Shown here one piece after another: positions 1 through 64,000 of a DNA stretch of 64,000 nt. Under the pieces are notes generated by a model. The model saw only the letters and a program-made list of their open reading frames with translations. It had not been told where the DNA came from and ran no database searches. Source of the DNA: Actinomycetospora lutea (GTDB taxonomy: Bacteria; Actinomycetota; Actinomycetes; Mycobacteriales; Pseudonocardiaceae). How positions within the stretch are numbered: the first letter of the stretch is position 1; the number at the start of each line of letters is the position of its first letter. The stretch covers positions 1-64,000 of the forward strand of contig NZ_JAQZAL010000003.1 of NCBI RefSeq assembly GCF_028737205.1, read 5' to 3'. The translations under genes were made by a program, and so were the position numbers.

Positions 1-517
1 CGAGTCACCCTCGACAAGGTCGCATAGGTCAGCTGCGGTCAATTCTCTTCACAGCACCGGAGACGCTTCGGGAACCGAAGCGTTCTCCGCCACGAGATCG
101 TGTCCACCGCCGGCCGCACCCGGTGACGTCTCGACACCGGCGCCCACGCGTCCGACCGTGCGCCGGCGTCCGATCCGGGCGTCGACGAAGTGATCGCGCG
201 GCAACCGCGACAGGGGCGGAGGGGAGGCCATGACGGAGATGTCGCGTCCCGGCCCGAGAACGTTGCAGTTCGCGCGCAGTCGATCACACGGCGTGCGGCG
301 ACCCGAGGGCGAGATTGAACGAGCGTCACGGCGGGCACGCCCCGGGGGAGACAGGACTGCGCGATCACCGCGCTCCCCTCGGCCCGTCGAGATGGTGGCG
401 GGACGTCATCACCCCCGAGATCGCGACGACGGCCGAGGCCTCCCCACCGTGCCCGTGTGTGCGGTAGCTCCCGCCTGCCGGCGAGCGATCTCTCTCGTTC
501 GCGCCAGGAGCACGACC
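1..517. other. Left-edge non-coding stretch
   Basis: No gene is supported here. Open frames on both strands lack the G/C third-position bias of real genes in this window. The stretch holds a hairpin at 63-83 and is otherwise the upstream region of the gene starting at 518. A gene cut by the left edge cannot be excluded for the first few dozen bases. Confidence 0.5.
63..83. terminator. Hairpin with 9-bp stem and GAA loop
   Basis: Perfect inverted repeat: ACGCTTCGG and its complement CCGAAGCGT around a GAA loop. No T-run follows, so it is terminator-like only in the loose actinobacterial sense. It could end transcription of a gene left of the window. A hairpin with the same loop lies at 46443-46463. 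Confidence 0.45.
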
Positions 518-1669
518 ATGACCTCCATGCTGCCTCCACCCCAGGAGGCCCCGGACACCACCCCCGACACCCCCGACACCCCGATCCGCACCGTCGGGCT
601 GCTCGCCGATCCCGGCCTGCCGACGAAGCTCGCCGAGCAGGTCGCCCTCGACCTCCCCGACGTCCTCGCCCGCCACCTGCCGGGACGCACCTGGCGGGTC
701 GAGACGGCCGAGGGCCCGGTCGGCCTGGACTCCGAGGGCCTCGTGCCCATGTTCCGCACGGGCTGCGAGCGCCAGCGCCGCCACGGCTGGGACGTCGTCG
801 TGATCGTCACCGACCTGCCGCGGCGGGCGGGCACCGAGCCGCTCGTGTCCGACTTCGGCGCCGACGACGGGGTCGGCCTCGTCTCGGTGCCGGCCCTCGG
901 GGCCGTCTCGTTGCGCCGGCGCCTGCGCGCCGCCGTCGTCGACCTGCTCGAGCACGGCCTCGCGGACCCGGCGGACGCCCCGAGACCGACCCGGCGCGGC
1001 CTGTTCGCCCCGCCGATCTGCCGGATCGCCTCGGAGCACGAGGGCATCGACAGCCACCTCGCGCTGCGCGGGACGCGGGGGCGCCTGCGCCTGCTCGCCG
1101 GCATGGTGCGCAGCAACCGGCCGTGGCGCCTCGTCCCGAGCCTGTCCACGGCGCTCGCCGCGGCCGCCGCCGGTGCCGCGTTCGGCATCTTCTACTCGAA
1201 CATCTGGGAGCTCGCGAGCGCCGCCGGGCCGTCGCGCCTGGTGCTGATCGCGGTGCTGGCGGTCGCGGCCATGAGCACCTGGCTGATCGCCGACAACGAG
1301 CTGTGGGAGCGCCCGCGGTCGCGGCGCCTGCGCGCCGAGGTGCACCTCTACAACGCGGCGACGACCTCGACGATCGTGCTCGGCGTGGTCTGTTGCTACG
1401 CGTTGCTGCTGGTGCTGGCGGGGTCGGCGGCCGCCGTCGTGATCCCGCCGTCGTCGCTGGCCGAGACCGTCGGGCACCCCGTGGGGCCCGCGGCGTACCT
1501 GGCGGTGGCCTCGATGGCGACGTCGATGGGCATCGTGGCCGGCGCGGTCGGGTCGGGGCTGACGGCACCCGAGGACGTGCGCGCCGCGGCCTACAGCACC
1601 CGTGAGCAGCAGCGTCGCGCCCGCCTCGACGAGGAGGACGACCGCGCGGCCGCGGACGAGAGCGCCTGA
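518..1669 (+). CDS. Membrane protein of unknown family
   Basis: I do not recognise the family. The 383-residue product has a soluble N-terminal part (about residues 20-190) with alternating beta-strand-like hydrophobic stretches, then about four membrane segments between roughly residues 205 and 360, and an Arg/Glu/Asp-rich cytoplasmic-looking tail. The frame is open from 230, but I chose the ATG at 518 because AGGAG lies at 506-510 and coding-type codon use begins there. It converges on the FUSC gene with a 7-nt gap, so the two are separate transcription units. Function unknown; the hydrophilic domain may sense or bind something at the membrane. Confidence 0.8.
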   Translation: MTSMLPPPQEAPDTTPDTPDTPIRTVGLLADPGLPTKLAEQVALDLPDVLARHLPGRTWRVETAEGPVGLDSEGLVPMFRTGCERQRRHGWDVVVIVTDLPRRAGTEPLVSDFGADDGVGLVSVPALGAVSLRRRLRAAVVDLLEHGLADPADAPRPTRRGLFAPPICRIASEHEGIDSHLALRGTRGRLRLLAGMVRSNRPWRLVPSLSTALAAAAAGAAFGIFYSNIWELASAAGPSRLVLIAVLAVAAMSTWLIADNELWERPRSRRLRAEVHLYNAATTSTIVLGVVCCYALLLVLAGSAAAVVIPPSSLAETVGHPVGPAAYLAVASMATSMGIVAGAVGSGLTAPEDVRAAAYSTREQQRRARLDEEDDRAAADESA

Positions 1670-1676
1670 GGACCCC

Positions 1677-3905
1677 TCACGCCGGCAGTGGGCGGCGGCG
1701 TCGCGCGGACCGGGCCGGCGCGGGCGGGGACGAGCAGACCGGGGCGAGCACGACGCCGAGCGCGGCCAGGTCGTCGGCGAGCCAGCCCAGCCGGCCCCAC
1801 GCGTCGGCGAGCCGGAGCGTCTCGCGCGGGTGCTCGCGGCGGCCCGGGGCGGCGGCGAGCGCGCGCAGGGCGCTGTCGAGGAAGTCCGCGGGGACGGCGA
1901 GCACGGCCGCCGGGGTGCGCCCCTCGGCCAGCGAGCGGGCGACGCCCGCGTAGCCGTCGGCGAGGGCCTGGGCGTCGTCGCGGAGGCGCGCGACGAGGTC
2001 GGGCCAGCGGTCGGGGAGCCACGAGGACGCGGGGTCGAGGTCGCCGAGGGACGTGCGCGCGGTCCGCACGGCCCGGTGCACGACGCCGAGCACGACGAAC
2101 CAGTCGACGTCGCCCTCGTGGCGGGCGCGGCGCTCGGAGCGGTACTGCAGGAACGTGGCCTCGAACAGCAGGAGCCAGTGCTCGGCGGGCTGCAGGCGCG
2201 CGGCCACGTCCTCCCGCGACCCGGTGCCCGCGAGCCACGACGACGACGCGGCCACCAGGGCGGCGGTCTCGCGCAGGCAGCGGGCGGCGTCGCGGCGGAC
2301 CTCGCCGTGCCCGCCGGCCGGCCACACCGCCGCGCCGACGCCGATCCCGACCGCCGCGCCCACGGCGACGTCCAGGAACCGCACACCCGCGAGCGACGGA
2401 CCCGCCGGGGAGAGCTGGGCGAACAGCACGGCGACGAGGACGGTGAAGCTCGCCTGCCCGGCGATCATCCCGAACACCTGCCCCGCGGCCACCGCCACGA
2501 CGCACAGCAGCGGGAAGAGCGCCGCGTAGACGACGGTCTCCGGCCCCGCGAGCGCGAGCAGGCCGGCCGCGAGGCCCGCGCCCAGCGCGGTGCCGACGAT
2601 CGCGGGCAGGAGCGTGGCGCGCGTCGACGTCACCGACGTGCGCATGAGCGTCAGCGTCGCCAAGAGCACCCACAGCCCGTGGGACAGGTCCAGCCCGCCG
2701 GCGACGAGCCGCGCTAGGGCGAGCCCGACCCCCAGGCGCAGCGCGTTCTGCAGGTACACCGACCTCAGGGAGAGGTGGGCGTGGATGCGGCGCCACCACA
2801 GCAGCGCGGTCGGGGCGGTGGCCCACCACGACAGCTCGGCGGCGCCGGGGGAGCGGGGACCGCGGGGGTCCACGACGATCTCCGCCGACTGCACGGCCAC
2901 GCGGGCGGCCGACAGCGCCTGGCCGACGGCCACCGCGGCCCGCGCGTGCGCGACGGTCGCGTCGTCGTCGACGAGCGCGGAGATCGTGTCGAGGCGGCGC
3001 TGGGTGTAGGCGAGGCGCTCGGCGTCGAGGTCGGCGACCTCGGGCACCGGGCCGCGCCCGAGCAGCGCGTCCGCGGTGCGGTGCAGCGTCGTCGCGAGTG
3101 TGGCCAGCGTCGCGGCGGCGTCCACCGGGATCCCGCGCGCATCCACGGACAGGAGCGCGTCGACGCGGCCGTGCATCCCGCGCAGGGCGCCGCCGAGGTG
3201 GGCGAGGCTCCGGTCCTCGATCCCCGGGCCGGTGGGTCGCACCTCCCACGGCGTCGCGAGCAGCTTCAGCCGGCCGGCGGCGCGCGTCGCCGCGGCCCGG
3301 CGGGCGGGGACGGCGTCGGCGTCACCCGCCCCGGTGGCCTCGAGGAGCCCGGCGAGCGCGCGGGCCGCCGACGCCGCGCGACAGGCGTAGGACCGCACCG
3401 GGCGGGGCGGCCAGAGCACGCGGTCGGCGAGCAGGAGGAGCCCCACCCCGAACACGAAGCCGAGCACGCGCGCGGGCAGCGTCTCCGGGGCGAAGGGCGG
3501 GAACGACGGCAGGATGTAGACCAGCTGCAGCCCGTTGGCCACGCCCGCGAGCCGCGGGCCGCCGACCGCGATGAACGCGACGGACACGCCGACCACGAGC
3601 ATGCCGACCGACGCCAGGAGCGTGCTGCCGGCGAGCAGCGTCCCGATCGTCAGCAGGACCGTGCCCGCGACGAGGCAGCCGACCAGCGTCCGGGTGCGCT
3701 GGCGCGGCGTCCCGACGACCTGCGAGAGCACCCCGAACCCGATCGTGCCGAACACCGCGTACGTCGCCGCGGTGGGGCTGCCGAACCCGTAGCGGCACAC
3801 CATGAACACGACGGTGGCGACGACGCCGACGCGCAGCGCCCGCCGGCACGCGCCGAGCCCCGGGTCGCGGCGCAGGAGCCAGCGCAGAGCCCGGCGACCG
3901 GCCAT
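1677..3905 (-). CDS. FUSC family membrane transporter
   Basis: A 742-residue membrane protein with two multi-helix bundles, about residues 20-170 and 385-525. Each is followed by a long soluble helical region. This is the duplicated architecture of FUSC/aromatic-acid-exporter-type proteins (YccS/AaeB-like). Conserved-looking small-residue-rich helices in the second bundle fit the FUSC domain. Members are thought to export aromatic or other organic anions; the substrate here is unknown. The gene is monocistronic, convergent with the gene at 518-1669 and separated by 58 nt from the SEC-C gene upstream (same strand). Full length for the family. Confidence 0.8.
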   Translation of the reverse strand: MAGRRALRWLLRRDPGLGACRRALRVGVVATVVFMVCRYGFGSPTAATYAVFGTIGFGVLSQVVGTPRQRTRTLVGCLVAGTVLLTIGTLLAGSTLLASVGMLVVGVSVAFIAVGGPRLAGVANGLQLVYILPSFPPFAPETLPARVLGFVFGVGLLLLADRVLWPPRPVRSYACRAASAARALAGLLEATGAGDADAVPARRAAATRAAGRLKLLATPWEVRPTGPGIEDRSLAHLGGALRGMHGRVDALLSVDARGIPVDAAATLATLATTLHRTADALLGRGPVPEVADLDAERLAYTQRRLDTISALVDDDATVAHARAAVAVGQALSAARVAVQSAEIVVDPRGPRSPGAAELSWWATAPTALLWWRRIHAHLSLRSVYLQNALRLGVGLALARLVAGGLDLSHGLWVLLATLTLMRTSVTSTRATLLPAIVGTALGAGLAAGLLALAGPETVVYAALFPLLCVVAVAAGQVFGMIAGQASFTVLVAVLFAQLSPAGPSLAGVRFLDVAVGAAVGIGVGAAVWPAGGHGEVRRDAARCLRETAALVAASSSWLAGTGSREDVAARLQPAEHWLLLFEATFLQYRSERRARHEGDVDWFVVLGVVHRAVRTARTSLGDLDPASSWLPDRWPDLVARLRDDAQALADGYAGVARSLAEGRTPAAVLAVPADFLDSALRALAAAPGRREHPRETLRLADAWGRLGWLADDLAALGVVLAPVCSSPPAPARSARRRRPLPA

Positions 3906-3963
3906 CGTCGCAGTGTGCCGCGACGACGCCCGGCTGCCCAGGGGCTGATCAGCGCACGGGGCG

Positions 3964-5040
3964 TCAGCGCACCCTCGGCCGCCCTCCGGTACCTCGCCCG
4001 ATCACGCGCTCCGACGGGGACGGGGAGGTGCCCGGGGACGTGCCCGGGGACGGGGAGGTGGCCGGGGCCGGAGCCGGGGCGGGTACGGGCGGCGGTACCG
4101 GCCGAGCGTCCGACGCCCGCCCCCGGGGCAGGCAGCACTTCTTGTACTTGGTGCGCGATCCGCACCAGCACGGGTCGTTGCGCCCCGGCGGCCAGACGAG
4201 GCGGGGGCCGGGTGCGGGGTCGGGTGCGGGCGGGCCGGCGGCGAGGTCCGCGAGCATCGCGGCCAGCAGCTCCGGGGTCGCGACCTCGACCTCGAGCGGC
4301 TCGCCCTCGGCGTCGGCGGCCTGCAGCTCGCGCTCGACGAGCGCCCGGTGGGTGTCCCAGTCGTGCCCGAGCTCGTCGGCCGCGGCCGGGTGCGCGGCGA
4401 GGAGCCGGGTGAAGGACGGCTCGGGGTGGAACACCAGATCCGGCGCGGCGTCGAGGTCGTCGGCCATCGCGTCGTACTCGTCGGCGGCGAGACCGAGGTC
4501 GGCGCGGACGTCGCGCCGCCGGCCGATCAGCTCGTCGACCAGGTCCTCCGCGTCGAGGTGCTCCTCGGAACCCTCCGGCAGGCGCTCCACGCGCTCGATC
4601 GCCGTGAGCACGGCCGCGGTGAGCCACTGCTCGGCGATCTCGCCGCGCCCGTTCTCGGTGAGCGCGTCGGCGATCGGGCGCACCGACCCCACCTCGCGCA
4701 ACAGCAGTGGCCGGAGCTTCGTGAGCTCGGCCATGCCCTCCTCGCCGCGACCGAGGCGCAGCAGACGCTCGGCGTGGGCCGCCGGGATCCAGTCCCGGTC
4801 GGCCGACCCCGCCCCGGCGCCGACCGCGCGGGCCGAGAGGTCGACGGCCTCGTCGTGGTCCCCGGCCAGCTCGCGGGCCTCGGCGGCCAGGCTCAGCGCG
4901 TAGGCGGCGTCCTCGGGGTCGGCGAGGCGCCCCTCCTCGACCGCGGACACCAGCTCCTCGGCGTACGGGCGCGGATCGCGCGCACGGACCGCCTCGGTAC
5001 CGAGGCCGTCGAGGTCGTCGGACGTCAGGAGCGAGGCCAC
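3964..5040 (-). CDS. SEC-C motif protein
   Basis: A 358-residue soluble protein. A helical, acidic, TPR-like region (about residues 1-280) is followed by a SEC-C zinc motif at 287-303 reading NDPCWCGS-x-TKYKKCC, then a Pro/Ser/Ala-rich tail with short GTSP repeats. SEC-C motifs bind Zn2+ and are found at the end of SecA and in many proteins of unclear role, where they mediate protein or ribosome contacts. The helical repeats suggest a scaffold or chaperone-like role, but no function can be assigned. The low-complexity tail (DNA repeats around 4020-4080) varies most and may be a linker. Confidence 0.8.
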   Translation of the reverse strand: MASLLTSDDLDGLGTEAVRARDPRPYAEELVSAVEEGRLADPEDAAYALSLAAEARELAGDHDEAVDLSARAVGAGAGSADRDWIPAAHAERLLRLGRGEEGMAELTKLRPLLLREVGSVRPIADALTENGRGEIAEQWLTAAVLTAIERVERLPEGSEEHLDAEDLVDELIGRRRDVRADLGLAADEYDAMADDLDAAPDLVFHPEPSFTRLLAAHPAAADELGHDWDTHRALVERELQAADAEGEPLEVEVATPELLAAMLADLAAGPPAPDPAPGPRLVWPPGRNDPCWCGSRTKYKKCCLPRGRASDARPVPPPVPAPAPAPATSPSPGTSPGTSPSPSERVIGRGTGGRPRVR

Positions 5041-5074
5041 CGGGGGAACGGTAGGCCTCGCTCCCGGCGGCGGG

Positions 5075-6190
5075 TCAGGCCGGCAGGTCCACCAGGTCCG
5101 CCAGCACCGACCGGTGGTGGTCGGCGGAGCCCAGGACGAGGGCGTCGGCGCGGGCGCGCTTGAGGAACAGGTGCGCCGGGTGCTCCCACGTGAAGCCGAT
5201 GCCGCCGTGGAGCTGCAGGCCGTCCTCGGCGGCGAGCAGCGCCACCTCGGAGCAGTGCGCCTGGGCGACCGCGGCGGCGACCGGGAGGTCCGGCGAGCCG
5301 TCGGCCGCGCACCGCGCGGCGTACCGGGCGACCGCGCGGGCCTGGGTGATCGCGACCCAGAGGTCGGCCAGCCGGTGCTTGAGCGCCTGGTACGACGCCA
5401 GCTGGCGGCCGAACTGGTGGCGGTCGCGCAGGTAGGCGACGGTGTCGGCGAGGCAGCGCTCGGCGAGCCCGAGCTGCTCGGAGGCGAGGACCGCGGCGCC
5501 GACCTGCAGCGCGTGGTCCACGTCGGCCCCGGACACGATCCGCGCCGGAGCCCCGTCGAACACGATGTCGGTGAGGCGGCGGGTCATGTCGAGCGACTCG
5601 GAGGTCGTACGCGTGACCCCCTCCCCGTCGGCGCCCACCACGGCGATCTCGCCGGCCGAGACCGGCACGAGCAGCACGTCGGCGGTGACGGCGTCGACGA
5701 CGGCGGTGACCGTGCCGGCGACGAGGTCCCCGGCACCCCGGCGCTCGACGGTGACCGGCACCGGCCGCCCCGCGCCGCGGGTGGCGCCGACGACCAGCAC
5801 GGCCGTGCGCTCCCCGGCGGCGACGGCCGCGAGCAGCTCGTCCTCACCGGTCCCGAGCAGCAGCGCGCTCGCCACGGCACCGCCCAGGAACGGCACGGGC
5901 GCGACGGCGCGGCCGAGCTCCTCGGCGACGACGGCGACCTCGCGCCACGACGCGCCGGCGCCGCCGCGCTCCTCGGGCACCGCGAGGCCCGCGACGCCGA
6001 TCTCCTGGGTGAGCCGCTTCCACAGGTCGGTGTCGACCGCGTCGTCGGTGTCGGTGCGCCGGAGCACGGCGTCCCACGGGGCCTGCTTGTCGACGAGCGC
6101 GCGGACGCTGGCGCGCAGGTCGTCCTCGACGTCGGTGTAGAGGAGGTCGCCGGTCTCGGGGGTGCCAGGAGCTGTCGCTGCGGCGCTCAT
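5075..6190 (-). CDS. Acyl-CoA dehydrogenase family protein (second subunit of pair)
   Basis: A 371-residue flavoprotein of the acyl-CoA dehydrogenase fold. Visible signatures are RHQFGRQLASYQALKH in the C-terminal helical domain and LHGGIGFTWEH near the end, the form seen in FadE28-like subunits. The gene starts at ATG 6190, which overlaps the stop of the upstream dehydrogenase gene as ATGA, so the two are translationally coupled. In actinobacteria such side-by-side pairs form heterotetramers that oxidise acyl-CoA side chains, for example of steroids. The substrate here is not evident from context. Expected to use FAD and pass electrons to ETF. Confidence 0.85.
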   Translation of the reverse strand: MSAAATAPGTPETGDLLYTDVEDDLRASVRALVDKQAPWDAVLRRTDTDDAVDTDLWKRLTQEIGVAGLAVPEERGGAGASWREVAVVAEELGRAVAPVPFLGGAVASALLLGTGEDELLAAVAAGERTAVLVVGATRGAGRPVPVTVERRGAGDLVAGTVTAVVDAVTADVLLVPVSAGEIAVVGADGEGVTRTTSESLDMTRRLTDIVFDGAPARIVSGADVDHALQVGAAVLASEQLGLAERCLADTVAYLRDRHQFGRQLASYQALKHRLADLWVAITQARAVARYAARCAADGSPDLPVAAAVAQAHCSEVALLAAEDGLQLHGGIGFTWEHPAHLFLKRARADALVLGSADHHRSVLADLVDLPA

Positions 6191-7422
6191 CGGGGCAGGT
6201 CCTTCCACGGCACGTCCTTGTCGGCGCGGGCCTCGGCGGGCAGGCCGAGCACACGCTCGGCGACGACGTTGCGGAGGATCTCGGACGTGCCGCCCTCGAT
6301 CGAGTTGGCGCGGAAGCGCAGGTAGCGCCAGCCGGTGTCGCGGCTGCCGTAGTCCTCGACCTCGGGGCGGCGCTCGGTGTAGTCGGGGTAGCGCAGGCCG
6401 TCCTCCCCGCACAGCTCGAGCTCGAGGCTCGCGCACTCCTGGTTGAGGCGCGCGTAGGTGATCTTCACGCCGGAGCCCTCGGGACCGGGCTGCCCGGCGG
6501 CCTGCTGCTGCCCCAGGCGCTCGGCGGTCAGGCGCGCCGCCTCGGTCTGCACCCAGAGCCGCAGCATCCGGTCGTGCAGCCCGGGGGTGTGCGCCTCGGG
6601 GTGCTCGCGCCACCGGGCGGCCAGGGCGCCGACGGCCCCGCTCTCGCGGGGCAGCGTGCCGCCGCCGATGGCCACGCGCTCGTTCATCAGCGTGTACTGC
6701 GCGACCGCCCAGCCCTGACCGACCTCGCCGAGGCGCTGGTCGTCGGGGACGCGGACGTCGGTCAGGAAGACCTCGTTGAACTCCGCCTCGCCGGTGATCT
6801 GCCGCAGCCCGCGGACCTCGACCCCCGGCGCGGTCATGTCCACGACGAAGTAGGACAGCCCGCGGTGCTTGACCGCCTCGGGGTCGGTGCGGGCGAGGAT
6901 GATCCCCCAGCGGGCGTGGTGGGCCATGGAGGTCCACACCTTCTGCCCGTTGAGCACCCACGCATCGCCGTCCCACACGGCGCTGGTGCCGACGCCCGCG
7001 AGGTCCGAGCCCGCGCCGGGCTCGCTGAACAGCTGGCACCAGATGTCCTCGCCGGTCCACAGCGAGGGCAGCCAGCGCTGCTTCTGCGCGTCGTCGCCGA
7101 AGCGCAGGATCGTCGGCGCGGCCATGCCGAGGCCGATGACGTTGAGCCGCGGCCGGTTCTCCGGCGCGCCCGCGCGCGCGAAGGCGGCGTCGACGGCGGT
7201 CTGCAGGCCGTTCTCGGCGCCGAGCCCGCCCAGCCCGGCCGGGTAGTGCACCCAGGCCAGGCCGGCGGCGAAGCGCTCGCGGAGGAACTCGGCGGCGTCG
7301 GTGCTCGCGGGGTCGTGCTCGGCGAGGAACTCCTCGACCCGCTGCGCGAGCGCGGCGGCGTCGGGAGGGCTGCCGGAGACGGACCGCAGCGGAGCTCGAC
7401 CATCCTGCTCAGTAGTCGTCAC
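6187..7422 (-). CDS. Acyl-CoA dehydrogenase (first subunit of pair)
   Basis: A 411-residue acyl-CoA dehydrogenase. It has the flavin/substrate loop SEPGAGSDLAG, a GQKVWTS segment, and the C-terminal signature SIEGGTSEILRN followed by ERVLGLP. GTG 7422 was chosen because GGAGGG lies about 8 nt upstream; the frame runs on to 8655 only because the opposite strand is coding there. It is the first gene of a two-gene operon with 5075-6190. It is divergent from the erythromycin-esterase-family gene, with about 70 nt between the two starts. Resembles FadE29-type subunits of heteromeric dehydrogenases; substrate unknown. Confidence 0.87.
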   Translation of the reverse strand: MTTTEQDGRAPLRSVSGSPPDAAALAQRVEEFLAEHDPASTDAAEFLRERFAAGLAWVHYPAGLGGLGAENGLQTAVDAAFARAGAPENRPRLNVIGLGMAAPTILRFGDDAQKQRWLPSLWTGEDIWCQLFSEPGAGSDLAGVGTSAVWDGDAWVLNGQKVWTSMAHHARWGIILARTDPEAVKHRGLSYFVVDMTAPGVEVRGLRQITGEAEFNEVFLTDVRVPDDQRLGEVGQGWAVAQYTLMNERVAIGGGTLPRESGAVGALAARWREHPEAHTPGLHDRMLRLWVQTEAARLTAERLGQQQAAGQPGPEGSGVKITYARLNQECASLELELCGEDGLRYPDYTERRPEVEDYGSRDTGWRYLRFRANSIEGGTSEILRNVVAERVLGLPAEARADKDVPWKDLPR

Positions 7423-7492
7423 CCTTGCACCCTCCGTCGCCGATCCGCGCCTGTCGAGTCCGGTGTCCGCCGGATCCGGCTGACCTGCGAGG

Positions 7493-8731
7493 GTGCTGCC
7501 CGTGGCCGATCTCGAGAGCTGGCTCGCCGACCACGCCCGCCCGCTCGCGGTGGCGGACGACGACCTGGCCGACGACGGGCTCGACGCCGTCGAGGCCTGG
7601 GTGCCGGCGAGCGCCGGCGCGCGGGTGGTCGCGGTCGGCCCGGCGGTGGGCGGCACGCGCGAGCTCGCGCTGCTGGCCTGCCGGCTGATCGAGAACGCCG
7701 TGCGCGACGGCGGGGCCCGCACGGTCGCGCTGCAGTCCGGCGAGTCCGCGACCACCGTGCTCGACGACCACGTGCGCCACGGGACGGGTGCGGCCGGCGA
7801 CGCGCTCGAGCGCCTCGGGTCGTGGAGCTGGAACACCCGCGAGGTGCTCGACCTCGTCCGCGTGCTCGCCGAGGTCCGCTCGGTGCCGGTGGTCGGGATC
7901 GACCCGCGCCCGCCCGCGACCGCCGTCCGCGTCGTCGGTGCCTTCCTGCGCACCGCCGCGCCGGACGCGCTGCCGCCGGTGGCCGACGCGCTCGCCGACC
8001 TCGCGCTCGGGCACGGCGGTGGACGCGACGGGGCCGCCTCCCGCGCGGCGGTCGAGCGGGTGCGGGAGCGACTGGAGCGCGACGTCCCCGCGCTCGTCGC
8101 GGCGACCTCGCCCGCGCAGCACGCCGAGGCGGTCCGCCACGCCGGGTTCCTGGCGCGCGCCGCCGAGCTCGCGGCCTGCCCGCCCGACCGCGCCGACGCC
8201 CTCGCCGGCCGGCTGATGGCCGACGCGGTGCTCGACGCCCTGGGCTCCGACGCCCCGGGCTCCGACGCCCTGGGCTCCGACGGGCGCGTCGTGCTCTGGG
8301 CGCACGCCGACCACATCGTCGTCCGCGCCGGCTCGCTCGGTGCGCACCTGCGCGAGCACCTCGGCGACGGGTACCGCGCGCTGGTGCTGTCCGCGGGGTC
8401 GGGCTCGACGCGCGCGGTCCGGACCCGGCGGGTGTTCGGGCGGGCGCGCACCCCGTCGGTGCACCGCTTCGCGGCCCCGGCGGCGTCGTCGCTGGAGGGC
8501 ACGGTGCTCGCGGCGTGCCCGCGGGACGCGCTGGTCGACCTGCGGGCGCTGGGCGAGCCCGGCGTCCCCGACGCCGTCACCGCCTGGGCCGGGGCGACGA
8601 CGTCGCGGCGCTCGGTCGGCGACGAGGTGTCGCCCGGCGCGCCCGTCGGGGCCACCGTGCCCTGCGTCCCCGGGACCGAGCTCGACGCGGTCGCCGTGGT
8701 GTCGACCGTGCACCCCGGCTGGGTGCGCTAA
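7493..8731 (+). CDS. Erythromycin-esterase-family protein, catalytically degenerate
   Basis: A 412-residue protein of the erythromycin esterase/succinoglycan-biosynthesis fold, recognisable from RLIENAV, WSWNTREVLDLV and the overall order of blocks. In active members a GE-x-x-HG motif supplies a Glu and a His, and a second Glu lies about 30 residues on. Here the first motif reads GPAVGGTRE (residues 49-57) and the second Glu position reads Gln81. All three expected catalytic residues therefore appear lost. Residues 249-263 are a triple 5-residue repeat (8237-8281). GTG 7493 is used; GTG 7502 is an alternative. It ends in a 4-nt tail-to-tail overlap with the next gene. Macrolide inactivation is unlikely. 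Confidence 0.75.
   Translation: MLPVADLESWLADHARPLAVADDDLADDGLDAVEAWVPASAGARVVAVGPAVGGTRELALLACRLIENAVRDGGARTVALQSGESATTVLDDHVRHGTGAAGDALERLGSWSWNTREVLDLVRVLAEVRSVPVVGIDPRPPATAVRVVGAFLRTAAPDALPPVADALADLALGHGGGRDGAASRAAVERVRERLERDVPALVAATSPAQHAEAVRHAGFLARAAELAACPPDRADALAGRLMADAVLDALGSDAPGSDALGSDGRVVLWAHADHIVVRAGSLGAHLREHLGDGYRALVLSAGSGSTRAVRTRRVFGRARTPSVHRFAAPAASSLEGTVLAACPRDALVDLRALGEPGVPDAVTAWAGATTSRRSVGDEVSPGAPVGATVPCVPGTELDAVAVVSTVHPGWVR
8237..8281 (+). repeat. Three tandem 15-nt units inside the esterase-family gene
   Basis: Three direct copies of GCC-C(T/C)G-GGC-TCC-GAC encode ALGSD, APGSD and ALGSD. The array keeps frame and sits in a likely surface loop, consistent with slippage expansion. 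Confidence 0.85.
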
Positions 8732-9312
8732 GCCCTGCTCGCGAGCACCGCGCGGCCGCGGGGCGAGAGCTCGTAGCCGACCGGCAGCGAGTGCGTCAGC
8801 CCCAGCGCCTTGAGCCGGCGGACGTCGGCCTTGAACGGCAGGGTCTCGCGGCCGAAGGACGCGGCCAGGTCCGGCGCCCGCACGCCGGGGCGCTCGGCGA
8901 TCGCCGCGAGCGTCGCCCACGCCCAGGGACCGTGCCCGCTGCGCGCGTCCATCGCGTCGAGGCGGCGGGCCACCGCGGCGAGGTCGTCGGCACCGGGCAC
9001 GGACGCGGCGAGCTCGGCGCGCGGGTCGGGCTCGTCGAGCAGGTGGAAGCGCACGCGGTAGAGCTCGGCGTCGTCGCCCGCGTGCCGGTCGGCCTCGGCG
9101 AGCATCGCGGCGACGGAGTCGAACCCGGCGCGGCGGGCGTCGTCCGGTCCGAGGTCCTCGCGGCGCACGACGTCCACCTCGTCGACCTGCAGCCGTCCCA
9201 CCGGCGTGCGGTACGGGCGTCCGGGCCGGACCTGCGCGCGCTTCCAGCGCCGGAAGGTCAGGTCGACCTCGCCGCGCGCGATCGGGTCGGCGAAGCGCAG
9301 GGCGAAGAGCAC
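8728..9312 (-). CDS. ASCH-like domain protein with C-terminal winged-helix-like region
   Basis: A 194-residue soluble protein. The start (LRFADPIARGEVDLTFRR, and a later Arg/Gly/Pro segment) fits the ASCH/PUA-like fold, which binds RNA or nucleotides. The last 75 residues (ATLAAIAERPGVRAPDLA ... GYELSPRGRAVL) look like a winged helix. No catalytic motif is evident. Its stop overlaps the stop of the esterase-family gene tail to tail, and its start is 13 nt downstream of the DUF4190 gene stop on the same strand. It could therefore be co-transcribed with that gene. Role unknown; RNA or nucleotide binding is inferred from fold only. Confidence 0.7.
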   Translation of the reverse strand: MLFALRFADPIARGEVDLTFRRWKRAQVRPGRPYRTPVGRLQVDEVDVVRREDLGPDDARRAGFDSVAAMLAEADRHAGDDAELYRVRFHLLDEPDPRAELAASVPGADDLAAVARRLDAMDARSGHGPWAWATLAAIAERPGVRAPDLAASFGRETLPFKADVRRLKALGLTHSLPVGYELSPRGRAVLASRA

Positions 9313-9325
9313 GGGATCGGGCCTC

Positions 9326-9973
9326 TCAGATCGAGCTGACGCCGACCACGAAGAAGAAGAGCCAGAAGAGGATCCAGCCGACGATGGGGATGTAGCCCAG
9401 CACGAGGCCGGCGATCGTCATCCCGTGGCCGGTGTTCTGCCCGCTGCTCGTCTCGCGCCAGGCCAGGTGGCCGCAGATCACGGCGGCGATCGACGCGATG
9501 CCGGCGGTGAAGAACCCGAGGATCCCGCAGACCAGCGCGGCCACCGCCAGCCCGGACACCGCCGGGCCGCCGGGGTAGGAGCCGTAGGACGCCGGCGTGT
9601 ACGGGCCCTGCGGGTAGGGCGTGCCGGGGCCCGCGGGGTAGCCGCCGTACGGGTCCTGGCCGTACGGGGCCTGCCCGTACTGGCCGTACTGACCCGAGCC
9701 GTAGGCGCCCGGCCCGTACGGGCCCGGCGCGGACTGGTCCTGCGGCGCCGCGTAGGGGTTCTGTGCCGCGCGGTCGGCCGCGTAGGGGTCGGCGTAGGGC
9801 TCGAGCGCGTACGGGCTGGGGCCGTAGGGGTCCGAGGTGTACGGCTGGGACGGCCGGTCCGCGGGCGGCGGCCCGTCCGGTGACGGGGTCGGCGCGCCCC
9901 CCGGTGGTGCGAAGGGCGCCGGGGTGTCCTGTCCGTCCCGGCCGTCGCGCTGCGGTTCCCACGGCGAGCTCAC
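9326..9973 (-). CDS. DUF4190 membrane protein with Tyr/Gly/Pro-rich N-terminus
   Basis: A 215-residue protein. The first 140 residues are low complexity, rich in Pro, Tyr, Gly and Gln with many DPYG/GPYG/GQYG units. Two membrane helices follow (about 142-168 and 186-212), with the [10 protein letters not shown] and HLAWRE pattern of DUF4190. In actinobacteria such proteins sit in the membrane with a flexible cytoplasmic tail and have no established function. The tail resembles those of the RDD protein at 45560 and of the kinase at 13171, suggesting a shared kind of low-complexity interaction region in this genome. Confidence 0.85.
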
Positions 9974-10027
9974 GCCGGGATCGTAGGACGGCGTCCCGAT
10001 CTGCGGGGGGCATCGACGCCGACCACG

Positions 10028-10432
10028 TCAGAGGGCGGGGATGACGAGGTCGGCGTAGGTGTCGCCGTCGGTGTCGGCGACCGCCACCGGGCCCTGCTCC
10101 CCGTACGCCGCGCCGTCGGTGATCGCGGCGTCGCCGTAGCCGTCGGCGTCGGTGTCGAGGACGACCTCGTCGACGCGGCCGTCGTGGTCGCGGTCGGACA
10201 CCGCGTACTCGTCGTAGCCGTCGCGGTCCTCGTCGGCCGACGCGGTCTCGGCGTAGCCGTCGCCGTCCGCGTCCGTGGCGGTCGACTCGTAGTAACCGTC
10301 GTGGTCGCCGTCGAACGAGGTCGCGCTCGGCGTCCCCGCCGGGAACGCCAGGAGGCCGCCGTCCGCGCCGTACGTCGCGCCGTCGTCGGTGGTGTAGGTG
10401 CCGTCGGTGTCGGACGTACCGGGGTCGCTCAT
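10028..10432 (-). CDS. DxDxDG repeat protein, putative calcium binder
   Basis: A 134-residue acidic protein. From about residue 42 it carries six units of the EF-hand/thrombospondin-type-3-like loop DxDxDG at a period near 13 residues (DGDHDG, DADGDG, DEDRDG, DRDHDG, DTDADG, DTDGDT). Such loops bind Ca2+ in dockerins and TSP3 repeats. No signal peptide or membrane segment is visible, which is odd for a calcium-loop protein. The ATG at 10432 is supported by GAGGAG about 9 nt upstream. Function unknown; Ca2+ binding is a motif-based inference. Confidence 0.75.
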   Translation of the reverse strand: MSDPGTSDTDGTYTTDDGATYGADGGLLAFPAGTPSATSFDGDHDGYYESTATDADGDGYAETASADEDRDGYDEYAVSDRDHDGRVDEVVLDTDADGYGDAAITDGAAYGEQGPVAVADTDGDTYADLVIPAL

Positions 10433-10590
10433 CGTCGTGCTCCTCGCCGAGGGGGTGACCTGATCGACCCTCTGACGCCGCGAGCGCCCCGGGATGTTCC
10501 TGAGAGAACCCTGGCGGCGGCTCCTCAGCGGCGCCTCAGCGGCGCCGGCCGCCGCGGACGGGCTCGATCCGGCCCCCCGCGGGTGATCGT
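10433..10590. promoter_or_regulatory. Upstream region of the DxDxDG gene
   Basis: A 158-nt gap holding the ribosome-binding site of the downstream minus-strand gene and a tandem 11-nt duplication (CTCAGCGGCGC twice, near 10525-10547). No promoter could be defined. Confidence 0.35.
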
Positions 10591-11118
10591 TCAGGGAAGC
10601 AGGACGAACGCCACCCGGCCCTGCGTGTCGACGCCGACGCGGGCGCCGCCGGCCGCATAGCGGTAGACGCCGGAGCCGCGCTGCGGGGGCTCGCGCAGCG
10701 CAGCGAGGAGCGCCTCGCGGTTGGGCGGCTGGGCGAGCAGCGGCGAGACCTGCGACCACGGCGCGGCGTCGACGGCGGCCGAGGGCCGGTAACGCCGCTC
10801 GACGGCCGGGAGGTCGCCGGCGCCGAGGGCGGTGTAGAGCTCGCGGACCCCGGTGGCCACGGCCGCGGGCAGGGCACGGCCGGCGGTGTCGGTGACGGCG
10901 GGCTCGCCGGCCGGGACGGGCGCGGGGGCCGGGGCCGGCGCGGCGCTCCGCACGGGCTGTGCCGGGGCCGCCGCCTGCGTGCTGCCCGCCGGGGCCACCG
11001 GCGCGGTGACGAGGGTGAGGACGGCCAGGGCCGCGGCCACGAGGATCGCGACGCCGAGGGCGGCGCTCGCGATCCAGGGTCCGCGACCGGCGCCGGCGCT
11101 CGCAGCCGGCGCGCTCAC
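10591..11118 (-). CDS. Small single-pass membrane protein with NTF2-like domain
   Basis: A 175-residue protein with one membrane helix (about residues 15-40), an Ala/Pro linker, and an extracytoplasmic domain of about 95 residues (ELYTALGAGDLPAVERRY ...) that looks like the NTF2/SnoaL-type fold used as a sensor or binding module. I take GTG 11118 as the start; the frame stays open to 11208. The only good ribosome-binding site (GAGGAGGG) precedes ATG 11162 in another frame, which opens a 15-codon reading frame ending at TGA 11117-11115 and overlapping this GTG. That suggests translational coupling to a leader peptide. It lies 153 nt downstream of the pseudokinase gene. Confidence 0.65.
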   Translation of the reverse strand: MSAPAASAGAGRGPWIASAALGVAILVAAALAVLTLVTAPVAPAGSTQAAAPAQPVRSAAPAPAPAPVPAGEPAVTDTAGRALPAAVATGVRELYTALGAGDLPAVERRYRPSAAVDAAPWSQVSPLLAQPPNREALLAALREPPQRGSGVYRYAAGGARVGVDTQGRVAFVLLP

Positions 11119-11162
11119 CGCCACGACGCCGTGACGTGCTCGGCGTTCCCCGTGCTGCTCAT
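11115..11162 (-). CDS. Possible 15-residue leader peptide
   Basis: ATG 11162 follows a strong GAGGAGGG site and encodes MSSTGNAEHVTASWR before TGA. The stop overlaps the GTG start of the next gene as GTGA. Either this is a coupled leader, or the ATG is the true start of the longer gene and one base is missing or extra between about 11119 and 11160. The peptide is not rich in one amino acid, so simple attenuation is not indicated. Confidence 0.4.
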   Translation of the reverse strand: MSSTGNAEHVTASWR

Positions 11163-11271
11163 GTGGCCCTCCTCGATCGGTCCCCGGCCGCAGTATCGGG
11201 ACGGTCACCGACCCGTGTTACCGCTGGCCGGGCAGTCTGCGTCACCCGGTCGTGGTTCGTACACCCCGCGC

Positions 11272-13140
11272 TCAGACCGGCGGCAGACGGGGCACGGTCG
11301 CGGCCGCCAGGCGGGTGGCGTCGGCGCAGAGCTCGTCGACCGGTCGCGGGCCGAGCACCGACACCTCGAGCAGCTCGACGCGCTCGCCGCCGCCCGGGAC
11401 GGTGATGGAGCGCTGGGCCACGGCGGCGTCGCAGGACGCGCCGCGCGGCGTCACCGCGACCGGGCGGCCCGCGATCTCCGTGGTCGGGGTGAACGCGGCG
11501 CGGCGCTCGACACCGAGGTCGACGGCGGTGGGCCCGCTGCCCCAGCGGCAGGCCCAGCCGCCGACGCCGGGGGCGACGCGGTCGGCCTCGAGACCGGGGA
11601 CGCCGCCGAGGTCGGCGGGCGAGAGCAGCGCGCAGGTGTCGACGGTGGTGAGCGCGTCGGGCGGGTCGGCGACCGCGCGCCGCGGCAGGGGCGTGCTGCG
11701 CTGCAGGGCGCGCACGGTGGTGGCGGTCGCCGCGTCAGCGGTGGCGCACGCGTCGGCACCGGACCCCGCGGGCAGGAGGGCGTCGACGGCGACCTGCACG
11801 CCCTCGGTCGTCACCACGATGCGCGTGCACACCCCGGGCTGCGGGGCGGGCCGCCGCACGAGCAGCGGACCGACCCGCTCCTGCGGGCCCGCGGTGACGG
11901 CCGTCGCGACCGGCTCCAGGGTCGCGACCACCGCGACGTCGCCGCCCGGCGCGCGGACGTCGAGGGTGCACGCGGCGGGGCTCCCGAGGTCGGGCACGAC
12001 CCGCGCGGACCCGGGCGGCGTGATCGCCGCGGGGTCGACGAGGCCGCACGGCGCGACGGTCGCCGGATCGCCGATCACCCCGGGCACGACCCGGTCGCCG
12101 GGCGCGGCCGACGGTGCCGGCGCGCGGAGCAGCGCGACGCCCGCGACCACGGCGACGAGCACGACGACGGCCGCGACCACCCCCGCGACCACGCCCGCGA
12201 CGACGGGCCCCCGCCGGCGTGGGCCCGCTCCGAGCGCGCGCGACGGGACGCCGAGCGGACGCGGGGCCGGGGGCGGTGTCGGGGCCTGCGCGGAGGCCTG
12301 CGCGGGGGATGGTGCGGGGGACGGCGCGGGGGACGGGCCCGGCGACGGGACCGGCGGGAGCGGGCCCACCCGGACCGTCGGGCGGTCGGGACGGCGGGCG
12401 TCGCCGGCCGGCACCGGCACCGTCGTGGCCCGCCTCGCCGCCCGAGCGTCGCCGGCCACCGGGGTCGCGATCACCTCGGTGAGGCGGGGACCGGCGTCGA
12501 GGGCCCGCAGGTCGCGGACGAAGCTCGCGCCGAGCCCGCCGGGTGCCCCACCCGGCACCCCACCAGCGGCGCCGGCCACGTGCTCGAGGACGGCCCGGAG
12601 GTCGCCGTCGTCCCCGTCGACCGGGACCGCGGCGAGCGTCGCGGCCAGGGCGCGGACGTCGTCGTCCTCGGCGGCGGCCCGGTCGTCCGGCCGCAGGCCC
12701 GAGGGCGCGCCGAGCAGCCACACCGCCCCGCCGGCCCCGACGAGCACGACGTCCGCGCCCACCCGGCCGTGGATCAGCCGCGCGGTGTGGGCCGCGGCGA
12801 GGGCCTCGGCGAGGACCAGGGCCATCGCGCGCAGCCGGGACGCCGTGACCGGGCCGGTGGCGGCGAGCCCCCGCGCGCCGGGCGGGACGTCGTGGAGGAG
12901 CCACAGCGCGTGGTCCCGGCCGGCGGCGACGTCGCGGGCCGGCGCCAGGCCGGGGTGCGGGTGCCCGGCCGCGCGCCGGACGTCGCGCGCCACCCGGGTC
13001 AGCGCCACCGTGCCCTCCCCGTCGAGCGCCACCGCGACGACGTCGCGGTCGTCCCAGTCGTCGTGCGCCGCCCGGACGGCCGCGGTGATCGCGGCCCCGA
13101 GGCGGTAGTGGCCGCCCGAGAGCGGCTCGACGTCCGTCAC
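11272..13140 (-). CDS. Membrane pseudokinase with extracellular Cys-rich domains
   Basis: A 622-residue protein. Residues about 10-230 follow the layout of a Ser/Thr kinase domain, but the catalytic loop reads IHGRVGADVVLV (H124, G125, R126) instead of HRDxKPxN. No VAVK lysine or DFG is present, so it should be inactive as a kinase. A Pro/Ala/Ser linker (255-300) leads to a membrane helix (about 311-338) and two extracellular domains with eight cysteines (including DTCALLSPADL and WACRWG), resembling DUF3558/PknH-type sensor folds. It lies 30 nt downstream of the active kinase gene on the same strand, so they are probably co-expressed. Likely a phospho-signalling partner or regulator. Confidence 0.7.
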   Translation of the reverse strand: MTDVEPLSGGHYRLGAAITAAVRAAHDDWDDRDVVAVALDGEGTVALTRVARDVRRAAGHPHPGLAPARDVAAGRDHALWLLHDVPPGARGLAATGPVTASRLRAMALVLAEALAAAHTARLIHGRVGADVVLVGAGGAVWLLGAPSGLRPDDRAAAEDDDVRALAATLAAVPVDGDDGDLRAVLEHVAGAAGGVPGGAPGGLGASFVRDLRALDAGPRLTEVIATPVAGDARAARRATTVPVPAGDARRPDRPTVRVGPLPPVPSPGPSPAPSPAPSPAQASAQAPTPPPAPRPLGVPSRALGAGPRRRGPVVAGVVAGVVAAVVVLVAVVAGVALLRAPAPSAAPGDRVVPGVIGDPATVAPCGLVDPAAITPPGSARVVPDLGSPAACTLDVRAPGGDVAVVATLEPVATAVTAGPQERVGPLLVRRPAPQPGVCTRIVVTTEGVQVAVDALLPAGSGADACATADAATATTVRALQRSTPLPRRAVADPPDALTTVDTCALLSPADLGGVPGLEADRVAPGVGGWACRWGSGPTAVDLGVERRAAFTPTTEIAGRPVAVTPRGASCDAAVAQRSITVPGGGERVELLEVSVLGPRPVDELCADATRLAAATVPRLPPV

Positions 13141-13170
13141 GGCGGTCCGATCGTCGCCTCGTCGGTGGGA

Positions 13171-15144
13171 TCAGCCGCCGAAGGTGCTCCGGGCGCGGAA
13201 CTGCACGGCCCCGAAGACGGCGTTGGACTGCTCCAGGGTGCTGGTGCGGATCTCCCAGCTGTAGTTCAGGTCCCGGTAGATGCCCGTGGAGTAGACGGTG
13301 CCGTTGGCCTCGGCGGTGTACAGCGGGCCCTGCTCCACCTGGCCGGCGCGCCACACGTCGAAGTTCTCGATGCGGGGCCCGAGCCGCGACGTGTCGTCGT
13401 AGAAGGACCGCGCCCCGGCCGCGTCGGGCCAGCGGGCGAAGATGACCCGGGCGCCCGGCGCGACGCTGGAGAAGTCGCAGATGTAGGCCTCGGTCGGGTT
13501 CGCGCCGCTGGTGGTGGTCAGCTGGTCGTTCGACGTGGTCGGCCGGCAGGTGGAGGCCGTGACGTCCGGGAAGACCTGCGCCATCGTCGCCTGGCCCGCG
13601 GGCGCGGTGGAGCCGTTGCCGCCCGCGTTCGAGCCGCCGCCGGAGCCGCCCGTGGTGACCGGCGGCTGCGCGCCGGTGGTGACCGGGCCGGGCGTCGGCG
13701 TCGGGGTGGTGTTCTGGTTGAGGATCACGACCGCGCCGACCACGACGACCAGCAGCACGGCGGCGACACCGGCGATGATCGCGACGACCTTGCCCTTGCC
13801 GCCCTTCGGCGGGGGCGGCGGCTGGCCGTACCAGCCCTGGGGGCCGCTGCCACCCGGAGGCGGCGGCGGGTACTGCCCGGTGCCGTAGCCGTAGCCCTGC
13901 GGCCCCGTGCCGGGCGGGTAGCCCGGCTGGCCGTAGCCCTGGGTGCCACCCGGCTGGGTCGGCCCCCACGCGGCGGGGGCGGGCTGCGGGCCGGAGCCCT
14001 GCGGTGACCCGAACGGCGACGGGCCCTGGGGGCCCGACGGCGGAGCGTGGGGGGTCCACGGCTGGGCGGCCTGCGGACCCGAGGTCGGCCGGGGACCGGG
14101 GACCTGGGTGGGGGTGGCGCCCTGCGGGCCGGAGGAGCCCGCCCCGGCGGCGCCCGCGGCGCCCGCCGCACCGGCGACCGCGCCGATCCCGAGCGCGCCG
14201 GCACCGGCCGCCGTGTTGCGGGTGGTCGCGTCGTCGGCGCCCCCGACCGGCGTGGTGCCCGAGGCCGGGGTCTCGCCGCCGACCGCGCGAACGGCGGCGT
14301 CGGCGAAGTCGCCGGCGGTGGCGAAGCGCTGCGCCGGGTCCTTGGCCATCGCCTGGGCGAGCACCGCGTCGAGGGCGGGCGGCGAGCCGGGCGCGACCTC
14401 CGAGAGGCGCGGCGGGGTCTCGTTGAGGTGGTCGTACATGAGGCCGGGGCCCTCGGACACGAACGGCGGGCGTCCGGCGATCGCCTCGAACAGCAGGCAG
14501 CCCAGCGCGTAGACGTCGACGCGGCGGTCCATCTCGCGGCCCACGAACAGCTCGGGGGCCATGTAGGCGAGCGTCCCGATCGCCGACCCGGTGCCGGTGA
14601 GCGAGCTCTTGGTGTCGCCGCCCATCGCGCGCACGATGCCGAAGTCGACGAGGTAGACGAAGTCGCGCCCACGGTGCTGGGTGATCAGCACGTTGGACGG
14701 CTTGACGTCGCGGTGGATCAGCCCGTCGTCGTGGGCGGCGTCGAGCGCGTCGGCGGTCTGGCGCACGATCTCGGCGGCGCGCCGCGGCTCGAGGCGGCCG
14801 TGGCGCTCGATCTCCTCGGCGAGGTCGACGCCCGAGACCAGGCGCATGTCGATGTAGAGGCGGCCGTCGATGGTGCCGAAGTCGTGGATCGGGATGACGT
14901 GCGGCGACGACAGGCGCGCGGCCGTGCGGGACTCGCGGCGGAACCGCTCCTGGTAGTCGCCGTCGTCGGCGAGACCGCCGTGGAGGCGCTTGACGGCCAC
15001 GGTGCGCTGGCGCGACGTGTCGAAGGCGCGGAAGACCTCGCCCATCCCGCCGCGACCGATGCGTTCCTCGAGGCGGTAGGGCCCGAACGTCTCCGCGGGC
15101 TCGCCCGACGACGGCGGCGTCTGGCCCGGGGCCTCGGTGCTCAT
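13171..15144 (-). CDS. Receptor-type Ser/Thr protein kinase
   Basis: A 657-residue kinase. The domain spans residues 23-285, with the Gly-rich loop GRGGMGEVF, Lys52 (VAVKRL), HRD at 144-146, DFG at 167-169 and MAPEL. A Gly/Pro/Tyr/Gln-rich juxtamembrane stretch (335-447) precedes a membrane helix (452-475). A Thr/Gly linker leads to an extracellular domain (520-657) with Cys533 and Cys556, probably disulfide-bonded. That domain recurs in the product of 15272-16180. ATG 15144 is preceded by AGGAG; the frame extends to 15219 but without a site. The product probably phosphorylates Thr residues on neighbours such as the FHA-ABC transporter. Confidence 0.92.
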   Translation of the reverse strand: MSTEAPGQTPPSSGEPAETFGPYRLEERIGRGGMGEVFRAFDTSRQRTVAVKRLHGGLADDGDYQERFRRESRTAARLSSPHVIPIHDFGTIDGRLYIDMRLVSGVDLAEEIERHGRLEPRRAAEIVRQTADALDAAHDDGLIHRDVKPSNVLITQHRGRDFVYLVDFGIVRAMGGDTKSSLTGTGSAIGTLAYMAPELFVGREMDRRVDVYALGCLLFEAIAGRPPFVSEGPGLMYDHLNETPPRLSEVAPGSPPALDAVLAQAMAKDPAQRFATAGDFADAAVRAVGGETPASGTTPVGGADDATTRNTAAGAGALGIGAVAGAAGAAGAAGAGSSGPQGATPTQVPGPRPTSGPQAAQPWTPHAPPSGPQGPSPFGSPQGSGPQPAPAAWGPTQPGGTQGYGQPGYPPGTGPQGYGYGTGQYPPPPPGGSGPQGWYGQPPPPPKGGKGKVVAIIAGVAAVLLVVVVGAVVILNQNTTPTPTPGPVTTGAQPPVTTGGSGGGSNAGGNGSTAPAGQATMAQVFPDVTASTCRPTTSNDQLTTTSGANPTEAYICDFSSVAPGARVIFARWPDAAGARSFYDDTSRLGPRIENFDVWRAGQVEQGPLYTAEANGTVYSTGIYRDLNYSWEIRTSTLEQSNAVFGAVQFRARSTFGG

Positions 15145-15271
15145 GCGGCGCTCTCCTGGATCACGGTGAAAGTCACCGAGAGTATGTGCGATGACCCGAA
15201 GGCAGGCCATAGCCCTCACACATTTCGTAGAGTTCCCTTACTCCATGTGACAGTTCTGAGGGCCGGAACGG
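15145..15271. promoter_or_regulatory. AT-richer upstream region of the receptor kinase gene
   Basis: This 127-nt gap is clearly less GC-rich than its surroundings. It carries a short dyad GGTGA-AAG-TCACC around 15165-15177 close to the ribosome-binding site. It is the likely promoter of the kinase-pseudokinase pair; exact -35 and -10 boxes could not be fixed. Confidence 0.45.
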
Positions 15272-16180
15272 TCATCGGCCGAGCGGGAGCTGCGCGCCGG
15301 GCAGCAGGTGCATCGCCGGGAACATGCGGTTCGAGTCATCCAGCGAACGGGTGACGATGTCGAACGTGTAGGGCCGATCGGCGTACGCGGCGGTGGCGTA
15401 GACCGTGCCGTCGGGCGCAGTGCGGCGGTGCAGCGGACCTTGTCGCTGGTCGGCGCCGTGACCCCAGACGGTGATGCCGTCGAGGCTCGGGCCCCCGATG
15501 CGCTGGTCGTCGTGCCACCGTCGGGCGTCGGCGGCCGCCGACCACTCCGCGTAGTAGACGAACCCGCCCGGGACCGCCGCGCCGTAGTCGCACAGGACCA
15601 CCGCGACGGGGCGGGCACCGCTCGACGTCACGTACTGGTCGGCGCCGATCGGGTAGGGCGCGCACCGGTCGCCGAGCGCGGTGACGTCGGGGAACGCCGC
15701 GGCGAGCGTGCCGGTCGGCGCGGACGGGACGGCCGGCGTGGCGCCGTCGGCGGCGGCGGAGACGGGGGCGGGGGAGACGGGGGCGGCGGAGACGGGGGCG
15801 GGCAACGGCGACGTCCCGGGCGGCCAGCCGACCACGACGACCATCCCGAGCACCCCCAGCAGCCCGACGACCAGACCGCCGGCGGCCCACACGACCAGGC
15901 TCCACCGGCGACGGGGCGCCGGGGCGGTGGTCGGGTGCCCGCCGGTGACGGCGGGCCGGACGCCCGGCGCGGGGCTCGGCCGGTCGCGGTGGTGCGCCGG
16001 GCCCCCGGGCGCGGTCCGCGGCGACGGCGACGGGCGCCGGGTCGGGACGGCGCTGGGCACGAAGGGCCGGTCCGGCCGCACGGTCTCGTCGGGGACCCGG
16101 ACGTAGCGACCGGTCGCCGGCGCGAGCACCGGGTGGTCGCCGGTGCGGGTGCCGGGGCGCTCGGGCCAGGTGGTGCTCAT
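15272..16180 (-). CDS. Single-pass membrane protein with the kinase's sensor module
   Basis: A 302-residue protein without a catalytic domain. A Pro/Arg-rich cytoplasmic region (1-90) leads to a membrane helix (93-119), a Pro/Ala linker and an extracellular domain (158-292). That domain aligns with the sensor of the kinase at 13171-15144: FPDVTA at the start, two Cys (173 and 197) with the same 23-24 residue spacing, TSSGA-x-P, CDY/CDF, VW-x-x-G, QGPL, DGTVY/NGTVY, and a Ser-Asn near the end. ATG 16180 overlaps the stop of the FHA-ABC gene (ATGA), so it is translated with the transporter. Role unknown; a ligand-binding partner or decoy for the kinase is inferred. Confidence 0.8.
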   Translation of the reverse strand: MSTTWPERPGTRTGDHPVLAPATGRYVRVPDETVRPDRPFVPSAVPTRRPSPSPRTAPGGPAHHRDRPSPAPGVRPAVTGGHPTTAPAPRRRWSLVVWAAGGLVVGLLGVLGMVVVVGWPPGTSPLPAPVSAAPVSPAPVSAAADGATPAVPSAPTGTLAAAFPDVTALGDRCAPYPIGADQYVTSSGARPVAVVLCDYGAAVPGGFVYYAEWSAAADARRWHDDQRIGGPSLDGITVWGHGADQRQGPLHRRTAPDGTVYATAAYADRPYTFDIVTRSLDDSNRMFPAMHLLPGAQLPLGR

Positions 16181-18741
16181 CGTGCCCTCCCGGCGCGCGG
16201 GTCGAGGCGGCGCAGGAGCAGTGCGGTGACGACGACGAATCCCACGGTGACGCCGGCGAGGGCACCGAGGTCGAACAGCCAGGTGGCGGCGTCGTGGTCC
16301 CACAGCGGCTCGGCCTCGGTGTAGGGCGGCGGGACGCCGGGGCCGCTGCGCACGCCGATCGTCGAGGCGCCCATCGCGAAGCCCCACCGCGCCGGCACGA
16401 ACCAGGACAGCTGGGCGAGGACGGGGCTGTCCTGGATCTGCAGCAGCGCGCTCGAGAGGATGAACTGCAGCATCGCGAGCAGCACGAGCAGCGGCATGCC
16501 GCGGTCGGCGTTGTCGATCCACGCCGACACCGCGAGGCCGACCGCCATGCTCGCGATCGTGACCCCGGCGATCGCGACGAGGATCTCCAGGCGCGGGTCG
16601 CCGAGCACGACCGCCTCGTCGGGACCTGGCCGGCCGAGCTGGCCCAGGACGCCGAGCACGATGCCCTGCAGGCCCGTGACGATCCCGAGGACGACGACCT
16701 TGGAGAGCAGGTAGGCGGTGCGCGACAGCCCGATCGCCCGTTCCCGGCGGTAGATCTCGCGCTCCTTGACCAGCTCGCGGATCGAGGCGGCGGACCCCAT
16801 CAGGGCGGCGCCCACCACGAACACCATGAGCAGGCTCTGCGGCGCCCCGGGCACGCCGCGCATCTGCTCGGCGAGCGAGAGGCCGGTGTCCACCGGCAGC
16901 GCGTGCGACAGCGCGGCGAGCAGCAGCGGCAGCGCCACCATGAAGATCGTGTACTGACGGTCGGCGGCGATCACCGCGAGGTAGCGCCGGCACAGCACCC
17001 CGAACTGCGCGATCGCCGACTGCTGGCGCGGCGGCGGGGCGGTCGCCGCCGGCGCCGGGGCGCGGGCGGCGGGACGCGACGGCGGCGGCGTGCCGATGTA
17101 GCGCTCGCCCAGCGGGGAGCGTCGGAACCGCTCCGCCCACTCGGCACCGGAGCGCCGCTCGAGCAGGAGGAAGAGGTCGGCGAAGTCGGTGACGCCGAAG
17201 TAGGTGAGGGCTTCCCGGGGTGGTCCGAAGTAGGCGGTGGTGCCGCCGGGGGCGAGCAGCAGGAGGCGGTCGCAGACGTCGAGGTTGGCGACGTTGTGGG
17301 TGACCACGACGACGGTGCGGCCGTCGTCGGCGAGGCCGCGCAGGGTGTGCATGACCGATTTGTCGAGGCCGGGGTCGAGGCCGCTGGTGGGTTCGTCGAG
17401 GAAGAGCAGGGAGGGGCGGGTGAGCAGTTCGAGGGCGACGGAGGTGCGCTTGCGCTGGCCGCCGGACAGGGAGTCAATGCGCTGGTCGGCCTGCCCGTCC
17501 AGCCCGAGCTCGCCGATCACCGCGGAGATCCGCCGGTCGCGCTCCTCGTCGGTGGTGTCCGACGGGAACCGCAACCGGGCGGCGTAGGCGAGCGCGCGCC
17601 GCACCGTGAGCTGGGGGTGCAGGATGTCGTCCTGGGGCACGAGCCCGATGCGCTGGCGCAGCTCGTCGTAGTCGGCGTACAGGTCGCGGTCGGCGTAGGT
17701 GACCGCGCCCTCGTCGGCGGGGCGGAAGCCGGTCAGGGCCCGCAGCAGCGTCGACTTCCCGGCCCCGGACGGCCCGACGACCGCGAGCAGGCTGTTCTCC
17801 TCGAGGGCGAAGCCGACGTGGTCGAGCAGGGTCCGGCCCTTCGCGGTGCGCACCACGAGGTCCCGGGCGCGGAACGCGATCGCGCCGGCGTCCTCGCGCT
17901 CGACGAGCTGGTCGCCGTCGAGGTGGAACAGCGCGTGCCCGATCCCGACGAGCATGCCGGGGCGCAGCGCCACGCGACGGATGCGCTGCCCGTCGACATA
18001 GGTGCCGTTGGGGCTGCCGAGATCGATCAGCTCCCACCCGCCGGCACCGTCGGCCCCGTCGACCGCTCTGAGCTCGGCGTGGTGGCGCGAGACGAGCAGG
18101 TCGCTGACGACGACGTCGTTGTCGGTCTCGCGGCCGATCCGGATGCGGGCGGGGGCGGTGGCGACGGGGGTGGTCGGCGCGGGCGCGGAGGACGGGGCGG
18201 GCGAGGGGGTGGGCAGGCGGTGGACCGCGGAGAGCCGCCCCTGCCGGCTCGGACCGTCCGGTGCCGGGCCCGGGTCGGGGGTCGCGGGCTCGGAGCGGGG
18301 CCGGGACGGGCGCGCGGCCGGCGGGGCGAGCGGGGCGAGCATGGGCACCGGCGGCGCGCCGGGGTCGGCGCCGACCGCCCGCAGCGACACGTGTACCTCG
18401 GGTCCGCCGACACCGAGCGTGAGCGTCAGCCGCGGCGTGGCGCCGGGCGAGAGACGGAGCTGCTGGAGCCGCTCGCCGTGGACGAACACCCCGTTCTGGC
18501 TGCGGTCGATCAGCTCCCACCCGGTGGGCAGCGGCCGCAGCTCGACGTGCACGCGGGACACGAGGGGGTGGACGACCTGGAACCCGGCGGCCTCGTCGCG
18601 GCCGATCGTGAGCGCCTGCCCGGGGGGCACCACGAGGCGGCGATCACCGTGGCCGAGCTCGAGCTGCGGTGCCGTCAGCGGTCGGCCGCGCGCCGCGCGA
18701 GGACCTGCAGCCGGCCGGGGCACGGGCTCCACGGGATGCAC
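16177..18741 (-). CDS. FHA-domain ABC transporter, Rv1747-like
   Basis: An 854-residue fused transporter. Two FHA domains (about 42-120 and 200-275, each with GR, SR-x-H and N-G motifs) bind phosphothreonine. The ABC domain (about 290-520) has Walker A GPSGAGKST, signature LSGGQ, and Walker B LLFLDEP; a C-terminal ABC2-type permease has about six helices. This matches mycobacterial Rv1747, whose FHA domains read kinase phosphorylation. GTG 18741 is chosen for GGGAGG 6 nt upstream; GTG 18786 is an alternative but sits too close to its site. Codons at 17200-17475 differ from the rest. Probably exports an envelope component under kinase control. Confidence 0.9.
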   Translation of the reverse strand: MHPVEPVPRPAAGPRAARGRPLTAPQLELGHGDRRLVVPPGQALTIGRDEAAGFQVVHPLVSRVHVELRPLPTGWELIDRSQNGVFVHGERLQQLRLSPGATPRLTLTLGVGGPEVHVSLRAVGADPGAPPVPMLAPLAPPAARPSRPRSEPATPDPGPAPDGPSRQGRLSAVHRLPTPSPAPSSAPAPTTPVATAPARIRIGRETDNDVVVSDLLVSRHHAELRAVDGADGAGGWELIDLGSPNGTYVDGQRIRRVALRPGMLVGIGHALFHLDGDQLVEREDAGAIAFRARDLVVRTAKGRTLLDHVGFALEENSLLAVVGPSGAGKSTLLRALTGFRPADEGAVTYADRDLYADYDELRQRIGLVPQDDILHPQLTVRRALAYAARLRFPSDTTDEERDRRISAVIGELGLDGQADQRIDSLSGGQRKRTSVALELLTRPSLLFLDEPTSGLDPGLDKSVMHTLRGLADDGRTVVVVTHNVANLDVCDRLLLLAPGGTTAYFGPPREALTYFGVTDFADLFLLLERRSGAEWAERFRRSPLGERYIGTPPPSRPAARAPAPAATAPPPRQQSAIAQFGVLCRRYLAVIAADRQYTIFMVALPLLLAALSHALPVDTGLSLAEQMRGVPGAPQSLLMVFVVGAALMGSAASIRELVKEREIYRRERAIGLSRTAYLLSKVVVLGIVTGLQGIVLGVLGQLGRPGPDEAVVLGDPRLEILVAIAGVTIASMAVGLAVSAWIDNADRGMPLLVLLAMLQFILSSALLQIQDSPVLAQLSWFVPARWGFAMGASTIGVRSGPGVPPPYTEAEPLWDHDAATWLFDLGALAGVTVGFVVVTALLLRRLDPRAGRAR
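17200..17475 (-). other. Codon-use mosaic tract in the ABC domain
   Basis: Within the transporter gene, the segment from just after the signature motif to the end of the ABC domain uses GAA, AAA, ATT, GGA and CCA plus TCC for Ser. The flanks use GAG, AAG and TCG almost exclusively. The reading frame and motifs are intact. The pattern suggests a conversion tract from another ABC gene. Confidence 0.5.
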
Positions 18742-18916
18742 CGGGTTCCTCCCTCGCGGCCGGGCCCCGCGGCCCGACGACGTCACCTCCCTCGGAGCGC
18801 GCGCCCGAGACGGTGACAGTCTGTGTTCAGGAGGGGGGACTCATCCAGAGGGTTCGCGATAATCGCGCCGATCTATCACTGCCGGTGACCGACGACGTCC
18901 GTGTGGGTGGCTCGAG
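18742..18916. promoter_or_regulatory. Upstream region of the FHA-ABC operon with a 13-nt palindrome
   Basis: An AT-richer gap before the transporter gene. It contains the perfect palindrome CGCGATAATCGCG at 18855-18867 and, on the minus strand, a GATAGAT-like -10 candidate just upstream of it. The palindrome is placed where an operator would act on the transporter operon. No known regulator motif is recognised. Confidence 0.45.
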
Positions 18917-19297
18917 TCACGCCGGACGGGGCAGCGGGGCGGTGGTCGTGCGGCGCGCCGGGGTCCCGTCGGGGACGACGGCGGACAGCGGGGAGCCGAA
19001 CGGGCGGGTCAGCGGGTCACGGCGCGCGGTGGCGTTGTCGATGGCGTGCACGTGGCCGGTGACCTGCACCGACCCGACCTCCGCGAGGCGGCGGTGCACC
19101 CGGTCGAGGCGGGCGCGCAGGGCCGCGACGTCGTCGGCCTTGCGCTGCCGCGCCCGGCGGGTGTGGCGGGGTCCGGCGGCCGATGGCGCGCCGTCGTGGG
19201 CGGCGGTGTCACCCTCACCGGCCGGGCCCACCGCGGCGAGGGCGGCGGGGCGGACGGAGCGGACGGAGCGGGCGGTGGTGGTCGAGCGGCGGAACAT
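18917..19297 (-). CDS. Small basic protein with short coiled coil
   Basis: A 126-residue Arg/Ala/Thr-rich protein of no recognised family. A helical segment (KADDVAALRARLDRVHRR and following) could form a coiled coil; the rest looks disordered. A GAGGGA site lies about 11 nt before the ATG. It lies between the PASTA kinase gene and the FHA-ABC operon on the same strand, 157 nt downstream of the kinase stop. Its many Thr and Ser residues would suit a kinase substrate, but this is only inference. It could also be a chance frame, since codon bias is weaker than in its neighbours. Confidence 0.45.
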   Translation of the reverse strand: MFRRSTTTARSVRSVRPAALAAVGPAGEGDTAAHDGAPSAAGPRHTRRARQRKADDVAALRARLDRVHRRLAEVGSVQVTGHVHAIDNATARRDPLTRPFGSPLSAVVPDGTPARRTTTAPLPRPA

Positions 19298-19454
19298 CGT
19301 GGATCACGTCCCTCGGTGCGACGGGCCGACGTGCGGTCACCCTCTGCATCGAGCGCCACGCGGCCGCTCTTGATCGTCCGTCCGGTGGACGCCGGGCCCG
19401 GTCCCCGTCCACCGAAGAGACGCGTCACCTCGCGGACACGACGTCGGGCCGCGC

Positions 19455-21374
19455 TCAGAAGAGCCCGTCGAAGACGCCGTCGTCCCCCGTGCCGTCGCCG
19501 GTGTCCCCGGTGTCGCCGCTGCCGTCACCGCCGGACGCACCGCCGGACCCGCCGCCACCCTCGCCGCCGGCCCCGGAGCCGTCGCCGGACCCGCCCGACG
19601 GTGCGCCCGAGGAGGGCGACGACCCGGACCGGACGACGTCCATGGTCACCGTGCTCCCGCGCGGCACCGCCGTGCCGACGCCCGGCGCCACGGTGACGAC
19701 GGTGTCCGGCGCGCCGCCGCTGTCGACCTGGCGCACCGAGACCTCGAGCCCGACGCCCTCGAGCGTGGCCTCCGCGGACGCCCGCGAGCGGCCGACCACG
19801 TCGGGCACCTGCAGCGTCGGGCGGCGCTGCCCGATGACGAGCTCGATCGCGTCGCCCGGGGGCCGCAGCGAGCCGGGCACCGGGTCCTGCCCGACGACCT
19901 GGCCCACCTCGGTGGGGTCGCTCGTCTCGCGCAGGCGCGGCACGGGGGTGAGCACGAGCCCGGCGCCCTCCGCCGCCACCCGCGCGGCCTCGGGGCTGCG
20001 GCCGACGAGCAGCGGCACCTGCACCAGGCCCGGCCCGCGGCCGATGCGCAGGGTCACCGCCGACTCCTCGTCGACGCGCTGCCCGACGTCCGGCGACGAG
20101 CCCACGACGCGGTCGACCTGGTCGGGCGGCGACGCGGTGGGCACGAGGATCGGGGCGAGGCCGGCGTCGGCGAGCGCGCGGACGGCCTCGTCGCGGCTGA
20201 GCCCGACGAGGCGGGGCACCTCGGTGTCGGCCGGGCCGAGCAGCCACCACCCGCCGCCGAGCAGCACCGCGAGCGCGACCCCGAGGAGCGCGAGCCGGCG
20301 GCGGGGCCGCGCGGGTGTCGCCGCGGCGTGGGCGCCGGTGCGCCCGCCGTCCGCGGCCGACCGGCGCCCGGACCGCGCGAGCTCCGGGGTCACGAGCGTC
20401 TCGGCGGTGTCGGCGAGGTCGTCCCGGCGCCGGGCCCGGCGTCCCGGGTCGGTCCAGCGGCCGGTGTCCCAGCCCCGGCCGGTGTCGTCCGGGTCGTGCT
20501 CGCCGAGCACGGCCGGCGCGTCGGGCCGCTCGCCGGCGAGCACGCGCAGCAGGTCGGCGCGCATGTCGGCGGCGGTCGGGTAGCGGTTGTCGGGGTTCTT
20601 CGCCATCGCGCGGCGCACGACGGCCTCGAGCTCCGGCGACACGACGACGCCGGGCGGGGTGAGCGTGGACAGCATCGGCGGGTCCTCCCGCACGTGCTGG
20701 TAGACGATCGCGACCGGGCTGTCGGCGGTGAAGGGCGGCTCGCCGGTGAGCAGCTCGAACAGCACGCAGCCCGCGGCGTACACGTCGGCGCGCGCGTCGA
20801 CCTCCTGGCCGAGCCCCTGCTCGGGCGAGAGGTACTGGGCGGTGCCGATGACCATGTCGCCGGTCAGCGCCGGACCGGTCTCGGTGAGCGCCCGGGCGAT
20901 GCCGAAGTCCATGACCTTCACGACGTCGCCCGGCGTGATCATGATGTTGGCGGGCTTCACGTCGCGGTGCACGACGCCGCTGTCGTGGCTGTAGCCCAGC
21001 GCCGCGCAGACGTCGGCCATCACCGCGCACGCGCGCTCCGGCGGCATCGGCCCGTGGACGCGGAGCAGGTCGCGCAGCGTCGACCCGCTCACGTACTCCA
21101 TGACGATGAACGGCAGCCCGATGCCCTCGGCGGCCACCTCGCCGGTGTCGTAGACCGCGACGATCCCCGGGTGGTTGAGCCCCGCGACGTTCTGGGCCTC
21201 GCGCTCGAAGCGCAGCCGGAAGGAGGGGTCGCGCGCGAGGTCGGAGCGCAGCACCTTGACGGCGACCTCACGGCCCAGGCGCACGTCGAGCCCGGCGTGC
21301 ACGTCCGCCATGCCGCCACGGCCCAGGCTCGGGCCGAGCTGGTACCGCCCGGCCACCAGCGTCGCCTGCGACAT
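19455..21374 (-). CDS. PASTA-domain Ser/Thr kinase, PknB-like
   Basis: A 639-residue kinase. The catalytic domain (about 11-275) has GRGGMADVH, VAVKVL, HRDVKPAN, DFGIAR and SPEQ. A juxtamembrane Arg/Asp/Thr-rich linker leads to one membrane helix (about 362-380). Three PASTA repeats follow, each opening with VP-x-(L/V)VG and ending in an (A/V)GL segment. The C-terminal tail is Gly/Ser/Asp-rich. PASTA domains bind muropeptides or lipid II and place the kinase at sites of wall growth. PknB-type kinases usually have four PASTA repeats and sit beside pbpA/rodA; this one has three and a different neighbourhood, so it is a paralogue rather than PknB itself. Confidence 0.9.
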   Translation of the reverse strand: MSQATLVAGRYQLGPSLGRGGMADVHAGLDVRLGREVAVKVLRSDLARDPSFRLRFEREAQNVAGLNHPGIVAVYDTGEVAAEGIGLPFIVMEYVSGSTLRDLLRVHGPMPPERACAVMADVCAALGYSHDSGVVHRDVKPANIMITPGDVVKVMDFGIARALTETGPALTGDMVIGTAQYLSPEQGLGQEVDARADVYAAGCVLFELLTGEPPFTADSPVAIVYQHVREDPPMLSTLTPPGVVVSPELEAVVRRAMAKNPDNRYPTAADMRADLLRVLAGERPDAPAVLGEHDPDDTGRGWDTGRWTDPGRRARRRDDLADTAETLVTPELARSGRRSAADGGRTGAHAAATPARPRRRLALLGVALAVLLGGGWWLLGPADTEVPRLVGLSRDEAVRALADAGLAPILVPTASPPDQVDRVVGSSPDVGQRVDEESAVTLRIGRGPGLVQVPLLVGRSPEAARVAAEGAGLVLTPVPRLRETSDPTEVGQVVGQDPVPGSLRPPGDAIELVIGQRRPTLQVPDVVGRSRASAEATLEGVGLEVSVRQVDSGGAPDTVVTVAPGVGTAVPRGSTVTMDVVRSGSSPSSGAPSGGSGDGSGAGGEGGGGSGGASGGDGSGDTGDTGDGTGDDGVFDGLF

Positions 21375-21552
21375 GCGCTCCTCGTGCCTCCGCTCTCGGC
21401 TCGGGACCCGACGACTCGCCGGGTCACGTCGGGGTCTCGTCGTGGTCTCCGGCCAGCATCACCCGGACGGGTCCAACGGCGCGGGAGCGGGTCGGCAACG
21501 GCGGGTCGCCGTTTCGGCGCGAGAGTTCGCCCGTTCGTCGGGTCCGGTGCGG

Positions 21553-22704
21553 TCAGTCGCCGCAGCAGCAGCCGTCGCAGCAGCAGCCGTCCCCGGAGCA
21601 GCTGTCACAGCAGTCGCAGCCGCACGACGTGCAGTCACAGCAGCTCGCGCAGGGGTTGGGTCGTGGCTGGCCGCTCCACGGCCCGACGATCGGGTCCGCG
21701 CAGCAGAGCTGCCCGGTGCAGCACAGCCCGGCCGCCGCCACGCAGCCGGTGACGAACCCGCGGGGCGCCCGCCGCGGGTCGCTGTCGCCAGGATGCGGCG
21801 GCTGGTCGGTGGACGGCTGCTCCGACCGGCCGAGTGTCCGCACGACCGCCCGGTCGGTCTCGTGGACCAGGAGGCGGTGCGCGAGCCGGGCGTCGAGGGC
21901 GTGCGGCGCCGGGAGCTCGACGGCGGGCAGCGTCGCGCCGAGGACCTCGACCTGCCGGCGCGCCAGGGTCCGCGTCGCCGCGACACCCGCCCCGCTGGCG
22001 TCGACGGGGTTCCACCGGCCGGCGCGCCGGTCGTCGTCGAGGTCGTCGAGTGCGTCGAGGAGGTGAGCGAGCCGTCCGAACGCGGCCCCGGCGGTCGCGA
22101 GCGGCGCCGCGTTGGCCGGGCGTCCGGCGAGGACGGCCGTGTGAACGAAGGCGGCGGACACCGCGTCGGCGGTGGGGGCGGTGGCCGCCTCGAGGGTGAC
22201 CGCGCCGGTGCCGTGCTCGACCGCGTGCTGGCGGGCGGGCACGGCGAGCAGTGCCGACGGGTCGAAGCCCCGCGGGGCGGTGGCGCGGGCCCGGGCGCTC
22301 CAGCGGTCGGCGATCCTCCTGGTCAGGGCCGCGGCGGGGCGGTGGCGCAGCACGCCCTGGCCGTCGTCGACGTGGTCGGTGAGGTGCCCGGCGGCCAGCA
22401 GCAGCGCGGCGTGCGCGGCGAGCTGCGCACCCTCGCCGGACACCACGGTCGCCGTGCGCATCCCGCGCGCCGGGCAGGGGCCGGCGCGGCGGTCCCCGCG
22501 GGTGGTCTCCGTCTGCGCCGCGGTGAGCACCGAGACCAGCAGCGCGTCGACGTTGGTGGCGGCCCGGGCGAGCTGGCCGTGCCCGTCGCGCAGCGTCAGG
22601 CACGTCCCGCAGAGGTGCGCCATCCAGCGCCGGTGCAGCGCCGGGGAGAGGTGGTGGCGGCAGGGCCGCACGATGCCGAGCACCGGCAGGAATGTAGCGA
22701 TCAC
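21553..22704 (-). CDS. DUF5685 protein with Cys-rich tail
   Basis: A 383-residue protein. The N-terminus (LGIVRPCRHHL ... CGTCLTLRDGHG) and the helical body with HLLDALDDLDDD match DUF5685, a family of uncertain function in actinomycetes. The body carries conserved His/Asp clusters reminiscent of all-helical prenyl-transfer or metal enzymes. The last 50 or so residues hold about 20 cysteines in CC, CxxC and CCC runs, encoded by TGC/TGT-rich DNA at 21553-21730. This tail could bind metal ions or be an oxidised spacer. The gene is divergent from the lipoprotein gene, sharing a 164-nt upstream region. Confidence 0.75.
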   Translation of the reverse strand: MIATFLPVLGIVRPCRHHLSPALHRRWMAHLCGTCLTLRDGHGQLARAATNVDALLVSVLTAAQTETTRGDRRAGPCPARGMRTATVVSGEGAQLAAHAALLLAAGHLTDHVDDGQGVLRHRPAAALTRRIADRWSARARATAPRGFDPSALLAVPARQHAVEHGTGAVTLEAATAPTADAVSAAFVHTAVLAGRPANAAPLATAGAAFGRLAHLLDALDDLDDDRRAGRWNPVDASGAGVAATRTLARRQVEVLGATLPAVELPAPHALDARLAHRLLVHETDRAVVRTLGRSEQPSTDQPPHPGDSDPRRAPRGFVTGCVAAAGLCCTGQLCCADPIVGPWSGQPRPNPCASCCDCTSCGCDCCDSCSGDGCCCDGCCCGD

Positions 22705-22868
22705 CGATGTCGATCACGACGGCCGTTCGCCAGGTTGTGCACGGCCGTTCGTCGCAATCCCTCGCCGTGTCCGTGTGTGCGCGGTGAGTGAGGAGGGAAG
22801 GGTGCGTGCGACCGCGTCACGCCCCGTCGGGGGCTGGCGTGCCGCGACCACCTCGGAGGGGAAACACC
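22705..22868. promoter_or_regulatory. Divergent promoter region with direct repeats
   Basis: The region between the DUF5685 and lipoprotein genes contains ACGGCCGTTCG twice, at 22719-22729 and 22741-22751, 22 nt apart start to start (about two helical turns). CGATCAC also occurs twice just beside it. The spacing fits binding of a dimeric regulator on one DNA face. Regulator unknown. Confidence 0.5.
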
Positions 22869-23363
22869 GTGAACTCCAGCAACAGGGCACGTCTGCTCAT
22901 GGCGCCGGCGCTGGCCGGCGCGCTCGGCCTCGGCGTCCTGGCCGGCTGCTCGCAGGGGCAGCCGCCGGCCCCGCCGCAGGGTGCGGCCGGCGCGCCGAGC
23001 GCGGCCGCCGGGCAGGGTGCGCCGGCGGCCCCGGGTGCTCCGGGTGCTGGTGCTCCGGGTGCGCCGGGTGCTGGTGCTCCGGGTGCCGGGGCCGAGGGCC
23101 AGCCGGGCGCCGGCGGCACGGGCGCCGAGGGCTCCGGCGCGGGCGGCAGCGGGGCCGAGGGATCGGGCAGCGGCTCGGGGTCCGGCAGCGGCTCGGGCTC
23201 CGGCGGCGGCGCGAGCCAGACGCCGGCGGGCGGCGTGGCCACCGGCGGCGGCTCCACCTCAGGTGTCGAGCACGCCGGTCTCATCGGTGCCGGCGCGCTC
23301 GCCCTGGCGGGTGCCGGCGCGCTCGGCGCGACCGCCGCACGTCGTCGGCGCACCGACAGCTGA
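22869..23363 (+). CDS. Lipoprotein with sortase-signal-like C-terminus
   Basis: A 164-residue exported protein. The signal peptide ends in the lipobox LAGC. The middle is low complexity (GAPGAPGAG and GSGSGSG runs). The C-terminus has GGVATGGGS, then a hydrophobic Ala/Gly/Leu helix, then RRRR, which is the layout of a cell-wall sorting signal although no LPXTG is present. A class F-type sortase gene follows 89 nt downstream, so this is its likely substrate and VATG its likely motif (inference). GTG 22869 has GGAGGGG upstream. A lipobox and a sorting signal in one protein would be unusual; the two may compete or act in sequence. Confidence 0.75.
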   Translation: MNSSNRARLLMAPALAGALGLGVLAGCSQGQPPAPPQGAAGAPSAAAGQGAPAAPGAPGAGAPGAPGAGAPGAGAEGQPGAGGTGAEGSGAGGSGAEGSGSGSGSGSGSGSGGGASQTPAGGVATGGGSTSGVEHAGLIGAGALALAGAGALGATAARRRRTDS

Positions 23364-23452
23364 TCGTCGCCGGCGACCCCGCACGCCCGTCCGGTGTGCG
23401 GGGTCGCCGTGTGTCGCGGGTACGTGGAGACGGTGAGCGGGGAGGAACTGGC

Positions 23453-24244
23453 GTGACCGCGCCCGACGGACCCGGCGCGGTGCCCGGCGCGCCCGATGTG
23501 CCTGGCGTGCCCGGCGCAGCGAGGGAGTCCCCGGCTGCGTCGGAGGCAGCGAGCGACGCCCTCGCCGCACCATCCCCACCCCCGCCGCGCCCCGACCGCA
23601 CGGGGCGCGCGCTGGTCGCCGGGGCCGTGCTGCTCGCCGTGATCGGTGTCGCGCTCCTCGGCTGGGCGCTCGCGCACCAGTCGGGCCCGCCGCCGGCGCC
23701 GTCCGCCGGCCCGCCGCCGCCGGCCTCGCTGGTCGCGGGCCCGTCGGGTCGGGAGATCGAGACCGCCGCGCCGCTGGGGACCTCGTCCCCGCCGGCGACC
23801 CTGCGCGTTCCCGCGATCCGGGTGGACTCGCCGGTCGACCAGGTCGGCCTCAACCCCGACCGCACGATGGAGGTCCCCGCGGAGGGATCCCCCGGCTACG
23901 ACAACGCCGCCTGGTTCCGGTACTCGGTCACCCCGGGGCGCCAGGGTCCCTCGGTGATCATCGGGCACGTCGACTCCGCCGCGTCCGGGCCGTCGGTGTT
24001 CTACGAGCTCGGGCGGCTGCGTCCCGGCGACCGCGCGCAGGTCGTGCGCGCCGACGGGGCGACGGTGACCTTCGAGGTCACCGAGGTCGCCGTCTACCCC
24101 AAGGACGCCTTCCCCACCGAGCGCGTCTACGGCCCGACGCCCGGCCCCGAGCTGCGCCTGATCACGTGCGGCGGCAGCTACGACCGCGGCGCGGGCTCCT
24201 ACCGCGACAACACGGTCGTCTTCGCCCGGGAGATCGCCGGCTAG
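23453..24244 (+). CDS. Class F-type sortase
   Basis: A 263-residue sortase with a Pro/Ala-rich cytoplasmic N-terminus, one membrane helix (about 50-72) and an extracellular beta-barrel. Catalytic residues are visible: His in IIGHVDS, Cys in LITCGG and Arg in SYRDNTVVF. The short barrel and the TCGG form fit the actinobacterial class F group. GTG 23453 has GGAGG 9 nt upstream. The stop TAG forms CTAG with the stop of the DUF4185 gene on the other strand. The enzyme should join the sorting motif of a surface protein, most simply the product of 22869-23363, to a wall or protein amine. Confidence 0.88.
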   Translation: MTAPDGPGAVPGAPDVPGVPGAARESPAASEAASDALAAPSPPPPRPDRTGRALVAGAVLLAVIGVALLGWALAHQSGPPPAPSAGPPPPASLVAGPSGREIETAAPLGTSSPPATLRVPAIRVDSPVDQVGLNPDRTMEVPAEGSPGYDNAAWFRYSVTPGRQGPSVIIGHVDSAASGPSVFYELGRLRPGDRAQVVRADGATVTFEVTEVAVYPKDAFPTERVYGPTPGPELRLITCGGSYDRGAGSYRDNTVVFAREIAG

Positions 24245-25272
24245 CTCCCGATCCGCGCCCGGAAGTGCATCGCGCGGTAGGGCCAGTTGTCGGTCGTGTG
24301 CCACTGGCTGACGACGAGGTGCATCTCCTCGGGCGTCGAGCCGGGCAGGATGTAGCCGCCGTAGCACTGGGCCACGCGCCCGCAGCCGTGGTCCTCGTCG
24401 CCCCAGCCGCAGCCGGCGATCACGGTGAGGCGCTCGGCGATCGTGAGGTCGGTCGTCGGGCCCTGGGGCAGCGGGATCAGGTCGACGCGGTAGTGGCCGG
24501 CGTCGAACGCCGCGAGCCACCACCCGTCGCCGACCCGGCGCAGCGAGAGCTCGCCGAACGCGCCGGGCAGCACGGGCGTGGGCGCGTTGCCCCACGCCCA
24601 GCCCCCGGCCGCGAAGCCCCAGCCCTCCCACGACGCGGCGTCGAGCAGCCGGTCGGCGGGCACGCGGTGCAGCAGCAGGCCCTTGTCGCGCTGGAACCCC
24701 GTGGTCAGCGCGTACACGTACCCGTCGGGACCGAGCTCCCAGGTGAGCATCTGGAAGAGCCCGCCGAGGTGCCCGCCCGGCCAGCTCAGCCCCGTCGACT
24801 CCCAGGTCTCCCCGTTGTCGCGCGAGCGGTGGATCTCCGTCCAGTGCACGTTGCCCAGGCCCTCGCACGCCATGACGTGCAGGTACATCTGGTCGCCGAC
24901 CGTCAGCAGGTCGGTCGGGAGCTGCGTGGTGATGCGCGTGCCGCCGATCAGCCCGCCGAAGCGCCCGCCGATGCGCGCGTTGTGGCGGTAGGAGACGACC
25001 TGCTCGGCGTAGGGGTGGTCGCCGCCCGCCGAGCCGGTCCACCGCACGCCGTCCGGGTCGCGCACCGAGGCCGGGTCACCGAAGAGGATCACCGGCGAGC
25101 GCCAGCCCCGGCCGCCCGCCTCCCGGCTCTCGAACGTGTCGCCGAAGACCGCGACGAGCCGCCCGTCCGGCGCGAGCGCCGCGGCGCCCAGGTCCGTGCC
25201 GCCGATCCCGTAGTCGTCGGTCTGCCCGGGCCCGGTCAGGTCGCGGAGCTTCGTGACCTCGAGGGTGCGCAT
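24241..25272 (-). CDS. DUF4185 protein, endo-D-arabinanase family
   Basis: A 343-residue beta-propeller-type protein. Repeated SRDNGETW, GGYILP and FGDTFE segments are typical of DUF4185, which has been shown in mycobacteria to include endo-D-arabinanases (GH183) acting on arabinogalactan or lipoarabinomannan. No signal peptide is visible from ATG 25272, and the upstream in-frame sequence gives none either, so secretion is unexplained. The D-arabinan substrate fits a mycolata or pseudonocardial wall. It ends tail to tail on the sortase gene, overlapping by 4 nt. Activity here is inferred from family only. Confidence 0.75.
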   Translation of the reverse strand: MRTLEVTKLRDLTGPGQTDDYGIGGTDLGAAALAPDGRLVAVFGDTFESREAGGRGWRSPVILFGDPASVRDPDGVRWTGSAGGDHPYAEQVVSYRHNARIGGRFGGLIGGTRITTQLPTDLLTVGDQMYLHVMACEGLGNVHWTEIHRSRDNGETWESTGLSWPGGHLGGLFQMLTWELGPDGYVYALTTGFQRDKGLLLHRVPADRLLDAASWEGWGFAAGGWAWGNAPTPVLPGAFGELSLRRVGDGWWLAAFDAGHYRVDLIPLPQGPTTDLTIAERLTVIAGCGWGDEDHGCGRVAQCYGGYILPGSTPEEMHLVVSQWHTTDNWPYRAMHFRARIGS

Positions 25273-25298
25273 GCCGTGGGTATACCGGACGGCACCGG

Positions 25299-25490
25299 TC
25301 AGGCCGGGATGCGCTCCGTGACCGGCGCGCGGCGCTGCGACGGCACCGCGGCGAAGCGCGCCCGCACGGGCGCGGTGCGCCATGCGGCGCGGGTGCGGTC
25401 GTCGACGGTGCCGTGGGCGGCCATGGCCACCGTCGGCGCGGCCATCCACGCGACGGCGAGGCCGCCGAGGGTGAGCGCGAGCGTCTTCAT
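25299..25490 (-). CDS. Small secreted protein
   Basis: A 63-residue product with a clear signal peptide (Lys2, hydrophobic core to about residue 20, cleavage after TVAMA). The mature part is about 40 residues, Arg/Thr/Ala-rich with no motif. A G-rich ribosome site precedes the ATG. It lies 26 nt upstream of the DUF4185 gene on the same strand, so the two are probably one transcript. Function unknown. Confidence 0.6.
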   Translation of the reverse strand: MKTLALTLGGLAVAWMAAPTVAMAAHGTVDDRTRAAWRTAPVRARFAAVPSQRRAPVTERIPA

Positions 25491-25728
25491 GCCAATCCCC
25501 CCTGCCCCGACCGGAGCCGGGGACGATCATCTGGTCCGACCAGTGGCCGGCGCCTGTGAAACGGTAGAGCGGTGATCTTGACGAGCACTGAGCCGTACGG
25601 GTGGCGATCGCTCAGGTTGCTCTCAGCGAGATGTGATCCAGGCCACTCTGCAGACAGCGGCGCGGAGGGAGACTCCCGGTAACCGTCAGAGCTGACCGTC
25701 AGTTCCGCTCGCAGGTCCGGGAGGTCGA
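25491..25728. promoter_or_regulatory. Divergent upstream region
   Basis: A less GC-rich gap between the small secreted protein and the AtuA-like pseudogene. It holds a GAGCCGGGGAC hairpin-like stretch near 25510 and a GGGAGG site at 25719-25724. No riboswitch class was recognised. Confidence 0.3.
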
Positions 25729-27469
25729 GTGTCCGCAGCGCGCCCCGTCCGCATCGCCAACTGCGCCGGCTGGTTGTGGGACCGCTTCTCCGGTCTGCGG
25801 GACGCGCTCGCCGGGCCCGTCGACGTCGTCACCGGCGACTACCTGGCCGAACCCACCCTGCGCCAGCTCGCCCTCGAGCGCGCGAAGGACCCGTCGCTGG
25901 GCTACGCGCAGAGCTTCCTCGCCCAGTTCACCGACGCCGCCGGGCTGCTGGCCGAGCGCGGGGCGCGGCTCGTCGTGGACGCGGGCGGGCTCAACCCGGC
26001 CGGGCTGGCCGGCGAGGTCCGGCGCGTGATCGCCGACGCCGGCCTCGACCTCACCGTCGCCCACGTCGAGGGCGACGACCTCTCCGCGCGCCTGGACGCC
26101 CTCGGCGCCCTGGAGCACCTCGACACCGGCGTCCCGCTCGCCGACTCCGGGCTCGAGCCGACCACCGCCAACGCCTACCTCGGCGGCTGGGCATCGCGGC
26201 GGCGCTCGCCGACGGCGCCGACGTCGTCATCTGCCCGCGGGTCACCGACGCCTCGCTGACGGTCGGGGCGGCGGCGTGGTGGCACCGGTAGGGGACCGAG
26301 GACTGGGGCACGCTGGCCGGGGCCGTCGCCGCCGCGCACGTCATCGAGTGCGGGCCCCAGGCCACCGGCGGCAACTTCTCCGGCTTCACCGCGGTGCCGC
26401 GTGTCGACGACCTCGGTTACCCGATCGCCGAGATCGCCGCCGACGGCACGGCCATGATCACGAAGCACGAGGTCGCGGGCGGGACGGTCACCCCCGACAC
26501 GGTGACTGCCCAGCTGCTCTACGAGATCCAGGGCCCCGTCTACCTCAACCCCGACGTCACCGTGCACCTCGACGACGTCGCCCCGACGCAGGTCGCGCCC
26601 GACCGCGTGGAGATCACCGGCGTCGCCGGATCCCGCCACCGACGACGACCAAGCTCGCCATGACCGCGCCGGGCGGCCACGAGTCCAGCGTCGCGTTCTA
26701 CGCCACCGGGCTCGACCTCGAGGCCAAGGTCGCGCTGCTGCGCACGCACGTCGAGCGGATCACCGCCGACCTCGACCTGAGCCTGCTGCGCGTCGACCGC
26801 ATCGGCGCGCCCGTCGAGGACCCGCCCGACCAGTGGGCGGCCGCGCAGCAGATCCTCGTCACCGCGCAGTCGCGGACCAGGAGCCAGGTCGACGCGCAGC
26901 GCTTCATCGCCCCGCTGACCGGCCTGTTCCTGCCCGGCTACCCCGGGCTCTACGTCAACCCGCTCAAGGTGTGCGCGCCCGTCGTCGAGTACTGGCCGGC
27001 GCTGGTGCCGGTCGACGAGCTCGACCACGTCGTGGTGTCCGCCGACGGCACCCGGACACCGGTGAAGGACACCCCGGTCCGGGTCGGCGCGGCCACCCAG
27101 CGGCCGTCGGACGGCGCGCCGCCGCGGCCCGACCTCGGCCCGACCCGCCGCGCCCCGCTCGGGCTCGTCGCCCACGGGCGCTGCGGCGACAAGGGCGGCA
27201 ACTCCAACATCGGGTTCTGGGCGCGGGATGAGGCCTGGGACTGGCTGCGCGCGACGCTGTCGACCGAGCGCCTGCGCGCCCTGTTCCCGGATGCGGCGGG
27301 GGTGGAGATCGAGCGCCACGAGTTCCCCGGCCTGCGCGCGGTGCACTTCGTCGTCCACGACGTGCTCGGCAAGGGCGCGTCGTCGAACGGCCGGCCCGAC
27401 ATCGCCGGCAAGGCGGTCGCCGAGTTCCTGCGGGCGCGCCATGTGGAGGTCCCCGAGTGCCTGCTCTGA
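25729..27469 (+). pseudogene. AtuA-like acyclic terpene utilisation protein (DUF1446), broken
   Basis: Read across three frames, the product is a full-length AtuA/DUF1446 protein of about 580 residues, from IANCAGWLWDR to the C-terminal GRCGDKGGNSNIG and FLRARHVE. Three lesions break it. A G is missing in the run at 26188-26191 (expected GGWGIAAALADGAD). A TAG at 26289-26291 stands where family members have Trp after AWWHG. A second G is missing near 26631 (expected AGIPPPTT). Both indels are single-G losses in G runs, so sequencing error is possible for them, less so for the stop. The family acts in terpene or leucine-type branched acyl-CoA breakdown. Confidence 0.8.
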
Positions 27470-28290
27470 CCAGCCGCCTCCAGCACGCCTGGGACAACCC
27501 GCTCACCGCGGACGACGGCGTCGACCCGGTCGCCGAGCTCGACGACGTCCTCGCCCCGCTCGGGATGTCGACCGCCGACGCCGGCGGCGCGGTCACCGTC
27601 ACCGGGCGCGACCCCGTCGTCCCGAGCCCGGTGCGCGTCGGGGCGGCGGCGAGCATCGGGCTGCTGGCGAAGTCGGTGGCCGCCGCCGCGCTGCACCGCG
27701 ACCGCGGCGGGCCCGGGCAGGACGTCCACGTCGACCTGCGCGCCGCCCCCCACCGCCTCTGCCCGTTCTACGACCGGCGCTGGGAGCTGCTCGGCGGCTA
27801 CCCCGTGGCCTCGAGCGTCGAGCAGGGCAACGCGATGGGGTTCAGCTTCTTCCGCTGCGCCGACGGGCGCTTCGTGATGCCGCAGAACATGTACCCCCAC
27901 CTGCGCGAACGCGCCCAGGAGCTGCTCGGGGTCCCGCTGACGACGAAGGCCGTCACGGCGGTGATCGCGAGGTGGGAGGCCGCCGAGCTCGAGGAGGCGG
28001 CGTCGGCGGCGGGCGTCGTCATGCCGATGCTGCGCACGCTGCCCGAGATGATGGAGACCGCCCAGTACACCGACGTGCTCGCCGACCTGCCACTGGTGGA
28101 GGTCACGCGGATCGGCGACGGCGACCCCGAGCCGCACCGCTACCTCGACCCCGAGACGTTCACCGCCGACACCGGGCTCGGCGCCTACCAGGGCGTCACC
28201 GACCAGGTCGCGATGTCCGCGACGCCCGGGCGCTACGACCCGGTGCTCGTCGCCCGCGGGGCCTCGGCGCGGGAGTGGCGCGCACACTGA
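27457..28290 (+). CDS. CaiB/BaiF (family III) CoA transferase, shortened
   Basis: A 277-residue protein with clear family III CoA-transferase sequence (GGPGQDVHVDLR, then an FYDRRWELLGGYPV block) and a C-terminal end with LDPETFT, YQGVTDQVAMS and VLVARG. Relatives I know of with these ends are about 450 residues or more and carry a further block with GHVIAGAG and an active-site Asp between VEVTRIGD and LDPETFT. Here only a few residues join them (around 28120-28145), so an in-frame internal deletion is likely. It overlaps the end of the AtuA-like pseudogene by 13 nt. The enzyme is probably non-functional. Confidence 0.65.
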   Translation: MPALTSRLQHAWDNPLTADDGVDPVAELDDVLAPLGMSTADAGGAVTVTGRDPVVPSPVRVGAAASIGLLAKSVAAAALHRDRGGPGQDVHVDLRAAPHRLCPFYDRRWELLGGYPVASSVEQGNAMGFSFFRCADGRFVMPQNMYPHLRERAQELLGVPLTTKAVTAVIARWEAAELEEAASAAGVVMPMLRTLPEMMETAQYTDVLADLPLVEVTRIGDGDPEPHRYLDPETFTADTGLGAYQGVTDQVAMSATPGRYDPVLVARGASAREWRAH

Positions 28291-28294
28291 TCGG

Positions 28295-29056
28295 GTGCTG
28301 GTCCGGGTCGTGATCGTGGCGGCGCTGGTCGTGCTCGCCGGGTGCGGGTCGCCGCCGCCGGCACCGAGCCCGCCCCCCGTCGCCCGCGCGGCCACCCCGG
28401 CGCCCACACCGGCGCCGGTCGTCGTCCTCGACCCCGGGCACAACGGCGGCAACGCCGAGGCGACCGACGAGATCGCGCGGGAGGTCCCCGACGGGCGGGG
28501 CGGGACGAAGCCCTGCAACACGACGGGCACCGCCACGGCCGAGGGCTACGCCGAGCACGCGTTCGCGTGGGACGTCGCGGCGCGGGTCACCCGGCTGCTC
28601 GCGGCGCGGGGTGTCGACGTGCGCTCCACGCGCCCCGACGACACAGGCGTCGGACCGTGCGTGGACCGGCGGGCGGCGATCGCGAACGAGGCCGGGGCGG
28701 CGCTCACCGTCGCGATCCACGCCGACGGCGCGGCCCGTGACGGGCGCGGGTTCCACGTCGCGCTCTCCGACCCGCCGCTCGCGCCGGCCCAGGGCGAGCC
28801 GTCGGCGGCGCTGGGCCGGGCGCTGGTCGCGGGGCTGGAGGGCCAGGGGTTCACGCCGTCGACCTATCGCGGGGAGGCGGGGCTCGACCCGCGGCCCGAC
28901 CTCGCGGGGCTCAGCCTCGCGCGGGTGCCCGCGGCGCTGGTGGAGTGCGCGAACACGGCGAATCCGGCCGAGGCGCGGGTCGTCGCCGACCCGGCGGGGC
29001 GGCAGCGCTACGCCGAGGGGATCGCGGCGGGGATCCTGGCGGCGCTGGGTCGCTGA
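28295..29056 (+). CDS. N-acetylmuramoyl-L-alanine amidase lipoprotein
   Basis: A 253-residue exported amidase of the Amidase_3 family, similar to mycobacterial Rv3717. The signal ends in a lipobox (VLAGCG). Zinc ligands are visible as His in LDPGHNGG, a Glu in YAEHAFAWDV and His in VAIHADG; the catalytic Glu is in LVECAN. It cleaves the bond between N-acetylmuramic acid and the stem peptide at the cell surface. Two Cys (KPCNTT and GPCVDR) match the disulfide of Rv3717. GTG 28295 starts 5 nt after the CoA-transferase stop, so it may ride on the same transcript. Confidence 0.88.
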   Translation: MLVRVVIVAALVVLAGCGSPPPAPSPPPVARAATPAPTPAPVVVLDPGHNGGNAEATDEIAREVPDGRGGTKPCNTTGTATAEGYAEHAFAWDVAARVTRLLAARGVDVRSTRPDDTGVGPCVDRRAAIANEAGAALTVAIHADGAARDGRGFHVALSDPPLAPAQGEPSAALGRALVAGLEGQGFTPSTYRGEAGLDPRPDLAGLSLARVPAALVECANTANPAEARVVADPAGRQRYAEGIAAGILAALGR

Positions 29057-29058
29057 GG

Positions 29059-29412
29059 TCAGGCGGCGCTGTCGCCCGTGCGGTCCTGGTGCCAGCGCAC
29101 GACACGGACGACGACGTCGTCGAGACCCTCGCGGTCCAGTGTCGAGCGCATGTCGTCGGCGATCTCGACGGCGTCGATGCCGGGGAACGGGCCGTGCGCG
29201 TCGACCTCGCCGGTCTGGGGGTCGACGGCGAGCACGACGTAGCCGTCGCACCGGTCGAGCTCGGTCTGCGCCTCCACCCAGTCGATCGCCGCGAGCTGGT
29301 CGATCTGCTCGGCGGTCCGGTCGGGGGAGACGAGGGCGTCGCCGGGGGTGGTCGCCACCGGATCGGTCTCGTCGGCGTCGATACGGGCGCAGCACCGGGG
29401 ATCGTGGTCCAT
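29059..29412 (-). CDS. Small acidic protein of unknown function
   Basis: A 117-residue protein starting at ATG 29412 with a strong GGAGGAGG site; the frame extends to 29499 without one. It begins MDHDPRCCARID and contains two predicted alpha/beta units (DWVEAQTELDRCDGYVVLAV and a second after it). No known family. It stops 3 nt from the amidase stop in a convergent arrangement. Confidence 0.7.
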   Translation of the reverse strand: MDHDPRCCARIDADETDPVATTPGDALVSPDRTAEQIDQLAAIDWVEAQTELDRCDGYVVLAVDPQTGEVDAHGPFPGIDAVEIADDMRSTLDREGLDDVVVRVVRWHQDRTGDSAA

Positions 29413-29821
29413 CGGTTCCTCCTCCACGCTCGGCGCTGGGTACCGCGCGCCGTCCCGGTCACCCGCGCGATCCGACACCGTCGAGTGACGGTGTCGCATC
29501 GTCGCGCGTCGCTATCACGACTGGTGACGCGAGGATGCCCAAACTCTGACTCAAGATTTCAACTATTCACTCGTGCGGGTGTGCCGTTCGGCGATGCGGG
29601 TCACGGCGTGCGGTCACGGTCGACGGCGCGTGCCGGATCACTCACGCACGGTGTCGACGGCGACGGTGGGGGGCGCGCTGCCCGTTCCGTCCGGATCGCA
29701 GGTCACGGGCGGTGGTGGCCCTGCCCGATCCGTCGCCGACCCTCTCCGGTCCGGCGGTTCCCGCGACGGCTCACGGTGCCTAGTGTCGGTCGACGCCCAC
29801 GACCGCCACGGGAGGACGGCC
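29413..29821. promoter_or_regulatory. Divergent intergenic region with a hairpin
   Basis: A 409-nt gap. It carries the perfect inverted repeat GACACCGTC-GAGT-GACGGTGTC at 29474-29495, just upstream of the small acidic gene. Next comes an unusually AT-rich patch (29538-29570), the likely promoter zone for one or both divergent genes. No gene is supported in the rest. Confidence 0.45.
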
Positions 29822-31411
29822 ATGAGCGACGACACCACCCTGCACGTACCCGAGAACCTGACCTGGTCCGCGGTGACCGGTCGGGTCCGCGACCTGGTGG
29901 GCGAGGCCTTCACCGACGACGGGCCCGCGAACCTCATCGACGGCGAGTGGCGGGCGGTCGGCACGCCCACCGAGCAGACGAGTCCCAACGACGGGTCATC
30001 GCTGGGCACGATGCTCAAGCTGGACGCCGCGACGGCCACCGACGCCGTGCAGCGCGCCGCGCAGACCCACCGGGGGTGGGCCGGCACCGAGCTCGACGAG
30101 CGCCGGCGCAAGGTCTCGGCGGCCCTCGACGCGATCGAGGGCGCGCGCGACGACCTCGCGCTGCTGCTGGCGTGGGAGATCGGCAAGCCCTGGAAGGCGG
30201 CGTGCTCCGACGTCGACCGCGCCATCTCCGGCGTGCGCTGGTACGTCGACGAGATCGAGGGGATGCTCTCGCGCGACGTCGAGGGCGCGCCGGCCAAGCG
30301 GGTGCCGCTCGAGGGGCCGGTCTCGAACATCGCGAGCTGGAACTACCCGATGAGCGTGCAGGTGCACGCCGAGCTCGTGCAGCTGCTCGCCGGCAACGGC
30401 GTCGTCGCCAAGACGCCCACCCAGGGCGGCTGGATGACGCTGACCGTCGCGCACGCGCTCATGGCCCGCGAGGGCCTGCCCGTGACGCTGCTGTCCGGCG
30501 ACGGCTCCGAGCTCTCCGACGCGCTGATCCGCTCGCCCGAGATCGGCGCGCTGGCGTTCGTCGGCGGGCGCTCCAACGGCGGCAAGGTCGCCGCGCAGCT
30601 CGCCGACACCGGCAAGCGCCACATGCTCGAGCAGGAGGGCCTCAACACCTGGGGCATCTGGGAGTTCTCCGACTGGGAGTCGTTCTCTGAGATCCTCAAG
30701 AAGGGCTTCGAGTACGCCAAGCAGCGCTGCACCGCCTACCCGCGCTTCGTGGTGCAGCGCAAGCTCGTCGACCAGTTCCTGGCGACCTACCTGCCCGTGC
30801 TCGACGGAGTCCGGTTCGGGCACCCGCTGGCGGTGGAGCAGGGCTCGTCGGGGTCGACCGACGACCTGCCCGCGCTCGACTTCGGCCCGCTGATCTCGGC
30901 ATCCAAGGCCCAGGAGCTCGACGACAGCGTCGCCGAGGCCCTGCGCCACGGCGCGGTGCCGCTCTACCGCGGGAGCCTCGACCACGGCCGGTTCCTGGCC
31001 GGCCAGGACACCTCGGCCTACCACGCGCCGGTGTCGATGCTCGCCCCACCGGGGGCGTCGCGGCTCATGCACGAGGAGCCGTTCGGACCCGTCGACTCGA
31101 TCGTGGTCGTCGACACCGAGGCGGAGCTGCTCGCGCAGATGAACGCGTCCAACGGGGCGCTCGTCGCGAGCATCGCCGCCGACGACACCGACCACGCCGC
31201 GCGCCTCGCCGAGCAGGTGCAGGCGTTCAAGGTCGGGATCAACAAGCTGCGCTCCCGCGGCGACAAGGACGAGGCGTTCGGCGGGCGCGGCGAGTCGTGG
31301 AAGGGCGCGTTCGTGGGCGGCGAGTACCTGGTGCAGGCCGTCACCGAGGGCCCGCCCGGGGAGAACCTGTACGGCAACTTCCCGGGCTACCACCGCTACC
31401 CCGCGACCTGA
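29822..31411 (+). CDS. Divergent aldehyde dehydrogenase family protein
   Basis: A 529-residue NAD(P)-dependent dehydrogenase of the ALDH superfamily. The catalytic Cys lies in KQRCTAYPRF, the general-base Glu in LEQEGLN, and the catalytic Asn in SWNYP. Several motifs depart from the classic form: FVGGRSNGG for FTGSTEVG, KTPTQGG for KPSE, and LEQEGLNTWG for LELGGKNP. It should oxidise an aldehyde to the acid or thioester, substrate unknown. ATG 29822 follows GGGAGGA; the frame opens at 29573 but coding bias starts here. It is monocistronic, with the K+ channel 79 nt downstream. Confidence 0.85.
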   Translation: MSDDTTLHVPENLTWSAVTGRVRDLVGEAFTDDGPANLIDGEWRAVGTPTEQTSPNDGSSLGTMLKLDAATATDAVQRAAQTHRGWAGTELDERRRKVSAALDAIEGARDDLALLLAWEIGKPWKAACSDVDRAISGVRWYVDEIEGMLSRDVEGAPAKRVPLEGPVSNIASWNYPMSVQVHAELVQLLAGNGVVAKTPTQGGWMTLTVAHALMAREGLPVTLLSGDGSELSDALIRSPEIGALAFVGGRSNGGKVAAQLADTGKRHMLEQEGLNTWGIWEFSDWESFSEILKKGFEYAKQRCTAYPRFVVQRKLVDQFLATYLPVLDGVRFGHPLAVEQGSSGSTDDLPALDFGPLISASKAQELDDSVAEALRHGAVPLYRGSLDHGRFLAGQDTSAYHAPVSMLAPPGASRLMHEEPFGPVDSIVVVDTEAELLAQMNASNGALVASIAADDTDHAARLAEQVQAFKVGINKLRSRGDKDEAFGGRGESWKGAFVGGEYLVQAVTEGPPGENLYGNFPGYHRYPAT

Positions 31412-31490
31412 GGTCCCTGCCGGGTAGTGTCCTCCCGGCGCGGCAGGCGGCCCGCCATCACGGGTGCGTGTCGGTCGGGAGGGCCCGGTC

Positions 31491-32561
31491 ATGGTCCTGC
31501 GAAGCCGGGTGTCGCGCGACGGCGTCCCCGGATCCCCCGGGAGCGCCGCGGTCGGCGCCACGATCCTCATGCCCGAGGGGCGTGTCGGGCCGGTCGTGGC
31601 GCTGCTGCGGCGCCTGTTCCTGGCGCTCGGCGCGCTGACCGCGGCCGCGCTGATCGTCTACTTCCAGCGCGACGGCTACATCGACAACAACAACGACGAC
31701 GGCATCGGGCTGATCGACGCGTTCTACTACGCGACGGTCTCGCTCTCGACCACCGGCTACGGCGACGTCGTCCCGGTCACCGAGTCGGCGCGCCTGTGGA
31801 CGATCCTCGTCATCACGCCGCTGCGCCTGCTGTTCCTCATCGTCCTGGTCGGGACCACGGTCGAGCTGCTCACCGAACGGTCGCGCCAGGCGTTCCGCAT
31901 CCGACGGTGGAGGTCGCGCGTGCGCAACCACGTGGTGGTCGTGGGCTACGGGACGAAGGGCCAGGCCGCGGTGACCACGCTGCGCGGGGACGGCCACGAC
32001 GTCGACCACATCGTCGTCGTCGACACCGACCGCGGGCGCCTCGACGCGGCGTCCGCGCTCGGGCTGGTCACCGTGCGCGGCGACGCGACCCAGTCGTCGG
32101 TGCTGCGCACCGCGGGCCTGCCGCACGCGACCGCGCTCGTCGTCGCCACCAACCGCGACGACACCGCGGTGATGGTCACCCTCACCGCGCGCGAGATGGC
32201 CCCGAAGATCACGATCACCGCGGCCGTCCGCGAGGCGGAGAACGTGCACCTGCTGCGCCAGTCGGGCGCCGACTCGGTCGTGGTCTCCGCGGAGACGGCG
32301 GGCCGCCTGCTCGGGATGGCGACGACGACGCCCGCCGTGGTCTCGGTCGTCGAGGACCTGATCTCGCCCGAGGCGGGCATGAGCATCGGCGAGCGCACGG
32401 TCACCGAGGCCGAGGTCGGCGGGTCGCCGCGCCATCTGCGCGACATCGTGCTCGGCGTCGTGCGCGACGGGCACGTGCACGCCATCGACGCTCCGGAGGT
32501 CGACGCCCTCGAGCGCGGCGACCGCCTGCTCTGCGTGCGGCGCGCGGGCCCCGACGACTGA
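31491..32561 (+). CDS. TrkA-type potassium channel
   Basis: A 356-residue channel subunit. Two membrane helices flank a pore loop with the selectivity filter STTGYGD. An RCK N domain follows (VVVVGYGTKGQA nucleotide-binding loop, then VVDTDRGRLD), and an RCK C (TrkA-C) domain lies at the end. This is the MthK-like layout, in which ligand or NAD binding to RCK rings opens the pore. ATG 31491 has GGGAGGG 8 nt upstream and is preferred to GTG 31464. The subunit should assemble as a tetramer and pass K+ across the membrane. Confidence 0.9.
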   Translation: MVLRSRVSRDGVPGSPGSAAVGATILMPEGRVGPVVALLRRLFLALGALTAAALIVYFQRDGYIDNNNDDGIGLIDAFYYATVSLSTTGYGDVVPVTESARLWTILVITPLRLLFLIVLVGTTVELLTERSRQAFRIRRWRSRVRNHVVVVGYGTKGQAAVTTLRGDGHDVDHIVVVDTDRGRLDAASALGLVTVRGDATQSSVLRTAGLPHATALVVATNRDDTAVMVTLTAREMAPKITITAAVREAENVHLLRQSGADSVVVSAETAGRLLGMATTTPAVVSVVEDLISPEAGMSIGERTVTEAEVGGSPRHLRDIVLGVVRDGHVHAIDAPEVDALERGDRLLCVRRAGPDD

Positions 32562-32600
32562 CGCCGTCCCGGCAGCAGGCTCAGCGGCGGACGGGCGGGG

Positions 32601-32948
32601 TCAGCGGTGGACCGACAGGTGACACCCGGGGCAGTCGGCCTGCTCCGGGCGCATCCCGGGCACGATCTGCTCGACCGCCGCGCCGCAGCGGGCCCGCAGA
32701 CCGGCCGGGTCGCCGAGCTCGCCGGTGGTGACGTCGACGACGTGGCGCCGGCGGTCGTCCCGGCCGGCGGCGACGAGCGTGAGCGTGCCGTCGGGCGACG
32801 GGTGCCCGGGCGTGGGCCGGCGGGGCTCGCCGGGCTCGGGACGCTCGCCCAGCGGCGGTGGCGGGGTCGAGAAGGGCATCGGGTCGAGCCCGCTCGCCGG
32901 CCGTCCGCCGGGGCGCGCGTCGGGGTGTCCGGGATCGGGGACGGTCAT
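32601..32948 (-). CDS. Small protein with C-terminal CxxC-type zinc site
   Basis: A 115-residue protein with a Pro-rich first half. The second half (TLTLVAAGRDDRRRHVVDV, then ARCGAAV and ADCPGCHLSVHR) has three Cys and two His near the end, suggesting a small zinc-bound fold. ATG 32948 has AGGAGG upstream; longer frames to 33179 lack a site and coding bias. It is convergent with the K+ channel gene (39 nt apart). No family recognised. Confidence 0.6.
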   Translation of the reverse strand: MTVPDPGHPDARPGGRPASGLDPMPFSTPPPPLGERPEPGEPRRPTPGHPSPDGTLTLVAAGRDDRRRHVVDVTTGELGDPAGLRARCGAAVEQIVPGMRPEQADCPGCHLSVHR

Positions 32949-33133
32949 GGCTCGCCTCCTGCGTCGGGCGTGCGAGCGATGCGGCATCGCTGGCGCGTGA
33001 CGCCAGGATCGCCACATCCTCGATGCGCGACACGCCGAGCGCACGCGCCGACCACGGTAGGCCGCGCGCGCCGCCCCGTCGGTCTGCGTGGCGTTCACCC
33101 GTAGCGAAACGCCGACGCCGGGCTGCCGCCGGA

Positions 33134-33193
33134 GATCAGGGCCACGACACGCACCGGGACGGGTCGCCGAGGCGCGCACCGTCGCCCCTGATC
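33134..33193. repeat. REP-like palindromic element, copy 1
   Basis: Imperfect inverted repeat of 60 nt. GATCAGGG at the left end and CCCCTGATC at the right end are complementary, with partial pairing inside. It shares its end motif with the elements at 33235 and 53951. Confidence 0.55.
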
Positions 33194-33234
33194 ACGCCGC
33201 CGGGGTGCGGGCCCCGCACGCCGCGCCACCGCTG

Positions 33235-33299
33235 GAGATCAGGAGGCGGAAAGGCACCTCGCGAGGGCCCTCGCCGGTGCGTATCGACCTGCTGATCTC
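33235..33299. repeat. REP-like palindromic element, copy 2
   Basis: A 65-nt imperfect palindrome. GAGATCAG and CTGATCTC form the ends, GGCACC/GGTGCG-type pairing follows, and GCGAGGGCCCTCGC forms the centre. The right end overlaps the stop codon of the small ORF at 33298-33522. Confidence 0.65.
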
Positions 33300-33522
33300 A
33301 GGAGCGGCGGCGCGGCAGCGGCAGGGCGGGCTCGTCGCCGGCGGGCCCGGCGCGTGGCCCGGGGGGCGCGGCGGGGAGGTCGCGCAGGCCGTGGAGGACG
33401 CGGGCGAGGACCTCGGGGCGCGGGGCCGGGACGGCGCCGGTGGCGACCCGTGCCGCCTCGTTCGCAACCTCACCCGTGGCCGCCGCGTCCCTGACGGTGT
33501 CGCCGTCTCGGTCGGGGATCAC
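33298..33522 (-). CDS. Possible small protein, Arg/Pro/Ala-rich
   Basis: A 74-residue frame from GTG 33522 with a helical middle (DAAATGEVANEAARVATG, then RPEVLARVLHGLRD) and a disordered end. Third-position bias is good, but the ribosome site is weak and the stop lies in a palindromic element. No family recognised; may be a chance frame. Confidence 0.35.
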   Translation of the reverse strand: MIPDRDGDTVRDAAATGEVANEAARVATGAVPAPRPEVLARVLHGLRDLPAAPPGPRAGPAGDEPALPLPRRRS

Positions 33523-33763
33523 CCGATCGAGCGTAGGGCGACACGCACGACCGAGGGGCCGCACGCGGGCCGCCGGGCGGGCGACGGCAGGCTGGGCGCG
33601 GTGACCGCGTGAGAACCGCGTGTGGGCGAGCTGTCACGCTGGGTCGAACCGGACGGGCGCGCACCACGCGGCGCGTAACGGCCGCCGCTCGTCGTCCGAG
33701 GAGAACGGGAGTGAGGACACGGCCAGCGGAGGCCGGTCCCACGGGATCAGGGGTGGTCGGGGT
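33523..33763. promoter_or_regulatory. Upstream region of the LCP gene
   Basis: A 241-nt gap. GATCAGGGGTGGTC at 33745-33758 resembles one arm of the palindromic elements and lies directly before the start codon of the LCP gene. No clear promoter box seen. Confidence 0.3.
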
Positions 33764-34834
33764 ATGAGCGTCGGCGGGATGATCGACCAGGACGGGCGCG
33801 GCCCGGACCCGGACGAGGAGCGCGGACGGCGCCGCCGGGGCGTGCGCGCGCTCGTCTACGGCCTCATCGCCCTGCTGGTGCTCGTGCTGCTGGCCGCGGC
33901 CGGCGTCGTGATCGTCACCCAGCAGCTGGGCTCGCAGGTCGGCCGCTACCCGTCGGTGTTCGCGCCGATCGACCCGTCCTCGCGCCCCGCCGACTCGGCC
34001 GGCCAGACGTTCCTGCTGATCGGCACCGACTCCCGCTCGCCCGAGCCGACCACCGGCACCGAGGCCGCGCCCGACGCCGTCTTCGGCTCGCAGCGCAGCG
34101 ACGTGATCATGGTGGCGACCATCGCCGAGAACGGGCAGAGCGCGAGCGTCGTCTCCATCCCGCGCGACTCCTACGTCGACATCCCGGGCCGCGGCCAGAA
34201 CAAGATCAATGCCGCGCTCGCGTTCGGCGGCCCGCCGCTGCTGATCCAGACCGTCGAGCAGCTCACGGCGGTCCACATCGACCACTACGCGGTCATCGAC
34301 TTCGCCGGCTTCGCCCAGATGACCGACGCCGTCGGCGGCATCGACGTCAACGTCGGCCAGGAGTCCGAGCGCGACGGCGTCGTCGTCCCGGCCGGCGAGC
34401 AGCACCTCGACGGCGCGCAGGCCCTCGTCTACGTCCGCGAGCGCAAGAGCCTGCCCGGCGGCGACCTCGACCGCGTGCGGCGCCAGCAGGCCGCCCTGCG
34501 CGCGTTCCTGGAGAAGGCGCTGTCCTCCGGGACGCTGTCGAGCCCGACCGGCGCGTACGCCCTCGTCGACACCGTCTCGCGCCACGTCGGCGTCGACGAC
34601 TCGCTGTCGAACACCGGCCTCGCGCAGCTCGCGATCAGCATGCGCGACCTGCGGAACTCGAACGTCTCGTTCCTCACCGTGCCCGTCAGCGGGACCGGGA
34701 CGGAGGGCGACCAGTCGGTGGTCTACCTGAACCGGACCGCGGGCCGTGACCTGTGGTTCGCCGTGAACACCGACGCGGTGCCGCAGTACGTCGCCACCCG
34801 TCCGCAGGAGCAGCTCTCCGACACGCCGCGCTGA
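33764..34834 (+). CDS. LytR-CpsA-Psr (LCP) family protein
   Basis: A 356-residue type II membrane protein. A short Arg-rich cytoplasmic start leads to a membrane helix (about 27-50) and an extracellular LCP domain (about 80-245), with LLIGTDSRS, RSDVIMVATI, SIPRDSYVDIPG and KINAA. These Asp and Arg residues bind Mg2+ and polyprenyl pyrophosphate. LCP enzymes move glycopolymers, such as arabinogalactan, from lipid carrier to peptidoglycan. ATG 33764 is chosen because coding bias begins there; the frame opens at 33620. It is followed after 19 nt by the GMC oxidoreductase gene. Confidence 0.88.
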   Translation: MSVGGMIDQDGRGPDPDEERGRRRRGVRALVYGLIALLVLVLLAAAGVVIVTQQLGSQVGRYPSVFAPIDPSSRPADSAGQTFLLIGTDSRSPEPTTGTEAAPDAVFGSQRSDVIMVATIAENGQSASVVSIPRDSYVDIPGRGQNKINAALAFGGPPLLIQTVEQLTAVHIDHYAVIDFAGFAQMTDAVGGIDVNVGQESERDGVVVPAGEQHLDGAQALVYVRERKSLPGGDLDRVRRQQAALRAFLEKALSSGTLSSPTGAYALVDTVSRHVGVDDSLSNTGLAQLAISMRDLRNSNVSFLTVPVSGTGTEGDQSVVYLNRTAGRDLWFAVNTDAVPQYVATRPQEQLSDTPR

Positions 34835-34853
34835 GAGCGGGTATGCCGGTCCC

Positions 34854-36356
34854 ATGAGCTGGGACGTCCTGGTCGTCGGCGGGGGCTCGGCCGGCTGCAC
34901 GCTGGCCGGGCGCCTCTCCGAGGACCCGGGCCGGCGGGTGCTGCTGCTCGAGGCCGGGTCGGCGGTGTCCGACCCCGCCGCGTTCCCCGCCGAGGTCCGC
35001 GACGTCTCGTCGCTGGCGGCCTGCGACCCCGACGGCCCGCACACGTGGGACGTCGGAGTCGAGCTCACTGCCGGGCGGCGCACGCGCGTCGGGCGGGGAC
35101 GCCTGCTGGGCGGGTCGAGCGCGGTCAACGGCGCCAACCACCTCCGTGCCACCCGCGCCGACCTCGACTCCTGGTCGGGCTGGTCGTTCGACGCGACGCT
35201 GCCGTACTACGTGCGCGGCGAGCGCGACCTCGACATGACCGGCCCGCTGCACGGCGACGCGGGGCCCGTGCCGGTGGTGCGCCCGGCGGGCGAGCTGCGG
35301 GCCGCGGTGACCGAGCGGTTCCTCGCCGCCGCCGCCCGCACGGGCGTGCCGCCCGAGATCGACAAGAACGGCGACCGTGCCCCCGGCGCAGGCCTCGTGC
35401 CGGCCAACGTGCGGCGCGGGGTGCGCGTGAACGCCGCGATGGCCTACGTCCTGCCGCACCTCGACCGCCCCAACCTCACGGTCCGCGGCGACGTCACGGT
35501 CGCGCGGGTGCTGCTCGACGGCGACCGGGCGGTGGGGGTCGAGGGCGCCGACGGCGAGCGGATCGAGGCCGGCGAGGTCGTGCTGTCGGCCGGGTCGGTG
35601 TGCACGCCCCAGCTGCTCGCCCACTCGGGGATCGGGCCGCCCGACGCCCTGCGCGCCGCGGGGCTGCCCGTGCGCCACGAGCGCCCCGGCGTCGGGCGGG
35701 GCTACAGCGACCACCCGAGCGTCTACCTGGCGTTCCCGTCCCCGGACCCCGAGGGCATCCACCCCGAGGCGCCCGGCGCGCAGGCCGCGGTGCACCTCGA
35801 CGCCGGCGCCGACCCCGCCGGCGACCTGGAGATCCTGCTGTTCGCGCGCCCGTTCGCGCCCGGCGGGCCGTGCCACCTCATGTGCGCCCTGCAGGCCCCG
35901 GAGAGCCGCGGCGCGATGACGTTCTCGGCCGACCCGCGGACCCCGCCCCGGCTCGAGCACCGCTACCTCGCGTCGGGGCACGACCGGGCCCGGATGCGCC
36001 AGGTGGTGCGGCGCGCGGGGGAGCTGCTGGCGGCGGGGGGTCTCGCCCTCGGGCCGACGCGGACCCCCGGCGGCACGGCGCTCGACGACAGGGACCTCGA
36101 CGCGTGGATCACCGCGCACCTCGGGACGTCGGCCCACCTCTGCGGCAGCGCCCGGATCGGCCCGGCCGACGACCCCCTCGCCGTCGTCGACCCCGAGCTG
36201 CGCGTGCACGGCCTGCGCGGGCTGCGCGTCGTCGACACCTCGGTGCTCCCGACCGTGCCCCGCCGCGGGCCGGCGGCGACGGCGCTGATGCTGGGGGAGC
36301 GGGCCGCGGACCTCCTCGCCGGGCGCACCCTCGCCGAGGTCGCGCGCCCGTCCTGA
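34854..36356 (+). CDS. GMC family FAD oxidoreductase, possibly MftG-like
   Basis: A 500-residue flavoprotein. It has the N-terminal FAD-binding loop VVGGGSAGCTLAGRL, the GMC signature GRGRLLGGSSAVNGANH, and a C-terminal HLCGSARIG block with the active-site His. At the end, VPRRGPAATALMLGERAADLL replaces the usual NPxxT, a form I associate with mycofactocin-linked MftG-type enzymes. No mycofactocin genes are in the window, so that assignment is tentative. It should oxidise an alcohol using FAD. It starts 19 nt after the LCP stop, so the two could be co-transcribed. Confidence 0.8.
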   Translation: MSWDVLVVGGGSAGCTLAGRLSEDPGRRVLLLEAGSAVSDPAAFPAEVRDVSSLAACDPDGPHTWDVGVELTAGRRTRVGRGRLLGGSSAVNGANHLRATRADLDSWSGWSFDATLPYYVRGERDLDMTGPLHGDAGPVPVVRPAGELRAAVTERFLAAAARTGVPPEIDKNGDRAPGAGLVPANVRRGVRVNAAMAYVLPHLDRPNLTVRGDVTVARVLLDGDRAVGVEGADGERIEAGEVVLSAGSVCTPQLLAHSGIGPPDALRAAGLPVRHERPGVGRGYSDHPSVYLAFPSPDPEGIHPEAPGAQAAVHLDAGADPAGDLEILLFARPFAPGGPCHLMCALQAPESRGAMTFSADPRTPPRLEHRYLASGHDRARMRQVVRRAGELLAAGGLALGPTRTPGGTALDDRDLDAWITAHLGTSAHLCGSARIGPADDPLAVVDPELRVHGLRGLRVVDTSVLPTVPRRGPAATALMLGERAADLLAGRTLAEVARPS

Positions 36357-36518
36357 CCTGCACAGCTGTCCGGTTCGTCCCCGGTGGTGGCGCAGCGTCC
36401 GATCACGTCACCGGACACGGTCACAGCTGCGACACGATGGTGTGGATCGAGGTCACGTCCACGGTGATCGCGACGACACTCCTCGCGAGAACCACTCGAC
36501 GTGATCGAGGAGACCGTG

Positions 36519-36782
36519 ATGTCGTTCCTGCGCCGCCGTGTCGACGCGCCTGTTGTCGCTCCGCCCGGACGCACGCCCGACATCCCCGTCGACGGCCCCG
36601 CCGACGAGCCGGCACGCCGCCTGACGCGCTCCGAGCGCAAGGCCGTCAAGGCCGAGCAGGCCGCCGCGGCCGAGCTCGCCGCCCGCGTCGCGCGCGCCCA
36701 GCGCCGCCTCGCCCAGGCCACCGGGCCGCTGCCGGTCGTGCCCCAGCGCCGCTCGCCGGAGAACACCGTCCCGACGGAGTGA
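36519..36782 (+). CDS. Small charged helical protein
   Basis: An 87-residue protein (MSFLRRRV ... TRSERKAVKAEQAAAAELAARVARAQRRLAQ) with a long Lys/Arg/Glu/Ala helix, probably a coiled coil. No membrane segment. ATG 36519 has GAGGAG 6 nt upstream; GTG 36501 overlaps that site and is less likely. It is followed by a GTG-start lipoprotein gene 34 nt on. Function unknown. Confidence 0.6.
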   Translation: MSFLRRRVDAPVVAPPGRTPDIPVDGPADEPARRLTRSERKAVKAEQAAAAELAARVARAQRRLAQATGPLPVVPQRRSPENTVPTE

Positions 36783-36816
36783 TCGCGGCAGGCGCCCGCG
36801 TGGAATCCTGCGCGGC

Positions 36817-38070
36817 GTGCCTGCCCGTCTGCTCGCGGCGGTGGTCGTCCCGGTCGTCACGGCCCTGCTGCTCGGTGCCTGCGGCGCGACGCCCACCGGC
36901 AGCGCGCCACCGCCCGCGTACGACCCGCCGACCGGCTTCGCCGCCCCCACCGGGACGCTGTTCGGCGGGTCCGGGTCGCGGGTGTTCGGGCGCGACGCGG
37001 CGGCGCTGCCCGCGGCGCTGATCGGCACCGCGATCTGGGCGACCGACGGCGGGCGCGTGCTGCGCACCGACTCCACCGGCGCCGAGGTCCCGGGCCCCGC
37101 CCTGCCGCCGGGTCGCCACGCCGCGGGCAGGCCGGTGGCCACGGCCGACGGCGGCGTGCTGGTCGGGGCGTCGAGCGTCGTGCCGGGCGCGGGCACCACG
37201 CCGCCCGGCCTCGCGGTCGACCTCGTCGCCCTCGACGCGGCGAGCGGCGACCTGCGCTGGAACGCCCCGACGGTGCTCCCGTGGGCGGAGCGCCCGCCGG
37301 CGGTCGCGATGGACGTCGCCGGGGTCGTCGCCGGGGTCGCCGTGCTGACCGCGAGCACCGACACGCAGCGCACCGCCGTGGGCGTCGACCTCACCTCCCG
37401 CCGCGTGCTGTGGACCGCCGACGGGGTCGCGGTGGACGCGCTGCTCGCCGACGGCCCGGCCGGCGGCACCGCGATCGGCGTCGCGACCACGCCGGGCGAG
37501 AGCCGCGCCTACGCCGACTCGACGATCGTCGGCCTCGACGCCGTCACCGGACTGCGCCGCTTCGCCCCGCCCGAGGTGCTGCGGGCCCCGCAGATCACCC
37601 CCGCCGGGCCGTCGCTCGCCGTGCTGAGCGGGCGCACGGCCGCCACGACGCTCGCCGCGCCTGCCGCCTCGCTGCGCTTCGTCGACGCGCGCGGGACGAC
37701 CGTGCGCACCGTCGACGTCGGCAACACCTACACCCCGCCGCGCTGCGTCTGGGACGAGGCGGCCACCACCGTCTGCGGCGGCGACACCCGCGTCTTCGCG
37801 GTGGACGCGGGGACCGCCGCCCCGCTGTGGGAGCTGCCCGACCCCGCCGCCAACCGCGTCGCGCCGCGGATGACCACCGCGTGGCACGGCGCGGTCTACG
37901 GCACCACGGTCAACGGCCCGGTCGTGCTCGACGCCCGCACCGGCACCGACCGCGACACCCGGCCCGGCGCCGCCCCGGTGCTGGTCAACGCCTACCTCGG
38001 GCTCGGCGCGGAGACCGCCGGGGTCGCGGGCTTCGGCGGGGGCACGGCGATCACGCCGGCGATCCGGTGA
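36817..38070 (+). CDS. Beta-propeller (PQQ-like) lipoprotein
   Basis: A 417-residue lipoprotein with lipobox LLGACG at about residue 21. The body has repeated LDAASGDLRW, VDLTSRRVLW, LDAVTGLRRF and VDAGTAAPLWEL units, typical of PQQ-like beta-propeller blades. No PQQ-binding catalytic Asp could be identified, so it is probably a binding or scaffold protein at the outer face of the membrane. GTG 36817 directly precedes the signal peptide. Similar lipoproteins are common in pseudonocardia-type genomes; role unknown. Confidence 0.75.
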   Translation: MPARLLAAVVVPVVTALLLGACGATPTGSAPPPAYDPPTGFAAPTGTLFGGSGSRVFGRDAAALPAALIGTAIWATDGGRVLRTDSTGAEVPGPALPPGRHAAGRPVATADGGVLVGASSVVPGAGTTPPGLAVDLVALDAASGDLRWNAPTVLPWAERPPAVAMDVAGVVAGVAVLTASTDTQRTAVGVDLTSRRVLWTADGVAVDALLADGPAGGTAIGVATTPGESRAYADSTIVGLDAVTGLRRFAPPEVLRAPQITPAGPSLAVLSGRTAATTLAAPAASLRFVDARGTTVRTVDVGNTYTPPRCVWDEAATTVCGGDTRVFAVDAGTAAPLWELPDPAANRVAPRMTTAWHGAVYGTTVNGPVVLDARTGTDRDTRPGAAPVLVNAYLGLGAETAGVAGFGGGTAITPAIR

Positions 38071-38098
38071 GATCGGTGCCGCCGGGGTAGCCGCGGGG

Positions 38099-38521
38099 AT
38101 GGGTGACTACGAGCACACGACCGACGTCCGCCGCCCGCCGGAGGAGGTCTTCGCCTACCTCGCCGACGTCGAGCACCTGCCCGCGTACTTCAGCGGGCTG
38201 GAGAAGGCGTGGAGCAACGGCGGCGAGGAGGTCGGCGTCGTCGCGAACGTCGAGGGCGAGCGCTACGAGGGCACGGCCTGGATGCACGCCGACGCGGACG
38301 CGCGCAGCCTGCGCTGGGGCGCCGAGCACGCCAGCGGCTACCACGGCGAGCTGTTCGTGACCGGGATCGGCGACGAGGACTCGCGGGTCACCGTCACGCT
38401 GCACACCGAGCGCGCCGACGGGCCCGGCGTCCGCGCCGGCCTCGAGCAGACCCTCGCCGACCTCAAGCGCATCCTCGACGGCGCGGGGACCGAGCGGATC
38501 GACGGAGCGGAGCGCGACTGA
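38099..38521 (+). CDS. SRPBCC (START-like) family protein
   Basis: A 140-residue protein of the helix-grip SRPBCC fold: a TTDVRRPPEEVFAYLADVEHLPAYFSG-type opening (split here as VRRPPEEVFAYLADVEHL, then PAYFSG), central strands, and a long C-terminal helix (LEQTLADLKRIL). The fold has a hydrophobic cavity for lipids or polyketides. Ligand unknown. It lies 28 nt after the beta-propeller lipoprotein gene, so is probably co-transcribed with it. Confidence 0.85.
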   Translation: MGDYEHTTDVRRPPEEVFAYLADVEHLPAYFSGLEKAWSNGGEEVGVVANVEGERYEGTAWMHADADARSLRWGAEHASGYHGELFVTGIGDEDSRVTVTLHTERADGPGVRAGLEQTLADLKRILDGAGTERIDGAERD

Positions 38522-38633
38522 TCGGACCGGGTGATCGCGGCCGCCGACCGGGCGACTGAATCGTTCGACGTGGCAGCGATCACGTCCCTCTGGCATCGTG
38601 GGCGATTCGGACAGCCCACTGGACGGAGACTCC

Positions 38634-39506
38634 GTGCGCCTCCCGTTCGTCCGCCGCCGTTCCACCACGAGCACCACCTCCGGCGGCGCCACCACGGTCC
38701 CGCGCGCCGCCACCACGGCCCGCCGCGTGCCCGGTCCCGACGTCATGGTCGGGATGGAGTACCTCGACCTGCCGGCCCGCGAGGCGACCCGCGCCCCGGC
38801 CCCGGAGATCGCCGTCTGCGGCATCGACCCGCAGGTCCCCGGCACCCCCGCGGTGCCGCGCCTGCACGTCGTCGTCGGCGACGACGGCCCGCGGCCCGAC
38901 TCCGTGTCCGAGCTGCTCGACCGGGCCGGCGGCGAGGGCGGCGTGCGGGTGCGGCGGCTGACCGTCGACGTCCGCGGCCTGCGTGACGTGCTCGAGAGCC
39001 GCGGCGGGTGGAACCTGCTCGCCGCGCTCGTGCGCGAGCCGTCCGACCGGGTCACCAACGCGGTCTTCCGCGCGACGATGGCCGGTCCCGCGGGCGAGGG
39101 CACCGGCCCGGTGGGCGCGCTGCTCGAGGACGGCGACGTCGACGTCGAGGTCTGCGTGGTCGGCGAGGGCGACACCGTGGCCGGGCGCTGCCGGCGCGAG
39201 CTGGGCCGCGGGCGGCTGTCGCTGACGACGTTCCTCGCCGAGTCCGAGCGCCTCACGCGCCGGCTCGCCGAGGCCCTGGCGCGACCTCGCGACCGTGGCA
39301 CCCGGCGCTGCTTCGAACAGGCGCTCGGCGACGTGCTCGCCGACGCCCCGCTCACCGACCTGCTCGGACGCCACCGCGAGGCGCCCTACTGCTCGGTGCC
39401 CGGCACCTGGGCCACGCCCCCGACGCCGGCGACCCCGGCGCCGCGGCGCGGCGACCTCTCCGAGCAGGTCGACGCCTCCGTGACGCTGGAGGAGGCGTCG
39501 AGGTAG
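38634..39506 (+). CDS. Conserved-looking protein of unknown function
   Basis: A 290-residue protein, no family recognised. A Thr/Arg-rich start leads to a mixed alpha/beta body (RLHVVVGDDG, VRRLTVDVRGLRDVLES, LLAALVREPSDRV) and a helical end with Cys in RRCFEQALGDVL and YCSVPG. GTG 38634 follows GGAG and starts VRLPFVRRR; GTG 38598 is a possible earlier start. It converges with the universal stress protein gene, with 1 nt between stops. A GATCACGTCCCTC box at about 38577-38589 upstream also occurs on the other strand near 19289-19301. Confidence 0.7.
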   Translation: MRLPFVRRRSTTSTTSGGATTVPRAATTARRVPGPDVMVGMEYLDLPAREATRAPAPEIAVCGIDPQVPGTPAVPRLHVVVGDDGPRPDSVSELLDRAGGEGGVRVRRLTVDVRGLRDVLESRGGWNLLAALVREPSDRVTNAVFRATMAGPAGEGTGPVGALLEDGDVDVEVCVVGEGDTVAGRCRRELGRGRLSLTTFLAESERLTRRLAEALARPRDRGTRRCFEQALGDVLADAPLTDLLGRHREAPYCSVPGTWATPPTPATPAPRRGDLSEQVDASVTLEEASR

Positions 39507-39507
39507 G

Positions 39508-39966
39508 TCAGGTCGTGTGGACGATCAGCACGTCGGTCGGCGCGCGGCGCGAGACCTCGGCGGGCACCGAGCCGAGCAGGCGCCCGGCGAAGCTCGCGAG
39601 GCCCTTGTTGCCCACCACGACGAGGTCGGCGTGGTGCAGATCGACCTTGTCGCAGATCGCCTGCACCGGCTCGCCCTCGACGGCGACCGTGTTGACCTCC
39701 TCGGCGCCGGCGCGGCGGGCGACGTCGCGGGCGTCGCGCAGCTTCTCCTCCGCCGGGTTCGACCCGATGATCTTGTAGGCCTCGTCGCCGAGGGCGCGCT
39801 CCGCCTCGGCCCGGTCGCGGGTGTCCTGGCGGCCGGAGCGCTCGTAGGCGCAGATGATGAGGAGCTTGGCGCCGGCGTCCGCCGCGATCGCCGCGGCCCG
39901 CGTGACGGCCGTGGTGGCCGAGGAGGAGCCGTCCGTGCCCACCGCCACCAGCTTGTAGTCGCTCAC
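39508..39966 (-). CDS. Universal stress protein
   Basis: A 152-residue UspA-fold protein. VGTDGSSSATTAV at the start and VVVGNKGLASFAGRLLGSVP near the end give the ATP-binding pattern G-x2-G-x9-GS(V), so it should bind ATP. The end DVLIVHTT is typical. Such proteins dimerise and help survival under stress or slow growth. Single gene, divergent from the orphan ATP-synthase b gene with about 180 nt between. Confidence 0.92.
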   Translation of the reverse strand: MSDYKLVAVGTDGSSSATTAVTRAAAIAADAGAKLLIICAYERSGRQDTRDRAEAERALGDEAYKIIGSNPAEEKLRDARDVARRAGAEEVNTVAVEGEPVQAICDKVDLHHADLVVVGNKGLASFAGRLLGSVPAEVSRRAPTDVLIVHTT

Positions 39967-40149
39967 GGCCGCACCCTAGGGGCCGTTCCCGTCCGGGCAG
40001 GGTGCGGGGGCTCACGGGTGACCCGGGGTCGCCGAGCCGGGGGAGATCGGACAGACTGTGCGCGAGCGCCAGACCGGCGGTGACCCGCGCTGCCGGTCCG
40101 TGGTGCCCGCGATGCAGGACGACGACCCGAACAGGCGGTGCAGCCGGCG

Positions 40150-40653
40150 ATGACCCTGGCGAGTGGCTACTTCGTGCTCACCCCGATCTGGCACGAGATC
40201 GTGATCGGGATGGTCGCGTTCGGCGCGCTCTACCTCGTCATGACCAAGGTCTTCATGCCGCGCCTCGAGAAGGTCTACGCCGAGCGCCACGACCGCATCG
40301 AGGGCGGCTTCGAGCGCGCCGAGCAGGCCCGCGCCGAGGCCCGCCGCGTGCAGACCGAGTACCGCACCCGCATCGGCGAGGCCCGCGACGAGGCCACCCG
40401 CATCCGCGACGCCGCGCGCGAGGAGGGCCAGCGCCGCCACGACGAGGTCCTGGCCGGTGCCCGCGAGGAGGCGGCCGGGATGGTCTCCCAGGGTCGCGAG
40501 GAGCTGGCCTCCCAGCGCTCCTCGGTCGCCTCGGACCTCCAGCCCGACGTCGCCCGGCTCTCCCGCCGGCTCGCCGGCCGGATGCTGGGCCGCGAGATCG
40601 GTGACGACGAGTACCGCCAGGTCGTCGACGACTACCTCGGCCAGCGCGTCTGA
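40150..40653 (+). CDS. Orphan F0 ATP synthase subunit b-like protein
   Basis: A 167-residue protein with the layout of ATP synthase subunit b: an N-terminal membrane helix (about 14-36, IVIGMVAFGALYLVMTKVF), then a long charged helix (RIEGGFERAEQARAEARRV and on), and a C-terminal helix ending in LAGRMLGREI. In ATP synthase this forms the peripheral stalk linking F1 to the membrane. No other atp gene is near, so it is either a second b-type subunit or a related stalk protein with a new role. ATG 40150 is chosen; GTG 40138 is possible. Its stop lies in a tandem 10-nt repeat. Confidence 0.8.
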   Translation: MTLASGYFVLTPIWHEIVIGMVAFGALYLVMTKVFMPRLEKVYAERHDRIEGGFERAEQARAEARRVQTEYRTRIGEARDEATRIRDAAREEGQRRHDEVLAGAREEAAGMVSQGREELASQRSSVASDLQPDVARLSRRLAGRMLGREIGDDEYRQVVDDYLGQRV

Positions 40654-40700
40654 GCCCTCGGGGCCCCTCGGGGCCCCTCTGGGCCCCTCTGAGCCCTCGA
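40651..40700 (+). repeat. Tandem 10-nt repeat
   Basis: Five exact-period units based on GGGCCCCTC(G/T) cover the stop codon of the subunit b gene and the following bases. Period 10 with point differences suggests an old slippage array. Confidence 0.8.
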
Positions 40701-40757
40701 GGCTCCGCGCAGCGCCGTGCGCTGCGAGAACCGGACTCCGCGGACACCAACGGACGC

Positions 40758-40779
40758 GTGAGGTCACGGTGAGGTCACG
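40758..40779. promoter_or_regulatory. Two contiguous copies of GTGAGGTCACG
   Basis: An exact 11-nt tandem duplication about 100 nt before the gene at 40880. GTGA/TCAC within each copy gives a small dyad. One helical turn per copy suits side-by-side binding of a regulator. Which regulator is not known. Confidence 0.45.
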
Positions 40780-40879
40780 ATTGCTGCGTGTCGCGTACGA
40801 CGTGGCCTCGTGTCGGTAACGACCGCGCCTGTTTCCCGATGAGTGCCCGAGACCACACCGGGCGAACGGGGGCAGGCAC

Positions 40880-41320
40880 ATGGGCGAGCGGGCGCAGGCG
40901 CACGACACGGCGCACACGGTCCGTGGTCGCGGCGGGACCGGGCTCGCCGCGCTCGTCGGCCGGTTCGTCGCGGTCGCGTTCCTCGCCGTGGGCACCCTGC
41001 TCGTCGGCGCGCCGCTGTCGAGCGCGAGCCCGGCCCTCGCCGCCGACCCCGCACCGGCCCCGGCGCCCGTGCCCTACGGCGGGGCCCTCGACAACCCGGA
41101 CCCGGGCGGCTCGTTCGACGACTCGCAGGTGCTCGAGGTGGCGATGCTCGGCCTCGGCGCGCTCAACGGCCTCGCGTTCGCCGCCGTCGTCATCCACAGC
41201 CGGATCCGCGGGAGTTCCGCCGCGGCGACCCGCCGCGCGCTCATGACCCGGACCGCCCGCGGCGTCCCCTCGGGCCCGCGGCCCCGGTTCGGCGGCACGC
41301 GCCACCGGGATGCGCACTGA
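40880..41320 (+). CDS. Small membrane protein with signal-like N-terminus
   Basis: A 146-residue protein. A hydrophobic segment (about 22-45) ends near ASPALAA and could be a cleaved signal or anchor. A short Pro/Ala loop and a second membrane helix follow (about 78-100, QVLEVAMLGLGALNGLAFAAVVI), then an Arg/Thr-rich tail. No family recognised. The tandem GTGAGGTCACG copies upstream may control it. Confidence 0.65.
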   Translation: MGERAQAHDTAHTVRGRGGTGLAALVGRFVAVAFLAVGTLLVGAPLSSASPALAADPAPAPAPVPYGGALDNPDPGGSFDDSQVLEVAMLGLGALNGLAFAAVVIHSRIRGSSAAATRRALMTRTARGVPSGPRPRFGGTRHRDAH

Positions 41321-41564
41321 CGAGTACGCCGTACCGCCGAGTCCCGGCCGGCTGCGTCCAGGTGGCCCATCCGGTGGCGCCCAACGGCGCCGATCCGCGA
41401 CGATGAGCGGCCCACCGGGTGAAGGAGATGCCCCGAACGGGCTGTTCCGTGAGCCGTCTGCAACGCGTCACGCTGGCAGGGACGATCCACCGGGTGACCC
41501 TGTGCCGCCGTCCGACGCCGTCGGACCACCCGGCGGCCACGTCCTCGCCCGTGAAGGAGCGCCG

Positions 41565-42524
41565 TTGTCGACCGACGCCGCGACCCCCGAGACACCCGTG
41601 CCCCCCGATCCCGACGGGGTGACCGACGGGTCGGCGGTCGACGGCTCCACGCCCGACGACACCTCCGGCGACACGTCGGACAACACGTCCGACGCCACGT
41701 CCGACGTCACGTCCGACGCCACGTCCGACGAGGCCTCGACCGCCCCACCGACCGCCACCGCGACGGCGCAGGACGCGACCCCGGAGGACGCGACCCCGGA
41801 CGACGCGGAGAGCGCGGCGTCCGCGGAGCCGGCGGAGACCGACGCCGACGCCGACGCCCCGGACGCCCCGGCAGCGGACCCGACAGAGGGCCGGACAGAG
41901 GGCCGGACAGAGGGCCGGACAGAGGGCCGGGCCGTCCCCGCCATGGCGCACATCCCGACCCAGGCCGAGCCCGTCCACGAGACCACCCGCGACAGCGGGC
42001 CCGCCGCCGGTCGGGGTCCCGGTCCCGTCGCCGACGACGCCGGCGGCCGGCTCACCGCCCGCCTGCGGGAGGCCCGCGCCCGCCTCCAGCCCGACGAGAC
42101 CGTGATCCCCGCGCCGCGCACGCCCGAGGGCGTCGTGCCGCCGGCCCCCTTCCGCCGCGGCGACGGGCCACCGCCGGCCGACCTGCTGCATGCCGTGGAC
42201 GAGCTCGCGGCGCAGCTCGCCGAGCTCGAGCGGGACGACGACGAGCAGACACCCGACCGCCGGGCCCTGCTGCGCGCCCTCGACCGCTCGGCGGCCGGGG
42301 TGCCCGACGGCGGCTGGTCGACCCAGGACCGCCTCGCCGCCGAGGCGCTGGCGGACGCGTCCGACCTCGCCGTGGCCCTGCACGACGCGGCGGCGTCGCT
42401 GGTCGAGCGCCTCGACGCCGAGGAACGCCCTGGCCCGGCGGTCGAGGTCGACGCGGTCGCCACGGCGCTGCAGGTCGCGCGGATGGTGCTCGACCTCGAG
42501 GGGTTCGCCCGCCACGGGCGCTGA
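41565..42524 (+). CDS. Acidic repeat protein with helical C-terminal domain
   Basis: A 319-residue protein of no known family. The first half is disordered: Thr/Asp/Ser repeats (TSD about five times), EDAT/DDAT units, and TEGR four times (12-nt DNA repeats at 41883-41930). The second half is helical (DLLHAVDELAAQLAELERDD, and later ATALQVARMVLDLEGF). I chose TTG 41565, which has AAGGAG 5 nt upstream, because third codon positions change from mixed to almost all G/C exactly there. The frame is open from ATG 41310 and ATG 41403 is an alternative. The phosphorylatable Thr/Ser-rich half suits regulation by kinases. Confidence 0.6.
   Translation: MSTDAATPETPVPPDPDGVTDGSAVDGSTPDDTSGDTSDNTSDATSDVTSDATSDEASTAPPTATATAQDATPEDATPDDAESAASAEPAETDADADAPDAPAADPTEGRTEGRTEGRTEGRAVPAMAHIPTQAEPVHETTRDSGPAAGRGPGPVADDAGGRLTARLREARARLQPDETVIPAPRTPEGVVPPAPFRRGDGPPPADLLHAVDELAAQLAELERDDDEQTPDRRALLRALDRSAAGVPDGGWSTQDRLAAEALADASDLAVALHDAAASLVERLDAEERPGPAVEVDAVATALQVARMVLDLEGFARHGR
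41883..41930 (+). repeat. Four tandem 12-nt units (TEGR repeat)
   Basis: ACAGAGGGCCGG occurs four times without change and encodes TEGR. The perfect identity implies recent expansion or active slippage. Confidence 0.9.
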
Positions 42525-42548
42525 CCCGCCGGGGCAGAATCGGCCGTC

Positions 42549-43451
42549 GTGGCACGTGTCGCGGTGGTGGGTGCCGGAGCGATCGGCGGTGTCCTGGCGG
42601 CCCTGGCCGCCGACCGCGGCCACGACGTCACGGTGTGCGTGCGCACGCCGTTCGACGTCCTCACGGTGACCACCGACGGTGTGACGCGCGCGGTGCCCGC
42701 CGCGATCGCCACCGACCCGGCCGCGGTCGCCCCGGCCGACTGGGTCGTGCTCGCCACGAAGGCGCAGGACACGGCGTCGGCGGCGGGATGGCTCGGGGCC
42801 CTGTCACGCCCGGACGGCGTGGTCGTGGTGGCCCAGAACGGCATCGATCACGCCGAGCGGGTCGACGGCCTCGTCGACCCGGCCGCGACGGTGCTGCCGG
42901 CCTCGGTGCGGATCGGGGCGGAGGCGGTCGCGCCCGGGCGCATCGTCCACCACGGTTTCGCCCGGCTCACGGTCCCGGCCGGCGAGGCGGCCCGGGGACT
43001 CGCGGCGCTCTACGGCCCGGCGGGGGCCGGCGGGCTCGAGGTCGTGGCCGTCGACGACTTCACCACCGAGCTGTGGCGCAAGCTGCTGAGCAACGCCGTC
43101 GCCAACCCGATCACCGCCCTCACCGGGCGCCGCAACGTCGTGCTCGCCGAGCCCGCGACGCGGGAACTGGTCGTCGACCTGTCGCGGGAGGTGATGACGG
43201 TCGGGCGCGCGGTGGGCGCCGACCTGGGTGACGAGGACGTCGACGGGCTCGTCGCGCTGTACGACCGGATGCCGCCGGGGCAGGGCACCTCGATGCTCTA
43301 CGACCGCCTCGCCGGGCGCCCCCTCGAGCACGAGTACCTGACGGGCGCGGTGGTGGCGGCGGGGCGCCGGGCCGGCGTCGCCACCCCGCTGAACAGTGCC
43401 GTCCTCGCCCTCCTGCGCGGCGTGCGCGCCACGAACGGGCAGGTCGGGTGA
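42549..43451 (+). CDS. 2-dehydropantoate 2-reductase family protein
   Basis: A 300-residue two-domain dehydrogenase. The N-terminal Rossmann domain has VVGAGAIGG, and LATKAQDT; the C-terminal helical domain has WRKLLSNAVANPITALTG with the conserved catalytic Lys, and TSMLYDR. It resembles PanE/ApbA, which reduces ketopantoate to pantoate with NADPH in the pantothenate/CoA pathway. Actinobacterial genomes carry several paralogues, so panE proper is not certain. GTG 42549 starts 24 nt after the preceding stop. Confidence 0.82.
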   Translation: MARVAVVGAGAIGGVLAALAADRGHDVTVCVRTPFDVLTVTTDGVTRAVPAAIATDPAAVAPADWVVLATKAQDTASAAGWLGALSRPDGVVVVAQNGIDHAERVDGLVDPAATVLPASVRIGAEAVAPGRIVHHGFARLTVPAGEAARGLAALYGPAGAGGLEVVAVDDFTTELWRKLLSNAVANPITALTGRRNVVLAEPATRELVVDLSREVMTVGRAVGADLGDEDVDGLVALYDRMPPGQGTSMLYDRLAGRPLEHEYLTGAVVAAGRRAGVATPLNSAVLALLRGVRATNGQVG

Positions 43452-43496
43452 GGTGACAGCTCGCGGAGTCGGCCCTCGACTGCGACGATCGGCCGT

Positions 43497-44609
43497 ATGA
43501 ACGGTCGGGGAAACGGGGCGCCGCGGCGTTTCCGGCTCCTGTTCGTCTGCACCGGGAACATCTGCCGTTCGCCGTTCGCCCGCTTCCACGCCCGCGCGCT
43601 GCTCGAGATGCGGCTGGGCCCGCGGTGGGCCTCGTGGTTCGACGTCGCCAGCGGCGGCACCGGCGCGGTGGTGGGCGCCGAGATGCACCCGCTCTCCCGC
43701 GCGCAGCTCGGCCCGCTCGCCACGCACCCCGACGTGGCCGCGTTCCGCGCCCGCCAGCTGCCCGCGCGCGACGTCGAGCTCGCCGACCTCGTGCTCACCG
43801 TCAGCCGTTCCCACCGCTCGGCGGTGCTCGAGCTCGAGCCGCGCGCGCTGCGCAGCACGTTCACGATGCCCGAGTTCGCCCGCCTGCTCGAGGGTGTCGA
43901 CCACGCCGCCCTGCCCGCCGACCCGCGGGACCGCGCGCACGCCCTCGTCGCCGCGGCCCTCGCCGAGCGGGGACAGGGCGCGCCGGTCGAGGCCGAGGAC
44001 GACGCCATCCCCGACCCGGTGCGGGGCGAGGTCGCCGACCACGTGGAGGCCGCCCGGCGGATGCACGCGGCGATCCGGCCCCTGGTCGACGCGATCGGCG
44101 CCGCGGTGCCGTGGCCCGCGCGCGCGCCGCGCCGGCCCGGCCCGCCGCCCGGACCCCCCGGCGCGCCCCCGGGTGCGCCGGGCGGACCGCCGCTCGGGGT
44201 CCGTCCCGGCCCACCCGGTCCCGCCGGCCCGCCCGCTCCGCCGCGCGGGCCCGTGCCCGTCGGGGGGCCGCCCGGTGCGCCCTTCCCGCCGATGCCACCG
44301 CAGGGACCGCCGCCCGGCGCGCCCCTGGCGTTCGGCCCGCCGCCGAACGGGCCCGGCGGTCCGCCGGCGGGCGTCGCACCCGGGACGCCACCGCTCCCCG
44401 CGCAGGCCGCCGCGCGCCGGCCGTCGATCACGGCCGACCCGCTGTCGCCGCCCACCCCCGACGAGCGCGACGGGCTCGAGCCCGACGCCGTGCCGCGGGA
44501 GCAGGCCGAGGCCGGCGCCGGCCACGGTCACCACCGGCGCCACCGCCGGGACGACGACGGGAGCGAGCTCCCGGAGCGGGCACCGTCGGTGCCCCGCGCG
44601 GGACGGTGA
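43497..44609 (+). CDS. Low-molecular-weight protein tyrosine phosphatase with Pro-rich tail
   Basis: A 370-residue protein. Residues 12-200 are a LMW phosphatase domain with the C(X)5R loop FVCTGNICRSPFA (nucleophile Cys18, Arg24) and the general-acid Asp173 in IPDPVRG. Unlike typical 150-180-residue family members it continues with a 160-residue tail. The tail is first Pro/Gly (GPPGAPPGAPGG), then acidic, and ends in a His/Arg cluster (GHGHHRRHRRDDD). The tail should be disordered and could recruit partners. It hydrolyses phosphotyrosine or phospho-sugar-lipid substrates; which here is unknown. Start at ATG 43497. Confidence 0.85.
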   Translation: MNGRGNGAPRRFRLLFVCTGNICRSPFARFHARALLEMRLGPRWASWFDVASGGTGAVVGAEMHPLSRAQLGPLATHPDVAAFRARQLPARDVELADLVLTVSRSHRSAVLELEPRALRSTFTMPEFARLLEGVDHAALPADPRDRAHALVAAALAERGQGAPVEAEDDAIPDPVRGEVADHVEAARRMHAAIRPLVDAIGAAVPWPARAPRRPGPPPGPPGAPPGAPGGPPLGVRPGPPGPAGPPAPPRGPVPVGGPPGAPFPPMPPQGPPPGAPLAFGPPPNGPGGPPAGVAPGTPPLPAQAAARRPSITADPLSPPTPDERDGLEPDAVPREQAEAGAGHGHHRRHRRDDDGSELPERAPSVPRAGR

Positions 44610-44617
44610 CACGCCGG

Positions 44618-45193
44618 TCAGCCGGGGAGGGGCCCCTCGGTGCGGGGCGCGTGCCGCGTGAAGGCGAGCGCCCGGCGCACCCGCGCCCCGGATCGCGCGC
44701 CCGCGACCGGGTCGGGGGCGAGCAGCGGGCGCCACACGCTCCAGGAGTCCATGCCCCCGGAGCTGATCGGCCGGCCGTGCGCGGCCCGCTCGACGAGGTC
44801 GTCGCACGGGGCGACGCCGCCGGCGGGGCGCACGACGTGGAGCCGGAGCCGTTCGCCGCCCGCCGTGACCCGCAGGCCGGCGCGCGAGGAGCGCGGGGTC
44901 TCGAGGGCGAGCTCGGCGGGCGTCCCGTCGAAGAGCACACCGCGCGTGGACTCGAAGCTCAGCCGCCCCGCGCGCAGGCGCAGGACACCGGGGACGTGGG
45001 TGACCTCGCGGACGATCCACGCGAGGCCGGCGAGGTCGCCGCCGGGCGCGTCCACCAGGGCGGCGCCGGGCGCCGTGGGCGTCGCCGGCGGCGCGGCGGA
45101 CAGGGTCCGTGCGGACCGCGGGGCGGGCACGGCGGCGACCGCGGACGACGGCGTCGGGGCGCTCGTCGTGGCGGGGCGGGGCGGGATGGCCAT
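44618..45193 (-). CDS. Protein with PH/GRAM-like domain
   Basis: A 191-residue protein. A disordered Pro/Ala/Ser N-terminus (1-60) is followed by alternating strands (VPGVLRLRAGRLSFES, LFDGTPAELALET, LRVTAGGERLRLHVVRP) resembling a bacterial PH/GRAM-like fold. A Trp-containing helix lies near the end. The fold call is tentative. ATG 45193 has GGGAGGAGG. The gene converges on the LMW phosphatase gene with an 8-nt gap. Confidence 0.6.
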   Translation of the reverse strand: MAIPPRPATTSAPTPSSAVAAVPAPRSARTLSAAPPATPTAPGAALVDAPGGDLAGLAWIVREVTHVPGVLRLRAGRLSFESTRGVLFDGTPAELALETPRSSRAGLRVTAGGERLRLHVVRPAGGVAPCDDLVERAAHGRPISSGGMDSWSVWRPLLAPDPVAGARSGARVRRALAFTRHAPRTEGPLPG

Positions 45194-45559
45194 GGTGACC
45201 TCCTCCCGGTCGTTGCTGTGTCGTGACCTGACCTACACCCAACGCGCGAGGTCCCCCGGGTGTCATGCTCCGGCCGGGCGAGGCCCGGTGAGCAAAGGGG
45301 TGATCCCCACGCGACCGCGGAGAGTGAGCAGGGTCGTCGCACCGAGTGGGCGACGAGATCCCCCGAGCAGCCGCCCGGTCGTGCCCTGCGTGACCGCTCG
45401 GTGGCATGCTCCTGCGCGATGGGCGCAGTGCCGCGGTCCACGGTCGGATGGCGGGAGCCCGACGATCGTGCGGACCACCTCTCCGCGCCGGTCGAGCACT
45501 ACGGTGTGCAGCCATCGGGGAGCGGAACGCCCTCGTCGTCGACTTCGGGAGAACGCAGC
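45194..45559. promoter_or_regulatory. Divergent intergenic region
   Basis: 366 nt between the PH-like and RDD genes. GGTGTCATGCTCC (about 45258) and GGTGGCATGCTCC (about 45400) form a 12/13 direct repeat, and CCGGGC-GAG-GCCCGG lies near 45274. Frames here lack coding bias. No gene supported. Confidence 0.4.
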
Positions 45560-46411
45560 GTGAGCAACCCCGGCGGATACCAGCAGCAGTCAGGTTTCGG
45601 CTCGGCGCCGGGTGGCTATCAGCAGCAGTCCGGCTTCGGCGAGCAGGGCCCGCAGAGCCAGCAGCAGCCCGGGTACGGCCAGCCGGGCCAGCCGGGCCAC
45701 GGCCAGCCCTTCGCGCAGCCGGACACGGGTTCCGGGCAGCCGGGCTACGGGCAGCCGGGGTACGGGCAACAGCCCGGCTACGGCCAGCAGCCCGGCTACG
45801 GCCAGCAGCCCGGCTACGGCCAGCAGCCCGGCCAGCAGCCGGCCTACGTGCCGCCCCCGGGGCAGCCCGGCTACGGCCAGCAGCAGTACGGCCAGCAGCA
45901 GTACGGCCAGCAGCAGTACGGCCAGCCCTACGGCCAGCCCGGCTACGGCGCGCCGATGGGCGCGGGCGACCCGACCGACGTCGTCGGCTCGCGGGTCGGG
46001 CAGTACATCCTGGACGCGCTGCTGACGGCCGTGCCCTCCCTCGTCCTGCTGTTCGTCGTGATCGGCATCGGGAGCGCCACCGCGTCGAGCAACCCCGAGA
46101 CCGCCGTCACGATCATCGGGATCGGCTACGTCGTCATGCTCCTGGTCTCGCTCGGCGGCGGCTTCTTCGTCTACGCCTACTGGCCGTCGACCCACCAGGG
46201 CCAGACGCCGGGCATGGGCTGGCTGAACCTGCGGATCGTCCGCGAGGAGGACGGCGGCGTCCCGTCGCTCGGGCAGTGCGTCGTGCGCTGGCTGCTGTTC
46301 GTCGTCGACGGGCTCTTCGCGGGCATCGTGGGCCTCATCGTCATGTCGACCTCGGCCCGCCACCAGCGCGTCGGTGACATGGCGGCGAAGACCCTCGTCG
46401 TCCGCGCCTGA
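45560..46411 (+). CDS. RDD family membrane protein with Gln/Gly/Tyr repeats
   Basis: A 283-residue protein. The first 130 residues are low complexity (GYGQQP four times in tandem, QQYGQ three times, rich in Gln, Gly, Tyr, Pro). An RDD domain with about four helices follows, marked by [21 protein letters not shown] and [17 protein letters not shown] proteins are membrane proteins, some involved in Na+ or amine transport; the role here is unknown. GTG 45560 has GGGAG 8 nt upstream. A hairpin lies 32 nt past the stop. Confidence 0.85.
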
Positions 46412-46442
46412 CGGATTTCGCGCGCCGGACAAGCACGTCGGT

Positions 46443-46463
46443 GACCGCACGGAACGTGCGGTC
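46443..46463. terminator. Hairpin with 9-bp stem and GAA loop
   Basis: GACCGCACG-GAA-CGTGCGGTC is a perfect inverted repeat just after the RDD gene. No T-run. The likely role is terminating or stabilising that transcript. Confidence 0.55.
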
Positions 46464-46570
46464 GTCGTCACTCGTCCGTGACCGCGGACTGGGCCGCACG
46501 AGCGAACCTGAACTCTTCTGGCCGTTCGGCGAAACGGAGTCTGACCGCCGAGCGACTACCGGGCCGTACC

Positions 46571-46590
46571 CGGACGCCGCGCGGCGTCCG
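46571..46590. promoter_or_regulatory. Perfect 20-nt palindrome
   Basis: CGGACGCCGCGCGGCGTCCG, about 95 nt before the gene at 46685. It could be an operator for a dimeric repressor or the stem of a hairpin. No known motif matches. Confidence 0.45.
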
Positions 46591-46684
46591 ACGATCGGAC
46601 GACACGACCGGCCCGGCCGGCACGTGCAGAAGGCGGTTCGACTGTGAGCACGACAGCATTCCTGCCCGACCAGGGGGCCCGGAG

Positions 46685-47173
46685 ATGAGCGCACCGGCGC
46701 GCGGGGGTTACGCCGCGTGGGTCACCTGGCTGGAGGCCTTCCGCCGGGGTGAGGACCCCGCGACCGAGGGCCTCGGCCCGGTCCGCGGCGGGTTCGGCTC
46801 CTACGTGGAGGCGCGGCTGCTCGAGAGGCTGTCCACGGCGTTCGCGGAGCGGGTGCGGCAGTGGCAGACGTCGCTGGGGGACCGGATCGTGGCGCAGCCG
46901 CCCGACGGGCCGGTCGCCGCCGCGGCGCTCTTCCAGGACGCCGTCGCCCGCCTGGAGCCGCTGACGCGGCTGGCCGACTCGCCGCTGGTGCCGCGGCCGC
47001 TGGCCGTGTCGATGCACGACATGCTGCGCTCGGTCCGCGAGGGCGCCCGCAGCGCGCTCGACGAGGCCTGGCGGCGCGGCCTGGAGGACGTGCACGCCCC
47101 GGGCATGCCGGCCCAGCGGCGGGTGGACCCGGTAGTCCGCCGCCCTGGCGCCGGGGTCGGTCCGGGCCGCTAG
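46685..47173 (+). CDS. Helical protein of unknown function
   Basis: A 162-residue protein, mostly helical (AAWVTWLEAFRRGED, then ARLLERLSTAFAERVRQW and later SMHDMLRSVREGARSALDEA). No membrane segment and no recognised family. ATG 46685 follows a G-rich site. The upstream 270 nt holds the palindrome at 46571. It converges with the EEP gene, 17 nt apart. Confidence 0.65.
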   Translation: MSAPARGGYAAWVTWLEAFRRGEDPATEGLGPVRGGFGSYVEARLLERLSTAFAERVRQWQTSLGDRIVAQPPDGPVAAAALFQDAVARLEPLTRLADSPLVPRPLAVSMHDMLRSVREGARSALDEAWRRGLEDVHAPGMPAQRRVDPVVRRPGAGVGPGR

Positions 47174-47190
47174 CCAGCCGGCTCCCGGGA

Positions 47191-48501
47191 TCAGCCCAGC
47201 CCGATCCGGGCGAGGACGCCGCGGTGGTCGCTGCCCGGCACGTCGACGACGTCGACCTGCCGGGCCCGCGGCCCCCCGGAGACGAGCACGTGGTCGATCT
47301 GGACGCCGAGCAGCCGCGGCGCCGCCGACGGCCAGGTGCCCACGAGGCCCTCGCCCACGTCGCTCGCCGCGTCCGTGCAGCCCTCGGTGGCCGCGCGCAG
47401 CTCGGCGTGGTCGAGGGTGGCGTTGAGGTCGCCGGCGACGACCGTCGGGCGGTCCCCGGTGCACCAGCGCGACAGGGCCGCGATGTCGCGCCGCCAGGCG
47501 TTGGTGTCGCCGGGCCGGGGTGACTGGGGGTGCGTGGCGACCACCCGCACGGCCTGCCCGTCGACGTCCGGGATGTCGACGATGAGCGACGGGAACTCGG
47601 TGTCGCGGTTCGGCGTCGCGGTGGGCCGCCCCACGCTGCGGCGGACGAACACGGTCATCGGGCTGTCGTCGCCCCGGGCGTCGGCGGCGAACACGCGGTA
47701 GCCGCTCTGGCCCGCCTCGCCGCCCGACTCGTCGACGAGCGCCTGTTGCAGGCGGTCGCGCAGCGTGCCGCGGGCCTCGGGCAGCACCACCACGTCGGGG
47801 GTGCGGCTGCTGATCAGCGAGGCGAGCGCGCCAGGGTCGGCGCGGCTGAGGTAGGCGCTGGCGGTCAGGACGGTCAGCTCCGGGCCCCCGGAGGCCCCCG
47901 CCTCCGACGAGCCGACCGCGCGCGGCAGCACCATGCCCAGCCCCAGGACGCCGACGAGGCCGAGGGCCAGCGCCGTCGGCCAGGCGCGCCGCGAGAGCAG
48001 GAGCACGAGCACGCCGAGCACCACCAGCCCGGTCGCGAGCTGGGGCCGGAACGCGATCGTCTGGACGAACGGCGTGCGGTCGTCGATGCCGAGCAGGTCG
48101 GAGAACGTCACGACCGCGGCGGGCAGCCCGAGCACCACCGCCGCCCCGATCGCGCCCGCGCCCGGGGCGGGCAGGCGTCCGCGGAGCGACCGCCCCCGCG
48201 GGGGGCGGGCCGGGCGACGGGGCGGGTCGTGGCGCGGCATCGCCTCGGTCGGCCCGCCGGGCCCGGGCGCGGGCGCGATCGGGGCGGCGGTGCCGGCCCC
48301 GGGCGGGGGCAGGTGCCGGGTGGGCGGGCCGGACCGACCGTCCGGCGGCCGGCCCGGACCCGGCGGACCCGGGCGGTGCGGCGGGGCGGGCCGGCCCGGC
48401 GGGACAGGCCGCCCGCCCGGGGCGCCCGGCGGGCTCGGGCGGTACCCGCCGGGCGTGTACCCGCCGGGCGTGTACCGCTCCGGCCCGGGCCGGTCGGTCA
48501 C
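47191..48501 (-). CDS. Membrane-anchored endonuclease/exonuclease/phosphatase-fold protein
   Basis: A 436-residue protein. A Pro/Gly-rich N-terminus (1-160) is followed by about three membrane helices (165-255) and an extracytoplasmic EEP-fold domain with VVLPEARG, VVATHPQSP, AGDLNATLDH and GSDHRGVLA. The last two carry the catalytic Asp-Asn and Asp-His pairs. Family members cleave phosphodiesters in nucleic acids or lipids. GTG 48501 overlaps the stop of the sorbosone-dehydrogenase-type gene as GTGA, so the two are co-translated. Substrate unknown. Confidence 0.82.
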   Translation of the reverse strand: MTDRPGPERYTPGGYTPGGYRPSPPGAPGGRPVPPGRPAPPHRPGPPGPGRPPDGRSGPPTRHLPPPGAGTAAPIAPAPGPGGPTEAMPRHDPPRRPARPPRGRSLRGRLPAPGAGAIGAAVVLGLPAAVVTFSDLLGIDDRTPFVQTIAFRPQLATGLVVLGVLVLLLSRRAWPTALALGLVGVLGLGMVLPRAVGSSEAGASGGPELTVLTASAYLSRADPGALASLISSRTPDVVVLPEARGTLRDRLQQALVDESGGEAGQSGYRVFAADARGDDSPMTVFVRRSVGRPTATPNRDTEFPSLIVDIPDVDGQAVRVVATHPQSPRPGDTNAWRRDIAALSRWCTGDRPTVVAGDLNATLDHAELRAATEGCTDAASDVGEGLVGTWPSAAPRLLGVQIDHVLVSGGPRARQVDVVDVPGSDHRGVLARIGLG

Positions 48502-49772
48502 CCGCGGGTCACGCGCAGGATCGCGTCGTCCGACCCGTTGTCGGTGGTGAGGTAGAGGGCGCCGTCGGGCCCCAGGCGCGCGCCGCGCAGGCGCCCGAAC
48601 TCGCCGTCGAGCTCCGCCGGCGCCGTGACCTCGACGATCCGGTTCTCGTCCGCGCCCTGGCCGGGGCGCATGAAGAGGAGCTTCTCGCCCTTCTGCGCCG
48701 AGACCGCGAGCATCCCGGCCATGTCGCCCCACGCCGGGCCGTCGAGGAACGCGGCGCCGCTGATGGCCTCGGTGGGGTCGCCCGAGCTCCAGGCCGCGGG
48801 GACGGCGTCGGGGTAGCGCCGCAGGTCGGTCATCGGCACGTCCTCGTCGTACCCGCCGGGCGACTCGCCGCCCTGCGCCGGGTCCCACCCGTAGTTCGAG
48901 CCCGGGACCACGACGTTGACCTCGTCGTCGATGTCGGGGCCGTGCTCGGCGCTCCACGCGCGGCCGGTGCCGGGATGGATCGCGACGGCCTGGACGTTGC
49001 GGTGGCCGTACCCCGAGATCAGGCGCTCGGCCGCGCTGCCCGACTCGGCGAACGGGTTGCCCGGGGCCGGGCCGCCGGTGGCCGGGTCGACCCGCAGCAC
49101 CTTGCCGCCGAGCGAGTTGCGGTCCTGCGGGATGGTCGCGCGCGCCGTGTCGCCGGTGCCGACGAGCAGCATGCCGTCGGGGGCGTAGGTCGGCCGGCAG
49201 CCGGAGTGGCGCCCGGACGGGTTGATCGGCAGTCCGCCGACCAGCGGGTCGCGCACCCGCTCGGCGCGGGTGCCGTCGGGGGACAGACGCCACGACACCA
49301 CCCGGACGTCGACCGGCCGGCCGTCCTCCTGGTGGGTCTGGCAGGTGACGAACGCGCCGGAGGTCTCGACGTCGGGGGCGGCCGCGATCCCCATGAGCCC
49401 ACCCTCGCCGCGGGCGTAGACGTCCTGGAGGTCGGCGGCGACGGGGGTCTCGCGGGCACCAGGTCCGAGTCCCGTGACCAGCGTCAACGACCCGTCCCGC
49501 TGGGTCACGAGCAGGCGGTCGCCGCCGACGAACGCGACGTCCCAGGGGTTGGCGAAGCCGCCCGCGACGGTCTCGACGCGCAGGGCGGTGCCGGTGGGAG
49601 CGGTGGTGGTCGGCGCCGGAGCGGCGGCGCCCGCGCCCCCGCCGCTGCCGGGTGCGGCGGAGGTCTGCTCGGTGCCCTCGCCGCACGCGGTGAGGGCCAG
49701 GGCCAGGAGCGCGGAGAGGGCCCCGATCAGTGTCGAGTGCGCGCGCGCCGGGCGTGATCGGCTCGGGGTCAC
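48498..49772 (-). CDS. PQQ-dependent sugar (sorbosone) dehydrogenase family lipoprotein
   Basis: A 424-residue lipoprotein. Lipobox LALTACG, then a Gly/Ala/Thr linker, then a six-bladed propeller with NPWDVAFV, GEGGLMGIA, YGHRNVQAVA, AEHGPDIDDEVN and GSNYGWDP. These match soluble glucose/sorbosone dehydrogenases (GSDH family). The GHRN and HGPD motifs bind PQQ and Ca2+, and the active-site His appears present. It should oxidise sugars outside the membrane if PQQ is available. GTG 49772 is used although its ribosome site is weak. First gene of a pair with the EEP gene. Confidence 0.85.
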   Translation of the reverse strand: MTPSRSRPARAHSTLIGALSALLALALTACGEGTEQTSAAPGSGGGAGAAAPAPTTTAPTGTALRVETVAGGFANPWDVAFVGGDRLLVTQRDGSLTLVTGLGPGARETPVAADLQDVYARGEGGLMGIAAAPDVETSGAFVTCQTHQEDGRPVDVRVVSWRLSPDGTRAERVRDPLVGGLPINPSGRHSGCRPTYAPDGMLLVGTGDTARATIPQDRNSLGGKVLRVDPATGGPAPGNPFAESGSAAERLISGYGHRNVQAVAIHPGTGRAWSAEHGPDIDDEVNVVVPGSNYGWDPAQGGESPGGYDEDVPMTDLRRYPDAVPAAWSSGDPTEAISGAAFLDGPAWGDMAGMLAVSAQKGEKLLFMRPGQGADENRIVEVTAPAELDGEFGRLRGARLGPDGALYLTTDNGSDDAILRVTRG

Positions 49773-50072
49773 GCGGACGATGATGCCGCGTGCGCTGTCC
49801 GATCTTCGTGGGGCCCTCGTCGCGATCGCCCGTTCTGCAGGGATCCGCGCCCGGTGGTCCGGCTCCGGACCGGGTGTTGTCGCTGAACGGACCGCACGGT
49901 ACTTTTTCCGCGGCGCCGAGGAGCCCGTGCGGATGGACCGGGGGGCACGCACGGACGTCGCGGGGCCCGGGGGTGCCGGCGGTCCGCCACCGGCGCCCCC
50001 GTCCACCCTCCCGGAGATCTCCGCGGTGATCGGGCGGGCGTCCGGTGACGGAGCCGCGAGCCCGCTGTCGGG
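49773..50072. promoter_or_regulatory. Divergent region before mfd
   Basis: 300 nt with no supported gene. It contains the only notable T-run in the area (TTTTT near 49906). Open frames read through it but lack codon bias. Confidence 0.4.
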
Positions 50073-53000
50073 GTGCGCACGTACCCTGGAGACATCCCCC
50101 GCGCGACGTCCACGAGGTCGCGCCCCGACGGTCCGTCGAAGGGTCCCTCCGCGTTGTCGCCCGCTGCGTCGCTCGCTGCCCCCGCTCCCGCTCCCACCGC
50201 CTCGCGCCCCGGGCCCCTGGCGCCCCTGCTGCCCTCCGTGCTCGCCGACCCGGGCCTGCGGGAGGTCGCCGCCGCCGCCGGACGCGACGCGGCGGTCGAG
50301 GGGCCGACGGGCCTGCGCCCGTTCGTCGCGAGCGCGCTGGCCGCGAGCGAGGACGCGGGCGGCGCCGGCGTCCCGCTGCTCGTGGTCACGGCCACCGAGC
50401 GCGAGGCCGAGGAGCTGGCGGGCGCGGTCGGCGAGCTGCTCGGCGCCGACGCCGTCGCCCACCTGCCGAGCTGGGAGACGCTGCCCCACGAGCGCCTCTC
50501 CCCCCGCGCCGACACGGTCGGGCGCCGGGTCACGGTGTTCCGCCGCCTGGCCCACCCCGAGGCCGACGACACCCCGGACGTCCCGCTGCGCGCCGTGGTG
50601 GCGGCGACGCGCAGCCTCATCCAGCCCGTCGTGCCCGGGCTCGGCGACCTCGAGCCGGTGCGCCTCGCCGAGGGCACCGAGTACGAGCTCGAGGCGCTCA
50701 CCGCCCGCCTGGTCGACCTCGCGTACGCCCGCGTGGAGATGGTCGAGAAGCGCGGCGAGTTCGCGGTGCGCGGCGGCATCGTCGACCTCTTCCCGCCGAC
50801 GGCCGTCGCGCCGGTGCGCGTGGAGTTCTGGGGCGACGAGGTCTCCGAGCTGCGCTGCTTCTCCGTCGCCGACCAGCGCTCCCTGCCCGGCGACGGCCCC
50901 GACTCGCGCCCGGCCGAGGTCGTGGCACCGCCGTGCCGCGAGCTGCTGCTCACCGAGGCCGTGCGCGCCCGGGCCGCCGAGCTCGCCGTGGAGCACACCG
51001 GTGACAAGGCGCTGGGCGAGCTGCTGAGCCGCGTCGCCGAGGGCATCCCGTCCGAGGGCATGGAGTCGCTGATCCCGGCCCTGCTCGGCGCCGGGGACGA
51101 GGACAGTGGCGAGACACCCGAGCTCGCGCTGCTGCCCGAGCTGCTGCCAACCGGCGGGCACGTGCTCGTCTGCCACCCCGAGCGCGTGCTCACCCGCGCC
51201 GCCGACCTCGTGCGCACCGGCCGGGAGTTCCTCGAGGCGTCGTGGCTCGCCGCCGCGGACGGCGTCGGCAGCCGAGATGGAGGTCCTGGCAGCGCGCCGA
51301 TCGACCTGGGGGCGTCGGCGTACCGCGACCTCGGCGACGTGCGCGCCGTCGCGGCCAAGGCCGGCCGTCCCTGGTGGACGCTCTCGAGCCTCGCCACCGA
51401 CCCCGACGTCGAGGACGACTCGCACACCCATCTAGGGGAGCACGCCGATAGGGGGGCCCGCGTGCTGCGCCCCGGGTTCACGGCGGTCGAGGCCTACCGC
51501 GGCGACATCCCGCGCGCCGCCGCCGACCTGCGCGCCCTGGCCGCGGCCGGCGGCACCGGGGTGCTCGTCGTGCCCGCCGCGGGCACCGCCCAGCGCGCCG
51601 CCGAGCAGCTGCGCGAGCACGAGGTGCCCGTGCAGCTCGCCGACGAGGGCCTGCTCGCCGCGCCGGAGGCAGGCGTCGTGACGATCACGCGCGGGTCGCT
51701 CGCCGACGGCGTCACCGCGGGGTCCACCTCGTTGGTGATCGTCACCGAGGCCGACCTCACCGGCACCCGCCCGGGCACCGAGGGCACGGTCAAGCGCGCG
51801 CCGGTGAAGCGGCGCAACGCCGTCGACCCGCTGACGCTGCAGCCCGGCGACTTCGTCGTCCACGCGCAGCACGGGATCGGCAAGTTCATCGAGATGACCC
51901 AGCGCACCACGGGCACCGGCAAAGCGGCGACGACCCGCGAGTACCTGGTGCTCGAGTACTCGTCGAGCAAGCGCGGCCAGGCCTCGGACCGGCTGTTCGT
52001 GCCCACCGACCAGCTCGACCAGGTCAGCCGCTACGTCGGCGGCGAGCTGCCGACGCTGAACAAGCTCGGCGGGTCGGACTGGTCGAAGACCAAGTCGAAG
52101 GCGCGCAAGGCCGTCCGCGACATCGCGGCCTCGCTGGTGCAGCTCTACGCCGCGCGCCAGTCGGCGCCCGGGCACGCGTTCGCCCAGGACACCCCGTGGC
52201 AGCGGGAGATGGAGGACGCGTTCCCGTACACCGAGACGCCCGACCAGGCGTCGGCGATCGACGAGGTCAAGGCCGACATGGAGAAGCCGGTCCCGATGGA
52301 CCGCGTCATCTCCGGCGACGTCGGCTACGGCAAGACCGAGATCGCGGTGCGTGCGGCGTTCAAGGCCGTGCAGGACGGCAAGCAGGTCGCGGTCCTCGTC
52401 CCCACGACGCTGCTCGCCCAGCAGCACCTGCAGACGTTCACCGACCGCATGCACAACTTCCCGATCACGGTGAAGGGGCTCTCGCGGTTCACGCCGGCCA
52501 AGGAGGTCGACGGGATCCTCCGCGGCCTCGCCGACGGCAGCGTCGACGTCGTCGTCGGCACCCACCGGCTGCTGCAGACCGGGGTGGCGTGGAAGGACCT
52601 CGGGCTGGTGGTCATCGACGAGGAGCAGCGCTTCGGCGTCGAGCACAAGGAGCACATCACCGGCCTGCGGGCCCACGTCGACATGCTGTCGATGTCGGCG
52701 ACGCCGATCCCGCGCACGCTCGAGATGAGCCTCGCCGGCATCCGCGAGATGTCGACGATCCTCACCCCGCCCGAGGAGCGGCACCCGACGCTGACCTACG
52801 TCGGCGCCCACGAGGAGAAGCAGGTCGCCGCCGCGATCCGGCGCGAGCTGCTGCGCGACGGGCAGGTCTTCTACATCCACAACCGCGTGCAGTCGATCGA
52901 CGACGCGGCCGCGAAGCTGCGCCGCCTCGTGCCCGAGGCGCGCATCGCCACCGCGCACGGGCAGATGGCCGAGGAGCGCCTCGAGCGCACGGTCAACGAG

Positions 53001-53939
53001 TTCTGGGAGCGCGAGCACGACGTGCTCGTGTGCACGACGATCGTCGAGAACGGCCTGGACATCTCCAACGCCAACACGCTGATCGTCGAGCGCGCCGACA
53101 CCCTCGGGCTCTCGCAGCTCCACCAGCTGCGCGGACGCGTGGGCCGGGGCCGCGAGCGGGGCTACGCGTACTTCCTCTACCCCGCCGACCAGCCGCTCAC
53201 CGAGACCGCGCACGACCGCCTCGCCACCGTCGCCCAGCACTCCGAGCTCGGCGCGGGCACGGCCGTGGCGATGAAGGACCTCGAGATCCGGGGTGCGGGC
53301 AACATCCTCGGCGCCGAGCAGTCCGGCCACATCGCGGGCGTGGGCTTCGACCTCTACGTGCGCCTCGTGGGCGAGGCCGTCGAGGCGTTCAAGGCGCACG
53401 CGGGGGCCGGCGGGGCCGACGACGAGCCGTTGGCCGAGGTCCGCGTCGACCTGCCCATCGACGCCCACGTGCCGCACGACTACGTCGACACCGAGCGCCT
53501 CCGCCTCGACGTCTACCGCAAGATCGCCGAGGCGGGCGACGCCGCCGCGCTCGACGCGGTGCGCGAGGAGCTCGTCGACCGCTACGGCGAGCCGCCGACC
53601 CCGGTCGGTAACCTGCTCGCCGTGGCCGCGTTCCGGCAGGCGTGCCGGCGCCACGGGATCGCCGAGGTCGCGGGCCAGGGCAACATGATCCGGTTCGCGC
53701 CGGTCGAGCTGCCCGAGTCGATGCAGATGCGCCTGCGACGCCTGCACCCGCGCGCGCAGTACAAGGCGGCCTCGCGCACCCTGTCCCTGCCCCGGCCCGT
53801 CGAGGGCGCCGACGCCTCGTCGGGATCCCGGGGCCCCGTGCGCATGGGCGCGGCGCCGCTGCGCGACCTCGCGCTGCTGGCCTGGTGCGAGCAGCTCTTC
53901 GGGCAGCTCTTCCCGGAGCCGGCGGCCGCGGCGACCTGA
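50073..53939 (+). CDS. mfd: Transcription-repair coupling factor Mfd
   Basis: A 1288-residue DNA translocase. The UvrB-like N-terminus ([24 protein letters not shown]) leads to an RNA-polymerase-interaction domain ([14 protein letters not shown]) and helicase motifs [36 protein letters not shown] and QLRGRVGRG, then a C-terminal D7 domain. It removes stalled RNA polymerase and recruits UvrA. GTG 50073 is the longest start; TTG 50154 is possible. Residues 397-407 and 450-461 are short segments with rare codons that look inserted. A SurA-like lipoprotein gene and mazG follow, a common actinobacterial order. Confidence 0.96.
51261..51293 (+). other. Rare-codon insert 1 in mfd
   Basis: 33 in-frame nt encoding [11 protein letters not shown]. 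They include CGA-GAT-GGA-GGT-CCT in a row, against almost total G/C third positions on both sides. Confidence 0.5.
51420..51455 (+). other. Rare-codon insert 2 in mfd
   Basis: 36 in-frame nt encoding [12 protein letters not shown]. They include CAT-CTA, GAT-AGG and GGG. The flanking VEDD and ARVLRPGF would join directly without it. Confidence 0.5.
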
Positions 53940-53950
53940 CGCACCTCCCC

Positions 53951-54017
53951 GGTGATCAGGGGCGTCACCACGCCCCTCGGGACCCCCGCGGGGTGCGTGG
54001 CGTCGCCCCTGATCACC
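53951..54017. repeat. REP-like palindromic element, copy 3
   Basis: A 67-nt near-perfect palindrome: GGTGATCAGGGGCG pairs with CGCCCCTGATCACC, and CCACGC with GCGTGG further in. It lies 12 nt past mfd and could also end its transcript. Ends match the elements near 33.2 kb. Confidence 0.7.
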
Positions 54018-54111
54018 GCGATCGGCGAGCGGCGCGTCCGGTGCCCACCCCCCGACGCCGATCAGCCGGGCGGCGTGAGGGGCGCGACCGGGCGGGTGAG
54101 AAGGTGACGGC

Positions 54112-55107
54112 GTGCGTCGCCTGTCTGCGCTGGTCGCCTCGATCGTCGTGGCTCTCCTCGTCCTCGCCGGATGCGGGACGGGGCCCGACCGCGCCGGCGC
54201 GGCCGCGATCGTCGGGACCACGGTCATCCCGATCTCGGAGATCCAGGACAACCTGCGGACCGCGGTGCCCGACCTGCGGATCGCGGTCGACCAGCAGGCC
54301 GCGCAGCAGGGCGTCGCCCCGGGCGCGCCGATCCCGCCGCAGCTGCTCGCGCAGGAGTCGCGGCGCCTCGTGACCGTCCGCGTGCTGCACGAGCTGATCG
54401 CCGAGCAGTCGCGCCGCGACGGGATCGTCGTGGCCCCGCAGCGGGTCGACGCCGCGCTGGCCCGGGCCGGCGGAGCCGAGGCCGCCGCGGCGGGCAGCGG
54501 GTTCGACCCGGCCACGATCCGCGGGCTCGTCGCCGACCAGCTCGCCGCCGGCGACATCGGCCGGCGCGTCTTCGACCGCCTGCAGGTCACCATCGACTAC
54601 GCCACCGCGCCGGACCGGGCGTCCGCCGAGGCGCTCGCGCGGCAGGTGGCCGCCGACCCGTCGCGCGCCCCGCAGCTGTTCGGCGCGCAGGGCGGCCAGG
54701 GCCCCGGCGCCGCGGGGCTGACGCTGCGCCCGGGCCAGGACCAGGGTGCGGGCCTGCGGTCGTCGGCGTCGTCGCTGCTGTTCGGGCTGCCCGCCGGCAC
54801 CGTGACGATCACGCCGGGCGGGTCCTCCCAGGCCCGCGGCCAGGACCCGGCACAGGGCCCGTGGTCGGTGATCCACGTGCGCGAGCGGATCCTCGACGCC
54901 CCGCCGGCCCCGGGCGTCACTCCGGCCGCGGCGGTCGACGACGACACCATGTTCGGCTTCGGCCTGCGCCAGCTCCAGCCGCTCGCGCTCGAGCTCGGGG
55001 TGACGGTCAGCCCGCGCTACGGGGCGTGGGACCCGACGCAGCTCGACGTGGTCGAGGACGCGGGGGCGGTCGGCGTCGTCACGCCGGTGCGCACCCCGGC
55101 CCCGTGA
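54112..55107 (+). CDS. SurA-N-like lipoprotein
   Basis: A 331-residue lipoprotein with lipobox VLAGCG. The body (VGTTVIPISEIQDNL, then LVTVRVLHELIAEQSRRDGI) resembles the SurA N-terminal chaperone domain of peptidyl-prolyl isomerases, without an evident isomerase domain. A protein of this kind often sits between mfd and mazG in actinobacteria. It probably helps fold exported proteins. GTG 54112 directly precedes the signal. Its stop overlaps the mazG start as GTGA. Confidence 0.8.
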   Translation: MRRLSALVASIVVALLVLAGCGTGPDRAGAAAIVGTTVIPISEIQDNLRTAVPDLRIAVDQQAAQQGVAPGAPIPPQLLAQESRRLVTVRVLHELIAEQSRRDGIVVAPQRVDAALARAGGAEAAAAGSGFDPATIRGLVADQLAAGDIGRRVFDRLQVTIDYATAPDRASAEALARQVAADPSRAPQLFGAQGGQGPGAAGLTLRPGQDQGAGLRSSASSLLFGLPAGTVTITPGGSSQARGQDPAQGPWSVIHVRERILDAPPAPGVTPAAAVDDDTMFGFGLRQLQPLALELGVTVSPRYGAWDPTQLDVVEDAGAVGVVTPVRTPAP

Positions 55108-56009
55108 GCGACCGGGAGATCGTCACCGTCGACCCCCGGCTCGGCGCGGCCCTGCCCGCCGCGGCGGTCCGCACGGTCGCGGCCGCCGACCAGGTCCGGC
55201 TGCACCCCGACCTCCCCGCCGACGTCGCCGCGGCCTTCGCACGCGACCTGGGCGCGGTCGACCCCGAGGCGCCGGAGGGCGACGGCACCGTCGTCGAGCT
55301 CGTCCCCGGCGAGGCGGGCGCACCGGCCGGCGCGGAGCTGCTCGAGGCCGTGCGGGTCATGGACCGCCTGCGCTCGCCCGGCGGCTGCCCCTGGGACGCC
55401 GCGCAGACGCCCGCCTCGCTGCTGCGCTACCTCGTCGAGGAGACCTACGAGCTCTACGACGCCGTCGCCGACGACGACCGGGTCGCGGTGCGCGAGGAGC
55501 TCGGCGACGTCCTGCTGCAGGTGCTCTTCCACGCGCGGATCGCCGAGGAGGACGCCGCCGACCCGTTCGGCATCGACGCCGTCGCGGGCGAGCTGGTGGC
55601 CAAGCTCGTGAGCCGCCACCCGCACGTCTTCGGCGACGGCGGGACGATCACGGGAGCCGTGATGTCCCCCGGCGAGCAGCAGGTCCGCTGGGAGGAGCTC
55701 AAGGCGGTCGAGAAGCGCCGCGACTCGGCGCTCGACGGCGTCGCGCAGGCCCAGCCGGCCGCCGCGCTCGTCGCGAAGTACCTCTCGCGGTCGCGGCGCG
55801 CCGGGGTGCCCGACGATCTCCTCGCCGGCGCGTCGGAGGACCCGTTGTACGCGGCCGCCGCGGGGCACGCCGACCCCGAGGGGCACCTCCGGGCGGCCGC
55901 GGCCGAGCTCGCGCGGCGGGTGCGCGGGGCCGAGGCGGCGGCCCGCGCCGCGGGCGACGACCCGGCGGCGCTCGACGACGACGGATGGCGCCGGTACTGG
56001 CCGACGTGA
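55104..56009 (+). CDS. mazG: Nucleoside triphosphate pyrophosphohydrolase MazG
   Basis: A 301-residue protein with one clear MazG domain: CPWDAAQTP, EETYELYDA and EELGDVLLQVLFHA supply the metal-binding Glu/Asp set. A variable N-terminal domain (1-80) and an Ala/Arg-rich end are typical of actinobacterial forms. It hydrolyses NTPs, including damaged ones such as 8-oxo-dGTP or 5-OH-dCTP, to NMP and pyrophosphate. GTG 55104 overlaps the SurA-like stop, so the two are translated together. Confidence 0.93.
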   Translation: MSDREIVTVDPRLGAALPAAAVRTVAAADQVRLHPDLPADVAAAFARDLGAVDPEAPEGDGTVVELVPGEAGAPAGAELLEAVRVMDRLRSPGGCPWDAAQTPASLLRYLVEETYELYDAVADDDRVAVREELGDVLLQVLFHARIAEEDAADPFGIDAVAGELVAKLVSRHPHVFGDGGTITGAVMSPGEQQVRWEELKAVEKRRDSALDGVAQAQPAAALVAKYLSRSRRAGVPDDLLAGASEDPLYAAAAGHADPEGHLRAAAAELARRVRGAEAAARAAGDDPAALDDDGWRRYWPT

Positions 56010-56080
56010 CGTCCGGGTCAGGAAACGGACAATTCGGTCACCTTGTGTGACCAGTCCGTCGCCGTCTTCCCTCGTCCGGC

Positions 56081-56123
56081 GCAGCCAGGCTAGCCTCACC
56101 TCACGTCAGGTGAGGGTCACCTG
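56081..56123. promoter_or_regulatory. Iron-box-like operator before efeU
   Basis: AGGCTAGCCT at 56087-56096 is a perfect palindrome with the core of DtxR/IdeR sites. CTCACCT (56095-56101) and AGGTGAG (56108-56114), and CAGGTGA (56107-56113) and TCACCTG (56117-56123), form overlapping dyads. The site lies 20-60 nt before the start of an iron-uptake operon, so Fe2+-dependent repression is likely. Confidence 0.6.
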
Positions 56124-56143
56124 AGCAGGGCCGAGAGGACGCC

Positions 56144-56995
56144 ATGCTGGGGAACGCCCTGATCGGGCTGCGCGAGGGTCTGGAGGCCTCCCTCGTCGTC
56201 AGCATCCTCGTGGCGTTCCTGGTCCGCACCGACCGGCGGCGCGAGCTGCCGAAGGTCTGGCTCGGCGTCGGCGTGGCGATCGCGATCAGCGTCGGCGTCA
56301 CCCTCGCCCTGACGCTGAGCCAGCAGGCGCTGACGTTCGAGGCCCAGGAGGCGCTCGGCGGATCGCTGTCGATCATCGCGGTCGGCTTCGTCACCTGGAT
56401 GATCTTCTGGATGCGCCGCGTCGGGCGCACCATCGCCGCCGAGCTCGAGGGCGGCCTGGAGAAGGCGATCGCGATGGGCTCCGTCGCGGTCGTGGTCATG
56501 GCCGCGCTGGCGGTCGGGCGCGAGGGCCTCGAGACGGCGGTGTTCTTCTTCGCGGCGGCCCAGGCGGCGGGGGAGACGACGGGCCCGCTGATCGGCTTCC
56601 TCCTCGGCATCGCGGTGGCCGTCGTGCTCGCGTACCTGATCTACCGCGGCGCGGTGACGCTGAACCTCGGCACGTTCTTCACCGTCACCGGGGTGCTGCT
56701 GGTGTTCGTCGCGGCGGGCATCCTCGCCTACGGCGTCCACGACCTGCAGGAGGCCGGCATCCTGCCCGGCCTGTACACGCTCGCCTTCGACGTCAGCGCC
56801 GCCGTCCCCGCGGACTCCTGGTACGGCACGCTGCTCAAGGGGATCTTCAACTTCTCCCCGCAGACCACGGTCCTCGAGGCCGTCGTGTGGGTCCTCTACG
56901 TCGGGATCGTGCTGACGTTGTTCCTGCGCACGCCGCGACGCCGGGAGGCGCCGGCGCCCGGCGGCTCCACCGACACGGCCGACACGAGGGCCTGA
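56144..56995 (+). CDS. efeU: Iron permease EfeU
   Basis: A 283-residue membrane protein of the FTR1/EfeU family, with about seven helices. Both REGLE motifs are present (residues 10-14 and 126-130); their Glu residues carry iron through the membrane. It imports iron delivered by EfeO after oxidation. ATG 56144 follows GAGAGGA. First gene of efeUOB; the spacing of 77 nt to efeO and the iron-box-like site upstream fit an iron-repressed operon. Confidence 0.93.
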   Translation: MLGNALIGLREGLEASLVVSILVAFLVRTDRRRELPKVWLGVGVAIAISVGVTLALTLSQQALTFEAQEALGGSLSIIAVGFVTWMIFWMRRVGRTIAAELEGGLEKAIAMGSVAVVVMAALAVGREGLETAVFFFAAAQAAGETTGPLIGFLLGIAVAVVLAYLIYRGAVTLNLGTFFTVTGVLLVFVAAGILAYGVHDLQEAGILPGLYTLAFDVSAAVPADSWYGTLLKGIFNFSPQTTVLEAVVWVLYVGIVLTLFLRTPRRREAPAPGGSTDTADTRA

Positions 56996-57072
56996 CACCA
57001 CCGTCCCCCGACGGTCCCCCCGAGATCCGAACGACGCCGGGCGTGCTCCGGTGTGCCCCCTGGAAGAAACAG

Positions 57073-58248
57073 ATGTCCCGCAGGATCCTCGCCGCCGGAG
57101 ACGGAGCGAAGCGGAGCTCGACCGTCGTCATGGGAGCGGCCCTGGCGATGCTCGCGCTCGCCGCGTGCACGAGCACCGCACCCCCGCCTCCGGGACAGGG
57201 CGGTCAGGGCGGGCCCATCCAGGTCCAGGCCTCCGACACCGCCTGCGAGGTCTCGGCGACCGAGGCTCCCGCGGGCAACATCGCGTTCGCCGTGCAGAAC
57301 AGCGGCACCAAGATCACCGAGTTCTACGTGTCCGGCACCGGTGACCGGATCATCGGCGAGGTCGAGAACATCGGCCCCGGCCTGTCGCGCCAGCTGATCG
57401 TCGAGGTGCCCCAGGGCGGGCAGTACACGACCGCGTGCAAGCCCGGGATGGTCGGCGACGGCATCCGCGCGCCGTTCACCGTCACCGGCAACACGGCGGG
57501 GTCGACCTCGCAGGACGCGGTGCTCGCCTCCGCCGTCGCGGGCTACCAGCGCTACACGAACTCGCAGATCGAGGCCGGCATCGCGCGCACCCAGGAGTTC
57601 GTCGACGCGATCAAGGCCGGCAACGTCGAGCAGGCCAAGGCGCTCTTCCCCGTCTCGCGCACCTACTGGGAGCGCGTCGAGCCGGTCGCGGAGTCGTTCG
57701 GCGACATCGACCCGCGCGTCGACGGCCGCGAGGACGACGAGCGCGATCCGGGCGTGGCGTGGACCGGCTACCACCGCCTGGAGAAGGACCTGTGGGTCAC
57801 CGGCCTGCAGCCCGACTCGGCCGCGATGGGCGACCAGCTGATGGCCGACCTGCGCGACCTGCAGGCTCGCGCGGCCACCGTGGCGCTGACCCCGGTGCAG
57901 CTGGCGAACGGCGCCAAGGAGCTGCTCGACGAGGTCGCCACCGGGAAGATCACCGGCGAGGAGGACCGCTACTCGCACACCGACTTGTGGGACTTCCGTG
58001 CCAACGTCGACGGCTCGCAGGCGGCGGTCGCCGCGCTGCGCCCGGCGATCGACCAGCGCGACCCGGCGCTGGGTCCGACGCTCGACCAGCGCTTCGCCGA
58101 CGTCGACGCGCTCCTCGAGCAGTACCGCTCGGGCGACGGCTTCGTGCTGTACACCCAGCTGACCGAGCAGGACAAGCAGCGCATGACCCAGGCCATCGAC
58201 GCCCTCGGCGAGCCGGTCAGCCAGGTCGCGGGCCTGGTCACCGCGTGA
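57073..58248 (+). CDS. efeO: Iron-binding lipoprotein EfeO
   Basis: A 391-residue lipoprotein. The lipobox is LALAACT. An N-terminal cupredoxin-like domain (about 50-140, with two Cys and IVEVPQGGQY) is followed by an imelysin/M75 helical domain with the HxxE motif in TGYHRLEKDLW. It binds iron outside the membrane and passes it to EfeU. The frame is open from 56887, but ATG 57073 puts the signal peptide at the right distance. The downstream gene efeB follows at 46 nt. Confidence 0.92.
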   Translation: MSRRILAAGDGAKRSSTVVMGAALAMLALAACTSTAPPPPGQGGQGGPIQVQASDTACEVSATEAPAGNIAFAVQNSGTKITEFYVSGTGDRIIGEVENIGPGLSRQLIVEVPQGGQYTTACKPGMVGDGIRAPFTVTGNTAGSTSQDAVLASAVAGYQRYTNSQIEAGIARTQEFVDAIKAGNVEQAKALFPVSRTYWERVEPVAESFGDIDPRVDGREDDERDPGVAWTGYHRLEKDLWVTGLQPDSAAMGDQLMADLRDLQARAATVALTPVQLANGAKELLDEVATGKITGEEDRYSHTDLWDFRANVDGSQAAVAALRPAIDQRDPALGPTLDQRFADVDALLEQYRSGDGFVLYTQLTEQDKQRMTQAIDALGEPVSQVAGLVTA

Positions 58249-58294
58249 CGCGCCGCGGGACCGCGGCCCGTGGACGTGACGTGAGAGTGGTGGC

Positions 58295-59536
58295 ATGACC
58301 CGTTCCGGACTCCGTGGTGTCTCCCGGCGTCGGCTCCTCGGATGGACCGGCGCCGGGGCCGCCCTGGCCGGGGCCGGCGCGGTCGCCGGCTTCGCGGCCG
58401 GGGAGTCGGCGTCGGACGCCCCGCCCGACCCGTCGGGCGGCGTGGTCCCGTTCCGCGGCCCGTACCAGGCGGGGATCGTCACCCCGGCCCAGGACCGGCT
58501 GCACTTCGTCGCCCTGGACCTGACGACGACCGACCGCCGGGCGGTGATCAGCCTCCTGCAGCGCTGGACGACGGCCGCCGAGCGGATGACCGCGGGCGCC
58601 GAGGCGGCGCCCGGCGGCGCGGTGAACCGCAACCCCGAGGCACCGCCCAGCGACACGGGCGAGGCGCTGGGCCTGCCCGCGGCCGCGCTGACGATCACGT
58701 TCGGCATCGGCGGCAGCCTGCTCGACAAGCTCGGCATCCCGCGCCCGCCCGAGCTCGCCGACCTGCCGCCGTTCCAGCAGGACCAGCTCGACCCGGCCCT
58801 GTCCGGGGGCGACCTGTGCCTGCAGGCGTGCGCGAACGACCCGCAGGTCGCCGTGCACGCCGTGCGCAACCTCGTGCGCACGGGCTTCGGCACGACCTCG
58901 GTGCGCTGGTCGCAGCTCGGGTTCGGGCGCACGTCGTCGACGTCGACCGCGCAGCAGACCCACCGCAACCTGTTCGGCTTCAAGGACGGCACCAACAACC
59001 TCAAGGCCGAGGAGGGCGCGCTGCTCGACGAGCACGTCTGGGTGCCGCCGCCGCAGGGGCCGTCCTGGATGGTGGGCGGCACCTACCTCGTGGCGCGCCG
59101 GATCCGGATGCACGTCGAGACCTGGGACCGCACGTCGCTCGCCGAGCAGGAGTCGCTGACCGGGCGCACCAAGGGCGAGGGCGCGCCGATCGGGCAGGCG
59201 CAGGAGTTCGACCTCCCGAACCTGGCGCCGGACTCGCCGATCGGGCCCGACGCGCACATCCGCCTCGCGTCGGCGCAGAACAACGGCGGCGCGAAGATCC
59301 TGCGCCGCGGCTACAACTTCGTCGACGGCTCGGACGGGCTGGGGCACCTGAACGCGGGCCTGTTCTTCGTCGCGTTCATGCGCGACCCGCACCGCCAGTT
59401 CGTGCCGATGCAGAGCCAGCTGGCGCGCTTCGACAAGATGATGGAGTACATCGACCACACCGGGTCGGCCGTGTTCGCGGTCCCGCCGGGGCTCGGGGAC
59501 GGCGCGTATTGGGGCCGAACGGTCCTGGAGGGCTGA
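58295..59536 (+). CDS. efeB: Dyp-type peroxidase EfeB
   Basis: A 413-residue heme peroxidase. A Tat signal (SRRRLLGWTGAG) sends it folded across the membrane. The Dyp motif GFKDG (228-232) and later RIRMHVETWDR and FVAFMRDP blocks match EfeB/DypB. It oxidises Fe2+ or takes iron from heme for import through EfeU. Third gene of the operon. Confidence 0.93.
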   Translation: MTRSGLRGVSRRRLLGWTGAGAALAGAGAVAGFAAGESASDAPPDPSGGVVPFRGPYQAGIVTPAQDRLHFVALDLTTTDRRAVISLLQRWTTAAERMTAGAEAAPGGAVNRNPEAPPSDTGEALGLPAAALTITFGIGGSLLDKLGIPRPPELADLPPFQQDQLDPALSGGDLCLQACANDPQVAVHAVRNLVRTGFGTTSVRWSQLGFGRTSSTSTAQQTHRNLFGFKDGTNNLKAEEGALLDEHVWVPPPQGPSWMVGGTYLVARRIRMHVETWDRTSLAEQESLTGRTKGEGAPIGQAQEFDLPNLAPDSPIGPDAHIRLASAQNNGGAKILRRGYNFVDGSDGLGHLNAGLFFVAFMRDPHRQFVPMQSQLARFDKMMEYIDHTGSAVFAVPPGLGDGAYWGRTVLEG

Positions 59537-59588
59537 GCCACCCGGGTCAGCCGAGGGCGCTGTCTACTGCCGCGTAATCTCCAGCGCG

Positions 59589-60494
59589 ATGAGCGCGCCG
59601 ACCGACCCCGAGCCGGGTTCCCGCGATCGCGTGCCGGTCTCGCGCCGGTCGACGGTGCGCAGCGGCGGCGAGGGCGACACGCCTGCGCCGCGCCGTCGTC
59701 TCGCGGTGCTCGGGCGCCTGGGGCTCGTGCTCGTCCTGCTCCTGGCGGTCGTCGCGACCGTCGTGCTCGTCAGCCGCCAGGGCGAGTTCGGGCGCGACGA
59801 CGCGGGCGCTGAGGAGATCCCGGCGCTCGAGGTCGAGCCCGCGCCGGTGCAGCTCGGCACGGTCGCGCAGCCCGGCGCGCTGGCCGTGCCGTCGCTCGGG
59901 GGCGCGCCCGCCGCCGGCGCGGGGCAGCGGACGTCGCTGGCCGACTGGTCGGAGGGCATCGCGAGCCGCGCCGACGTCCCCGCCCGCGCGCTGCAGGCCT
60001 ACGGCGTCGCCGACCAGGCCGTGAAGCGCGAGCAGCCCGACTGCAACCTGTCGTGGGTCACGATCGCCGGCCTCGCGCGCATCGAGTCCAACCACGGCCG
60101 CTACCGCGGGGCCGCGATCGCCGGCAACGGCGACGTCACCCCGCGCATCATCGGCGTCCCCCTCGACGGCACCGGCGGCAACCGCACCATCGGCGACAGC
60201 GACGGCGGTGTCCTCGACGGCGACCGGGTGCTCGACCGCGCCGTCGGCCCGCTGCAGTTCATCCCGTCGACGTGGGCGAAGTGGCGATCCGACGGCAACG
60301 GCGACGGCGTCGCCGACCCGAACAACATCGACGACGCCGCGCTCGCGGCCGGGCGCTACCTCTGCGCGAACGGCCGCGACCTCGCCACCGGCCCGGGCTG
60401 GCGCTCGGCGGTGCTGTCGTACAACAACTCCGACGAGTACGGCCGCCGCGTCTACGCCGCCGCCGACCAGTACGCGCGCGCCAGCCAGGGGTAG
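59589..60494 (+). CDS. Lytic murein transglycosylase
   Basis: A 301-residue protein with an Arg-rich start, membrane helix (about 38-62) and an extracellular transglycosylase domain. Catalytic Glu166 lies in GLARIESNHGR; VGPLQFIPSTWAKW, DPNNIDDAALAAGRYLC and SYNNSDEYGR are family blocks. It cleaves the glycan strand of peptidoglycan to anhydro-muropeptides. Only 52 nt separate it from efeB, so a long regulatory leader such as a c-di-AMP riboswitch does not fit here. It converges with the TPR gene, 3 nt apart. Confidence 0.88.
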   Translation: MSAPTDPEPGSRDRVPVSRRSTVRSGGEGDTPAPRRRLAVLGRLGLVLVLLLAVVATVVLVSRQGEFGRDDAGAEEIPALEVEPAPVQLGTVAQPGALAVPSLGGAPAAGAGQRTSLADWSEGIASRADVPARALQAYGVADQAVKREQPDCNLSWVTIAGLARIESNHGRYRGAAIAGNGDVTPRIIGVPLDGTGGNRTIGDSDGGVLDGDRVLDRAVGPLQFIPSTWAKWRSDGNGDGVADPNNIDDAALAAGRYLCANGRDLATGPGWRSAVLSYNNSDEYGRRVYAAADQYARASQG

Positions 60495-60497
60495 CGC

Positions 60498-62472
<1,975 letters not shown>

Positions 62473-62477
62473 GCCGC

Positions 62478-63143
62478 GTGCCCGCCGACCGCGGTACCCC
62501 CGACGGCCCCGCCGACCGCTCCACCGGTCGGACGGGTGCCTCGCGTGGGCGCGGTCGGCGCGGCGGGCGCGACGGGGCACCGGCCAAGCGGACGACGGGC
62601 GGGTCGTCCCCGACCCGCGGGCGCACCCGGGCCCGGCAGGGGCCCCGCCGCGACCCGCAGCGGGTCGTGCGCCGCCGCCCGCTGCGCGTGCCCTCCGGCA
62701 CGGCGGCCGCCGCGGCGCGCGCCCGGCGCGCCGCCCAGGCCACCGGGGGCGCCCTCGGGCTCTCCACCGCGCGGCGCGCCGCGGTGCTCGCGGTCGTGGT
62801 GTGCGCGGTCGCCCTGACCGTCGCGGTGCCGCTGCGCAACTACGTCACCCAGCGCCACGAGCTCGCCGCCGTCGCCGCCGAGCAGGAGCGCCTCGCCGGT
62901 GACGTCCGCACGCTCACCGACGAGCGCGCGGCCCTGCGCGACCCCGCCCACGTGGAGGCCCTGGCCCGCGAGCGCCTCGGCTACGCGCGCCCGGGCGAGG
63001 TCCCGTACCGCGTGCAGCTGCCCGGCGACGCCGGGGCGCGCGCCCCCCGCGACACCGACCCGCGCGCCGGGCTCCCGCCCGCCGAGGCCGACCTGCCCTG
63101 GTACGCCCGCGTCGCGCGGACGACCCTGGGCACGACCCCGTGA
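62478..63143 (+). CDS. FtsB/DivIC septum formation initiator family protein
   Basis: A 221-residue bitopic membrane protein. An unusually long Arg/Gly-rich cytoplasmic region (1-100) precedes a membrane helix (101-119) and a short coiled coil (QRHELAAVAAEQERLAGDV). The conserved DPAHVEALARERLGYARPGE block follows. It belongs to the divisome with FtsL and FtsQ. GTG 62478 is 5 nt after eno. Stop overlaps the DUF501 start as GTGA. Confidence 0.9.
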   Translation: MPADRGTPDGPADRSTGRTGASRGRGRRGGRDGAPAKRTTGGSSPTRGRTRARQGPRRDPQRVVRRRPLRVPSGTAAAAARARRAAQATGGALGLSTARRAAVLAVVVCAVALTVAVPLRNYVTQRHELAAVAAEQERLAGDVRTLTDERAALRDPAHVEALARERLGYARPGEVPYRVQLPGDAGARAPRDTDPRAGLPPAEADLPWYARVARTTLGTTP

Positions 63144-63658
63144 GCGGACCGGACGACCCCCCGACGGACGCCGACCGCGCCGCCGTCGCCGCGCAGATCG
63201 GGCGGCGCCCCCGCGGGCTGCGCCGGGTCGCGCACCGCTGCCCGTGCGGGCTGCCCGACGTCGTCGAGACCGCACCCCGGCTCGAGGACGGCACGCCGTT
63301 CCCGACGCTGTACTACGCGACGTGCCCCCGGCTGACGTCCCGGATCGGCACGCTCGAGGCCGACGGGCTCATGCGCGAGCAGACCGAACGGCTCGACACC
63401 GACCCCGACTTCGCGGCCCGCTACGCGCGGGCGCACGCGGCCTACCTGGCCGAGCGCGACGCGATCGAGCCGCTGGGCACCGCCGTCAGCGCCGGCGGCA
63501 TGCCCGAGCGGGTGAAGTGCCTGCACGTACACGTCGCCCACACCCTGGCCCGGGGCCGGGGCGTCAACCCGGCGGGCGACGACACCCTCGACCGGCTCGA
63601 CGACTGGTGGCACGCCGGCCCCTGCGTGAGCCCGGCGCCGGGCGACCCCTCGGGCTGA
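63140..63658 (+). CDS. DUF501 family protein
   Basis: A 172-residue protein with the family pattern: VAAQIGRRPRGLRRVAHRC, CGLPDVVETAPRL, FPTLYYATCPRL and a C-terminal VKCLHVHVAHTLARG block. Conserved Cys and His suggest a metal site. It follows the divisome gene in many actinobacteria, usually before a Ppx/GppA phosphatase, which would lie beyond the right edge. Function unknown. Confidence 0.9.
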   Translation: MSGPDDPPTDADRAAVAAQIGRRPRGLRRVAHRCPCGLPDVVETAPRLEDGTPFPTLYYATCPRLTSRIGTLEADGLMREQTERLDTDPDFAARYARAHAAYLAERDAIEPLGTAVSAGGMPERVKCLHVHVAHTLARGRGVNPAGDDTLDRLDDWWHAGPCVSPAPGDPSG

Positions 63659-64000
63659 CCCGGCTGCCCCACACGGCGACGCGGGCACCCGCGCGGAGGG
63701 CACGCACGGTGGCGTCCGCGCCACGGACCGGTGGACCTGCCCCCTGGCCCGGTCACGACCCCCGTCCCGCGTTGATCGGGAGCCGCCCGCCGACCAGGAT
63801 GGACGAGCTGGTTCCCCCGACCGGCGCAGCGCGACGGTGCGGACGGCCCGCCGCGCTCCGGGTGGTGACCCGCCGGACGGCGCCGTCGAGCGGCCGCCCG
63901 GCGGGCGCGCGCCCACGGACCGGTCGCCGGGCGGCCCCACCCGCCGGGGACGCCCGGCGATCGGTCCGACCCCCGCGCCCGGCGCGGTCGGGAAGACCTC
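63659..64000. other. Right-edge region without a supported gene
   Basis: 342 nt after DUF501. No frame with codon bias and a ribosome site was found. A ppx-type gene may begin past the edge. Confidence 0.45.

Follow-up and report, generated by a model that had tools for sequence, protein, structure and literature searches.

Seven neighbouring minus-strand genes of Actinomycetospora lutea suggest, as read from their sequences, an expanded form of a regulatory system already described in mycobacteria. Specifically, we give about an even chance to the reading that the block encodes a phospho-gated exporter of the PknF-Rv1747 type, which would act together with a kinase-less co-receptor (gene D) and a pseudokinase docking protein (gene B). 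The genes lie in a 64-kb window (i.e., the whole stretch of DNA that was analysed), where all seven open reading frames have the positions and the order G-F-E-D-C-B-A given to them in an earlier note on this DNA, and a DUF5685 gene adjoins the block beside G. Given 23 kinase domains in 6.53 Mb, the probability of finding at least two in a given 11 kb is approximately 7e-4, and the two kinases of the block thus exceed chance. The features of the block are:

Gene G, 19455..21374, minus strand: membrane Ser/Thr kinase carrying three PASTA repeats; catalytic motifs present (Pfam, NCBIfam, motifs from the translation)
Gene F, 18917..19297, minus strand: small Ser/Thr- and Arg-containing protein, no transmembrane segment seen
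Decamer ARRDPLTRPF of F, 18998..19027, minus strand: invariant, candidate phospho-site (coordinates counted by hand)
Gene E, 16177..18786, minus strand: FHA-FHA-ABC-TMD half transporter, Rv1747-like (Pfam and solved-structure matches)
Overlap ATGA between the E stop and the D start, 16177..16180, minus strand: -4 overlap, kept
Gene D, 15272..16180, minus strand: kinase-less transmembrane receptor with cytosolic tail, transmembrane segment and sensor
Sensor module of D, 15275..15712, minus strand (alignments)
Conserved element upstream of C, GCACATACTCTCGGTGAC, 15172..15189, minus strand: promoter-like by position (coordinates counted by hand)
Gene C, 13171..15144, minus strand: receptor Ser/Thr kinase with intact catalytic motifs and a sensor in common with D
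Sensor module of C, 13174..13590, minus strand
Gene B, 11272..13140, minus strand: pseudokinase by sequence, with a transmembrane segment and a cysteine-containing ectodomain
Juxtamembrane motif RLTEVIAT of B (RxT[ED]VIxT), 12463..12486, minus strand: candidate phospho-docking site for an FHA domain
Gene A, 10591..11124, minus strand: single-TM protein with a small extracytoplasmic domain

The transporter and its neighbouring kinases

Gene E carries two FHA domains followed by ABC_tran and ABC2_membrane (Pfam), and thereby joins FHA1, linker, FHA2, NBD and TMD in one chain, as Rv1747-type transporters do. Its matches among solved structures include both FHA domains of Rv1747 in the right order (FHA-1, 6ccd, E = 1.4e-6; FHA-2, 6cah, E = 1.6e-11), and Ser/Thr kinase genes stand nearby, with C two genes downstream and G two genes upstream of E. 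The analogy with the PknF-Rv1747 pair, which the earlier note had drawn, therefore stands; E is Rv1747-like and probably reads protein phosphorylation. The FHA1-FHA2 linker contains 2–10 Thr per orthologue, none of which is invariant among the seven orthologues aligned.

By their motifs, both kinases look functional. C matches Pkinase in Pfam and retains VAVK, HRD, DFG and APE, including the beta3 Lys, HRD Asp and DFG Asp of active Hanks-type kinases, in 10/10 orthologues. G combines Pkinase with three PASTA repeats (Pfam) and exceeds the curated cut-off of NCBIfam NF033483 (531 bits vs. 450), in agreement with its earlier description as a PASTA kinase. The small Ser/Thr-containing protein F was likewise recognised before and is confirmed by its reading frame and by orthologues in all 10 genomes with block genes (hereafter block genomes); the decamer ARRDPLTRPF is identical in each of them, and its Thr is a candidate phospho-site. 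At the other end of the block, the start of A is most likely GTG 11124 rather than 11208, as previously placed, because the orthologues begin there. A, B, D and F matched no Pfam family at E ≤ 1; the same holds for the A orthologue of L013, and we dropped the NTF2-like label once given to A.

Two receptors with a common sensor

D and C share 41% identity in their sensor modules, which, together with the Pfam kinase domain, supports the earlier view of C as a receptor kinase carrying the module of D. We found no match to the sensor in Pfam or NCBIfam, and its best sequence match among solved structures was an unrelated protein (E = 0.042). In a fold comparison with Foldseek the best E was 0.018 at a TM of 0.31, with matches including DcrB, CyanoP and MTC28, which we take to be Mog1/PsbP-like folds.

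D had been regarded as a free sensor, and of this description the shared module stood but the independence did not. Because three relatives (L018, L019 and L030) still encode an undivided receptor whose kinase is dead, with HGA or HGG instead of HRD, D is, on sequence evidence, a stripped receptor kinase, i.e., the remnant of a second C-type receptor whose kinase died and was then deleted in this lineage. As in pseudokinases, the kinase domain of these three is still recognised (in L018 by Pfam, Pkinase E = 5.9e-21; in L019 and L030 by tblastn) and the catalytic Asp is lost. The D kinase clusters with the kinases of C, L017 and L036 with a support of 95, in a tree where E of A. straminea was entered as its longest open frame only, and on the rooted tree the kinase part of D was lost twice. 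The full-length relatives and the two losses together rule out that D is a new kind of protein.

Loss of a kinase in two lineages may also be a sign of decay: C and E could form an ordinary PknF-Rv1747-type pair beside decaying genes, with D and B as degrading duplicates without a role. In line with this, D evolves fast overall, with omega (throughout, NG86 pairwise estimates without errors) as extracted of 0.43–0.68 vs. 0.15–0.28 for C, and of 0.59 for the D sensor of G189/G135. We nevertheless consider decay unlikely, given that both losses spared the transmembrane segment and the sensor, that the E-D overlap was retained whether or not D has a kinase, and that in the two kinase-less D pairs measured the omega of the sensor was 0.26 and 0.25 (C kinase: 0.03 and 0.02). 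By these estimates the sensor of kinase-less D is under purifying selection.

A putative membrane pseudokinase

B lacks the beta3 Lys, the HRD Asp and DFG, and matches kinases in a profile comparison with E = 7.8e-4 (three shuffled controls gave 0.54, 0.66 and 0.18). The structure predicted for B has low confidence (pLDDT 52), and kinases appeared only among weak Foldseek matches of this model (best E 0.84). The earlier label of membrane pseudokinase is thus borne out for the replaced catalytic residues and the profile match but not for the fold, and we call B a pseudokinase on the strength of its sequence. We also considered whether B is an MviN/ActPs3 pseudokinase; these belong to an MviN-type flippase and have VALT replacing VAIK, whereas B, inspected by eye, has VAVAL, one hydrophobic stretch and no flippase part, and was not assigned to them.

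Two species have a B without transmembrane segment and ectodomain, which fits the decay explanation, but the pseudokinase part (omega 0.36 and 0.29 in two pairs, NG86) is by this measure under purifying selection, and the conserved juxtamembrane motif likewise argues against decay. The motif, RxT[ED]VI, was present in 7/7 orthologues complete at that site, and its region has five invariant columns in nine, a number attained in 191 of 20,000 column shuffles; it is a plausible candidate FHA target. Separately, the two halves of the B ectodomain match each other (E = 0.004), over 29 columns only, and we do not claim a tandem repeat.

Conservation in and beyond the genus

Among 18 genomes of the genus (A. 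lemnae G166/L015, A. straminea G206/L014 and A. succinea G207/L013 each counted once), the full gene order was kept in seven (G000, G207, G166, G206, G189, G135 and G204), and three more had pieces or a damaged copy of the block; two genomes are fragmented, G203 (84% complete) and G205 (83%). The sensor was absent from eight genomes, one of them 59% complete (G202), in a genome-wide search that covered the sensor, the FHA module of E and the DUF5685 gene; beside the DUF5685 gene of these eight, no other block gene was found. As the order is conserved in related genomes, the conservation half of the refutation test in the earlier note has been passed, with the conservation confined to part of the genus. 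The block marks one clade, so its order is explicable by shared descent alone. We also asked whether the block had been transferred horizontally and whether an empty site exists; in seven loci from the eight block-less genomes (L049 was left out), matches to the window were limited to the DUF5685 gene and an overlapping antisense frame, and thus no empty site could be defined.

Gene spacing differed along the block. E and D overlap (-4) in all seven genomes with both genes on one contig, and the C-B gap is short (21–87 bp in seven genomes; about 60 bp in G189 and G204, where the B start is taken from sequence matches), whereas the gaps are 51–398 bp between G and F (123–398 bp in the seven full-order genomes) and 130–256 bp between F and E (seven full-order genomes), which allows separate transcription units. 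Conserved stretches lie upstream of G as well as C; with at most two substitutions, counted by eye in an alignment, the element GCACATACTCTCGGTGAC precedes C in the 10 block genomes and also a second receptor kinase, L017, but is not conserved likewise in L036. A scan for sigma-70 promoter and terminator consensus sequences found nothing. These gaps and upstream stretches would suit two independent modules standing side by side, namely a cell-wall-sensing module made up of PASTA kinase G together with F, and an E-D-C-B-A receptor/exporter. We regard such a division as possible, though G and F accompany the block in 10/10 block genomes and are not found beside the DUF5685 gene in the eight others, and F, with its invariant Thr motif, adjoins the FHA transporter.

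In G178, E has lost its ABC portion and D its start, and little of B is left (a matching remnant of about 40 codons); the remaining block genes (C, A, F and G) persist, along with an additional FHA-ABC gene (E2). We count this co-loss, seen in one genome only, as suggestive support for E, D and B as a unit, although the lost D start and the B remnant also suit decay, as does the fact that E2 is itself lost or decayed in several genomes. In A. straminea E is frameshifted and E2 is a remnant, meaning that this species may have no intact transporter at this locus.

Outside the genus, five genomes of another genus carry the sensor away from block genes; in that genus it occurs as a lone small protein with a lipoprotein-like start, and the 19 kb of an FHA-ABC locus contain no kinase resembling C or G. 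Like the eight sensor-less genomes, these observations speak against extending the interpretation more widely. Since the searches in other genera scored 10 candidates per genome (19 in one search), absence there may be overstated. A lone sensor is what one might expect if B and D were membrane scaffolds or ligand traps only, with the sensor binding an envelope ligand for storage or presentation and the transporter unaffected. We hold this to be very unlikely, given the overlap of the D start with the transporter stop in 7/7 genomes and the coinciding damage to E, D and B in G178.

Proposed mechanism and comparison with known systems

Under the preferred reading of a phospho-gated exporter with co-receptor and docking protein, ligand binding to the C and D sensors would set the dimer state of C, and D would tune C as a kinase-less co-receptor, pairing with it either as a buffer or in a dominant-negative way. 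Thr residues in the disordered FHA1-FHA2 linker of E, in B at RxT[ED]VI, and in F would then be phosphorylated by C, with G perhaps contributing. The FHA domains of E may bind the phosphorylated sites, so that the transporter would cluster with B. This reading has precedents (PMC3908365, PMC9312465, PMC5549992, PMC11898655, PMC12599244); for instance, FhaA is recruited by phosphorylated MviN, and the clustering of Rv1747 is driven by PknF. The likeliest guess for the exported substrate is a cell-envelope component. The reading predicts that the ectodomains of C and D pair, that B is phosphorylated at RxT[ED]VI, and that the FHA domains of E bind the resulting phosphopeptide. A bolder idea, which we raise tentatively and find doubtful, is that a duplicated receptor first became catalytically inactive and later, in two independent events, shed the entire kinase domain. 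It would thereby have turned into a co-receptor dedicated to controlling the kinase that is left and, via that kinase and the pseudokinase docking protein, an FHA-gated exporter. Such a system would be a bacterial counterpart of the kinase-dead co-receptors of animals and plants.

The inputs of bacterial receptor kinases and the action of pseudokinases are open questions on which the block bears, as it offers a natural series of intact-kinase, dead-kinase and kinase-less receptors with one common sensor, beside their likely output, an FHA transporter. Among titles and abstract openings of the papers listed on Rv1747, FHA-ABC transporters, pseudokinases and Actinomycetospora Ser/Thr kinases, we found no description of such a block.

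The closest known system is PknF-Rv1747 of Mycobacterium tuberculosis, where a Ser/Thr kinase gene also lies near an FHA-FHA-ABC half transporter of equal domain order (PMC3908365, PMC9312465). The block differs in its kinase-less second receptor, putative pseudokinase, PASTA kinase and small protein, in a sensor without Pfam or NCBIfam match, in the unconserved positions of the linker Thr among E orthologues, and in gene order, with kinase C following the transporter whereas the kinase precedes it in the known pair. G resembles PknB/Stk1-type PASTA kinases in exceeding the NF033483 cut-off, but has three PASTA repeats and, within the block, a DUF5685 gene as its neighbour. B resembles the ActPs1 actinobacterial pseudokinases (PMC12599244) in the replacement of all three catalytic residues; unlike them, it has no PQQ-related domain in Pfam. 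Finally, the pseudokinase MviN (Rv3910) is phosphorylated by PknB and recruits the FHA protein FhaA (PMC12599244, PMC11898655). B, as a putative membrane pseudokinase beside an FHA reader, resembles it, and the candidate Thr docking motif of B likewise lies immediately next to the pseudokinase part; B, by contrast, has no flippase part, and its putative reader is the transporter E itself.

Organisation of the gene block

The run of seven minus-strand genes described in the earlier note was confirmed at 10591-21374, with the transcription order G, F, E, D, C, B, A (transmembrane (TM) helices were read by eye from the sequence):

G, minus strand: kinase with three PASTA repeats
F, minus strand: 126 residues, without known family
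E, minus strand: 869 aa; two FHA domains, ABC ATPase and ABC-2 membrane part
D, minus strand: 302 aa; cytosolic tail, one TM helix and sensor module
C, minus strand, ATG at 15144: 657 aa; kinase with the same sensor module as D
B, minus strand: 622 aa; kinase-like part, then TM, then ectodomain
A, minus strand, start at 11124 (set by orthologues): small TM protein

The sensor modules of D and C are 41% identical, and the nearest named locus is that of Actinomycetospora succinea (sensor identity 85%). With 23 kinase domains in the 6.53 Mb window genome, the probability of finding at least two in a given 11 kb is ~7e-4; the FHA module of E has one strong and three weak matches there. Upstream of C lies a conserved 18-base element, GCACATACTCTCGGTGAC (15172-15189), which recurs upstream of a receptor kinase with the same sensor (locus L017) and is possibly a promoter shared by the two. 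A conserved stretch upstream of G (21375-21560), containing the near-palindrome TTGGACCCGTCCGGGT, is a possible operator or promoter.

Conservation of the block

We found the sensor in 10 of 18 Actinomycetospora genomes, including that of the window. The full G-F-E-D-C-B-A order stands on a single contig in seven: the window genome (G000), G207, G166 and G206 (probably A. succinea, A. lemnae and A. straminea; E is frameshifted in G206 despite the full order), G189, G135 and G204. G203 and G205 carry block pieces on short contigs, consistent with this order. In G178 the genes G, F, C and A remain, together with E2 (a paralogue of E), but E is without its ABC part, D without its start, and B is mostly gone. 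In the other eight, the DUF5685 gene that adjoins the block is present with no block gene beside it. Five of these eight (G042, G075, G201, G098, G151) have another FHA-ABC gene, at six loci, each with a C-like kinase match 1.7-4.3 kb away (one has a second such match within 0.1 kb); G200, G118 and G202 gave only weak matches to the E FHA module. The cassette of non-block genomes is a different one (L022:6836-12927): a kinase with DUF4333 at its end, the FHA-ABC transporter, between these two an ORF (359 aa) that includes a hydrophobic stretch, and after the transporter a protein that matches FHA weakly.

Scoring 10 candidates per genome, we found the sensor family in at least 15 of 390 genomes and at least 2 of 46 genera, and the gene order in at least 2 of 397 genomes (i.e., the window genome and a partial match with a stop). 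In the second genus no block genes were found near the sensor at 5/5 loci. At the three loci read (L021:9884-10480, L041:8821-9411, L042:8237-8830), which share a neighbourhood, it is a stand-alone, lipoprotein-like protein of ~200 aa with a lipobox-like start. The sensor is also part of other Actinomycetospora receptor kinases, such as those at L017 and L036; at L035 and L037 the kinase has two diverged copies of it. In L035:5524-7677, which is from the window genome, the divergent copies are in tandem. Eleven sensor columns, two of them cysteines, are invariant across 15 diverse rows, and the structure model (pLDDT 83) gave no confident fold match.

D is a stripped receptor kinase

The free sensor had been proposed as a separate part, which the orthologues contradict: in G189, G135 and G204, D has a longer frame (554, 563 and 566 aa) that begins with a dead kinase domain (Pfam E 5.9e-21 at locus L018), in which HGA or HGG replaces HRD and APE is absent. 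D is thus a receptor kinase stripped of its kinase. The domain is gone in G000, G207, G166, G206 and G203, where D keeps the first residues (e.g., MTVTLPPR in G203 vs. MSITLPPR in G189), the RYV motif before the TM helix and the sensor. The D kinase falls in one group with those of C, L017 and L036 (support 95), and branches off outside the other three (support 97). Losses were counted on trees of DUF5685, alone or combined with G and C, with the eight other genomes as root; two are required unless a lost domain can be regained. The second is best represented by G203, because D is truncated in G178 and by a contig edge in G205. E and D overlap (-4) in 7/7 genomes, and in G203 the last base of the E match is also the first base of D.

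Pairwise omega (NG86) for the D sensor was 0.26 (G000/G207) and 0.25 (G166/G206); the G189/G135 pair gave 0.59 for the sensor and 0.32 for the dead kinase. Values were 0.03 and 0.02 for the C kinase, 0.44 and 0.18 for the C sensor, 0.36 and 0.29 for the kinase-like part of B, 0.22 for the B ectodomain, 0.66 for the B juxtamembrane region and 0.63 for the B tail. D and B are therefore real genes under constraint, looser than that on the C kinase.

Transporter E and its paralogue

E2, a second FHA-FHA-ABC gene ~67% identical to E, lies directly 3' of A in G207, G166, G178 and G204 (L013:15183-17597 and L015:12659-15355 in A. succinea and A. lemnae) and, in G205, on a contig of its own. Only a remnant of it is left in G189 and G206, and it is decayed at loci L018 and L029; it was not seen after A in G135, and in the window it is absent downstream of A. 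Rooted with L052 from another genus, the tree makes E and E2 sister groups within the block clade. E was lost and E2 retained in G178, the reverse holds for G000, G189 and G135, and neither looks intact in G206: A. straminea E (L014:6814-9443) is split into two overlapping frames (6814..7545, 7206..9443) in the FHA1-FHA2 linker, through either a real frameshift or an assembly error.

Aligning seven E orthologues, we found no invariant Thr in this linker and an invariant core, QGRxSAVHRLP. QGRLSAVHRL (within window 17880-18675), in the disordered linker, is shared by E and E2 and, in looser form, by the L022 FHA-ABC protein, and is a possible intramolecular docking motif.

Putative pseudokinase B and candidate docking motifs

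In B, VAVK is replaced by VAVAL, HRD by HGR or HGG, and DFG by LGA or VGA; its profile match to kinases is modest and its structure model leaves the kinase fold unsettled. From the kinase-like part to the TM helix, 9 of 96 columns are invariant across seven orthologues (G203 and G205, where B ends at contig edges, and G178, without B, are omitted), five of them inside the nine-column stretch of RxT[ED]VIxT. Such clustering was matched by 191 of 20000 shuffles, making the island notable, not overwhelming. FHA domains accept the pattern pT-x-x-I/V. PMC5549992 discusses pT+3 residues, V among them. F has a single invariant decamer, ARRDPLTRPF, in 10/10 orthologues.

Comparison with known systems

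Homology and the conservation of gene order give the suggested link between kinase and FHA transporter a good foundation. By homology, C (perhaps also G) would write the phosphorylation and E would read it; conservation suggests that B may provide a docking site and D may tune C from outside. Two known systems offer parallels. Rv1747 shares an operon with pknF and is phosphorylated by PknF, with both FHA domains required (PMC3908365), and condensation of Rv1747 1-310 is driven by PknF and reversed by PstP (PMC9312465). In MviN, PknB phosphorylates the pseudokinase tail, recruiting the FhaA FHA domain (PMC12599244, PMC11898655); a role of FhaA as inhibitor is disputed by PMC11898655. The "new system" of the earlier note holds only in part: the theme of kinase and FHA exporter is already known, this variant of it is new, and D documents in unusual fashion how a bacterial receptor lost its kinase.
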